Source of the DNA: a virus
Strand: one strand, 5' to 3'
IMG/VR virus record: IMGVR_UViG_3300006790_000040
Coordinates: 1 to 40,572 of that record
DNA length: 40,572 bases
Shown: piece by piece, positions 1-40,572 of the stretch
How the letters are laid out: each line of letters begins with the position of its first letter
How positions within the stretch are numbered: position 1 is the first letter of the stretch
Position numbers and translations under genes: made by a program
The notes under the pieces: model-generated
Databases searched by the model: none
Seen by the model: the letters and a program-made list of their open reading frames with translations, nothing else
Told to the model about the DNA's origin: nothing

Positions 1-445
1 CGCACTAGCTTCCGCGATTGCTTTCCCGTGCTTTTCGGTGCTGGATAGAACACATCCATGCAGCACGCACAACGTACAATTCAACGTCCGCATAGGGGCA
101 TAGCTTCCACTATACGCCCATGCTTGGCGGTGGCGCACCCGTCCAATGCCTGATGGCTTGTACTGTTCCCCGAGCTAACTCGGCACGGCTTCCATCAGAG
201 GCCTCACCTAGTGGCTCAGGTGGGCGGGGTATACCCTAGGGCAGAAAGGTATAGGGTGGGAGGGGGGACGTGGTGTGCGACGCGATCAATGTATAGGGGT
301 CACTTCTCAACTTTCCAGCTTCCCCAGCCCTAAAAAACAACATCATCCACAGATCTTCCCAGGGTCTTTATATATGGTGCAGAACTTTGCAGAATGCTGT
401 GTTGTTTACCCTGTTCATCTGCAGTTTCCGGTGTATTTTGTATAT
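1..445. other. Left-edge region without a convincing gene
   Basis: I see no credible protein here on either strand. The plus-strand frame open from 275 runs into the gene at 446, but its first 57 codons look random. The region holds a perfect small hairpin (CCGAG, CTAA, CTCGG at 170-183), a 10-bp palindrome GGGTATACCC at 227-236, and two plus-strand copies of TATAGGG (250-256 and 292-298). A third copy of TATAGGG is at 842-848. These may be promoter or processing signals for the single rightward gene, but no clean promoter can be named. Confidence 0.5.
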
Positions 446-793
446 ATGAAGGTATTTGGCCTTAAATCGGAGCGTTTCTGGGACTGGGAAGAAGTGCTCG
501 AGGATGAGCTAGGAAGCGTTGGGTGGGGTGACAGGGGTCGTTTGGTCTGGGGAATGGTAAAAGCTCTTATACAGGGCCTCAGGGGGCGTAAATCGCAGGC
601 TGAGTTAAGGGTGCAGTTTAGGTCTAGGATGAGGATCTGTATGAAGTGCCCTATCTACAGCAAGCATACGCAGACATGCAGGCCTTTTAAGGGCTCACAT
701 CTGGGGTGCGGGTGCTATATGCCCTATGCAGCGCAGTTGAAGGACAAGTGTTGGGCTAAGGAGAACCTGCCTAATGAGGATCTTGGGTGGTAG
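446..793 (+). CDS. Cys-rich small phage protein, probable zinc binder
   Basis: This 115-aa protein is the only plus-strand gene in the left 8 kb. Its C-terminal half carries a CxxC pair (MKCPIY), then TCRPF, then LGCGCYMP and KCW, spaced as expected for a metal-binding knuckle. Similar Cys-rich C-termini occur in small uncharacterised phage and prophage proteins. I chose ATG 446 because the homology-like part begins with MKVFGLKSERFW; the longer frame from GTG 275 adds a low-complexity, non-protein-like leader. No good ribosome binding site precedes either start. Function unknown. It ends 183 bp short of the stop of the convergent early operon. Confidence 0.65.
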   Translation: MKVFGLKSERFWDWEEVLEDELGSVGWGDRGRLVWGMVKALIQGLRGRKSQAELRVQFRSRMRICMKCPIYSKHTQTCRPFKGSHLGCGCYMPYAAQLKDKCWAKENLPNEDLGW

Positions 794-833
794 CCGATCA
801 TTAGTGAGCGCCTAATAGGTTTGCCGATCATTA
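793..833. repeat. 11-bp direct repeat GCCGATCATTA, 30 bp apart
   Basis: GCCGATCATTA occurs at 793-803, overlapping the stop of the preceding gene, and exactly again at 823-833. The 30-bp period is close to three helical turns. This could be a regulator site or chance; nothing else in the window explains it. Confidence 0.45.
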
Positions 834-934
834 ATGGTGGGTATAGGGCCGCGATCTGGTGTGGAGTTTCGAGTATTCGGGAAGTTTTCGTCAGCGAGAA
901 AGTTAATAAAACACGAAATACTTTGTTAGCATAT

Positions 935-963
935 TACAGGAGCAACACTGCCTGTATGTTGCT
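935..963. repeat. Two interleaved inverted repeats between convergent genes
   Basis: TACAGG (935-940) pairs with CCTGTA (951-956), and AGCAACA (941-947) pairs with TGTTGCT (957-963). The two stems are directly abutted and interleaved, so they would be alternative hairpins rather than one fold. They lie between the convergent ends of the plus-strand Cys-rich gene and the early operon. An A/T hairpin at 969-985 (CAAAAAG, CTA, CTTTTTG) spans the stop codon of the HU-like gene. Together they may end transcription from both sides, although no clean terminator U-tract is visible. Confidence 0.4.
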
Positions 964-975
964 TAGAACAAAAAG

Positions 976-1365
976 CTACTTTTTGCATACTTTTTCTTCT
1001 GTTTCGCCTTTATCGCTCTTACCAGCTTGAAGAGATCCCACCAGGAGTTTGATAGTATTTCTTAGTGGAGGAGAGCCAACAAAGCGTGCATAAAAGGAGT
1101 CGAGTTGTACCCTTAAAGCTTCAACAGGATGGTTGGGGCTTACCCTGCCCTTACGGTGCTTGAGGTGCCATGTTCCAACTCCCCATAGGCACACCCTTTT
1201 GTTCTGAACTAGGAGCTCAGGTATGAGGTTGGCGAGCTCCAGTAGGAGCATCTTTACTTTGGCGACTGGGATACCTGTCCTGTTGGCGAGCATCCGGGCC
1301 AAGGTTCTGTTGGATTCCACTTTACTCCAGGACTCACTCGGAGTCTTTCGTGTAGTTGTAGCCAT
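976..1365 (-). CDS. HU/IHF-like DNA-binding protein
   Basis: 129 aa. Residues about 19-85 match the HU fold: LARMLANRTGIPVAKVK as the helical dimerisation part, then the strand ending VCLWGVGTWHLKHRKGR, followed by a P (SPNHP), which corresponds to the GxGxF...R.gRNP region of HU proteins. The remaining C-terminal ~45 residues are an extension not found in minimal HU. A DNA-bending role in replication or packaging is typical for phage HU homologues. It is the last gene of the leftward early operon. The start at 1365 overlaps the preceding gene by 112 bp, unusually long; internal starts would cut into the HU fold. Confidence 0.65.
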   Translation of the reverse strand: MATTTRKTPSESWSKVESNRTLARMLANRTGIPVAKVKMLLLELANLIPELLVQNKRVCLWGVGTWHLKHRKGRVSPNHPVEALRVQLDSFYARFVGSPPLRNTIKLLVGSLQAGKSDKGETEEKVCKK

Positions 1366-1640
1366 AAGTCTGGTTCTAGTTTGCTTCTGATTGCGTCAGG
1401 ATCAATTCTAAGGCGTCCCATTGATACAGCCCAGTCGAGGCCCCTGCCGAACAGGAAACGGACGCACACGTAAGCCTCATCGTGATTGTGAGGTATGTTG
1501 TCTGTGTCGGGTATGAACTTAGGTTCTCCATCAACGATGTAGCCCATCTCTCTCAAGGCGACATAGTTCTCAAATGCCTGAAGAATTACTTCCGACAGTA
1601 GCGCCCTCTCGCCCCTGAGGTCACTGAGCCCACCTATCAT
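1254..1640 (-). CDS. Hypothetical early protein
   Basis: 128 aa, not recognised. It is hydrophilic and mostly helical-looking, with a central acidic, His-containing stretch (DTDNIPHNHDEAY). Its start sits just after the stop of the preceding gene (TGATATG), which supports translation as part of the operon. The last ~30 residues overlap the start of the HU-like gene and look less protein-like, so the true conserved part is probably the first 95 residues. Confidence 0.5.
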   Translation of the reverse strand: MIGGLSDLRGERALLSEVILQAFENYVALREMGYIVDGEPKFIPDTDNIPHNHDEAYVCVRFLFGRGLDWAVSMGRLRIDPDAIRSKLEPDLWLQLHERLRVSPGVKWNPTEPWPGCSPTGQVSQSPK

Positions 1641-1641
1641 A

Positions 1642-1914
1642 TCAAAACGGCAATACGTCGTCCTCGCTGAATGTGTGAATCAGGTCGTCAGCAGCCCATT
1701 CAGTAACCTTGCTGGTGTACCCGCCGCACGACTTGAACACCACATACTGGCCGCCTCGGGTTAGTACGTTCTTAGAGGCTTGTGCTTTGGCTTCCTCGTG
1801 CGAGGAGAATCCCGTCGAAGGCAGTATTGAGGTGCAATACCCATCCCTCACCTCAGCTACGACATAGACCTCCTTATCCGTGAGCTTCGGTGATATCTCT
1901 TCGGTTCCACTCAT
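1642..1914 (-). CDS. Hypothetical early protein
   Basis: 90 aa, not recognised. It has an alternating beta-rich pattern (VYVVAEVRDG, QYVVFKSCGG) and a short acidic C-terminus ending EDDVLPF, reminiscent of protein-protein contact tails. It overlaps the end of the Lar-like gene by 41 bp and is followed at once by the 128-aa gene, so it sits inside the early operon. Confidence 0.5.
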   Translation of the reverse strand: MSGTEEISPKLTDKEVYVVAEVRDGYCTSILPSTGFSSHEEAKAQASKNVLTRGGQYVVFKSCGGYTSKVTEWAADDLIHTFSEDDVLPF

Positions 1915-2062
1915 CCACAGCCTCCTTGCGTGTCTTCTTGAAAGGCCCTAAGGCCCCGCACTCTTTGCAGGCTACCCACCATTCCTTGGAGTCCAGAAAG
2001 GACTTTCTAACTACGGCGGCTCCCCCACAAAAAGGGCATGTATCTGGCTTCTTTATTGGCAT
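1874..2062 (-). CDS. Lar-like zinc-ribbon protein
   Basis: 62 aa. CPFCGG near the N-terminus, then WWVACKECGALGP, then a TRKEAVDEWNRR tail is the pattern of the Lar restriction-alleviation/zinc-ribbon family found in many phages. Family knowledge: named members modulate type I restriction, but most are uncharacterised small zinc ribbons, so the anti-restriction role is only a possibility. A TAGGAG sequence lies about 10 nt upstream of the ATG, and the gene overlaps the stop of the 34-aa membrane peptide by 10 bp. Confidence 0.7.
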   Translation of the reverse strand: MPIKKPDTCPFCGGAAVVRKSFLDSKEWWVACKECGALGPFKKTRKEAVDEWNRRDITEAHG

Positions 2063-2157
2063 CCTTTAAGTACTCCTAGGATGTGCAGAATCACCCAGAT
2101 GATGGGGCTGAACCCGATTATGGGAACAGCCACATCATCTATGGTGAAACGGCCCAT
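2053..2157 (-). CDS. 34-aa hydrophobic membrane peptide
   Basis: A small frame of 34 codons between the DnaA-domain gene and the Lar-like gene. It starts MGRFTIDDVAVPI, is followed by a hydrophobic run (PIIWVILHILGVL) that could make one transmembrane helix, and ends KGCQ. The start forms a TAATG overlap with the stop of the DnaA-domain gene, and its stop overlaps the start of the Lar-like gene. This exact nesting, typical of the operon, is the main support. Function unknown. Confidence 0.55.
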   Translation of the reverse strand: MGRFTIDDVAVPIIGFSPIIWVILHILGVLKGCQ

Positions 2158-2489
2158 TAGAGGTCGTATCCAAGGCGGCGGAGGTGTGCTACCTCACGAC
2201 GCCACTTTCGGTCATTAGTCTCGATGGTCTGCTCCATGCGGGTGCGTGAGTTAATCATGGTGCCGTGGTCACGGTTCATTAATCTGCCTAACTCACTGTA
2301 CCCGTAACCGGATCGAATCAGCATACCCACATAGAAGTGTCGGGGTATTGCTATCTCTTCGGTCCGCCTACCGCCCATGATCTGTTGCTGTGTTACCCCA
2401 AATACTCTGCATATATCTGTCATAAGACGATTTGGGCTAAGTCTTCCACCGCTTGTGGCGGTCCTGCTTCTCATTACTGTTTCTACCAT
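2157..2489 (-). CDS. Stand-alone DnaA domain IV-like protein
   Basis: 110 aa. Residues about 23-92 match the C-terminal DNA-binding domain of the initiator DnaA: ICRVFGVTQQQIMGGRRTEE, then PRHFYVGMLIR, then LGRLMNRDHGTMINSRTRM. The RDHGTM core corresponds to the DnaA signature (RDHTTV) that contacts DnaA boxes. The AAA+ ATPase domain is absent, so it cannot act as a normal initiator. It may mark a phage origin or compete with host DnaA for boxes; both are inference. It lies downstream of the DUF1376 gene and of a structured element, in the replication operon. Confidence 0.8.
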   Translation of the reverse strand: MVETVMRSRTATSGGRLSPNRLMTDICRVFGVTQQQIMGGRRTEEIAIPRHFYVGMLIRSGYGYSELGRLMNRDHGTMINSRTRMEQTIETNDRKWRREVAHLRRLGYDL

Positions 2490-2507
2490 TTTATTGTTTC
2501 TTTTGTA

Positions 2508-2579
2508 GTAGCTGGTGGGGTTAGGCCTAGGGACCCGTTAGGGCAAAGGAGGCGGCCTAGTGGAGTCCCCACCAGCTAC
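2508..2579 (-). promoter_or_regulatory. Long structured element (13-bp stem) upstream of the DnaA-domain gene
   Basis: A perfect 13-bp inverted repeat, GTAGCTGGTGGGG (2508-2520) with CCCCACCAGCTAC (2567-2579), encloses 46 nt that contain a second nested pair (AGGCC/GGCCT) and a small CCC-GTTA-GGG hairpin. It occupies the only sizeable gap in this part of the operon and ends about 20 nt before the downstream start codon. There is no U-tract on either strand, so it is not a plain terminator. It may be a leader RNA controlling translation, an RNase site, or a protein-binding DNA element. Confidence 0.6.
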
Positions 2580-2582
2580 AGG

Positions 2583-2747
2583 TTAATCGTTGCTAAGCTC
2601 CCGTTTAATTCGGTGCAGGTTCTTGTATGACTTCAGGACGTAATCCTGAGTCTCTGCCATGCCCTTCTTGGTGGGCGGCTTGGTGGTTGCCGCCATTAAA
2701 TCAAGGATTACGTGCTCCAATTGCTTCAGTAGTTCTGCTTTGTTCAT
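2583..2747 (-). CDS. 54-aa early protein
   Basis: A small gene starting MNKAELLKQLEHVILDLM. The start is an ATGA overlap with the stop of the DUF1376 gene, which argues for coupled translation. It is helical and charged, with a Pro/Lys linker (TTKPPTKKG) and a basic C-terminal helix (KSYKNLHRIKREL). Not recognised. Its position directly after a helicase-loader-like protein suggests an accessory replication role, which is inference only. Confidence 0.6.
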   Translation of the reverse strand: MNKAELLKQLEHVILDLMAATTKPPTKKGMAETQDYVLKSYKNLHRIKRELSND

Positions 2748-3667
2748 GCTGTTATTTGCGCCTTTAGTTTGTTGAGCTCAGCACGGGCTTCGGGCTTTAG
2801 AGATCCGTCCCCATAACGGTGCTCAGATGAAAAGTCTCCGGTCTCAGGGTTGAGGAACTTGGAACTAAGCTCCTCAATCCGACGATTAGCCTCCTTCCGG
2901 TTGGAGTCGTCCTTGTGCCCCATGAACTCACGCTGTTCGTAGTGGGGGTTAAATCTGTCCAGCTTGAAGAAGTTGTCTGGGTTAAGACCAGTCTGGTACT
3001 TTGTGTCAGCCCACTTCTCTGTGGTGCGAGCAACTGCCTGAAGAATACCGGGCAGGTCCTTGTACTCCTCGATGACTGCAGCAATCAGAGCGCGTCGGGA
3101 TTCGGTCAGTTTGTAGGTCGGACTCTTGAAGCCCTTGGACTCGAGGACCTCGTTCATTTTATCCAAAACCAACCTAATATCGCTCTCGTTTACCCCGCTA
3201 TTATTAATAGAGTTTGAAGTATGAAGTGGCCCGCCTTTAGGCCCTTTTTCAGATAGCCTTTTGCTAGGCCTTTTGGCCTCCTTGCCATTAACCTTCTTGG
3301 CCCACTTGTTTTTGGTCGATTCTCCGCCTTTTTTTGCGTATTCGGCGCGTTTTGCCCGAAGGGTAACCACATGGTTTCGGTATTCCTCGAGCCTTGAGTT
3401 CCTCAAAATACCACTTTCGTCGGCGGCAAACTTCTCCATGACAAGTGCGTACTCCTCGAAAAAAGGTTTTTCTGTATAGCCTTTAGCCCTAGCAAAAGGC
3501 CTACCCGCTAAACGGTCCAAAATAGCCTCATCATCAGGGAGCCCATCACGGTCCCAGGAGTGGCAGAGTAATCGTATGTAGCAGCCGACCTCTTCATTCG
3601 ACATGTGACTTGTGCCCGACAGAAAGTCGTTCACATACAGCTGGAATGCTGGTGGTTTATTCTTCAT
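2744..3667 (-). CDS. DUF1376-type phage replication protein
   Basis: 307 aa. The N-terminus (PAFQLYVNDFLSGTSHMSNE, then VGCYIRLLCHSWDRDGLPDD) is the DUF1376 (YdaU-like) domain, usually at the front of phage replication-initiator or helicase-loader proteins. A lysine-rich linker follows at about 110-150. The C-terminal part (residues ~200-250, LTESRRALIAAVIEEYKDLP and LNPDNFFKLDRFNPHYEQ) resembles the end of phage replication O-like proteins. With DnaB in the same operon, loading of the helicase at the phage origin is the likely job. The start forms an ATGA overlap with the HNH gene. Confidence 0.75.
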   Translation of the reverse strand: MKNKPPAFQLYVNDFLSGTSHMSNEEVGCYIRLLCHSWDRDGLPDDEAILDRLAGRPFARAKGYTEKPFFEEYALVMEKFAADESGILRNSRLEEYRNHVVTLRAKRAEYAKKGGESTKNKWAKKVNGKEAKRPSKRLSEKGPKGGPLHTSNSINNSGVNESDIRLVLDKMNEVLESKGFKSPTYKLTESRRALIAAVIEEYKDLPGILQAVARTTEKWADTKYQTGLNPDNFFKLDRFNPHYEQREFMGHKDDSNRKEANRRIEELSSKFLNPETGDFSSEHRYGDGSLKPEARAELNKLKAQITA

Positions 3668-3966
3668 GACTGTGTTCCTTCATCTGGCTGCATTCCCCAT
3701 TGGCCTTTGGCACACAGGAATCCCATCTCCCGCGCCCAAGTAGGGTTTTCGTTTATCTTGTGATGGCCCTGTCTGGATACAGCCAGCCAGTGGGCCTCAC
3801 ATAGGTACAGGGCACCCGCCCTACCTCGCATGTGGTGCACATCCGTCGCCTTCCTGCTCGGGAACACTGCACACTTAGGGTTGGCCTTCAGGAAGGCCTT
3901 GCGCTTCTGCGCGTAAATCTTCATCTGCTCTCGGCGCTTAGCCGATATGGGGTTAATCCTGCCCAT
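3664..3966 (-). CDS. HNH-like endonuclease
   Basis: 100 aa. The pattern RRKAFLKANPKC-type start, a later ATDVHHMRGRAG, LCEAHWLAVSRQGHHKI and ENPTWAREMGF is that of small phage HNH proteins, with His pair HH as the likely general base region and a later GHH as metal-binding part. The second Cys pair usual in zinc-stabilised HNH proteins is incomplete. In early operons these nick or cut DNA during recombination or replication. It begins in a TGATG overlap with the SWIM gene and ends in an ATGA overlap with DUF1376. Confidence 0.7.
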   Translation of the reverse strand: MGRINPISAKRREQMKIYAQKRKAFLKANPKCAVFPSRKATDVHHMRGRAGALYLCEAHWLAVSRQGHHKINENPTWAREMGFLCAKGQWGMQPDEGTQS

Positions 3967-4226
3967 CAGACTCCTATGTCCTTGTTCTGCTTGGAGAGCT
4001 CCTTAACGATCATGTCAGACATGTACTCCCTGACCGCCAAGATGTGCTTACAGCGTCGAGTCTCCCCGTCCTCAAGCACCTTTGGCTGGAGTCGGCACCT
4101 GAAGTGGGGGCAGTTGCAGGCCCCGTTGCCGTTCAAGGCAGTAACGTCGACCATGTACTCCCCCTTGCCCTGCCTAGAGCGCACCCAGAAGGTGCCCCTA
4201 TCGTGCTCCTTGACTTGGAACTTCAT
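3966..4226 (-). CDS. SWIM zinc-finger protein
   Basis: 86 aa. The CxC...CxH arrangement of SWIM domains is clear: ACNCPHF, then RRCKHILAVREY. SWIM domains bind DNA or protein in transposases, helicases and recombination factors. I chose ATG 4226 over the GTG at 4247 because ATG 4226 makes an ATGA overlap with the preceding stop and has AAGGAG about 12 nt upstream. Probably a small accessory factor of phage recombination or replication. Confidence 0.7.
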   Translation of the reverse strand: MKFQVKEHDRGTFWVRSRQGKGEYMVDVTALNGNGACNCPHFRCRLQPKVLEDGETRRCKHILAVREYMSDMIVKELSKQNKDIGV

Positions 4227-4522
4227 CGCTTGGCGATCTCCTTCCACCGCTCAACCTCCTGCTTGAGCTTCTCAGCTTCCTTTTCGCCGTAATTTTTCAT
4301 CTGCCAGTAGCCGATCCTGTAGCCTCTAACGAATGGATCATCTTTGTCCGCACCCTCCAGAGGCGAAGCCTCAGGTACATCTACCGGAGCGTGATGCAGC
4401 ACGAACGCACCACACTCTGGGCATGAAAGGTTGGATACGATCCCGTCGCCCTCCATGCCGTAGTCCTCAAAGTCATGATCCCCGCCCCAGATCAGCTCAG
4501 CATTGCAGGTCCAGCAGTTCAC
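4223..4522 (-). CDS. Zinc-ribbon protein
   Basis: 99 aa. CWTC at residues 3-6 and CPEC at about 34-37 form a four-Cys zinc ribbon around an acidic loop. A helical, Lys/Glu-rich tail ends the protein (KEAEKLKQEVERWKEIAKR). Zinc ribbons of this layout are common small phage proteins without known function. ATGA overlaps join it to both the nuclease gene before it and the SWIM gene after it. Confidence 0.65.
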   Translation of the reverse strand: MNCWTCNAELIWGGDHDFEDYGMEGDGIVSNLSCPECGAFVLHHAPVDVPEASPLEGADKDDPFVRGYRIGYWQMKNYGEKEAEKLKQEVERWKEIAKR

Positions 4523-5331
4523 TCTCCCACCTCCGGCTTATATTTCTTAGTAGCTTGCCAGATCTTGAGACAGCATGTGAACACAGTCTCAGCGATGGAT
4601 ACTTCTTTGGGCTTCCATGTCTTAGTAAAGAAGGGGCTCGCAATGTTTGAGTCGATCACTACCGACACCAGTGAGACCTTCTCTGGCTCATCAAGGCAGT
4701 TCCTGTAAGCAACGAGCTGTTCGCAGAACTTGGGGTAGAAGGTGGCCCTGGCCTTTACGTTTTGGGTCTTCCAGTCGATGAGCGCCTGAGTCCCGTCTTT
4801 CATGATGGCAAGAAGGTCTGTAGTGCCTGCGTAGCCATCGTCATGGACTAGCGTTAGCTCGGAGGCTACTACCTCATCCAGATGCTCATACGCCCACTTG
4901 AGGTAATAGGTCATCCATGGCCAGTACTCCCAAGTGATCTTCAGCTTACGGAACAGGGCGTTCTCGTCCTTAACCTCAACAACCTTTCCAGAGTGCTCCT
5001 TGATGAACCAGTTGTTGATCTGCTCGATGCCGTCATGAACGCCCGTACCAAAATCTAGGATTGCGTCCTTGTCTCTTCCGGCGATCCCTCGGATTCGGCG
5101 CACATAGTCCTTGTCCTCCTCCTCGTACTTACGGCGGTTGTCGGCGGCAATAAGTATGTGCGTATTTACTCTCCACACATCCAGCCCATCATTAGCCAGC
5201 AGCCCGATTATACCTGAAACAGATGGGTAAAGGTTTTGCTTACGCGCCTCGCGTAGCGTTGTCCGCTTGCCGTCCTCTTGGAAGTGACAGGCAGTGCCGT
5301 CATACTTATACCAGTGTCCTCCTTCAGGCAT
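4519..5331 (-). CDS. PD-(D/E)XK family nuclease
   Basis: 270 aa. The motifs appear in the expected order: GTGVHDGIE at about 95-103, ASELTLVH with Glu158, GYAGTTDLLA with Asp172, IDWKT with Asp186 and Lys188, and a Gln at about 205 followed by LVAYR. This is the layout of RecB/Cas4-like phage exonucleases (E, D, DxK, QxxxY). Likely role: 5'-3' resection for phage recombination, together with the ssDNA-binding protein and the resolvase in this operon. The ATG overlaps the previous stop as TAATG. Confidence 0.8.
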   Translation of the reverse strand: MPEGGHWYKYDGTACHFQEDGKRTTLREARKQNLYPSVSGIIGLLANDGLDVWRVNTHILIAADNRRKYEEEDKDYVRRIRGIAGRDKDAILDFGTGVHDGIEQINNWFIKEHSGKVVEVKDENALFRKLKITWEYWPWMTYYLKWAYEHLDEVVASELTLVHDDGYAGTTDLLAIMKDGTQALIDWKTQNVKARATFYPKFCEQLVAYRNCLDEPEKVSLVSVVIDSNIASPFFTKTWKPKEVSIAETVFTCCLKIWQATKKYKPEVGE

Positions 5332-5642
5332 TAGATTAAGTCCATTTGCTCAGGGTCTCCTTTGGGTCCGGGGAACCAAATGCTGGCCTTCCGGTTCGTG
5401 ACACGGCAGGCTCTGGATTCATCGGACCTGTGCACCTTGCCCATCCGCTCCAGCTCCGGCAGTCGCTTGTGAAAATTCTCATACTCGATATCATCGGAAC
5501 TCTTAGATAGCTCACGAGAAGTAAGTCCGGGGTTAGCTACAACACACGAGAGCACCTCCACTCGCAGGGCTGTGGCGCGGCCTGAGGCCGTTAAATCTTT
5601 TGCAGCCTCACGGCTGGTCTCTGGATCTTTAGTTCTATACAT
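5331..5642 (-). CDS. Winged-helix/HTH phage protein
   Basis: 103 aa. The start (DPETSREAAKDL) followed by a helical region, LTSRELSKSS and RLPELERMGKVHRS looks like a winged-helix DNA-binding domain seen in many small phage proteins. It is the first gene after a strong terminator, so its expression probably depends on read-through or antitermination. It could be a regulator; no target site is evident. Confidence 0.6.
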   Translation of the reverse strand: MYRTKDPETSREAAKDLTASGRATALRVEVLSCVVANPGLTSRELSKSSDDIEYENFHKRLPELERMGKVHRSDESRACRVTNRKASIWFPGPKGDPEQMDLI

Positions 5643-5647
5643 GGTTT

Positions 5648-5691
5648 AAAAAAGGTGAGGGAGCCGGACACAGTCAACCGACTCCCCCACC
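5648..5691 (-). terminator. Strong intrinsic terminator inside the early operon
   Basis: On the minus strand a 14-bp stem, GGTGGGGGAGTCGG with CCGGCTCCCTCACC (two G-U pairs), closes a 10-nt loop and is followed directly by TTTTTT. It lies just after the ssDNA-binding protein gene and just before the winged-helix gene, so it splits the operon into a DnaB/SSB part and a distal nuclease/HU part. Confidence 0.85.
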
Positions 5692-5707
5692 TCGGGGTTG
5701 GGCGGGT

Positions 5708-6193
5708 CTAGAACGGAACGTCGTCTTCTACGGTTTCAACACCTGGCTTAACGTAGTCAGGTTCCTCAGTGAACAGGTCGTCATCCTTGGAGAACTCGAC
5801 CAGATCCAGTACCTGGATTCCATTAAGGCCAGCGCCCATGCCCGACTTACCTTGATAGGTCCAGGGGTACGGTTTGACTATCACGTTGGCTACCGTGCCG
5901 TTGCCAATGTCAGGAATGGCGTCACCAGCCAGAGTCTGGTTGGAGGCGTTCTTAACCCTTGGCTGAATGCCTGACTTACCAGTAATAAACAGGCCCTTCT
6001 CAGGCTGGGGGGTCTCAAGCTCCTCACCTTTCCGAATCTTGAGGCCAGCGTTATGAAGCTCTGTGGCTTGCTCTTTAGTAAGGTTGGTAATATCAGCTAG
6101 GTATTTAAGCTTACCATCTATGTTCTTTGGCTCTTTAATAGAGGCCCAGTACAACTTAACTTCTCTCAGAAGTATTGATTTAGGTTTTTCCAT
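5708..6193 (-). CDS. ssDNA-binding protein, T7 gp2.5-like
   Basis: 161 aa. The N-terminal strand (LLREVKLYWASIKEPK), the central PRVKNASNQTLAG, IGNGTVANVIVKPYPWTYQ and GLNGIQVLDLVEF follow the OB-fold pattern of T7 gp2.5-type proteins of podoviruses. The acidic tail ends VETVEDDVPF, like the interaction tails of SSBs that recruit helicase and polymerase. It should coat ssDNA at the fork and during recombination. It lies 12 bp after DnaB and directly before the terminator. Confidence 0.8.
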   Translation of the reverse strand: MEKPKSILLREVKLYWASIKEPKNIDGKLKYLADITNLTKEQATELHNAGLKIRKGEELETPQPEKGLFITGKSGIQPRVKNASNQTLAGDAIPDIGNGTVANVIVKPYPWTYQGKSGMGAGLNGIQVLDLVEFSKDDDLFTEEPDYVKPGVETVEDDVPF

Positions 6194-6205
6194 ATTTACT
6201 TTTCT

Positions 6206-7525
6206 TTACTCCGAAAAGGGCGAGTCATCCCTGAATCGGTTTATTTCTTTCTCGAACACCAGCCTGATAGAGCCAGTGTTCCCGTTTCTCTGTTTGTCTA
6301 TCACCAGTTCAACTGATGATTCCTCTGGGTCCGGCTGGTGCAGAATCATCACCGAATCGGCGTCCTGCTCAACCGCACCACACTCTCTGATATCACTCAT
6401 CCTTGGCCGACGCTCAGCCCTAGCTGACTCTCGGTTGACTTGAGCTAACACAAGAATCCCAACTCCTAACTCTCGGGCTAGGTTCTTGATGCTTACAGAA
6501 ATTTCAGTCACCTCCTGAACGCGCTCGCTGGCTCGAAAGCCAGGGCACTTAACGAGTTGGAGGTAATCAATTACGATCAGGTCTATGCCACGTTCCTTCA
6601 CCTCAGAGCGGCATAGGGCGCGGATATCATAGAGCTTCATCCCTGGCTTATCGTAGACCCTAAGGTTGGACTTCCGCATGGCAGCGGTGTGAAGCCCCAC
6701 CATCTGGAGCTCGTTACTCCTAAGAGCCCCCTTCGTCTCTAGACGCCGCAAATCTATCTTAGTGCGAGCCGCGAGTATCCGCTTGTGGATCTGCCTGTGA
6801 TCCATCTCCAGAGAGAAGAACATTACCCCCTTACCGCAATCCATCGCTGCGTGCGCGGCCACATTGAGCCCAAAGGTTGTCTTACCTACACCGGGCCTAG
6901 CAGCCACCACGAACATGTCCCCCGGCTTAATGCCCCTGGTCATGTAGTCCAGGTCTTGGAACCCAGTAGGCACCCCCATAGGGTCAACCTCTCCGGTCTG
7001 GCACTTCTCCAAATAGTTCAGCAAGTCCTCCAGCTGATCCTTGTGCTCGTCGTCTGATCGCTTGGACGACTCATCGTCCGTCAACACGGAGTCAAAGCCG
7101 CCAGCTATCTCGGCAAATGGAAGGCCGTCGTTGATCCCAGACTGCGCCTTGTTAAGGGCGTCCCTAAGCGCCCTCTTCTGGGCGAACTCAATGACCGGCT
7201 CCGCGTAAAAGGGGAGGTTCAGCGCGGAAGGGATAAGATTCTCAGACTCCTGTATGCGTAATACGACAGCGCCAGTGTCGTACCCAAAGCCCTTACGTTT
7301 CTTAAGCGTGGTCAGGAGCCTCACCCTGTCGGCGCTATTGGATTCAACCATGCACTCGAACATTGCCTTGTTCAGCTGGTCGTAGAAGTGCTTTGGCTTC
7401 AGTAGCTTAGCCGCCTTGGACACATGCTCGTCCCCAGCAACCATACACCCGATTACGCCCTTCTCGGCATCAATATCCGCAAGCAGTGGCGCGGGGATAC
7501 CGTGCTCGATAACATCATACGTCAT
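6206..7525 (-). CDS. dnaB: Replicative DNA helicase, DnaB-like
   Basis: 439 aa. The N-terminal domain (EKGVIGCMVAGDEHV) is the DnaB N-domain. A RecA-like domain follows with Walker A ARPGVGKTT at about 209-217 and Walker B DLIVIDYLQL near residue 320, then LAQVNRESARAERRPRM, DIRECGAVEQDADSV and a C-terminal KQRNGNTG arginine-finger region. Hexameric 5'-3' helicase for the phage fork. I chose ATG 7525 (MTYDVIEHG), which has AAAGGACAG upstream; the longer frame from 7639 adds 38 non-homologous residues that overlap the Zn-knuckle gene. Confidence 0.93.
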   Translation of the reverse strand: MTYDVIEHGIPAPLLADIDAEKGVIGCMVAGDEHVSKAAKLLKPKHFYDQLNKAMFECMVESNSADRVRLLTTLKKRKGFGYDTGAVVLRIQESENLIPSALNLPFYAEPVIEFAQKRALRDALNKAQSGINDGLPFAEIAGGFDSVLTDDESSKRSDDEHKDQLEDLLNYLEKCQTGEVDPMGVPTGFQDLDYMTRGIKPGDMFVVAARPGVGKTTFGLNVAAHAAMDCGKGVMFFSLEMDHRQIHKRILAARTKIDLRRLETKGALRSNELQMVGLHTAAMRKSNLRVYDKPGMKLYDIRALCRSEVKERGIDLIVIDYLQLVKCPGFRASERVQEVTEISVSIKNLARELGVGILVLAQVNRESARAERRPRMSDIRECGAVEQDADSVMILHQPDPEESSVELVIDKQRNGNTGSIRLVFEKEINRFRDDSPFSE

Positions 7526-7727
7526 CTCTGTCCTTTTGCTGGGGGTGCGCCATACCGGCATTGATAAGGAGTTGATCGCAGTAGACGGCCTGCTCGAAGC
7601 AGGCTTCGCAGATGAACCCGTCCTCAACTGAGCGGTCATACGCTATCGCCTCCGCTGCCTTCTCGCACACCCAGCACACCCTTTCCGGCTGGGGCTCTAT
7701 CCAATAGATTGAGGACTTGTTGCTCAT
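7515..7727 (-). CDS. Small zinc-knuckle protein
   Basis: 70 aa with two Cys pairs: VCWVCEKA and ICEACFEQA, about 20 residues apart, as in a treble-clef or ribbon knuckle. It overlaps the start of dnaB by 11 bp and the tail of the RusA-like frame by 92 bp. Not recognised beyond the zinc motif. Confidence 0.6.
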   Translation of the reverse strand: MSNKSSIYWIEPQPERVCWVCEKAAEAIAYDRSVEDGFICEACFEQAVYCDQLLINAGMAHPQQKDRDDV

Positions 7728-8066
7728 CGACGTACCTAACTTCTACGAGCGTTTCTTCTTCGACTTTGTGCGCGACCTTTTCTTGGCAGACATCGACCGT
7801 GATGTCTTCAAAGCGGTCGTCTGGAATGAGGCCAGAGTATCGGAGGCCATCGAGTAGATATTTCGGTGTAAGGTTATCTGGGTCGATGAGCCGCACGCGG
7901 CGACTAACAAACCGGACAGCAATGCGTCTTGGGCCTCGTCCTTCTCCTTCTTCCTGCCCCAGTGGTTCATCCCAAAAAGAGCATTCAGAGATGGAATCCG
8001 ATAGTTCACCCTGAATCGGAGTCTGGTCGGGTCGTTTGGTTCGCGGCATATAGTTTCCTCCATCAT
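7636..8066 (-). CDS. RusA-like Holliday junction resolvase, split across two frames
   Basis: The first frame, from ATG 8066 (or 8063), gives a RusA-like N-terminus: TRLRFRVNYRIPSLNALFGM, then NHWGRKKEKDEAQDAL. In that frame the sequence then degenerates and stops at 7743. The catalytic part is in the other frame (8049 to 7636): RLIDPDNLTPKYLLDGLRYS, then GLIPDDRF, carrying the DxDN-type metal site of RusA and a following DD. The change needed is equivalent to -1, within about 7885-7965. It may be a genuine frameshift mutation, an assembly error or programmed frameshifting; I see no classic slippery heptamer. ATG 8066 makes an ATGA overlap with the upstream gene, so the N-terminal frame is translated. 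The role would be junction resolution in replication and packaging. Confidence 0.65.
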
Positions 8067-8239
8067 ACTAGGCTTTGTTTTATGAATGCCTCCACGTCCA
8101 GAGGCCGGAACCGGACGCATGAGTGCGTGATCTTCACGGCCTTTAGGCGGCCCGACCTCACCAACCTGCGGAGCTGCCTCTCGCTAAGGGGCTTTTGCTC
8201 CCCGCCTATCATCTTGCCTACTTGTTCGTAGGTGAGCAT
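8063..8239 (-). CDS. Excisionase/MerR-like HTH protein
   Basis: 58 aa, starting MLTYEQVGKMIGG, then LSERQLRRLVRSGRLKAVKI and VRFRPLDVEAFIK. This is the DNA-binding layout of HTH_17/excisionase proteins: helix-turn-helix, recognition helix, and wing with a PxDVEAF end. Directly downstream of the RHH gene in the early operon and 1.8 kb from attP, it is a good candidate for the recombination directionality factor, but such HTH proteins also act as plain regulators. Confidence 0.7.
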   Translation of the reverse strand: MLTYEQVGKMIGGEQKPLSERQLRRLVRSGRLKAVKITHSCVRFRPLDVEAFIKQSLV

Positions 8240-8379
8240 TTCTGCAGATCCTCCAAGATTAAGGCCCTAACGTATTGCGACATAGTGAGATACCGTTCAG
8301 TCGCCGCCTTTCGGACCCGCTTCTTGAGGGAGGCAGGCATTGGGACCGCGATGACTTTTCTGTTTTTTTCGGTCGTCAT
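8218..8379 (-). CDS. RHH (Arc/CopG-like) regulator, early operon leader
   Basis: 53 aa, starting MTTEKNRKVIAVPMPASLKK, then a second helix SQYVRALILEDL. The strand-helix-helix layout, KVIAVPMPASLKKRV followed by MSQYVRALI, is the ribbon-helix-helix fold. It is the first gene of the leftward early operon, with a 13-bp palindrome 20 bp upstream of its start, so autoregulation is likely. A second RHH gene is divergent across the promoter region. Confidence 0.75.
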   Translation of the reverse strand: MTTEKNRKVIAVPMPASLKKRVRKAATERYLTMSQYVRALILEDLQKCSPTNK

Positions 8380-8399
8380 TTGTTGCGGTCAGTATGTCG

Positions 8400-8412
8400 G
8401 GAGTAATACTCC
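8400..8412. promoter_or_regulatory. Operator palindrome GGAGTA-A-TACTCC
   Basis: A perfect 6-bp inverted repeat with one central base, 20 bp upstream of the leftward RHH gene. The half-site GGAGTA also occurs three times near the integrase promoter (10031-10108), and the flanking TATGTCGGGAGTA (8393-8405) recurs there as TATGTCAGGAGTA. RHH proteins bind short half-sites of this kind. Confidence 0.65.
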
Positions 8413-8545
8413 GTATGAACAAAATAAATAAATTGTTAAAAAAAAAATCACAAAAAAACCTACATTTAGCATATTTTGACTATACATACTATGGCATCCA
8501 TATTATGCATGAGGGGCACGACCTGCTAACATAGGGGAACCATAC
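8413..8545. promoter_or_regulatory. Divergent AT-rich promoter region
   Basis: The region between the two divergent RHH genes is strongly A/T rich, with an A10 run near 8440. Leftward, TTGTGA with TATTTA at 17-nt spacing is a candidate -35/-10. Rightward, TTGACT (8476-8481) with TATTAT (8501-8506) at 19-nt spacing is weaker. This is the natural site for the lysis/lysogeny decision. Exact promoters are inferred by eye. Confidence 0.5.
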
Positions 8546-8719
8546 ATGAGAGGCGAACGAGGAAAGGGGAAGACTGCGGTAGCAGTGTCGCTATCGGAGA
8601 AACTCCTGAAGGAAGCCGATAAGAGGGCTAAGGATCTAGACGTGTCTAGGTCTCAGTATCTCCGGATGCTGATTCAGGCTGACCTAGGAGAGACGTTCCC
8701 GAAAGGTCGGAGGAGATAA
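8546..8719 (+). CDS. RHH regulator, divergent (candidate lysogeny repressor)
   Basis: 57 aa, starting MRGERGKGKTAVAVSLSEK, with a second helix SRSQYLRMLIQADL. The strand KTAVAVSLSEKLLKEA followed by SRSQYLRML is the ribbon-helix-helix layout. A good ribosome binding site (AGGGGA) lies 9 nt upstream. It is rightward, against all neighbours, and shares a promoter region with the leftward RHH gene. No CI-like repressor is seen in the window, so this pair may be the genetic switch, as with Arc/Mnt of P22; this is inference. Confidence 0.75.
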   Translation: MRGERGKGKTAVAVSLSEKLLKEADKRAKDLDVSRSQYLRMLIQADLGETFPKGRRR

Positions 8720-8852
8720 GCTTCCCGATATAGTCGGTTAGCTCTTGTTCAGACAATTCAGCAATCAGGGCCGCTTTATCCGGGGGGAGCCCGGTTAGCG
8801 GTACTTCAGTTACTTCAGCGGTCGGTGTGGCCCGTCTCACGTCAAAAGCCAT
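8646..8852 (-). CDS. Small acidic hypothetical protein
   Basis: 68 aa, starting MAFDVRRATPTAEVTEVPLT, Ala/Glu rich with a plausible helix (PDKAALIAELSEQELTDYI). It is downstream of the integrase in the same direction and overlaps the 3' end of the rightward RHH gene by 74 bp on the opposite strand. No clear ribosome binding site is present, and a 17-bp palindrome covers its start codon. It may be real or a shadow. Confidence 0.4.
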   Translation of the reverse strand: MAFDVRRATPTAEVTEVPLTGLPPDKAALIAELSEQELTDYIGKLISSDLSGTSLLGQPESASGDTET

Positions 8853-8884
8853 GGCTAAATATTAGCCAAGCAGCAAGCTGCTTG
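8852..8884. repeat. Two adjacent palindromes after the integrase gene
   Basis: TGGCTAA-ATA-TTAGCCA (8852-8868) is a 7-bp perfect inverted repeat. It is immediately followed by CAAGCAG-CAAG-CTGCTTG (from about 8867 to 8884), a second 7-bp hairpin; a T8 run begins 17 nt further on the plus strand. They may end the rightward RHH transcript, or bind protein near the start of the 68-aa frame. Confidence 0.5.
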
Positions 8885-8896
8885 CCTACTGTAAAT

Positions 8897-10021
8897 TTAA
8901 GTTTTTTTTATAATCGGGAACATGTTCCAATATTCATTAGCCATTTTCGGCTTAACCCTCCTGTTCTCGTAGTGTTTACGCAAAACGGAAAGGGTTCCTA
9001 CATGGCCTATATTATAGGCAAGCTTCCCTAGGTCTCTGAATTTTGCGACGTAGTACGAGCAGTAGGAGTGACGCATGATGTCCTGCTTCCACTCGATACC
9101 AGCCTTTGAGATGACAGCCCTAAACCTGTCCTCGAATTTAGAGATAGGGTACAGGTCCCCGTCACGGTAGGCCTTGAGCCAAGCGACGAGGTTGTCTTCC
9201 ATTGGAGCTAGTCGACCAACTGTTTTTGAAACCTCATCAGGGATATCTATATCCCCCTCCGCCATGTCAACATGACTCCAGGTCAACCCCTTCTTCCCGC
9301 CGTCGTACCCAGCCACCTCGCTCGGCCTAGTGCCTCCCCATAGATTTATGGCAAAGTACGGAACCATCTTAGGGTCGATCTCCGCGCAAGCTTGCATGAG
9401 CTTCTTAACTTCAGGAACCCTAAGGTAGGGCACGGACGATGCCCCAATCACCGGCTTATCCACCCCAGCGCAGGTGTTTACGGATATCTCTTTTTTCTTA
9501 ACCAACCAATTTATAAAGGCGTGAACTATTTTTCGGCGGTTGGCAACCGTGTTTGCCGAGTGAGCCGGGTCTTCATATATAAAGTCTGACAGCACCATTT
9601 CACTAAGGGCCGAAACCCTGCCGCCCGGAAGCACCCTTTCTAAGTTCCTTAGAATCTGGCGGCTGTCGCGCTGGTGGGAATGCGAGGTCTTCCGATCAGA
9701 GAGCGACTTTAGGTAAGCCGTCACTGACTCCTGTATTAGCATCGTACCTGCCGCGCCCGATTTATGGCCCATGACCACGTCGTATATGTCCAGCCCCTTA
9801 TCCTTCGCAGCCTCATACGCCAGCATGAGTTTATACTGCTCCTTCTCGTCCATCTTGTTGAAATCGGATATCGCGCATACCTCGATACCCTTCCACTCCT
9901 TGGTTCGTTGAATGGCCTGTGACTCAGACTTGAAGTAGGCGGACTGTACCGACTTACCGTTAACAAACCTCCGCGCCCGCCACCGCCCCATCCTCTTAAC
10001 GTAGTCAACATAAGTGTCCAT
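8897..10021 (-). CDS. int: Tyrosine-family integrase
   Basis: 374 aa. The core-binding region lies at about 100-200 and the catalytic domain after it. Catalytic residues visible are Arg in WGGTRPSEV, the box II IMRHSYCSYYVA (His to Asp change before it, D-I-M-R, common in phage enzymes), His in IGHVG, and the nucleophile Tyr in LRKHYENR. It catalyses integration and excision at attP. I prefer ATG 10021 (MDTYVDYVKRMG) over 10048, because the extra nine codons lie over a GGAGTAT operator copy. The tRNA-derived attP lies 150 bp upstream. Confidence 0.92.
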   Translation of the reverse strand: MDTYVDYVKRMGRWRARRFVNGKSVQSAYFKSESQAIQRTKEWKGIEVCAISDFNKMDEKEQYKLMLAYEAAKDKGLDIYDVVMGHKSGAAGTMLIQESVTAYLKSLSDRKTSHSHQRDSRQILRNLERVLPGGRVSALSEMVLSDFIYEDPAHSANTVANRRKIVHAFINWLVKKKEISVNTCAGVDKPVIGASSVPYLRVPEVKKLMQACAEIDPKMVPYFAINLWGGTRPSEVAGYDGGKKGLTWSHVDMAEGDIDIPDEVSKTVGRLAPMEDNLVAWLKAYRDGDLYPISKFEDRFRAVISKAGIEWKQDIMRHSYCSYYVAKFRDLGKLAYNIGHVGTLSVLRKHYENRRVKPKMANEYWNMFPIIKKT

Positions 10022-10030
10022 GCATCGACC

Positions 10031-10108
10031 GTAATACTCCACAACCAAAATACAACCAAAACGTGTCCGAAGCTGGCCGGAGTATGACGCTATATGTCAG
10101 GAGTATGC
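10031..10108. promoter_or_regulatory. Integrase control region with three GGAGTAT sites
   Basis: GGAGTAT occurs on the plus strand at 10079-10085 and 10100-10106, 21 bp (two helical turns) apart, and on the minus strand at 10034-10040 (GGAGTATTAC). The 10-bp GTAATACTCC at 10031-10040 is identical to the right arm of the operator at 8403-8412. A common regulator of the early and integrase promoters is likely. Confidence 0.6.
10041..10061. repeat. Candidate integrase arm-type sites, left arm
   Basis: ACAACCAAAA occurs twice in direct orientation at 10041-10050 and 10052-10061 (11-bp period). The same decamer occurs inverted at 10269-10278, on the far side of the tRNA-derived core. This is the arrangement of arm-type integrase sites around an attP core. 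Confidence 0.6.
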
Positions 10109-10164
10109 AGTTGGGTAATTGCTAGATTAGCACTGTATACGTGGGATAAATCCTAGAAAAACAG

Positions 10165-10209
10165 TGGTAGGAGCGGGGGGACTCGAACCCCCAACCAACG
10201 GCTTAAAAG
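10165..10209 (-). other. attP: attP core: 3' half of a tRNA-Lys(UUU) gene
   Basis: On the minus strand the sequence reads as the 3' half of a tRNA: anticodon loop CTTTTAA (10203-10209), 3' anticodon stem GCCGT (10198-10202), variable loop TGGTT, T arm GGGGG-TTCGAGT-CCCCC (10176-10192), acceptor strand CGCTCCT, discriminator A and CCA (10165-10167). The 5' half of the tRNA is absent, as checked by looking for its acceptor strand and the matching anticodon stem. Many tyrosine integrases use such tRNA 3' ends as attachment cores, restoring the host gene after integration. The loop fits anticodon UUU. Confidence 0.82.
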
Positions 10210-10258
10210 GTAGTCAGTAGGTTGATTTTCTAACTGAAAAACGAGAGGTTTTTAGACG

Positions 10259-10278
10259 CAACCAAGGATTTTGGTTGT
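10259..10278. repeat. Candidate integrase arm-type sites, right arm
   Basis: TTTTGGTTGT at 10269-10278 is the inverse of ACAACCAAAA at 10041 and 10052. An imperfect inverted partner CAACCAAGG begins at 10259, so the pair forms CAACCAA-5 nt-TTGGTTG. Located 50-70 bp on the other side of the attP core. Confidence 0.55.
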
Positions 10279-10617
10279 CTAAGGCGTGAGAAGCTTCTCA
10301 AGGATACAGGTTACGCGCTCATTCTCGTTACCCAAATCGTCCTCAGATATGAAACGCCGAGACCCCATGTCTGTCAATCTCGCTAGTAGTAGATGGATAC
10401 ACTCGTGCATGGCTACGGTGTCGATCATCTCATCCTTCCAGTCGTTATTATCAGCCACGTTAACCATGGCTACGCAGCCCTCGGGGTCAGCATCTATTTC
10501 AGCGTATCGGTCACTGAACTTCTTTTTGCTGAAGTTAACGGTGTACTCACCAAGATTGAATCGGGCTTGGTGCTTCTTGAACTGGCGCTTGAATCTCTCG
10601 AACTGGCGCTTAGTCAT
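10279..10617 (-). CDS. HExxH metallopeptidase-like protein
   Basis: 112 aa. TVAMHECIHLLLARL contains the zincin HExxH motif (HECIH) about residue 70, with an upstream beta strand (GCVAMVNVAD) and a downstream acidic region (SEDDLGNENERVT) that could supply the third ligand. Short proteins of this kind occur in phages and prophages, sometimes next to SprT-like proteins; substrates are unknown. It lies at the attP side of the cargo block and ends within the right-arm repeat. Confidence 0.6.
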   Translation of the reverse strand: MTKRQFERFKRQFKKHQARFNLGEYTVNFSKKKFSDRYAEIDADPEGCVAMVNVADNNDWKDEMIDTVAMHECIHLLLARLTDMGSRRFISEDDLGNENERVTCILEKLLTP

Positions 10618-10877
10618 TTGACCTGACGGTAATGTGGCACCGGGTAAATCCGAGCGCCTGTTCTAATTCTGAAACTCTTACGCTCCCAGCTACCAGCTTC
10701 AACAGCCTTGTGGATGCCCTTCCGAGTGTGGGACTCGGAGTACCCCATCAACTTAGAGACCTCACGCATTGTCATCCACCCAGAAGGAACCTCCTCCACT
10801 CCGGTAGACATGTGTTCTTTAAGTCCAGCTATCCAGCCAGGGGTTACAGTGTCTTTATTTTTGTCGGAACGAGCCAT
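10614..10877 (-). CDS. HTH protein of unknown role
   Basis: 87 aa from ATG 10877 (MARSDKNKDT). The central part, MTMREVSKLMGYSESHTRKG, then IHKAVEAGSW, looks like a helix-turn-helix; the C-terminal VPHYRQVK is basic. The longer start at 10904 overlaps the phosphoesterase gene more and has no better support. The end overlaps the metallopeptidase-like start (4 bp, ATGA type). Possibly a regulator of this small cargo operon. Confidence 0.55.
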   Translation of the reverse strand: MARSDKNKDTVTPGWIAGLKEHMSTGVEEVPSGWMTMREVSKLMGYSESHTRKGIHKAVEAGSWERKSFRIRTGARIYPVPHYRQVK

Positions 10878-11566
10878 TGGCCACCAATCTCCTGCACCTG
10901 CCAAGCCTGCCAGTCACCCGTCTTTTCATTAATAACACCCTGGATAAAACCATGTGAGTGCCTGAGCGAGGTGGGCATGTGCGAGTTATAGTTCATGTCC
11001 AAGCTGCAGAGGCAGCCCGAACTCATAGATGTTCTGCGCTCGACGGCGGGCGCAGAGTAAATATCCACCGCGTGGATGTGTCCGAAGATGCACGAGCCAT
11101 ATATATTGGAGTGCTGCTTAGTCGCGTTCACCCCGTGGAAAAATCCATGCAAGAACGACAAGTTGCCGAACTTGAGTATAGAGCGCTTGTGGTATGGCAG
11201 CCAGATAGCCCCAACCTTGGAGAAAGCGGACTCCAGCTCCTGCACGCCCTTGAAGGCGTACTCTGTTTCTATGCCTCCATTGTCCTTCTCCGCGAGGTCA
11301 TAGATCCGCTTATCGTGGTTGCCTAGCAGGATATGGGTGGGCTTCCAGTCATGGAGGAATCTAATGCCAGCACGCCAGTCATCTGCCATCCCTTCACTCC
11401 GTTCTTCGGGTCCCGCTCCGCGACGAAGAGGACGTGCGTCCAGCAGGTCTCCTCCAAATATACGAAGGTCAGGCTTGAAGTCCCGAGTCGCTGCCATCAA
11501 CGCCTTAACAGACGCCTTGCAGAGGCGGTCTCCGTGAAGATCTGAGCTGAATATAAATCTAGTCAT
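10844..11566 (-). CDS. Calcineurin-like metallophosphoesterase
   Basis: 240 aa from ATG 11566 (MTRFIFSSDLHGD). All family metal motifs are present in order: SSDLHGD, FGGDLLDARP, ILLGNHDKR, FLHGFFHG and IFGHIHAVD. It should hold two metals and hydrolyse phosphoester bonds in DNA, nucleotides or cyclic nucleotides; the substrate is not evident. An alternative start lies four codons upstream. It is the largest of three non-structural genes between the lysis cassette and attP. Confidence 0.85.
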   Translation of the reverse strand: MTRFIFSSDLHGDRLCKASVKALMAATRDFKPDLRIFGGDLLDARPLRRGAGPEERSEGMADDWRAGIRFLHDWKPTHILLGNHDKRIYDLAEKDNGGIETEYAFKGVQELESAFSKVGAIWLPYHKRSILKFGNLSFLHGFFHGVNATKQHSNIYGSCIFGHIHAVDIYSAPAVERRTSMSSGCLCSLDMNYNSHMPTSLRHSHGFIQGVINEKTGDWQAWQVQEIGGQWLVPTKIKTL

Positions 11567-11588
11567 GGCCACCCCCATGACCCCCTGA

Positions 11589-11807
11589 TTAGCGGGGGCG
11601 CTCTAACTCGTACTCGATTTGGTTTATATACAGCATTAGGTCTGTAATAAATGCCTTAGACTCAGGAGAAGCATCACGGGCATCAATCGACCCCTGTGGA
11701 TGTCTCTCCAGAATCTCCGCTACCCCGTTGTACTTTGGGGTTATCGCGCAACTCGCGCTTAACCCTGATAGCGCTAATAAAGTCATTAACAGTGCGATTC
11801 TTTTCAT
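11589..11807 (-). CDS. Small lipoprotein, candidate outer-membrane spanin
   Basis: 72 aa from ATG 11807. MKRIALLMTLLALSGLSASC is a lipoprotein signal peptide with its lipid-attachment Cys at residue 20 (a Ser at -3 makes it non-ideal). The mature part is short (ITPKYNGVAEILERHP, then a helical C-terminus). It overlaps the preceding gene by 125 bp in another frame, as Rz1 genes do with Rz. The longer frame from 11891 lacks a signal peptide. Likely outer-membrane spanin subunit; the mature part is not proline-rich, so the call is moderate. Confidence 0.6.
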   Translation of the reverse strand: MKRIALLMTLLALSGLSASCAITPKYNGVAEILERHPQGSIDARDASPESKAFITDLMLYINQIEYELERPR

Positions 11808-11934
11808 CAAGGCGTTCCTTGGCGATTTGCTCAGCCTTTTTATTATTAAGCTCCCGCACACCCTCCGCGATACTCTCAGCTGCTTTTGCAAGCGCCGGGA
11901 GTGCGCGGAGGGCGGCTAGGAACTCTGCAACCAT
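11683..11934 (-). CDS. Coiled-coil lysis-cassette protein, possible spanin partner
   Basis: 83 aa. The N-terminus (MVAEFLAALRALPALAKAAE) is amphipathic and a charged coiled coil follows (NNKKAEQIAKERLDEKNR). It sits between the holin candidate and the lipoprotein, joined by a TAATG overlap to the holin. Position and overlapping lipoprotein gene suggest an inner-membrane spanin, but the hydrophobic segment is weak for a transmembrane anchor. Confidence 0.45.
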   Translation of the reverse strand: MVAEFLAALRALPALAKAAESIAEGVRELNNKKAEQIAKERLDEKNRTVNDFISAIRVKRELRDNPKVQRGSGDSGETSTGVD

Positions 11935-12194
11935 TAAGCCTTCTTTTTAGCCGCCTTCTTGGCGGGTTTAGCTGCTTCGGTCAGCGAAGGCTCTTCAGTT
12001 ACTCCACCCGACGCATAGGCCGCCAAGGCATCTACAATACCTTGACCTCCGACGTAAGCGCATGTGATCCCTACCACTGCCGAGATAACCTTCTCAGCAA
12101 TTTCAGGTGAGACGCCAATCCATTCAGTGGCGACAACAGTTAACAGGCCGCCGATGGCGACCCATAATTTACGAGACTTAAGTTTTTCTCTCAT
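11934..12194 (-). CDS. Holin candidate
   Basis: 86 aa with two likely transmembrane helices: LWVAIGGLLTVVATEWIGV, then KVISAVVGITCAYVGG followed by IVDALAAYA, and a lysine-rich C-terminus (AAKPAKKAAKKKA). This is the topology of small phage holins, which form the inner-membrane lesions that time lysis. It is one of two small membrane genes here; the other is 6 bp upstream. Confidence 0.7.
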   Translation of the reverse strand: MREKLKSRKLWVAIGGLLTVVATEWIGVSPEIAEKVISAVVGITCAYVGGQGIVDALAAYASGGVTEEPSLTEAAKPAKKAAKKKA

Positions 12195-12200
12195 AGGGGG

Positions 12201-12371
12201 TTATTTTTTTTCGTTGTTTTTGATGATTTGCACCAATTTCGCGCAAGTATAGGCGATTGATAGGAGCAAAAGCACAATCTTGAGAAACATCTCATTCTCT
12301 GTCAGCCACCCGCCCCCGAGAACGGTGGTGTTAATTCCTAGGGTTTTTAGCATTTCGGCCAAATCATTCAT
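12201..12371 (-). CDS. Small single-pass membrane protein, holin/antiholin candidate
   Basis: 56 aa, starting MNDLAEMLKTLGINTTVLGG. A hydrophobic run (MFLKIVLLLLSIAYTCAKLV) makes one likely transmembrane helix, followed by a basic tail (KNNEKK). TTGGAG lies 10 nt upstream of the ATG. First gene of the lysis cassette, downstream of the giant gene. A pair of small membrane proteins in this position is often holin plus antiholin or pinholin. Confidence 0.65.
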   Translation of the reverse strand: MNDLAEMLKTLGINTTVLGGGWLTENEMFLKIVLLLLSIAYTCAKLVQIIKNNEKK

Positions 12372-12415
12372 CTCAACACTCCAAAGTATACTCTTTATTT
12401 ATGGTATAGGCTAGA
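12372..12415 (-). promoter_or_regulatory. Candidate promoter between giant gene and lysis cassette
   Basis: This gap contains CCTATACCATAAAT on the minus strand (from 12410 down). The same motif, as CCTATACCCTAAAT, occurs in the gap at 32789-32820 before the tail-fibre gene. These are two of the very few real gaps in the late region, so a late promoter or regulator site is plausible. Confidence 0.4.
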
Positions 12416-15400
12416 TTAATAGCCGCTCATTGAGCGCCTCATCATCGAGCGCCGTATGTCTTCCATGGACCTAGGCCCACTAGAACGCCCAGAACCACCC
12501 ATTTTACGTAGTATTTGCTCCCTAATGCTAGACGAGCTGGACCGGCGAGAGCTTCCTCCCTCTGAGGAGGGCTCCGCTTTACCCTCCCACGGGGTCACTC
12601 CAACCCGCTTTCCGTATTCATTATAAAGATCCAGTGCTCTGACTATGTCAGACCTGTACTCACTTGGGATGGCCTGGATCAGGCTATCGAACTCAGCCTT
12701 GGTGGGGAGCGCGTTGAAGACCTTGCGGGCTGGGTGGTTATACCTGAACGCCTCCTTGATCTTGTCCTCGATCTCTTCCTCGCTCTTACCAGCTTCTCTT
12801 AAAACAGCTTCAGCAGCCGAGCGCGACTGCTCGAACATAGCGCTGTCATTAGACAGTGCTGCGATAGCCATATTCTTAAAGTGAGGCTTACTAGCATTCG
12901 GAACCCCGCGTATGCCTATCGGCTTGCGTATGTCGAGCCCCTGCCCGCGCCCTGCAACTCGCACCCAGTTCTCGATGTTTAACCTGTTGGTTACTCTGGC
13001 CTCTTGGTTGTCCAGATCACCGAGGGTGTTCACGACCTGATATGCCTCTAAGTACCCTGATCCACCGGCAGTCTGTATTGCTGGGCGGACAAAGTTCTGA
13101 TAGTCGACCGGCATACCTGAGCGAACCCAGTAGGCTAGTGTTTCCCCTGTGCCCATGATCATGGAGATAAGGAACACTCGGTTCTCGATCCTGAAGTCCC
13201 GTCCTGTCGCTGGGTTAATCGCGCTATTAATCGCGTCCCCAGCCATGCCGAAGGTGCCAACCCGATTAAGCCGGTCCATTAGTGCCACACTGAACTGGCC
13301 AGCATTAAACCCATCTTCGTCCCAAGCGTCCTTAAGCTGCAGCACGTTGGCCTTCTTGCGGAGGGCTTTCTCTTCCCAGCGCTCCCTCATCCAGACAAAG
13401 GCTAGGCTCATTGGAATGATAGCCGTGTAAGGCATCAAGCTCTGAAGCAGCAGTCGGTAGGAGAACTCACCGCTCTTATCAAATGCCCGGAAGTCACTAA
13501 CAACGTCTGCGGTCTTAGCAACCGACCAGCCCATAAGCGGGTTAGTTAGGCGGCCAGCCTCTGAGGTGTACACAAACGTGGGCCGCGATTTAATCGAGGT
13601 CTCCTTAGTGATCTCAGCTTGAGCCATAACACTCAGGTTACGTAGCTGCTGGTCAGTGAACGGGTGCTGCCTGTCCCTGTTCCGGCGGAACCCTTGAGCA
13701 AGAGTCTCTAGAGACATGCCGTACTCAGCGAGTTTATTGACCATGTACTCAAACGCCTCCTTAGGGTAGCCCACAGACTTGTGGTCCAGTCGGTACCCCT
13801 TCTCGACATTGTTAGCGGGGTTTGAGTCTAGGTGATCTGCGGCCTTAATCACTAGCTCATTGTAAGCCTTCCATGTGTTAATGACGTTGGCTGCGTGCAT
13901 CCACTGACCCACCTGAGTAAAGATTGCCTGTGGCTTCAGCGTGGCGTACTTCACATCCGAGCCCATGCTGCCTGCGCCCATGATGCCAGTTCCCAGCATC
14001 TCGCGCACTACACGCGAGCTCTTAACAACGAACCTCTTGGTTCCTCGGCGCAACCTATTGAAAGCCCCAGAGGTCACAGGGTTACCGGATAAGTCGTACT
14101 CCTCGGTACCAATAATCTCACGGTGCATGGCAGAGTGAATGCGGTCCATGCCTCCCACCATCGTGTCCATATCCCCAAGGTTGGTGCGGGTGTATTCCTT
14201 CTGCCATCCGCCATCCAGATCCATCTGCCTGCCGAAGGCTTGGAACAGGGAGCCAAACGCCTGCTTGAACATGTTCAATCCCTTGAGAGACTGGCCGGAG
14301 CCTATTCTATTTACACCGTACTTGGAGAACGGCATCACGAACATGGAGCTTGTGTCGACCAGTGCCGTCTTGAATGACTGGACCACAACACCTGTAAGGG
14401 CTTGTAGCACCTCGTAGGCCGAACCCATCTCAGCCGGGGTAGAGGCAGCCTCATTGCGAACCATCATCTTAACAGCTTTGCCGAGATCGTTTGCTAGGCC
14501 CATATTGGTTCGGGCACCAAGTATGATCCTATATCCACCCTTACCGTATTCCTTCTCAGCAGCAGCGCGTTGCTGCTTGGGGGTTAGCTCCTGAATGCTT
14601 TCTAGGAAGTTGACCTGCTTCTGGAAGTCGTTCTCCGCAGCTTTCAGATCCCTCTCTAGGCCCTCAAGGTTTTGCCCGAAAGATGCTTGTAGCGCGAATG
14701 TTCTCACTATCGAGAGCACCTGTTGCTCCTCGAAGGTCATGTAATCAACCCACTCGGACGGGAAGCCCTCTGCAGCACGCGCATCGAGCATAACTCTATT
14801 CATGCCGTCGCCCGTCTCCCGGATCTGTTTCGGGTCGGCTGTGTAATCTAAGTTAGTGTACAGCGTGTTAAAGATCGACTGCAGCGTGTGGGCAACCTCA
14901 CCAACGTAAGTGGCTCTCTTGGCAGCGTCATTTACATCACCACCAGTTGCGGCGTACAGGTTATCAGCAAACGCGAGCATGTCGCCGTCAGCGGCTGCCT
15001 CGTAGGCCTCTTGAACATCCGAGCGGGCGGCCATCATCTGGAACTCACTGCCCTCGGTGCCAACATACTGAGCCTCGGAGAACACAGACTCACCCTGCTT
15101 GAGCGCCAACGGCCCCAAGAACTGAGTCCAGACATTGCCCTTATTCTGGCGGATAAGTTGAGCCCGAACCTCGTCATCCCTGCCATCGAGAAGGGCTTCA
15201 GTAATGCTGTCCCGAACCTCTACAGGGGAGTTGTTGCCCATTGCCTGAGATCCGTCTTTCCTAGTACGCATACGACGCCACCCATTACCCGCCTTGCCCA
15301 TCTCTGCGGCCACACTTGCAATAGGTGCGGATATCTGACGGCTAACAGTAAACAGCTCAGCGCCCACTGCCTTGCGGAAGTAAGGAGCAGCGCCCCTATC

Positions 15401-18400
15401 GTCCAGAACCAGTAGGCCCATCTCCTGCTTCTGCTCGAGGAGAGCGCTACTCATTTCGCCTGTCTTATTAAGCAGGTTCTCAATCGCCGCCCAAGCTTCA
15501 TCGTCTGATCGGATTGCGAGACCAACCTCAGTGTCAGTGCTCAGCATCTTCCTGATATCTTGGAAGGCCTTACGCTTCGCTTCCTCAACGCTCTCACTCC
15601 CATCCAGCAGTTGCTGGTTGTTCTCGAAGTATGCAAGCGCAGGGTTGTAGACATTCTTACGGAACAGCTCCTTAGCCCCTTCCCTACCCTTGTACACCGC
15701 AGTGATGGCGTCACGCTCAGCGAGCGCCCACTGATGTGAGATAGGCTCAAGCATGGTGTGCCTCTTAGACAGGCCAGCGAACTTGGAGATCATGGTGCCT
15801 ATGCCCTTTAGGACAGGTGACCCGGTCTTCTCGATTTTGTCTTGGAAGGTTCCAATGACCTTAAGCACAGCACTCCGGCGTGCGGCCTCGTACTCCCCAA
15901 TGTTGAGCTCATTGCTCAGTCCTTCGTAAGTTCTCTTAACGAAGTTGTACGTCTTGTCCTTAACTCTGCCAGGGGCGTTGAGCCACAGATACATCCGCTC
16001 AAGGTCAGCCGCCATCTCACCCCTAGCCTTAGTGGCGTCCTCTGGGATGTATGTAAACATCTTGGGGGTTTCCTTAGAGAGCATCTCTGAGGTTTGTTCC
16101 GGGCTGGTAGGCACCAAGTACTCGGCTCCCTCGGACGCGACCCACAGCGACTTCTGGGTCACCGTGGACTTAGGCCCTTGCTCCACGCCCAGCTTAGACT
16201 CAAGGTCAGCCATCGCGGCCAAAAGGACAGGTCTGGTGCTGTTGTCGAAGTCAACAAACTCTCTGGATATCTTGAGTCCGCGCATCTTCTTGCGGTGCTC
16301 CCGCTTATGCTTGTTAAGCTTAGTGAGCACGCGCTCCACATGCTTGGCGTAGCGCTTGTTAAACTTAAGCATACCGCGAGCTCTCTGACCGGCATCCTTG
16401 TCAGGGTCCATCGCCACCTTAATGATCTCGTTCGCCTTACCTCGGTCAGCGTCCTTACGCAACGCAGCCAGCCCGAAGAAGTGGCTGTTTCGTCGAGCGA
16501 ACGCTGCCATCAGTGCTAGTGCGGCGTGTTGCTGGGTTGCGTCTCCAGGTGCGATCATCTCTAGCGCTCTGGCGATATCATACCGATCCTCCTGCGAGGC
16601 TCCGGGCTCAGACCTGCGGTTCTCGATCAGCAGCTTAACAGTGTCAGCTAGGCCCTGAGCGTTTAAGTCTACGCCGGACTTAGCGATCTCCTCCATGAGG
16701 GTTAGGAGCATAACTTGAGAAGCCTCCTCCTCACCTTTAGCGGGCTTAGTTAGCCTGCGGGCGACAGCGTCTACGGACTTGCCGTAGTTATTCATGTTGG
16801 GGAACGCCCGGAGCATGGCCCCAATCAACCCAGCCTCAGGCCCTTTAGACTTTTGCAGATCAAGGACGTTAATAAAGTTCCTCAGCTCTTTCTCCGCCGC
16901 CTTAGCCAAGACCTTGGCGTCATCGTAGTTCTCGATGAGCTCTGTGAGCTCCTTGTTGCTCGTGTTTACGCTCTCCTGCTGCTTGTCTATTGAGTGCTCA
17001 GCCTTGATCCGGTTTCTCTGGATGTTGGTGTAAGCACGCAGCAGCAAAGAGTACGCGTCACGCATCGCCCGATCCTTGGAGGTCAGGTCATCAATGGAAA
17101 CATTTACTGTCTGCTCACCAATATCCACCAGTCGCTGGTTGATGAGCTTAAGCATCTCGTCGGGAGACTTAGCGAGCCTGCCCATTTGCCGGACAAATGC
17201 CCCGTACTCCAGTTCTCGCTGGTTAAGCTTATCCGACTTGAACTTGTCGAACATGCTCTTCATCACAGAATCAACGTGGCCCCATGACGCAAAGTTCTGT
17301 TTAAGTGCTGACTGCCGATCCAAGTCCGTGTCCGCACTAACCGTTGGGTCAGTGGATATGCTGGTAGTCTTGTACTTCGTTGGGTTGCCAAGCCTGACTC
17401 GACCAAGGTCATCATCAAACTCCAACGGCCTAGACATTGTTTTTTGGTCTAGTATAGGAACCCTCGAGGCCTCTTTGCCGTTTGCAGCCCTTCCGTACAG
17501 GAACAAGGTATCGTATACCGCTTCCTCAAACGCAGTGCCCTCCAAAGTAAACTCACCAAACCTATCTTCGTACCCAAAGGTCCTCCGCATTGTTTTGAGT
17601 ATTCCCTTAAATAGGTCAACTATCTGAAGCTTAACGGACTCATAGAAAGTCTCCCCTTGGGAAAGCCCTTCCATTTGGGAGAGGATTTTGAATAAATCAT
17701 CCTCCGCTGATGAGACCTCAGCGACGAACTCATCAAGGTTTTTCAGGCCGTAAACATCCCTCCACGCCCCAGACTCCCCTGCATTCTTGTCGACCTCCTT
17801 ACGAGCCCTCATTAAGAGCCGCTCCAGTCGCTTAAGAGATCTTGTAGCTTCCTCAGACAGGAGCGCACTGTCCCCACGTTCGTAGTTCTCTATAGTGCGA
17901 CCCAGTATGGAGTGCGAGAACTCATGAACAATAGTTCTAGCTAATGCGCGGTCATCTTCAATCTGCCTTAAGTTGACCGTAACTGAGTTAGATCCCACAC
18001 CTCCGTCACCGTCTGATTCGTCTACCTGCCACCCGGCGAACTTCTCATCCTTATTTACCTCAATCCCGAACCTAGTATTTTCAGTCACGAAGCTAGAGCT
18101 CTTTAGCAGCTCAATTATGTCAGAATAATAATCGTTGCTTAGCAGCGAATTAGCCCAGTCCAAAGCATGGGTCGCCGTAAGGAATTGATCCTCACCCCGC
18201 ATAGCGTCCCTGTAGTAAGCGATGGACTCAGCGTCGGTATCGAACTTGTCCGCGAGAGATGTTGTAATTGAGCGACCACCGCTTTCAGCGTCTAAGGCTT
18301 TAACTGATGGGGACTTACCAGTGATCTGGCGCTCACCAAACGCAACCAGGCTTGCAGCAATCTGCTCAGGTTCTTTGTGCTCTTGCCCGGTAATCCGCCG

Positions 18401-21400
18401 GTAAATCCGCTTAATGAACTCCACAAACTTCTGCCAAGCACTGGCAGATTGTTCGTTCTGCTGAGCGATGCGCCGGATTTCCTCTAGAGCACGAACGCGC
18501 TCCTCCTCCACACCCTGGTCCTCGTTGTACAGCTTGTTTACCGTTGTGCTGATATCGTTTCTCTGTGTCTCCGTCAGGGAGTTCCAGAGCTCTTCGAAAG
18601 CTTCTCGGGTTTCATCTCTCCAGGCTGCGTGGCCTATTTCGTGGTCTACCTTGAACTCAACATCCTGCGCCTCAATAACGTCTAGGTTGAGCTCAACCCA
18701 GCTTTCAGATCCGTTACTGGCAAGCCGCGATTCCCATGCGCCAGTGCCTGTGCGGGAGTCAAGCAAGGATGGTATTTCCTCAAGCGAGGAATCATCTGTC
18801 GGTTGGAACTTGCCCAATAGTTCATTTCGCTCCCTTGCTGAGAATTGAGTCCTATCAAAGTTTCTTCTCAGGAAGCGGTCACTTTCAACGCTACCCTTAA
18901 GGCTGAATAATTCAGCCATATTCTCATGGAATGCATAGTGTATTCTGTAAACATCCCCCATGGATAAAGGCTTGCCAGACTCTGAATCCACAACGTCCAT
19001 GTTGACAAAGGACAGCCCGGAGGCCTCGGCGTGTACTACTGAATGTTCAACAACTTGTCTTGAAGACTTTGTACTGACTGTCGTGGGATTGTATAAGATT
19101 ACCGCATCAGCATTTTCTAACACATCTTTAGGAAGACTAAGCTCAACGTCAGGAGATAAAGATACATTCAGGCCGGTGTGAATTATTATCGAAGGCACAG
19201 AATTTTCCTGAAATCTATCAAATTCCTCTTTTGTTGTGAGGGCGTCTAAGCGCATGGTTCCACGACCATATACGAACTCTCCGTATGCTTTTGAGCTTAA
19301 TTTAGGTAGGCTCAACTCAGCCTTCGGTCTTTCACCTGTCTTCTTAAGCTCTTCAGCCGCCGCGTTGTCGCCTGTCTCATTGGCGTAGTAGGTGGCAGAG
19401 CCATCCATGTAGTGCCTAAACCCTTCAGAAAGATCCCCACCCATAACCTTGCCAGCTGGTATGTCATAGAATCTCTTTATGCTACGCCCTGTGAAATACG
19501 CGCCAATTTTCTCCAGCTGGGTTAGGTCTCTTTGCGGGCCTTCAATTTGTTTGACCGGGTTATTATTCTGAAATGTAACTTCATCAACTTTTTCTAGATT
19601 CGGCATCGAAAGGCTTCCACCTCTCGAGGTTATTTCCGAAGCTTCCTTAGTGTCTTTGAAGACGACTTGTGTAGAAATCTTTTCCTCCCCCTTAATATCA
19701 TAGAGTGCAGGATGTATTTTGTTTGTATCGCTCTCACCATAAGCTAAGGGGGGCTCAATTTTAATTATGCTCGCTCTCTCGATCCCCTCAACAACAATGT
19801 CGTTTGCAGTATTGGCATTGAAACTATTAACGAATGAAGGGGCCTTAATATTAATGGTACCGCCCCCATAGCCCAGCTCGCCTGCAGACGCCATCCCCCC
19901 ATGAACATTCACTCGATCAACAGTCTCCCCAGCCCAGGTTAGATCAACTGGATCTGCTGAGGTTAAATCAATGTTTATATCAGCGCCCCTAGCACCTTCC
20001 TTGCTGGCAAGGTTCCGGTTGTGCTCATTGTTTAATGAGCTCAAGCCTTGGCTATCTAAGTTATAGAGAATGGCCCATACAAAATCTGAGTATCCCTCCT
20101 CGGCTGTCGCCACATCTCGTACAAGGGAGTCTCGGGTATGGTGGATAGGCCCCAGTTCAGATTTGCGTACATTCAATACCACACCGTCATCCGCGTCTTC
20201 CATATTTCGACGCACATCTAATGAAGTGACAGCCTTGTCGTTCCTGGCGGTAACACTCATAATGTCAATTACGTCTGATCCACTGAGTCGGCGTAATGCC
20301 TCAATCTGAACTTCATCTAGCGTCACAGCCCTACGAGCATCAACTTCAAGCTCTGCATCAGTAGCAGACCTAGTCATATCAACTCCATCTGTAGATCTTA
20401 ATTTTAGCGGAACACGCGAATCACGACCTGTCTTAATTGTGGAGTCTCTAATAACAACGTCATCTCCAAAGGCTTCTATCTCCTGGAGATTGAACCCCTC
20501 AAAACTCACGCCCTGAAAACGGAAATCCACATTGGTTGATATTCGATTCAGCTTTGGTGCGATAAAACCAGCATTCTCAATATCAAACGAATCTGCCTCC
20601 ACTTCCTCCAGTAAGGGGGCGTTGATCTTAAGATCAGCGAATGAGAGCCCAGACCCGATGCCGTCGATTCTTACCGATCCTTTAATTGATTTTAGCCTAC
20701 TTAAATCAATGGTGATATCCTCGTCGGTCTCTGCATCAATATTTCCCAAACCTTTAGGGCCTTTAAAATAAATGATGAGATCGCCTCCCTCACCAATCTC
20801 CTCTAGAAAGCTGAGGTCAATAACGGGATTGCTGTCGGTAATCGACCCACTGACAAGCAAGGGCTTGCTTAGTTTGGCAGGCTTTGTATCGCCTTCCCTT
20901 GCGGGAAGGTTGTCTTTTAGGAAAGACTCGACCTCTTCCGAGAAGAAGGATTCCCCACCATCTCTCATTCTCCTCCTTATCCCGCTAAAATCCTTGGTCC
21001 TGGTTTCAATTTCCCCAGAATCAAGGTTGTACATCAATCCACCAGACATGTATTCGTATAAGATATCGTCAGCCTCGCCAGTTTGCGAAAGCTTGATTAC
21101 GGCCTTCTCGAACTTCCTGTCGCTTATAAAGTCTTCAGCACCTGGGATCTTTTCACTCAAGAGCCTAGCCTCTGCGATCCCCATGTAGCTTTGAGGAAGG
21201 GACTGATTTGAGTTGCGCCCCCTCGGCGGCTCACCAATCTTCCCTTGCTCAAGTCTGATCGCCACTTCCGCCTGACCGTTTTCAAAGTAAATATGGAAAT
21301 CACCTCCGGCCAAGTAATTACTAGCCGTGCTGTTGGCCCTTATGCACCATGGGGTACCGGCACACGCCTTACTCAGCTCATCGGCAGACTCTCTGCCGCT

Positions 21401-24400
21401 GTAAACCACCCAGCCTTGCTTGCCCTCCCTGATGTTGTCCGCCTTCTGCTTGGCGGTCATGTCATTGATGCCCTGAACAAAGGCGTCCTTAGCTTTTTTG
21501 CCCTCCCTAAGGTGGTTCCTAATAAAGAGCAACCCGTCCATGTTTATGTCCATCACCGGCACTCTGTTTGAGTCCGTGATTCTGGTAGTCCTTCCAGTGC
21601 CTGGGTTTACGTTAAACCTAGTGGCCATAAGGATTATCATGGCTGCCTCAGTGGGTGAGAACTCAGCATCACTGGGGTCCGGCGACCCTTCTGCGATAAG
21701 TGTTGGGAGGTCGACCTTGTCGCCCAATTTATAAGCCAGTGCTTTTAATGAACTACTGCGGTCTTTGTTTATTTGGTTGGCCTCATGGGAGAGCGCGATA
21801 GCCAGTCGTTCTCTGCCTTCCTCATCACGGGAAATTTTATACAGCTTTCGGCCCAAGTCAGAGGCCCTCAAGGCATCAATAGGGTTGGACATGTCGACCT
21901 TTTCCCCAGTCACCTCATCAACAAAAAAGTTCTCTACTGTTAGCTTTGGCCCATTTACATTGGGTAGCAGATACGGGAGCCTGCCCATATCTTTCTTTCG
22001 GTACCTTTCCGTAGGTTCTAAACTGAAATACTTATCATCAATAAGCGTATCTGGTCTCCTTACCAGTTCATTGAAATAACTTGGAAGCGGCCCACCACTC
22101 GATTCGACATCCAGCACCCTATCCACTACCTCGCCCTCAGACAGGAACCCTTTCTGCGCTGCTAAAATAAATTCCTGCGCTATCAGGTTGACTTCCCTCT
22201 TCTCCTTAACCGTTCCGGGGAGAAGCGTAGCCCCAGGCCTATCCAGTTCGTCTGAAATCTCACTGTACTCGTCGGGGTCGTCGTCGTTCTTAAGGAACTC
22301 AAAAGAACTTTGTGGATCAGGGCTACGCATCCCGTCCAGCGCTCTGGCGAATTGAACCAAAGTGTTGTCCGGGTCTTTGAGGTTCTCGATGTCCTTGAGC
22401 GAGTAAGAGAAGTCGCCAATCTTGAAGACGGGGCCATCTCCGCCCCGCACTAATTGAACCTTGTTGTTATCAGAAAGCTCTGGGCGCTTGGCAAATAAAT
22501 CATCCAGTGCTGCACGTATGGCAGCCTCTCTCTCGCTGCGAGGTTTAAGGGCCTCTTCATCCGCAAGCTCAGCCTGCCGCTCAGCCTCCTCTACAGCTGT
22601 CTTAGCTTGCTCGTCAGCCTTGGCGTTGTGGTCAACCGCGTAGGTGGAGTGAGGCACCACCGCTCTGTTAACCTCAACAAGAGAGTTTGTGTATTCCGTG
22701 GAGCTCCCGCCTTCGCTAGGCTCTAGCTCCGCCTTACCGAAATGGTTGGCTACTTGGACTGCACCCGCCGCTGCATCTCCTTGAGACGAGCCATCTTCTC
22801 CGCTAACGCCACCACTTTGTCCAGTTCCCCCCGCTCCTGCAGCGTCTGCAGTGTCTTGTTGATCTGCTCCGGGGACGGCTTCTTCGATTCCTTCTCTGAC
22901 TTCATAAATTTGTTTCTTTAATTTTGCGGCAATGACCGCGACGTTTCCATCTTTAAGTTCTTGGCGCTCTTCGGCGCTGGTGCTGGACTCGGCTAGTTGG
23001 CTTGGGGAGTATATGGCGTTGATTAGATCGCCATCCGACATGGACCCAGTTTGGTCTACCAGCAGGTTTTCTACAGTTTCAGCAACCCAAAGGGCCATAT
23101 TAAACCCTAAATCCGGTGTGTCATCATCGACGACCACATTATCAATAATGCTTACGATCTCTGCCTGCACACTCTTGATGGACTCAGCCAAGCTCTCACT
23201 GCTAGGCAGCTCTTCAGTGGACGCACTAACTATTGTGTCTGTGTCTTCCGCGAACTCACGCTCCTGAACTCCTGTTTCGCTGCGTAAGCCTGATCGAGAA
23301 ACCGCAGTCTGGCTGCCTTCAGCCATGCTAACATACTGAGCACCTTCATCTGCCACGATCTCATTAGTGACACCTGCTTGTGTGGTCGCTGTGAATGGGG
23401 CTATGTCAATCGCTTCAGCCTGCCTGTTCCGTGTGCGGATGAGGGTGTCACGAAGGGTGTTGTACTCAGACTTAGTGAGGTTGTACCTGAGAGTGCTCTC
23501 CCTTAGCTCCTTTGAGGCTCTTACCGGAACGGCGAGCTTCATCGACCCAATCACGGAATAGTTTTCCATGATCTCACTCAGGTCTTTCTGGTAGGCTTGG
23601 CGGCGTGCCACGCTCTCCTTGCTTGGCGCGAACACTTTAAACCTGGTAGCCCCCTTCTTAGCCTTGGACGTACTAGCCGTCGATATTGGGACAATAACAA
23701 TCTTGTGGTCGTTCTCGTCGGCGCGGCTTTTGTGCTCAAGAACCACCATCCGGTAGGACACGGATTTATTGTGATGCTTAGAAACCCTGGCTTTGTTGGT
23801 GAGGATTGTTCCCAGTTCCTCGAAATTGTCTTTAGGCGCTTTGGTGATAGCCTCGTTAAGCCTATCAGTCGCCACCTTACCCGTCTCACTAACATCGTAG
23901 AAGGCAGGGTAGACAAGGTCACTCTCATTACCTTCCATACTCCTGTCCTCAAACACGGCGGGCATCTGCTGCCAGTCCAGCATCATGACAGGCACACCAC
24001 TGACGGTGTCTATTTCCCCAGCACTAAGCCTTCGGAGCTCTTCCAGTTGCAGCCCAAGCTTATTGGTCTGCATTATGTATGCATTCTTTAGAGTTGAGGC
24101 AACCTCTCTTGCTCTTGGATTAGAGTCTGGGTTCTCTTCTAAGATCTCGTTCAGCCTTGCATTCACTTGCTGCATTTGGTCGACATCAGAAGGGACAGTT
24201 AAAGTCTCAACCACATCCTTACCGTCAACCGAGTACGTGATAGCGTACTCTCTAGCGCCAAGCGCTAACTCCATGCGGCGGTTGTATTCTTCTGAATCAG
24301 GGTCCAACCCCTCGAGCTGCGCCAGCTCTTTTGAGTTATCGAAGCCTTTCTCTACCTTAGCATTGCGATCCTCGATCTCCTTCTCCAGCTCTGTGATGCG

Positions 24401-26380
24401 AGCATCAATCATGCCCTTCACCTGCTCGCGCCTCTGCTCAGGCTTCATCGGAGCCACGGCGTTCTTGTAGTTCTCTTCAACAGGAGGCTTCTCAACCTCA
24501 GCCCCAGGCCTGAAGATCTCCTTAGGGTCAACTGATTCAAGGACATCCTTTGCTTCCGCAACCTCGGCGTCCCCGCCCTCTTCCCTGACAGGCTCAAAGT
24601 CCGCTGCCTTGACTGGGTCAACCAGAGCTCCACCTTCCCCGTCCTCAGAGGATTCCAAGCTATCCATCGGCAGGTCTAACTGGTTTAACAGCTCGACCAC
24701 TGCGCCAGACTGGTCCAGCTCTTCCACCAACTCGTCCTGAGTTATGGGATCTGCCTGCACCTCAACCTTCTCGGTAGCCAGCTTACGCCCTAGGAAGTGC
24801 TCACGCGCAGCCTTGCGGCTCTCGGTGTAATAAGCCACCACTGCTGGGTCGAAGGTTTCGGACGTGGTAAGAGTGATCTGATTGATCCGACCGGCTATGT
24901 CTGCGTTAGGCTCATCGAACGCGACAACCACGCCGTCGTCATCAGTTATGATCGTGTCGGACAGCTCTTCCTTAACAAGGTTCTCGATGTCATCCTTCTG
25001 CTCTTGTGTGAGCTTTCCGGTAAGGGTGTTAGCAACAGTCTCCTTGTCGACCTTGTCGAGCGTCTCTTTGACAGCATCCTCTTGAACCCGGTTAACCTCC
25101 TGAGTGCGGTCAGCATTAACCTTATCCATGATAGCCCCGAAGGTGCTACCGCCACCACCAGCCAGGATGCCAGCCGCTAAGCCAACTTCCATAGAGTGCT
25201 TGATGTTCTTCTTCTCCTCGTAGGTTAGGTCACCCCAGCCAGAGCTATCAATAGCTTCACCAAGGTCCATGCCTCTAGCAGACTTACCAGCCACAATGCC
25301 TACCCAAGTCTGGAAGGCCTCAGTGCCTGCCTCAACAGGGGCACCTGCCGCAATGCCTGATGCTATCTTACCCGGAACACTGTTAGTGATCTTGCTGTAG
25401 ATCCCACTCTTACTTTCTATAGGAATATCAACCCCCCGCACAGACTTCAGCACTTTGTTAAGCACCACTGTCGGGAGGATTGAGTCAGGCAGGGCGGAAA
25501 CCATACCACCCAGCAGTGCGTGGTTGAATGCGGTGTCGTTGTCGATGTCGGGATCAGAGTCAAGTTCACCGTAAATCTCACCTGCGTTTAACCCTAGAGA
25601 ATGGGCACCGCTCACCAATGCGCCTGCGCCTACTTGGTAGTATCTCTTTCGCGCCTCAGACAAGACTTCTTCACGCAGTATCTGTTTGCCTGAGGCATCA
25701 ACACCGAAGTTAATCTTCCCGAACGCCTGCGTCATAGCGCCGTCTGAGCCGTCACCAAGAGCGTCAGCAAGGCGCTTTTTCACCATGGCCTCAGTGGCCT
25801 TATCGCCCATCTCTTTCTTAACCTGCTCCCTGTACGCTCTCTCAAGGGTCTCTTTTATCGCCTTTCTGGTGGCAAAACCTTTTAAGCCGCCAGCAATCGC
25901 AAGAGGAACATCAGTTGGGTCAAGACCGGGTGCAATCTGAGTGCCTGCGATTGCGCCAATACCGGCCATTCCAATACTTTCAGCCACGGAAGGGGCAGCT
26001 TCACCTAAGGTGCTTGCCCACCTGTGGCTGTGTGATGTGCGTAGCTCAGGGGCAGAGGCCTTTTTTTGCCTTTCAAGGGCGTCCCTCTCAAAGTCCTCCG
26101 ATAAGCCCTCAAATCCTGCCTTGTCGGAGATCATTTTGCCCGCATAATTCCATGTAGCAAGAGCCCCCTGCCAGCTCCGGGCTGCCCCACGCTTAATCTC
26201 CTCCGTGCGGCTTAGTGGTATATACGAGTCTTGAGACTTCAGGAACTCGTCATAGTCGGCAGGGTAGTTGGTGCGTAACCAATCCTCACCTTTTTCATAC
26301 GCGTACCGTAACAGCACATCCCTGTCGGAAGACTTGTCTCCAGGTCTCTGGAGACGGTAGTAATCTACTAATTCAGCCAT
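12416..26380 (-). CDS. Giant multidomain virion/ejection protein (4654 aa)
   Basis: A single open frame of 4654 codons with no internal stop. Residues 1-450 hold alanine/glycine-rich hydrophobic segments (e.g. AESIGMAGIGAIAG, LAAGILAGGGGSTFG), expected if the protein is ejected and inserts in the host envelope. An acidic and charged region follows, and a Gly/Gln/Ser linker at about 1180. Around 1675-1700 is a distinct module with GTPWCIRANSTASNYL, then GDFHIYF. Residues about 1840-2260 look like a leucine-rich solenoid. Two HExxH zinc-peptidase sites follow: VDHEIGHAAW (His2580) and IVHEFSHSI (His2819, followed by LDEFVAEV). The rest is mostly helical, with a hydrophobic patch near 4320 and a Ser-rich end. 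Proteins of this size occur in Bcep22-like and N4-like podoviruses as virion components entering the cell. Peptidase targets and domain roles are inference. It follows two probable internal virion genes. Confidence 0.85.
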   Translation of the reverse strand: MAELVDYYRLQRPGDKSSDRDVLLRYAYEKGEDWLRTNYPADYDEFLKSQDSYIPLSRTEEIKRGAARSWQGALATWNYAGKMISDKAGFEGLSEDFERDALERQKKASAPELRTSHSHRWASTLGEAAPSVAESIGMAGIGAIAGTQIAPGLDPTDVPLAIAGGLKGFATRKAIKETLERAYREQVKKEMGDKATEAMVKKRLADALGDGSDGAMTQAFGKINFGVDASGKQILREEVLSEARKRYYQVGAGALVSGAHSLGLNAGEIYGELDSDPDIDNDTAFNHALLGGMVSALPDSILPTVVLNKVLKSVRGVDIPIESKSGIYSKITNSVPGKIASGIAAGAPVEAGTEAFQTWVGIVAGKSARGMDLGEAIDSSGWGDLTYEEKKNIKHSMEVGLAAGILAGGGGSTFGAIMDKVNADRTQEVNRVQEDAVKETLDKVDKETVANTLTGKLTQEQKDDIENLVKEELSDTIITDDDGVVVAFDEPNADIAGRINQITLTTSETFDPAVVAYYTESRKAAREHFLGRKLATEKVEVQADPITQDELVEELDQSGAVVELLNQLDLPMDSLESSEDGEGGALVDPVKAADFEPVREEGGDAEVAEAKDVLESVDPKEIFRPGAEVEKPPVEENYKNAVAPMKPEQRREQVKGMIDARITELEKEIEDRNAKVEKGFDNSKELAQLEGLDPDSEEYNRRMELALGAREYAITYSVDGKDVVETLTVPSDVDQMQQVNARLNEILEENPDSNPRAREVASTLKNAYIMQTNKLGLQLEELRRLSAGEIDTVSGVPVMMLDWQQMPAVFEDRSMEGNESDLVYPAFYDVSETGKVATDRLNEAITKAPKDNFEELGTILTNKARVSKHHNKSVSYRMVVLEHKSRADENDHKIVIVPISTASTSKAKKGATRFKVFAPSKESVARRQAYQKDLSEIMENYSVIGSMKLAVPVRASKELRESTLRYNLTKSEYNTLRDTLIRTRNRQAEAIDIAPFTATTQAGVTNEIVADEGAQYVSMAEGSQTAVSRSGLRSETGVQEREFAEDTDTIVSASTEELPSSESLAESIKSVQAEIVSIIDNVVVDDDTPDLGFNMALWVAETVENLLVDQTGSMSDGDLINAIYSPSQLAESSTSAEERQELKDGNVAVIAAKLKKQIYEVREGIEEAVPGADQQDTADAAGAGGTGQSGGVSGEDGSSQGDAAAGAVQVANHFGKAELEPSEGGSSTEYTNSLVEVNRAVVPHSTYAVDHNAKADEQAKTAVEEAERQAELADEEALKPRSEREAAIRAALDDLFAKRPELSDNNKVQLVRGGDGPVFKIGDFSYSLKDIENLKDPDNTLVQFARALDGMRSPDPQSSFEFLKNDDDPDEYSEISDELDRPGATLLPGTVKEKREVNLIAQEFILAAQKGFLSEGEVVDRVLDVESSGGPLPSYFNELVRRPDTLIDDKYFSLEPTERYRKKDMGRLPYLLPNVNGPKLTVENFFVDEVTGEKVDMSNPIDALRASDLGRKLYKISRDEEGRERLAIALSHEANQINKDRSSSLKALAYKLGDKVDLPTLIAEGSPDPSDAEFSPTEAAMIILMATRFNVNPGTGRTTRITDSNRVPVMDINMDGLLFIRNHLREGKKAKDAFVQGINDMTAKQKADNIREGKQGWVVYSGRESADELSKACAGTPWCIRANSTASNYLAGGDFHIYFENGQAEVAIRLEQGKIGEPPRGRNSNQSLPQSYMGIAEARLLSEKIPGAEDFISDRKFEKAVIKLSQTGEADDILYEYMSGGLMYNLDSGEIETRTKDFSGIRRRMRDGGESFFSEEVESFLKDNLPAREGDTKPAKLSKPLLVSGSITDSNPVIDLSFLEEIGEGGDLIIYFKGPKGLGNIDAETDEDITIDLSRLKSIKGSVRIDGIGSGLSFADLKINAPLLEEVEADSFDIENAGFIAPKLNRISTNVDFRFQGVSFEGFNLQEIEAFGDDVVIRDSTIKTGRDSRVPLKLRSTDGVDMTRSATDAELEVDARRAVTLDEVQIEALRRLSGSDVIDIMSVTARNDKAVTSLDVRRNMEDADDGVVLNVRKSELGPIHHTRDSLVRDVATAEEGYSDFVWAILYNLDSQGLSSLNNEHNRNLASKEGARGADINIDLTSADPVDLTWAGETVDRVNVHGGMASAGELGYGGGTINIKAPSFVNSFNANTANDIVVEGIERASIIKIEPPLAYGESDTNKIHPALYDIKGEEKISTQVVFKDTKEASEITSRGGSLSMPNLEKVDEVTFQNNNPVKQIEGPQRDLTQLEKIGAYFTGRSIKRFYDIPAGKVMGGDLSEGFRHYMDGSATYYANETGDNAAAEELKKTGERPKAELSLPKLSSKAYGEFVYGRGTMRLDALTTKEEFDRFQENSVPSIIIHTGLNVSLSPDVELSLPKDVLENADAVILYNPTTVSTKSSRQVVEHSVVHAEASGLSFVNMDVVDSESGKPLSMGDVYRIHYAFHENMAELFSLKGSVESDRFLRRNFDRTQFSARERNELLGKFQPTDDSSLEEIPSLLDSRTGTGAWESRLASNGSESWVELNLDVIEAQDVEFKVDHEIGHAAWRDETREAFEELWNSLTETQRNDISTTVNKLYNEDQGVEEERVRALEEIRRIAQQNEQSASAWQKFVEFIKRIYRRITGQEHKEPEQIAASLVAFGERQITGKSPSVKALDAESGGRSITTSLADKFDTDAESIAYYRDAMRGEDQFLTATHALDWANSLLSNDYYSDIIELLKSSSFVTENTRFGIEVNKDEKFAGWQVDESDGDGGVGSNSVTVNLRQIEDDRALARTIVHEFSHSILGRTIENYERGDSALLSEEATRSLKRLERLLMRARKEVDKNAGESGAWRDVYGLKNLDEFVAEVSSAEDDLFKILSQMEGLSQGETFYESVKLQIVDLFKGILKTMRRTFGYEDRFGEFTLEGTAFEEAVYDTLFLYGRAANGKEASRVPILDQKTMSRPLEFDDDLGRVRLGNPTKYKTTSISTDPTVSADTDLDRQSALKQNFASWGHVDSVMKSMFDKFKSDKLNQRELEYGAFVRQMGRLAKSPDEMLKLINQRLVDIGEQTVNVSIDDLTSKDRAMRDAYSLLLRAYTNIQRNRIKAEHSIDKQQESVNTSNKELTELIENYDDAKVLAKAAEKELRNFINVLDLQKSKGPEAGLIGAMLRAFPNMNNYGKSVDAVARRLTKPAKGEEEASQVMLLTLMEEIAKSGVDLNAQGLADTVKLLIENRRSEPGASQEDRYDIARALEMIAPGDATQQHAALALMAAFARRNSHFFGLAALRKDADRGKANEIIKVAMDPDKDAGQRARGMLKFNKRYAKHVERVLTKLNKHKREHRKKMRGLKISREFVDFDNSTRPVLLAAMADLESKLGVEQGPKSTVTQKSLWVASEGAEYLVPTSPEQTSEMLSKETPKMFTYIPEDATKARGEMAADLERMYLWLNAPGRVKDKTYNFVKRTYEGLSNELNIGEYEAARRSAVLKVIGTFQDKIEKTGSPVLKGIGTMISKFAGLSKRHTMLEPISHQWALAERDAITAVYKGREGAKELFRKNVYNPALAYFENNQQLLDGSESVEEAKRKAFQDIRKMLSTDTEVGLAIRSDDEAWAAIENLLNKTGEMSSALLEQKQEMGLLVLDDRGAAPYFRKAVGAELFTVSRQISAPIASVAAEMGKAGNGWRRMRTRKDGSQAMGNNSPVEVRDSITEALLDGRDDEVRAQLIRQNKGNVWTQFLGPLALKQGESVFSEAQYVGTEGSEFQMMAARSDVQEAYEAAADGDMLAFADNLYAATGGDVNDAAKRATYVGEVAHTLQSIFNTLYTNLDYTADPKQIRETGDGMNRVMLDARAAEGFPSEWVDYMTFEEQQVLSIVRTFALQASFGQNLEGLERDLKAAENDFQKQVNFLESIQELTPKQQRAAAEKEYGKGGYRIILGARTNMGLANDLGKAVKMMVRNEAASTPAEMGSAYEVLQALTGVVVQSFKTALVDTSSMFVMPFSKYGVNRIGSGQSLKGLNMFKQAFGSLFQAFGRQMDLDGGWQKEYTRTNLGDMDTMVGGMDRIHSAMHREIIGTEEYDLSGNPVTSGAFNRLRRGTKRFVVKSSRVVREMLGTGIMGAGSMGSDVKYATLKPQAIFTQVGQWMHAANVINTWKAYNELVIKAADHLDSNPANNVEKGYRLDHKSVGYPKEAFEYMVNKLAEYGMSLETLAQGFRRNRDRQHPFTDQQLRNLSVMAQAEITKETSIKSRPTFVYTSEAGRLTNPLMGWSVAKTADVVSDFRAFDKSGEFSYRLLLQSLMPYTAIIPMSLAFVWMRERWEEKALRKKANVLQLKDAWDEDGFNAGQFSVALMDRLNRVGTFGMAGDAINSAINPATGRDFRIENRVFLISMIMGTGETLAYWVRSGMPVDYQNFVRPAIQTAGGSGYLEAYQVVNTLGDLDNQEARVTNRLNIENWVRVAGRGQGLDIRKPIGIRGVPNASKPHFKNMAIAALSNDSAMFEQSRSAAEAVLREAGKSEEEIEDKIKEAFRYNHPARKVFNALPTKAEFDSLIQAIPSEYRSDIVRALDLYNEYGKRVGVTPWEGKAEPSSEGGSSRRSSSSSIREQILRKMGGSGRSSGPRSMEDIRRSMMRRSMSGY

Positions 26381-26386
26381 TATGTT

Positions 26387-29300
26387 TTAAGGTTGTGGTA
26401 TGGGGATAGAGGGTCCAGCTGGGCCGCGTTCGATCTGAATCAACCGCCTCTCCATTTCCTCTAATGAGATAAGACCATTCCGCCAGTCACTTCGTACTTG
26501 AGCCTTGGCGGCTTCCTCCATGGAAGTTTGTGGCACAGGCGCAGGGCTCTGGTTAGGGAGTACTGGGCCTGGGTACATCCTGCTAATCCTGTAATCAATG
26601 TCCGCCTCTGATGGATGGGGGTACTTTATCGGAGACTGAATAAACTGAGGAATGTTGTACCCCTGAGAGGTTGTGTCCAGAGGCTCGTAATAGCGCTGGT
26701 CCACTGGCGGCGGCACTGACGGCGCATTTGCGTAAGGGTGCGGCTTAGCAGGTGCAGGCTGCTTAGGAACAATCTGACCATCTATCATTGTAAAGTCAGA
26801 TGGGGACATGGGAACGGGCGCTGAGCCAACTGGAGGAGGCGCTGGAGGCGCTGGAGGCGGGGGCAAAAAGTTGTCCTCTTCATACTGAGCACGCTCACCC
26901 ACCACGTTGTAAGGTGCGGGGGCAGGCAGGGACCTTGTGTACCCAGCGTCTCTGATCGAAGGCGCAACACCGGACGCAGAAGGCCCTTCTGGCTCCATAT
27001 ATACGGTTGGCTTTGGAACGGATGGTGCCTCGGGAAAGAACGGCTCCTTGTTCATTCTCTTGACCAGCCCAACACGAGAGAACTGCTCTATAGGTGAGCG
27101 CTGATGGGACCCAAAATGCTGTAGGTCGGACCAATCATCACTGAAAGGCAGCCCTTCCGTTCTGTACTTTTCCTCCCACGTCTTAGGCTGGCTTGCTATG
27201 TAGTCCTTATTGAACGAAGAGTTTGCTGCGTCAGCCCTGGCAAGGTCCTGCCTCAAGTCACCCATAGGAAAGCCAAGTTTCTTAGCGAGATCTACAGCCT
27301 TGTCACCACGAGCCATCAGTAAAGCTCTGTCTGTTTCGTTTAAGGACTTGTCCCTTTCATTGAAAAAAGTTTTTGTAGCTGCAACAGCGTTGTTAAGCTG
27401 ATTCCTCATCTCATCCGGACCTGCGCCAAAGTATGCACCAGCGTCAGTGTCTGTTCCGTCAGAGTTCCTGCTCGCCACTATGTTAAGCGCATTGTACGGG
27501 GAACGGGGATTTATTAGGTTGAACATCCCCGCAAAGCCTGTGCTCTGGTTCTTCAGGTCATCATCAGTGAGGCGTTCTCGAAAAAACTCAGCATGTTTCT
27601 TACCCCCAGACTCAGCCCACTCCTTTCGCATTTGAGTATACTCTGGACCAGCCTTATACCTGTAAGGGTGGTTTAGTGGGATGTTTGTTGGATTCTCATC
27701 CATCGTGTTGGGGTTATCGAAAGTGCCTTGCAGCTTATCAGGTATGCTTGAAACCCCTCCTTCCGGTGGAACAGGCATCCCTTCCATGCCTTGATCTAAT
27801 GGAGCGTTAGGGTCAGCCCAACCCTCTTCAGTCGGAACAGGAAGGCTACCGCCAGCAGTGCCTGGTGAGGCCGAAGCACCTGAGGCACTTGGCAAAGCAG
27901 TCTGCCCAGCCTGTGGGACACTACTGCCAGCACTTGGCAATGCAGACTGGGCAGGCTGGGCAGCCTGAGGCAAACTTCTACCGCCCATGTAATAGAACGA
28001 GTTTTTGTTTTTCGAATCGAACAGTGAGGTCTGTCCAAGGTAATCTCTTTTGTCTCTATCAATAAACCCAATCTCCCTCGTGAGTTTTTCTATGTTCCCA
28101 TAAAGAGCTGATATCTTCGGGCCTTGCGTAAAATCTTGCAGGGCTGTAGCCAAGCCTGCGGGGTTAACATTCCCATCCCTGTCTACGGCATCGTTGCTAA
28201 GATTCTTAAGCCTTTCAGTCCTAGCAGTTTCAATGATCTTGCCAACACTCTCGTCAAGGCCCTGTTTAGTGAAAATAGTGTTACCAGTGCCGCTCATGGC
28301 TTGCACTATCCCCGCTATCTTAGCCTCATCCCCGCTCCTTACATCTGCTATAATTCCATCACGCAAATTCTCAGGCGCAAGCATAGCGATTTGCATTGCC
28401 ACTTTCGGGTTGCTGACAATCCCGGCTATAGAGTATTGCCGGAGGTTGTTGTCGCCCGCCAGCATACGCTCCATTTGGATATTCTGCTGAATTAACTCAC
28501 TGGCTTTCTCCCTTATCGCACTATCAAACCGATCAACCTCCATCCTTGTAGTGGCCCCATACACGCCGATCTCAAGGCCATCTAGATTAACAATATTATT
28601 CAGCTGATCTTCAGGGATCTCTTCGATAGCCCCCATCTTCCTTAGCTTAGCGTACTGGGACTTAACATCAGCATGTCTCTGGGCTAGGTTTTTTGTGGAC
28701 GCAAGTTCAATCTCAGTAAGCGCCTTTTGCTTAGCCAATGCCTGCACCTTTTCGGCTGTAGTGAGCCCTTCCTCTGGGTCCGGTACCTCAGCCTTGTACC
28801 TCCTCGTAATTTGGTCATCGAACTTCTGCTGCTCACGGATGTCTACCGCATTCGCGTATTCCGTGGCCAGCCTGATAACGTAAGCACCAACCCCCTCACC
28901 TTCCTCCTGCTCTGGAGGTAGCTGTCGTATCTTCTGATACTCAATGAGAAGGTTATCCCTTCTGCGCTCCTGTTCCTCCGTGTCCTCATTAAGATCGGTT
29001 GCCTTCTTGATCTCCCGCGAGAGGTCTACTGTCGCTTTCTTTAGGTTCTCAATCTTCTCTGGGTCAGCCTCTATGTGCTTTTCATCTACCCCAGCCAGAA
29101 CGGCAGCACTTACCATAGCGTTATAGGAGCGCTCAAGTGCCAGCTTATTGACTCGGGCCTCAGCTTCTTTTTCATCTAGCTTGCGTAGTTCGCGGGCCTC
29201 CGCCGCGTCCTCCTTAGCCTCCTCACGCCTCTTCTGGATCTGGTCCTCAGAGTACTCCCGCTGCTCTTTCAGACGGTCAAAGTACCGCTCGTCCGCCCGA

Positions 29301-29506
29301 CGTTCTGCATCAAGCTTTTCCTTTCGGTCCATGTCCCGCTCAATGAGGCTGCGCTCAAAGTCGTTGTCCTGTGCACGCAACTGAAGGGCGAAGTTATCCA
29401 TCGCCTTCTTGCGGTTCATGATCTGCCCAAGGTATGAGCCCAGTTCAGAGCGCAACTGATCACTAGCTGCAGTGCTTGGGTTCTGAATATATCTAGGAGT
29501 AGCCAT
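26387..29506 (-). CDS. Large probable internal virion protein
   Basis: 1039 aa. Residues about 30-130 form a strongly charged coiled coil (RMSRS-type Arg/Glu/Lys heptads, e.g. DRKEKLDAERRADERYFDRL). The central part is helical with NNLRQYSIAGIV and similar. Residues about 510-560 and 840-1020 are Pro/Ala/Ser-rich linkers (PPPPAPPAPPPVG). It is not recognised. Position directly before the giant gene (6-bp gap) and coiled-coil content suit a virion ejection-complex protein. Confidence 0.6.
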   Translation of the reverse strand: MATPRYIQNPSTAASDQLRSELGSYLGQIMNRKKAMDNFALQLRAQDNDFERSLIERDMDRKEKLDAERRADERYFDRLKEQREYSEDQIQKRREEAKEDAAEARELRKLDEKEAEARVNKLALERSYNAMVSAAVLAGVDEKHIEADPEKIENLKKATVDLSREIKKATDLNEDTEEQERRRDNLLIEYQKIRQLPPEQEEGEGVGAYVIRLATEYANAVDIREQQKFDDQITRRYKAEVPDPEEGLTTAEKVQALAKQKALTEIELASTKNLAQRHADVKSQYAKLRKMGAIEEIPEDQLNNIVNLDGLEIGVYGATTRMEVDRFDSAIREKASELIQQNIQMERMLAGDNNLRQYSIAGIVSNPKVAMQIAMLAPENLRDGIIADVRSGDEAKIAGIVQAMSGTGNTIFTKQGLDESVGKIIETARTERLKNLSNDAVDRDGNVNPAGLATALQDFTQGPKISALYGNIEKLTREIGFIDRDKRDYLGQTSLFDSKNKNSFYYMGGRSLPQAAQPAQSALPSAGSSVPQAGQTALPSASGASASPGTAGGSLPVPTEEGWADPNAPLDQGMEGMPVPPEGGVSSIPDKLQGTFDNPNTMDENPTNIPLNHPYRYKAGPEYTQMRKEWAESGGKKHAEFFRERLTDDDLKNQSTGFAGMFNLINPRSPYNALNIVASRNSDGTDTDAGAYFGAGPDEMRNQLNNAVAATKTFFNERDKSLNETDRALLMARGDKAVDLAKKLGFPMGDLRQDLARADAANSSFNKDYIASQPKTWEEKYRTEGLPFSDDWSDLQHFGSHQRSPIEQFSRVGLVKRMNKEPFFPEAPSVPKPTVYMEPEGPSASGVAPSIRDAGYTRSLPAPAPYNVVGERAQYEEDNFLPPPPAPPAPPPVGSAPVPMSPSDFTMIDGQIVPKQPAPAKPHPYANAPSVPPPVDQRYYEPLDTTSQGYNIPQFIQSPIKYPHPSEADIDYRISRMYPGPVLPNQSPAPVPQTSMEEAAKAQVRSDWRNGLISLEEMERRLIQIERGPAGPSIPIPQP

Positions 29507-29508
29507 GA

Positions 29509-31227
29509 TTATTTAAGGTTGTTAAGCGAATTTATCGCTGCCTGATTATCGAACACTTGCTGCTTGGGAAGCCCTCCGCCCAACAAGCCAGCACCTTGCA
29601 GAGTGAACTCTTGAGGGCTACTAAACGTCATAGCTTGGCCAGAGCGGTTAAACCCAGGGAAGTTGCCCATAGGTGGTGCTGACGACTGAGCTGGACCGTA
29701 AACCCGGTCCAAGTACTGGTTCTGAAGGTCCACTTTGTTCTTATGGCTTTGGTTGAGCAGTGCCATTTGGTTGTTGTGCAACCCGGTCTGCATAGCGTTC
29801 TGGGTAAGGCCCCCACCTATGGTGCTCAACACAGTGCCAAGAGTGTTGTTAACTTGAGCCTGCTTTACTGGAACCGTAGGTGCTTGGTACTGTCCGGGTC
29901 CGATTCGATACATGCTCATGCCCTGCATACGCTGACCCTGCAGCGCCTGCATTGCCCGCTCTGGCTGACTCAACATCTGCTGAGCACTGCCTGTGAGTTG
30001 CTCACCAAGGTTAATGTTGCCCAGCCTTAGGTTGATATCATCAAGCTTCATCTGCCTGCGCTCGTTCTCTGTGTCGAACTGCTCTCCAAGCGTCTGGGTA
30101 TCGGATGCCTGACGACGTGTCAGAGAGTTGATGATGTTCTGCTGTGCGATTTTCTCAGCGTCCAATCTCTGGGACTCGTTCTGCACATCAGTACCAGCAA
30201 GGGCTCGTGCGATGTTGAGGCGGTCCGCCTCGTTTTGCATGTTGGCCTGAACTCGGGACTGACGCCAACGCTCCTGGTCAGCTAGGTTTTGCGACTGAGC
30301 CGCTTGCAACGCGTTGGAGTATCGGTCTGCGGCATCAAGTGATGCACGCGCCCGCATGGCGTTGACAGCAGTGGAGCTACCACCGTAGGTGCGGCCTGCT
30401 CCCATCTGATTGATCTGCTCGTTTAGGTTCCGCTGCGCGTTAGCACGAACCATCTCGGCACCTTGGAGGCGCTGCTCTAGGAATGGGTCAAGGTACTGTG
30501 AGTCAGTAGCCTCTAGCCGAAGCCGAGCTGTCTCCGGGCTCTCTCCTGCCAGTACAGCCTGACGACGCATGTCGTAGAGGTTTTCGTACTGGGAGGGGTC
30601 AAACAGTTGCTGCTCAGCAGCCTCTAGCTGTGGGATGTATCGGTCACGTACACCAGCAAACTGTGAGCGAACATCTTGCAGTGGCTGATACGCAGCCATT
30701 CTCTCATCTAGGATGCCCCCGTCAAAGATACCCCTAGCAGTGGATAGACCAGCCTCAGATATGGGCGCGTATTGGTCGCGCAGCCCCTCAAGCGCCTCAA
30801 ACTCAACCCGAACCTTTTCAGCGTTCAGGGCGTCAAGCTCCCCACGCAGTCGATTGATTGTGCTCTCGTCAGTGCTCTCGTCAATCTCGGCCTGCTTGGC
30901 CATGATTTGATCGGCAAGACCACGGGCCTCTTCGTTGATGCCACCAAGAGCGTACCTCTGGGAGAGGGGCGTAAGCACGTTGCTCTCGAAGGGGCGCTGC
31001 AGAAGGGTCATCACACCCTCGCGATTGCGCCTGTCAGCCTCTAGCTCAGCGCGTTGCTGCGCGTCGTAGGCGGCCATGTTGTTTTGGTACTGCTGCTCGG
31101 CTGCCTTACGGCTGGCTCTTGCGCTAAGTATTGATCCTCCGATACCAAGCGCGGTGCCAGCTACAGCTCCCGCTGTGCCGCCAATACCTATACCCGCTAT
31201 CGCCGCTCCTATTGCTGGTAGTGCCAT
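29509..31227 (-). CDS. Probable internal virion protein with N-terminal membrane segment
   Basis: 572 aa. The first 35 residues are a Gly/Ala-rich hydrophobic segment (GAAIAGIGIGGTAGAVAG, then ALGIGGSILSARAS), followed by a long Gln/Arg/Ala-rich helical coiled-coil region, as in phage internal core proteins of the T7 gp14 type. The C-terminus carries Gly/Gln/Met-rich linkers. With the 1039-aa and 4654-aa proteins it likely forms the ejection set that crosses the envelope. It is named by layout, not by sequence match. Confidence 0.6.
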   Translation of the reverse strand: MALPAIGAAIAGIGIGGTAGAVAGTALGIGGSILSARASRKAAEQQYQNNMAAYDAQQRAELEADRRNREGVMTLLQRPFESNVLTPLSQRYALGGINEEARGLADQIMAKQAEIDESTDESTINRLRGELDALNAEKVRVEFEALEGLRDQYAPISEAGLSTARGIFDGGILDERMAAYQPLQDVRSQFAGVRDRYIPQLEAAEQQLFDPSQYENLYDMRRQAVLAGESPETARLRLEATDSQYLDPFLEQRLQGAEMVRANAQRNLNEQINQMGAGRTYGGSSTAVNAMRARASLDAADRYSNALQAAQSQNLADQERWRQSRVQANMQNEADRLNIARALAGTDVQNESQRLDAEKIAQQNIINSLTRRQASDTQTLGEQFDTENERRQMKLDDINLRLGNINLGEQLTGSAQQMLSQPERAMQALQGQRMQGMSMYRIGPGQYQAPTVPVKQAQVNNTLGTVLSTIGGGLTQNAMQTGLHNNQMALLNQSHKNKVDLQNQYLDRVYGPAQSSAPPMGNFPGFNRSGQAMTFSSPQEFTLQGAGLLGGGLPKQQVFDNQAAINSLNNLK

Positions 31228-31671
31228 TTACTTTTTCCCTCCATCCGTTGCGTCATCTTCCTGGCAGTTTTGCCATTGCATTTGGCGCAGTTCCGGTATG
31301 TGTTTTTCCACTGCCTCACGACCGCCCAAAATGAATGCAATCGTACAGGCCACTTCCGTATAAATGTCATAAGCCTTTATCTTGGGGGCTCCCTGCCCGT
31401 TACTAAACTTCCACGAAGAAACCGCGTTCATTATTACAGGCACAAGTGAGTCTTTGTACCGCTGGAAGAACGGGTTAAGTGGCGCGTCTAGAAGTAAGAA
31501 CTGAAACGCCCGCTCGGCTGTTTCAGGGTCAACTGACTCGTCATCAATTATATGGTCCCAAGTAAGGACAGAGTCACACAGTCCGTTGTAGAACTTGAAT
31601 GCGTCCTCATCCCCCTTGCAGATCTCTTCCATCTTTCTCCAGATGGCCAGCTGTGTTTCAGTGTGAGTCAT
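31228..31671 (-). CDS. Hypothetical helical protein in virion operon
   Basis: 147 aa, all helical in appearance, with DHIIDDESVDPETAERAFQF, then LLLDAPLNPFFQRYKDSL, and a charged acidic end. I do not recognise a function but similar helical proteins accompany the internal virion genes of podoviruses. It is 1 bp from the stop of the neighbouring gene's start side, fully in the operon. Confidence 0.55.
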   Translation of the reverse strand: MTHTETQLAIWRKMEEICKGDEDAFKFYNGLCDSVLTWDHIIDDESVDPETAERAFQFLLLDAPLNPFFQRYKDSLVPVIMNAVSSWKFSNGQGAPKIKAYDIYTEVACTIAFILGGREAVEKHIPELRQMQWQNCQEDDATDGGKK

Positions 31672-31693
31672 TACGCGCCACTAGGAGCAGGGT

Positions 31694-32788
31694 TCATTTC
31701 TTGATAATGTAATTCAGGGCAAGGAATGGAGGCATGTTATTGTGAGGGCTATCACCACCAGTTGCGGTAGTTTGGCTATTGGCGTTACGAACCCCACCGC
31801 TGTTTCCGCCGGTAGTGTCGAAGTCGTTTGCGGTGTTTCGGTCAACAACTTGGGTGTGAGTGTGTTCAGCAAGCTCACTCACGGTTAGCGTGTGCGTTTC
31901 CGCGCCTCCGGTATTGTCGCCCAAGGCCCTGCTTGTGCCCTGAGTGCCGCCCTCCGCTGTGTCGCCCTGACCTACACCGAGAGCGAACCGCCCACGAAGA
32001 TCAGGAAGCAGTGATCTGCCGTTTGATCCGGTTCCAAATGCGCTGTTAAGCAGTGTGTCCAAGGCGGTGTCTGCAGCGTCAACCTCAGACCCATCACATA
32101 CCGCCCACCCAGAAGGAGCGGTAGCCCCAGCGAAGGCAGTCACTGACCCAGTTGGCACTGTGGGCAGTGAGTCAACATAGGCGCAGGTGGCCACGGCATC
32201 TGTCCCGTTTCCTTGGGCTTGAGTAGTGGCAGTGACCCCGTTGCCTATTGACGAGGCTGCAAGGTTGGCCCCGCTAGTGATTATAGCGGCACCATCAGCA
32301 GCAAGCACGTCACCTGTTGAGTTTCCGGTGACGTTCCCTGTCACATTACCAGTTACATTGCCGGTTACATTGCCTGTGGCATCACCAGTCAGGTTGCCCG
32401 TAACATCACCCGTAACATCACCCGTTAAATTGCCTGTGACATTGCCCGTAACCCCGGCAGGAGCTGACACAGCCCCTGTAAGAGTGCTGGCCCCTGCCAC
32501 GGAAATATCCCCGCCCAGTGATGCATTGCCGGATGAATCCAAGGTTATCGCCGTGGCGGCGGCGTTGTCATCAATTCCCGTGGACGCAAAGTTGGAGATA
32601 GTTCCACCGTCAATAACGTCCCCCGAAACGGTATTCGCATTAAGGGTGGTGGTTCCGTCAACTATCTGAGTCTCGATAGCCAGAGCGTAATCCTTCAAGT
32701 CTTGGAAATTATCGTCCATCTCTTGAGCGGTCAGAGGGGACTGCTTGGTAAGACGTTTAACTAATGTTCCTGGATAATTTGCCGCCAT
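31694..32788 (-). CDS. Tail fibre with collar domain
   Basis: 364 aa. The N-terminus (MAANYPGTLVKRLTKQSPLT, then AQEMDDNFQDLKDYA) is a typical phage fibre attachment segment. Residues 113-160 are twelve tandem four-residue units of the V/L-T-G-N/D type. The C-terminus (GSVTAFAGATAPSGWAVCDG, LLPDLRGRFALGVGQGD, then GGAETHTLTVSELAEHTHTQ, PPFLALNYIIKK) is a phage tail-collar domain with His residues that can bind metal. It should form a trimeric fibre tip. A gap with a candidate promoter lies upstream. Confidence 0.85.
   Translation of the reverse strand: MAANYPGTLVKRLTKQSPLTAQEMDDNFQDLKDYALAIETQIVDGTTTLNANTVSGDVIDGGTISNFASTGIDDNAAATAITLDSSGNASLGGDISVAGASTLTGAVSAPAGVTGNVTGNLTGDVTGDVTGNLTGDATGNVTGNVTGNVTGNVTGNSTGDVLAADGAAIITSGANLAASSIGNGVTATTQAQGNGTDAVATCAYVDSLPTVPTGSVTAFAGATAPSGWAVCDGSEVDAADTALDTLLNSAFGTGSNGRSLLPDLRGRFALGVGQGDTAEGGTQGTSRALGDNTGGAETHTLTVSELAEHTHTQVVDRNTANDFDTTGGNSGGVRNANSQTTATGGDSPHNNMPPFLALNYIIKK
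32309..32452 (-). repeat. 12-nt tandem repeats encoding VTGN units in the tail fibre
   Basis: Twelve contiguous 12-nt units, each coding four residues of the form (V/L/A/S)TG(N/D), with near-identical third-base choices in some copies (e.g. four VTGN units in a row). They make a beta-prism-like shaft and could change length by slippage. Confidence 0.75.
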
Positions 32789-32820
32789 ATCTTGAATTTA
32801 GGGTATAGGATGGTTTAGGT
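32789..32820 (-). promoter_or_regulatory. Candidate promoter before the collar tail-fibre gene
   Basis: This 32-bp gap carries CCTATACCCTAAAT on the minus strand (about 32796-32809), matching CCTATACCATAAAT before the lysis cassette at 12 of the 14 bases or better. No strong consensus -35 can be given. Confidence 0.4.
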
Positions 32821-33177
32821 CTAATATAAAATTAAGGTGCCCTTGGTGGCTGAAGCGTGCGTAATCTTGACGGTGTTTATGTCAGAGTGCTCAATACTCA
32901 TGACACCGGAGGACGGGGCAACAACCAGCCCATCATCCCCCACCACTTGGACTATCGGGAATCGCCCTAACGCGTGAACGTGGTTCCACTCAACAGCGGA
33001 ATCAAACTCAATAGTTGTTGGCGTTCTGTCGGCCTCCTGCTCGTCCCTTTGTCGGTTTAGAACCAGCCTAGCCTCTTCCCACCACTGCTTATAGAGGTCT
33101 GGCGTATCGGGCAGTTCAGGCAGTTGGCCCGCTGTGATAACCTTAAATGCACCCTGCTTCCGGGTAAACTTGGACAT
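32821..33177 (-). CDS. Hypothetical tail-associated protein
   Basis: 118 aa from ATG 33177 (MSKFTRKQGAFKV), which makes a TGATG overlap with the preceding stop. A central segment has WWEEARLVLNRQRDEQE (helical), then a beta-rich C-terminus ending KGTLILY. Similar short proteins lie between tail-nozzle and fibre genes of podoviruses; function not assigned. Confidence 0.55.
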   Translation of the reverse strand: MSKFTRKQGAFKVITAGQLPELPDTPDLYKQWWEEARLVLNRQRDEQEADRTPTTIEFDSAVEWNHVHALGRFPIVQVVGDDGLVVAPSSGVMSIEHSDINTVKITHASATKGTLILY

Positions 33178-35192
33178 CAATCATCCCTCCTGCTCGCGCT
33201 CCTAGATCCGATGCGGCTGACTTCGTATGTCCGACTCGCCACCCTGACGGGGTTATCTTTACCTGTAACCTTCAGTTCGTCCCTGAAATTGTGGGCTCTG
33301 AGGAATAAGCTAACCAGCGCCTCGTTAGGCTCGTCAATAACATGCTGGGCTCCAGATATTTCCGTCCCTGTCTGCGTCTCGGCAGTGTAGATCCGTACCT
33401 CTAGGCCTAAATTAGAGAGGCTCTCTTGCTGGCTAGACAGGGCTGGCAGGTAGCTGCGTAGGTCCTTCTCATTGAACTGATCCCCCATATCAGTGAGCCC
33501 AGAAGAAAGGGTGCTGTCGTATCCTTCCGTATCCGTGGTGTTTGTGCGGCTGCTCCTTCGGTAGTAGATCTCATCCTTTCCTCCCCACCAAGAGAGAGCC
33601 CTGTCAACAGACCCATACAGCAGGACCACCCCATCACTTGTGCCCATCACAAACCAGTCTTCACTCTCAACGGGAACAATGTTCAGCGTAGGTCTTTTTA
33701 CAGTCAGTGCTGAGGTTATGTTTATGCTCGTTGTCGAGACCGTGCCATACCGGGTATCCAGGCAAAGTGCCTTATCACTTGAGCTAGATGGAAAACAAAA
33801 CCAAACCTCCTTTGTGATGCTGTTATTGGAAGCAAAGATCTGGTCGGTATTTCCGATATTTGTGTTTGGATCATCAAAAAATGTATCACTGCATCGGTCT
33901 AAAACAGAGACCTCAATAGGCTGCCGGTTTTGTAGGTCAAACCTGTAAAACGCACTGCGACCAGCGTATATATGATATTTACCATCTACTATTGCGAGTG
34001 TGTTCTTGTAGTAAAGAGACTTACCCGGAGACAGTGGCAACCTGGTGAAGCTGAACGGGGATGACACGATCCCAGTGTACCTGGCTAAGAAGCTGGACGT
34101 ATCCTTATAGATCACAAGCTGCCCCATAAGCTCACCCATCTTTAGTATACCCGAAGCATCGTCCTCTAGGTCATCATAGCCTGTAATTGATCCAATGGAT
34201 GATTGCTTTTGGATCAGGGCTGAGGAGTTGGAGTGAGATGCTTGATCAGCAAGCGTCACAGTCGTGCCGCTTATATTGCTGATCGTAGTAAAAAGATTCC
34301 CTCCATTTACCCCAGCCCCAATCACAACAACCTTATCCCCCGAAAGGAAGGACTCACTAGGAAACGACAGGGTCAGAGCGTTATTACCGCTAGTAGAGGT
34401 GCACCCGACCACAGCGCCAAACTCTGTGGGATTGTTAATTGAAGACCAGAGAAGCCGGTATTGGTAGCGGTCTGTTGACAGACCGTCAGGGTACTGGCCG
34501 TAAGGGGTGCTGCCATTCATCCAAGTATTGTGGTCTGACAGCGGGATCTCCCTGACATCCCCGATCATAAGTATGTTATTGTAGGCAGCTATCGTCCCAA
34601 CGTGGGCAACCCCCAAATCTCTTAGCTCCGTCATGGGGGTTACTTGCTGGTCACCAATCTTCCAATACACAGGGAGATCTACACCGTTGTTAAGGATAGT
34701 ATACCCGTTGATGTTAACAGCCTCCCACCGGCGGCCATCAGCAGAGAAGCCGGAACCGATCTGCTGCCACTCAAGATAAGCAAAAAATGGCTCTACTCCG
34801 CCTTGCACATTTACATTGCTGACGTATGGGTTATTGGCGGAGCTGGGGTCTAGTACGTACTCATACTCAAGAGCATTAAACACATATAGAGCGGTGGCTG
34901 TGCCTACCACCACCTGAGTCTTTCCTGTCTCAGACCTAGCCATGTGTATTAAGGTAATAGGATCTGTTGAGCTTGACCCAGCGGGGAAAGGCTGGAGCCC
35001 GATGGCCAACCCTTCAAAGTCGCCAAAGTAGTCATAGCCCTCTCGGCGCATTTCGTAGTCTGAGTCCCTCCGCCAGTCCCTCTTAACCAAGTAGTTGGCA
35101 ACCCCCGCCTCAGAGGCGGAGACACGAGACATCAAAGCCCCGCCTTTAGACGGAGATATGGAAACACTTTTATACCTCTTCCTTTTCGCCAT
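33177..35192 (-). CDS. Large beta-rich virion protein, possible tail nozzle
   Basis: 671 aa from ATG 35192 (MAKRKRYKSVSISPSKGG). Beta-rich throughout, with GLAIGLQPFPAGSSS, IGDVREIPL, LSPGKSLYYKNTLAIVDGKY, IDGKYHIYAG-like segments and WFVMGTSDGVVLLYGSVDRA. The order (virion operon, before fibre genes) and a propeller-like beta pattern fit a tail tubular/nozzle protein (T7 gp12 type), but no sequence signature was recognised. I preferred ATG 35192 because the eight extra N-terminal codons from 35216 overlap the preceding gene more. Confidence 0.55.
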   Translation of the reverse strand: MAKRKRYKSVSISPSKGGALMSRVSASEAGVANYLVKRDWRRDSDYEMRREGYDYFGDFEGLAIGLQPFPAGSSSTDPITLIHMARSETGKTQVVVGTATALYVFNALEYEYVLDPSSANNPYVSNVNVQGGVEPFFAYLEWQQIGSGFSADGRRWEAVNINGYTILNNGVDLPVYWKIGDQQVTPMTELRDLGVAHVGTIAAYNNILMIGDVREIPLSDHNTWMNGSTPYGQYPDGLSTDRYQYRLLWSSINNPTEFGAVVGCTSTSGNNALTLSFPSESFLSGDKVVVIGAGVNGGNLFTTISNISGTTVTLADQASHSNSSALIQKQSSIGSITGYDDLEDDASGILKMGELMGQLVIYKDTSSFLARYTGIVSSPFSFTRLPLSPGKSLYYKNTLAIVDGKYHIYAGRSAFYRFDLQNRQPIEVSVLDRCSDTFFDDPNTNIGNTDQIFASNNSITKEVWFCFPSSSSDKALCLDTRYGTVSTTSINITSALTVKRPTLNIVPVESEDWFVMGTSDGVVLLYGSVDRALSWWGGKDEIYYRRSSRTNTTDTEGYDSTLSSGLTDMGDQFNEKDLRSYLPALSSQQESLSNLGLEVRIYTAETQTGTEISGAQHVIDEPNEALVSLFLRAHNFRDELKVTGKDNPVRVASRTYEVSRIGSRSASRRDD

Positions 35193-35337
35193 CGTCTTCT
35201 CCAGGTTTATCTTCAACCAAGCCCAGGCTTTTAGCTAGGGTTATCTTGGCGTGCTCTATTGCTTGGTGGTCTGAGTAGCTTAACCGCGCCTGATGGGCGG
35301 CGTTTACTAATAACATTAAGGCCTGCTCTGGGTTCAT
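35170..35337 (-). CDS. Small acidic-tailed protein
   Basis: 55 aa from ATG 35337 (MNPEQALMLLVNAAHQARLS), which sits 2 bp after the preceding stop with AAGG upstream. A helical body is followed by an acidic tail (GEDDGEKEEV). A longer frame starting at 35391 overlaps the preceding gene by 52 bp and its added residues look like a shadow. Unknown function. Confidence 0.55.
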   Translation of the reverse strand: MNPEQALMLLVNAAHQARLSYSDHQAIEHAKITLAKSLGLVEDKPGEDDGEKEEV

Positions 35338-35339
35338 CC

Positions 35340-35651
35340 TTAACCTTTCTTCCACTTCTTTGAGGGTGATGCCGTCTTTGACGGACTCCACTTAACCTTG
35401 TCCGCCCAGTAGGCTGCGCTGCAGGCACCTTTCTTAATGTTTTTCTTATGCCTACTCTTAAACGCTTCCCTTTGACCGGCTGTCTGGTTGGTCTTAACTC
35501 CCTGCTGACCAAATCTGATTAGCTTGTGCTTGTCCCCGCACTTAGCCAGCACCATGTGCGACTTCTTAGGGTGGCCGGGGGTCTTCTTAGGCTTGTTAAC
35601 ACCAGATAAGCCGTGCTTGCTTAGCAGCTTTTTAACGTACTCAGAAGCCAT
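35340..35651 (-). CDS. Basic conserved phage protein
   Basis: 103 aa, Lys-rich. LSKHGLSGVNKPKKTPGHPK, then VLAKCGDKHKLIRFGQQGVK and CSAAYWADKVKW are recalled from a small conserved family in marine podoviruses and siphoviruses with no known function; this recollection was not checked. GGAGG lies about 15 nt upstream of the ATG. Its basic charge suggests DNA or nucleoprotein contact inside the virion. Confidence 0.6.
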   Translation of the reverse strand: MASEYVKKLLSKHGLSGVNKPKKTPGHPKKSHMVLAKCGDKHKLIRFGQQGVKTNQTAGQREAFKSRHKKNIKKGACSAAYWADKVKWSPSKTASPSKKWKKG

Positions 35652-35653
35652 GG

Positions 35654-35701
35654 TTAGTACTTGCCTCCCTTCTTGCCTTTCTTGCCTTTCTTTTTACTCA
35701 T
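35654..35701 (-). CDS. 15-aa lysine-rich peptide
   Basis: MSKKKGKKGKKGGKY, with a strong ribosome binding site (GGAAGGAG, 7 nt before ATG 35701) and a possible second ATG one codon upstream. It is just downstream of, and overlapping, the acidic-tailed 152-aa gene, and ends 2 bp before the basic 103-aa gene. Eight of 15 residues are Lys. If made, it is a polycationic peptide; the alternative is that its codons only carry a Shine-Dalgarno sequence for the next gene. Confidence 0.5.
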   Translation of the reverse strand: MSKKKGKKGKKGGKY

Positions 35702-36152
35702 CATTTTCTCCTTCCTCTTCGGGCTCTGAATATAATTCGATATCGTCAGGTGAAGCTGGCCAGTTTTTTTCAACAGAATCAAGTGACTCGTAGCTGTCTG
35801 CTGCGGAAACCGCCTCTTCAATCCTCTCGCACTCTGCAATGACAGCCGCCCTAAACTCAGCCCACTCATTGGGGATAAGTCGGCTTCTTTCTACTGAGGC
35901 TAAGACCTGCCAGTCAGAACTGGATAGTAGCTGTCCGGCATTCGCCTTGGCCGCGATTATCTCGTTGGCCTTCTCATCCTCTAGCGGAGCGCGAACAACT
36001 GGCGGCTCAACTGGGGTTTCCCAGCTGATGCCCTCAGCCTCTTTCTGCTCTGGCGTTGAGAGCCTGAGCCATGTTGCCCCGAAACTTTTGTTGTTATGGC
36101 TGAAACTCTTGTCTAGCGGCAGTGCCCGACCTTCTGTTGTAACGTATGGCAT
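35694..36152 (-). CDS. Tail-fibre-assembly-chaperone-like protein
   Basis: 152 aa. WLRLSTPEQKEAEGISWET near the N-terminus and SDWQVLASVERSRLIPNEWA, then EFRAAVIAECERIEEA with a WPASPDD end resemble the layout of phage tail-fibre assembly proteins (a D-W...E-R...W...Y/F-R...WP pattern). The C-terminus is acidic (SEPEEEGENDE). It follows the tail lectin gene by 14 bp, as chaperones follow their fibres. Confidence 0.55.
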   Translation of the reverse strand: MPYVTTEGRALPLDKSFSHNNKSFGATWLRLSTPEQKEAEGISWETPVEPPVVRAPLEDEKANEIIAAKANAGQLLSSSDWQVLASVERSRLIPNEWAEFRAAVIAECERIEEAVSAADSYESLDSVEKNWPASPDDIELYSEPEEEGENDE

Positions 36153-36166
36153 AATAAATCTTTCTG

Positions 36167-39100
36167 TTATCTGGCGTTGCTTGGTGCTGCGAATGGCTGT
36201 TCAGCCCACGAACAAAACACATAATCGTATGCTGAATTATTCATGTGAGTTGACTCCACGTTAATCTTAAAACCGTTTGAAAGTATGTCTATTTTGTAGC
36301 CGGAGTTAGTTGTCTCTTGATTGCTGCTATTGGCTTGAAGATAATTAACGGTTTCATTGTGGGTGTCCCTTACAGCATCGAATATGAACCAGTTGCCTGT
36401 TGTGTCTATGTTCTTGATCCAGACCATCTTTGGGCGATGCCCCGTGTAAACAAAAACTCCATTGTTTCCCGCTCCACGGTAGGTGCCGAATTTGGAATAG
36501 CCTTCAACGCCAGCCCATCCATAGAGAATGTAATCCTCGCCAGTTCCGACGTCTGGCCCAGAGTTCAGATAGTGGTAATTGTAACTAGAGTCATCCGTGC
36601 CATTATTAACGACAACCTGATGCTGCGTCCCGCTAGTTGCTGTAGCGATCAAGTCGTAACCAGAGACTTCAGTGCGCTTTGAGTAGTTTTGGTTTAGGAA
36701 TAAATACTCACCACTGCTCAAGTCCTTGTGCCACACAATCCAATCACCGTTATCTTGTCCATCGTTGCTAGTGCGGGCTTTAGCCATCACAAACTCCAGA
36801 GGAACGCCGAGGCTATGATCGAGTGTCTGCGTGCCTCCGTCCGTATAACCATCACCGGAGTAGCTGATTATTGTGAGCCCAGCAGCGGCGTTGTACTTTT
36901 CCGTTGGGCCACTTGACCCACTGCCGCTAGTAAGCGTAGCAGTATCACTGCCGTTGTAGCTGGTGGTAGCCGCCTTCAGCGTATCCCCATCAGCCCATCC
37001 GGTTGGCGGTGAGTAATTGGAGCTAGTGCCGTCATCGTTTGAGTAGTTGTCAGTCCCGCTCTGCCCAGTGACCCCCAACCAAGTTCCGCTCGTCGATGAA
37101 GTCCCGTCGAGAATGGTTATCTTCTGGTCGTTCAGGTAGTCGTTGTAATAGTTAGGGTAGTCCCACTCTTGCCCGTCACCAGAAGTGTCGTAATGCCACT
37201 TAACTGCGATTGCGTTTAGATCAGCGCACTCTAATGTATACGTTTGTTCGGACAGGTCTGAATTATAATTTCCTGATGAATCATAATACCTCACCGCAAC
37301 CTCGCCCAACGACACCAAGCTGTTGTTACGATTTTCAAATATCTCCATATACACACTAGGGAGATAGGTGCTGTAATCGTAGTAGTACCCAGAGTAATCC
37401 CACGCATCCCCACTGTTGTCCTCTACTTTAACTGTGTAGGTGGTGGTGGAGCTACTGCCGCTGCTGGGGCTTTGGTGAGCTTTCCAGTTCCATGCAACGT
37501 ATGTCCTGCTAGAGTAGTTTGATCCGTTACCCGAACCTAAAGTAAATCCATCGCTGTCAAATGATGTGAGGTCAGAAGAAACCGTGCCTTCAGTCGTGGC
37601 GTTATCGGCTTCTAGTTTTTTCGTCACGCCCCGAACGGAATCATATATCTTATGACTTGTGCCCGATGTTGACCTAGATTTTGTCCACAACAAGCCCGGC
37701 TCGAACCCTAATCCGGTTATGGCATTACTGCTGCTATTCCCGTTATACAGTGCAACCCCGAAATTCTCTGCTGGATTGACGGATGGGGCATCAAGACTGG
37801 AGGAGTTGAGGCTTTTGAATCCGTTGGGCGGACTGTACGCCCATTCTGGGCTGGCTGGTGTCCCAGTGTACCCTCCAGCGAAAGTTGGGTCGGCCCCGAA
37901 GTTGGCGTGATAAACTAGGCCGGAAATGTAGTTGCCCGCCGCAAAGAATGCCTCTGTCCAGTTGTAAGACGAATAGCTTACTGCCGCGCCTACTAGGCTT
38001 CCATTCTTGTACAGAGATACCTCTTTATCGTCAGCGTTTAAGGCGATACCAATAATATCCCCACTAGCCCAAGTAGTGCCCGATCCGCTAAAGGAAACTG
38101 AAGAACCATTTATGTAGACTGACGTGGCGGTTGTTCCACACCAAAAAGAAATGGATGTGTTTCCATCTGAATTACCCAGATAGTTACGCTCTTGGTTGTC
38201 TGCCGTAATGCCTAGCGGGAAATTATTCTGCCCCGCATGAAGCACCTCCGCATACCACTTACCAGAAGATGCCCCGATTGTTGAAACTATTTTAGCGGGA
38301 GTGGATGAGGTATTAGTGACCTTCAGATTCCCTTCGCTAAAGGTAGTGCTTGAGTTGACCAAAGGGTTCCACGTTGGGTGGTTCTTGAAAGGGTTATCCA
38401 GCATGACATCGTGCGTCAGACTGATATTCGTCGCATCGAAATGATTGTTGTTGCCGGATTGATCGGCTCCGAGATAAACGGGGTTTAGCTCGAATGGGCC
38501 TGATGGTGCGGTGAAGTTGCTAGTGTAACGGGCTGTGCCTTTGGTTGCTCTGACATCAAATAAGTACCCAGCAACCTCTTGCCCCGAGATACTGCGACCA
38601 ATCTCAACTTGGTCGCCTGTAAGATTCCACCCCGATGTAGTTCCAGAGGCTACGGATGTCCCGTCAACAAACAGACGAGTGGTGGTTGTTGACGAATCAT
38701 AGCTGACAGCGATGTGTTGCCACTGGTTAGCGGTTAATGCGCCATCCGCAACGAAGCTGACCCAACTGCCGCCAGTATCCTTAATCCAAAGTGAAAGCTC
38801 ATCATCTCTTTGCGATACAGCCCAGCCTCCTGGGCTACTGTAAATCTCATCAGAGATAATGCCTTTATAGGCAGTAGAGGTATCTACGGTTGTCGGGTAG
38901 AGCCAAGTCTCAACAGTAAAATCACCCGTTCCAAATGTTAAATCACTGCTGGTGCTGGTCTGAAGGTAATCCCCAGAACCATCAAAATACATCGCAGTTG
39001 ATTTGGCTGCGGCATCGTAGGGCGTGGAGGCCACCGGGGTTACGAAAGAGCTGGACGAACCATCAGTGTTGTCCCCGTATCCAGTTATGGTGTGGTTTGA

Positions 39101-40572
39101 AGTCTCATCACCTATAGCAGTGTCTGTATTGTTGGGCTGGATTAGCAGCTTGGTATTGGAGTCACTCTGAAGGTTTGATGAGGGAGGCGTGAAGTTGCCC
39201 CTGTACTTCGCGGTGTCACTTATCCGCATATCTCTCAAGTAGCCCTGAAAATGATACCTCCAGCTCCCGTTCACATAACGCTGCGACCCTATGGTAGTGT
39301 TGCTTGGGTTGCCTGTCCAATCGGAGTGAGTTGTGTCAACGTGCTTCAGAACACCATCCAGATAGAAATGAACCTGCCCGTTCAGAATCACAATAGCTAA
39401 GTGGTGCCATGTGTTAAGTGAGATTGTCGCCTCGCTCCCAAGGACGGGAGACCAATTATTATTGTTACCACCAAGCCCTATTACTGTCTGCGACGAGGAT
39501 GCGTTAGGCCTTATGGAGACCCCTTCGTAATGCTGGCTGTAGTTGTGGCAGTAGAGGTACTGGCTGTCATTTTTGGTTGTATAAAACCATGTCTCAAATG
39601 TGTGGTCAGCTGCGCGACCCATTATGAAGTCTGTACCTGTAGTTATATCGTCGTTGCTGCCGTCAAAATAGAGTGAAGTAGCCTTGTCTGCATCCTCGAA
39701 GGGGGTGGAGGCCGTGCGGGTGGGTGAGCCCGTAGCGGTAATGGTGTGGCCAGTGCTACTCTCGTCGTGAAAGTTTGTGTCGCCCTTGTCTGGCTGTATA
39801 AGGAGTTGAGTGTCAGATTCAGCTGTTAGCTTTGATGTGGGCGGCGTGAAGCTAGAGGTGTATTTGGCTGCGTCACTGAACCGCAGGTCGTACATGTACC
39901 CATTAAACTCCAACGGTGTTGCAGCCCTTGCCCCCACTCTGTTTTCGCTAGTGTCGTTTAAGTTTCCTGAGTGCGTTGCTGAGTAATCCTCAACACCGTC
40001 AATGTACAATTTAACTGTGCCGCTGCTCCTTACTGCTGCTACATGATACCAAGTGTTAGTAGACATAGCTGTCGCAGATGACCCAGTGTAGTGAGAATCA
40101 CCCGTGTACCAGCCAAGGTGGCCGTTAGGCTTGAGCATGAAGCAAGCATTACTAGAGGAGGTGCCATTGCCGCATATTGCATAAAGTACACTTCCGTTAC
40201 TAGAGTTCGGAATCCCGCGATAGTTTATCCACGCCTCTACTGTGAAGTCACCTGTGCCGGGGGTTAAGTCGGCGTGACTTGGGACTGACAAGTAATCTCC
40301 AGACCCATCAAAAAACATGGCCCTATCGTCACCAGAGAATGGAGTGCCTGCCCCAACGCTATGATGGACGCTGCCATTCACAGTCCAGCTCGGAGTGCTG
40401 GAGCCGGAAGTTGTGGCGGTGGTGTTGCCGCTCGCCTTATGATCCAGCTGGAGTATTGTATCTGACTCAACCGAAGGGGTCTCGCTAGGCAAGGTCAGGT
40501 CTACCGGGTAGTAGCTGTCACCACCGTTTGAGACCCTGAAGTCATAGCAGTAGCCCTTAAGCCTGTACCCAG
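36167..40572 (-). CDS. Large LamG/SPRY multi-lectin tail protein, open at the right edge
   Basis: At least 1441 codons from the first internal TTG, and open past the window edge: upstream codons GYRLKGYCYDFRVSNGG match repeat ends within the protein, so the TTG at 40492 is not the start. It contains at least three LamG/ConA-like domains (motifs MFFDGSGDYLSVPSH, FTVEAW, TWYHVAAVRS, KLYIDGV, then a GYMYDLRFSD end), a SPRY-like domain at about 720-870 (GKWYAEVLHAG, GDIIGIALNADD), and DUF7483-like segments (FDSVRGV, FVMAKARTS, VAWNWKAHQ) to the end. Such proteins bind glycans on the host surface. Direction is toward the chaperone-like gene downstream. Confidence 0.8.
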   Translation of the reverse strand, partial: GYRLKGYCYDFRVSNGGDSYYPVDLTLPSETPSVESDTILQLDHKASGNTTATTSGSSTPSWTVNGSVHHSVGAGTPFSGDDRAMFFDGSGDYLSVPSHADLTPGTGDFTVEAWINYRGIPNSSNGSVLYAICGNGTSSSNACFMLKPNGHLGWYTGDSHYTGSSATAMSTNTWYHVAAVRSSGTVKLYIDGVEDYSATHSGNLNDTSENRVGARAATPLEFNGYMYDLRFSDAAKYTSSFTPPTSKLTAESDTQLLIQPDKGDTNFHDESSTGHTITATGSPTRTASTPFEDADKATSLYFDGSNDDITTGTDFIMGRAADHTFETWFYTTKNDSQYLYCHNYSQHYEGVSIRPNASSSQTVIGLGGNNNNWSPVLGSEATISLNTWHHLAIVILNGQVHFYLDGVLKHVDTTHSDWTGNPSNTTIGSQRYVNGSWRYHFQGYLRDMRISDTAKYRGNFTPPSSNLQSDSNTKLLIQPNNTDTAIGDETSNHTITGYGDNTDGSSSSFVTPVASTPYDAAAKSTAMYFDGSGDYLQTSTSSDLTFGTGDFTVETWLYPTTVDTSTAYKGIISDEIYSSPGGWAVSQRDDELSLWIKDTGGSWVSFVADGALTANQWQHIAVSYDSSTTTTRLFVDGTSVASGTTSGWNLTGDQVEIGRSISGQEVAGYLFDVRATKGTARYTSNFTAPSGPFELNPVYLGADQSGNNNHFDATNISLTHDVMLDNPFKNHPTWNPLVNSSTTFSEGNLKVTNTSSTPAKIVSTIGASSGKWYAEVLHAGQNNFPLGITADNQERNYLGNSDGNTSISFWCGTTATSVYINGSSVSFSGSGTTWASGDIIGIALNADDKEVSLYKNGSLVGAAVSYSSYNWTEAFFAAGNYISGLVYHANFGADPTFAGGYTGTPASPEWAYSPPNGFKSLNSSSLDAPSVNPAENFGVALYNGNSSSNAITGLGFEPGLLWTKSRSTSGTSHKIYDSVRGVTKKLEADNATTEGTVSSDLTSFDSDGFTLGSGNGSNYSSRTYVAWNWKAHQSPSSGSSSTTTYTVKVEDNSGDAWDYSGYYYDYSTYLPSVYMEIFENRNNSLVSLGEVAVRYYDSSGNYNSDLSEQTYTLECADLNAIAVKWHYDTSGDGQEWDYPNYYNDYLNDQKITILDGTSSTSGTWLGVTGQSGTDNYSNDDGTSSNYSPPTGWADGDTLKAATTSYNGSDTATLTSGSGSSGPTEKYNAAAGLTIISYSGDGYTDGGTQTLDHSLGVPLEFVMAKARTSNDGQDNGDWIVWHKDLSSGEYLFLNQNYSKRTEVSGYDLIATATSGTQHQVVVNNGTDDSSYNYHYLNSGPDVGTGEDYILYGWAGVEGYSKFGTYRGAGNNGVFVYTGHRPKMVWIKNIDTTGNWFIFDAVRDTHNETVNYLQANSSNQETTNSGYKIDILSNGFKINVESTHMNNSAYDYVFCSWAEQPFAAPSNAR

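Follow-up and report, generated by a model that had tools for sequence, protein, structure and literature searches.

A giant modular phage protein, putatively ejected, with a layout like that of the N4 virion RNA polymerase

What might a phage do with a single protein of 4654 residues that carries two zinc-peptidase motifs? The question arises from a viral stretch of 40,572 nucleotides (IMG/VR record IMGVR_UViG_3300006790_000040, here called the window), in which an open reading frame on the minus strand runs from an ATG at 26380 to a stop at 12416 with no interruption. The initial annotation, made from the sequence alone, had pointed to this frame and to its HEIGH (His2580; 18629-18643) and HEFSH (His2819; 17912-17926) motifs, and the positions of the ORF and of the motifs confirm it. 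With uniform codons, the probability of a stop-free run this long is about 10^-97, and 0.05 HExxH motifs are expected in an ORF of the same length and composition. A giant frame is found at the same place in independent contigs from several metagenomes. Since homologous giant frames occur in these other contigs, chance is ruled out and an assembly error is unlikely. The hydrophobic N-terminal segments and C-terminal patch reported earlier are present but weak, with Kyte-Doolittle means of 1.5-1.6 for residues 288-307 and 4310-4329 against a cut-off of 1.4; the C-terminal segment lies at a similar position in most relatives examined.

Direct searches place the protein in no described family. 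Neither whole nor in halves does it give a significant match in Pfam, PHROGs, NCBIfam or the PDB sequences, names such as MLKL_N being weak matches under the cut-off; there is no tblastn match among 50,697 phage records (INPHARED), and a whole-protein search of IMG/VR returns nothing. Relatives were reached through the tail protein encoded at 33177-35216, which, used as the query in IMG/VR, matches four contigs, two of them with a syntenic giant ORF. Extension by alignments of the conserved parts yields 13 IMG/VR relatives with a homologous giant ORF (2,746-4,956 residues where complete; one is partial). In L029 (543-11134) the giant frame is split into frames of 677 and 2859 residues that overlap by a few bases, possibly through a frameshift, a sequencing error or gene fission. 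Two scans of GTDB genomes revealed no prophage or relative. The window also encodes an integrase-like protein (8897-10048, minus strand; phrog_1, 2.6e-20), given which the phage may be temperate, though no prophage was found.

The gene order is that of an internal-virion-type block. On the minus strand, the tail protein (a virion structural protein; phrog_3287, 8e-27) is followed by a 572-residue protein with a hydrophobic N-terminus in the gp14 position (29509-31227), which has homologues in L002, L003 and L004, then by a coiled-coil-like protein of 1039 residues in the gp15 position (26387-29506), and immediately afterwards by the giant ORF, which starts 6 bases past the stop of the 1039-residue gene. 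Virion and tail genes lie upstream of the giant ORF on the same strand. This order has counterparts in the relatives, where the place of the 1039-residue gene is occupied by a large ORF of 537-1191 residues. The earlier reading is supported in that the protein is multi-domain and stands last in such a block. Directly after the giant ORF, small minus-strand ORFs (11589-12194) read as a lysis-like cassette with a membrane protein and an overlapping Rz/Rz1-like pair; the two that were tested have no family match above the cut-off. The slot before the 572-residue gene is occupied in the window (31228-31671) by a 147-residue protein unrelated to what fills it in relatives (L005/L018), namely, in G004, a GNAT acetyltransferase (PF00583, 6.6e-10) and, in G006, a protein similar to it. 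The window gene as an acetyltransferase was considered and rejected, the GNAT match holding for G004.

Comparison of the window protein with its relatives allows module borders to be drawn and separates an N-terminal module, a WC-motif domain, two zincin-like domains (Z1 and Z2) and a C-terminal module, all encoded on the minus strand. The N-terminal module (residues 1-430; 25091-26380), rich in Gly/Ala in its weak hydrophobic helices and carrying GTEAFQ at residue 352, is about 28-38% identical between members and is followed by a looser stretch up to about residue 1000. The C-terminal module (residues 3011-4610; 12551-17350), predicted to be all-helical, shows 22-42% identity between members by BLAST and precedes a basic tail with a net charge of +6 in the last 60 residues. 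Against the viral library BFVD, its structural model (pLDDT 65) strongly matches a single unnamed protein (E 5e-30) and next an uncultured phage protein (E 9e-4); the non-significant BFVD matches include polyvalent-named proteins and a protein of phage LKA1 annotated as putative internal virion protein, and in the PDB no significant fold match is found. The N- and C-terminal modules as a pair match no Pfam or PHROG family.

Between these modules lies a region that changes from one relative to another. Relatives conserve the N- and/or C-terminal modules, with middles that are non-homologous, and the variable cargo of the window protein (residues ~1001-2760; 18101-23380) is mostly without counterpart except in G008, its closest relative. 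The cargo domain at residues 1467-1791 (21008-21982), with a GTPWCI motif at residue 1675, is common to the two proteins (34% identity); the counterpart of this GTxWCI-motif domain lies at L063:8596-9714, and in the window a repetitive hydrophobic/polar stretch follows it. Z1 precedes the WC domain in G008 and follows it in the window. G+C content is 52-56% in the C-terminal module but drops to ~46% at residues 1801-2550, which fits a separate origin for some of the cargo. Modular anatomy and cargo turnover are established here by comparison of sequences.

The two HExxH motifs belong to domains of different standing. Z2 (residues 2744-2984; 17429-18151) contains His2819 and His2823 and a candidate third ligand, Glu2884, in YGLKNLDEF. 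Its class, type B, in which HExxH is followed by YGLxxLxEFxxE, is also present in G003, G005, G008, G009 and G014, whereas the fixed zincin of the other relatives belongs to a distinct class, type A; both classes occur in G009. The zincins of L013, L018 and L019 had been equated with Z2 in alignments, a view abandoned after profile tests, which assign them to type A filling the same place. In all 14 proteins a zincin of type A or type B is found at a distance of 1713-2150 residues from the C-terminus; the domain is therefore part of the fixed chassis. Z1 (residues 2505-2690; 18311-18868), with His2580, His2584 and a candidate Glu third ligand among residues 2625-2627 of the EEER that starts at 2625, has a clear homologue in G008 only, at 42-43% identity and at another position in the chain. 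Its similarity to Z2 is unconvincing (hhalign E 0.0065, probability 6%), and it weakly resembles type A (E 0.003). Because it is dissimilar to Z2, is shared with G008 only and stands there in a different order, Z1 is considered cargo. Two HExxH domains in one protein had been called unusual. They are indeed uncommon. According to PMC5512222, zincin domains occur, one to five at a time, in about 36% of polyvalent proteins, and about 8% of those carry two or more; the combination is therefore not new, and profiles and distribution indicate that Z1 and Z2 are not equivalent. Elsewhere in the window, a separate protein of 112 residues (10279-10617, minus strand) carries HECIH, a third zincin-like motif, and has no Pfam match.

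The fixed domain does not always keep its motif. The first His is replaced by Glu (EExxH) in G010, G012 and G015 and the second (HExxE) in G011; the altered motifs lie at residues 1733 (L036), 1338 (L038), 1739 (L028) and 985 (L037) of the giant ORFs, and the central Glu is kept. These four relatives had been counted as zincin-less for want of HExxH, until a search with profiles recovered the domain in its altered form. The altered domains are possibly pseudopeptidases or have a changed metal site, and it is probable that not every member has a canonical protease as its fixed domain. Natural change of the motif in these relatives speaks for an architecture to which canonical proteolysis is dispensable. 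Selection acts on the giant ORFs of L018 and L019, which are under purifying selection, with dN/dS values of 0.17 for the N-terminal module, 0.02 for the zincin, 0.08 for the C-terminal module and 0.45 for the linker, the fixed zincin being the most constrained part of this pair. Between L011 and L015 the zincin is less constrained (0.47 versus 0.27), a value that includes misaligned residues at the L015 contig edge.

Z2 is predicted from its sequence to adopt a zincin fold. The Z2 domains of G008 and G003 weakly match Peptidase_M78 (ImmA/IrrE), at 7e-4 and 0.017, under the curated cut-off; unlike that family, Z2 is embedded in a giant chain. An AlphaFold model of the zincin region (mean pLDDT 54) places each HExxH on a helix, with the candidate Glu on a helix that follows, and resolves no strand core; a Foldseek search with this model gives no match to the PDB or to a solved zincin and is uninformative at such low confidence. 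Profile comparison relates Z2 to the virion RNA polymerase (vRNAP, gp50) of phage N4 of the Schitoviridae, an ejected protein of 3,500 residues which, according to the sections of the structure paper cited here (PMC12633501), comprises a likely membrane-spanning NTD, the polymerase, an HExxH-bearing C1 domain for which these sections give no tested function, and a helical C2 described there as without structural homologue. The type-B profile aligns with N4 C1 (hhalign score 77.7, E 2.7e-10), the HExxH, which in N4 is HELVH with His2228, and the Glu of the EF motif being aligned; a smaller type-B profile scores 50.4, while the highest score among 40 column shuffles is 14.9 and the reversed profile scores 14.5. 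Profile comparison hence establishes that the fixed zincin is related to N4 C1. For the N-terminal module the relationship with the N4 NTD is suggestive only, with a score of 43 (E 3e-4), compared with 17.5 for the reversed profile and 21.6 for the best shuffle, and, in another set of members, a borderline E of 1.5e-3; reversed-profile controls give E 0.27-0.49. The C-terminal module has no sequence match to N4 C2, and among the PDB matches listed for its model full-length N4 vRNAP is absent, mini-vRNAP alone appearing with E 1.4.

The window protein is thus like N4 vRNAP in being a giant single chain with a hydrophobic N-terminal module, a central cargo, an HExxH domain and a large helical C-terminal module, in being encoded last after smaller ejection proteins, and in its homologous zincin. 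It differs in that no RNA polymerase is detected, the C-terminal module is not recognisably related to C2, the N-terminal similarity is borderline, and the cargo varies between relatives. It is, as judged from these comparisons, laid out like N4 vRNAP, with which it shares the zincin, and is not classed as a vRNAP.

Two other systems invite comparison. The polyvalent proteins of Iyer et al. 2017 (PMC5512222) are likewise very long and multidomain, are encoded near late virion genes, contain zincins and shuffle their cargo modules between relatives. One relative, G009 (L064), has Kinase-PolyVal in its cargo (5.4e-21) together with a weak ART-PolyVal match, at residues 1458-1543 and 1682-1727. 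The difference is that Pfam recognises no named polyvalent domain in the window protein; LPD38 (PF18857) has no match in G000, G003 and G004, and control genomes gave none either. The gp16 of T7, with hydrophobic segments and a basic C-terminus (PMC8954989), likewise closes a series of internal virion genes, of which it is the largest, and is mostly helical. The window protein is about 3.5 times longer, with no transglycosylase domain found and no sequence similarity. Homology to gp16 was not found by hhalign (E 0.31 for the C-terminal and 0.51 for the N-terminal module), and a test for homology to T7 gp13-gp16 was likewise negative.

The best explanation, to which we give a probability of roughly three in four, is that of a modular, polyvalent-type ejection protein of a podovirus-like phage, with the layout of N4 vRNAP but without its polymerase, consisting of a chassis and a swappable cargo. 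The chassis would be formed by the N-terminal hydrophobic module, the zincin and the helical module of ~1,600 residues with its basic tail. It would package the giant protein in the head alongside the smaller internal proteins of 572 and 1039 residues, and would carry it with them through tail and envelope. The swappable middle, which here includes the WC-motif domain and the zincin-like Z1, would then act in the new host. In terms of the N4 layout (NTD, polymerase, C1 zincin, C2), other cargo would replace the polymerase. We infer packaging, ejection and membrane insertion, as well as all enzymatic roles. The earlier proposal of an ejected multi-enzyme protein gains from the multi-domain structure, the N4-type zincin and the fixed terminal modules; it has to be amended for the domain of His2580, which is shuffled cargo and not the equivalent of the other. 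For the fixed zincin, an architectural or packaging role, whether or not the domain is also a peptidase, appears at least as likely as proteolysis; autoprocessing that frees the cargo is doubtful, and cleavage of a host protein more doubtful still.

Among alternative explanations, a self-processing polyprotein survives best, as a possible if rather unlikely one. One or both zincins would cleave the chain, either inside the head or once it has entered the cell, to give pieces that act separately. Self-processing has been proposed for polyvalent proteins in general, DdrB of phage P1 being cleaved before packaging (PMC5512222), and the fixed zincin is situated between the cargo and the C-terminal module, a place at which cleavage would release the former. 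Against it stand the EExxH or HExxE motifs in the fixed domain of 4 of the 14 proteins and the behaviour of N4 vRNAP, which has the homologous domain: it is packaged unprocessed, its zincin-containing region being required for encapsidation (PMC5512222), and the cited sections of the structure paper report that the enzyme, once purified, showed no degradation (PMC12633501).

An injected protease effector, the zincins of which would cut host proteins during entry, is less likely again. In its favour, an effector would be expected to be swappable cargo, as Z1 is, and in the L018/L019 pair the fixed zincin is under the strongest constraint (dN/dS 0.02); against it, the motif is altered in four relatives, and the fixed domain is part of the chassis rather than of the cargo. 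It is very improbable that the ORF encodes a non-virion late intracellular protein or is an assembly artefact joining genes, as the uninterrupted giant frame recurs in independent contigs from several metagenomes and is under purifying selection. Least probable of all, despite the same layout, the homologous zincin and the borderline N-terminal similarity, is a true N4 vRNAP homologue hiding a very divergent polymerase in its middle, given that the cargo regions of five members do not match an N4-like polymerase-domain profile (E 0.33-0.77) and that the window protein has no polymerase family match.

The question on which this family bears is why N4 vRNAP possesses an HExxH domain and so very large a C-terminal part. 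A homologous fixed zincin in proteins without a polymerase suggests that the domain belongs to the delivery machinery and not to transcription, and the natural EExxH and HExxE variants make the need for peptidase chemistry directly testable. The swappable cargo marks a place in uncultured phages where new injected effectors can be sought. Tentatively, giant ejection proteins may form a broader class of which N4 vRNAP is one special instance, a class in which a chassis with a built-in zincin-derived domain carries varied cargo, not a polymerase in the present family, and in which, in some members, the altered metal site (EExxH, HExxE) would serve packaging, regulation or other chemistry rather than proteolysis.
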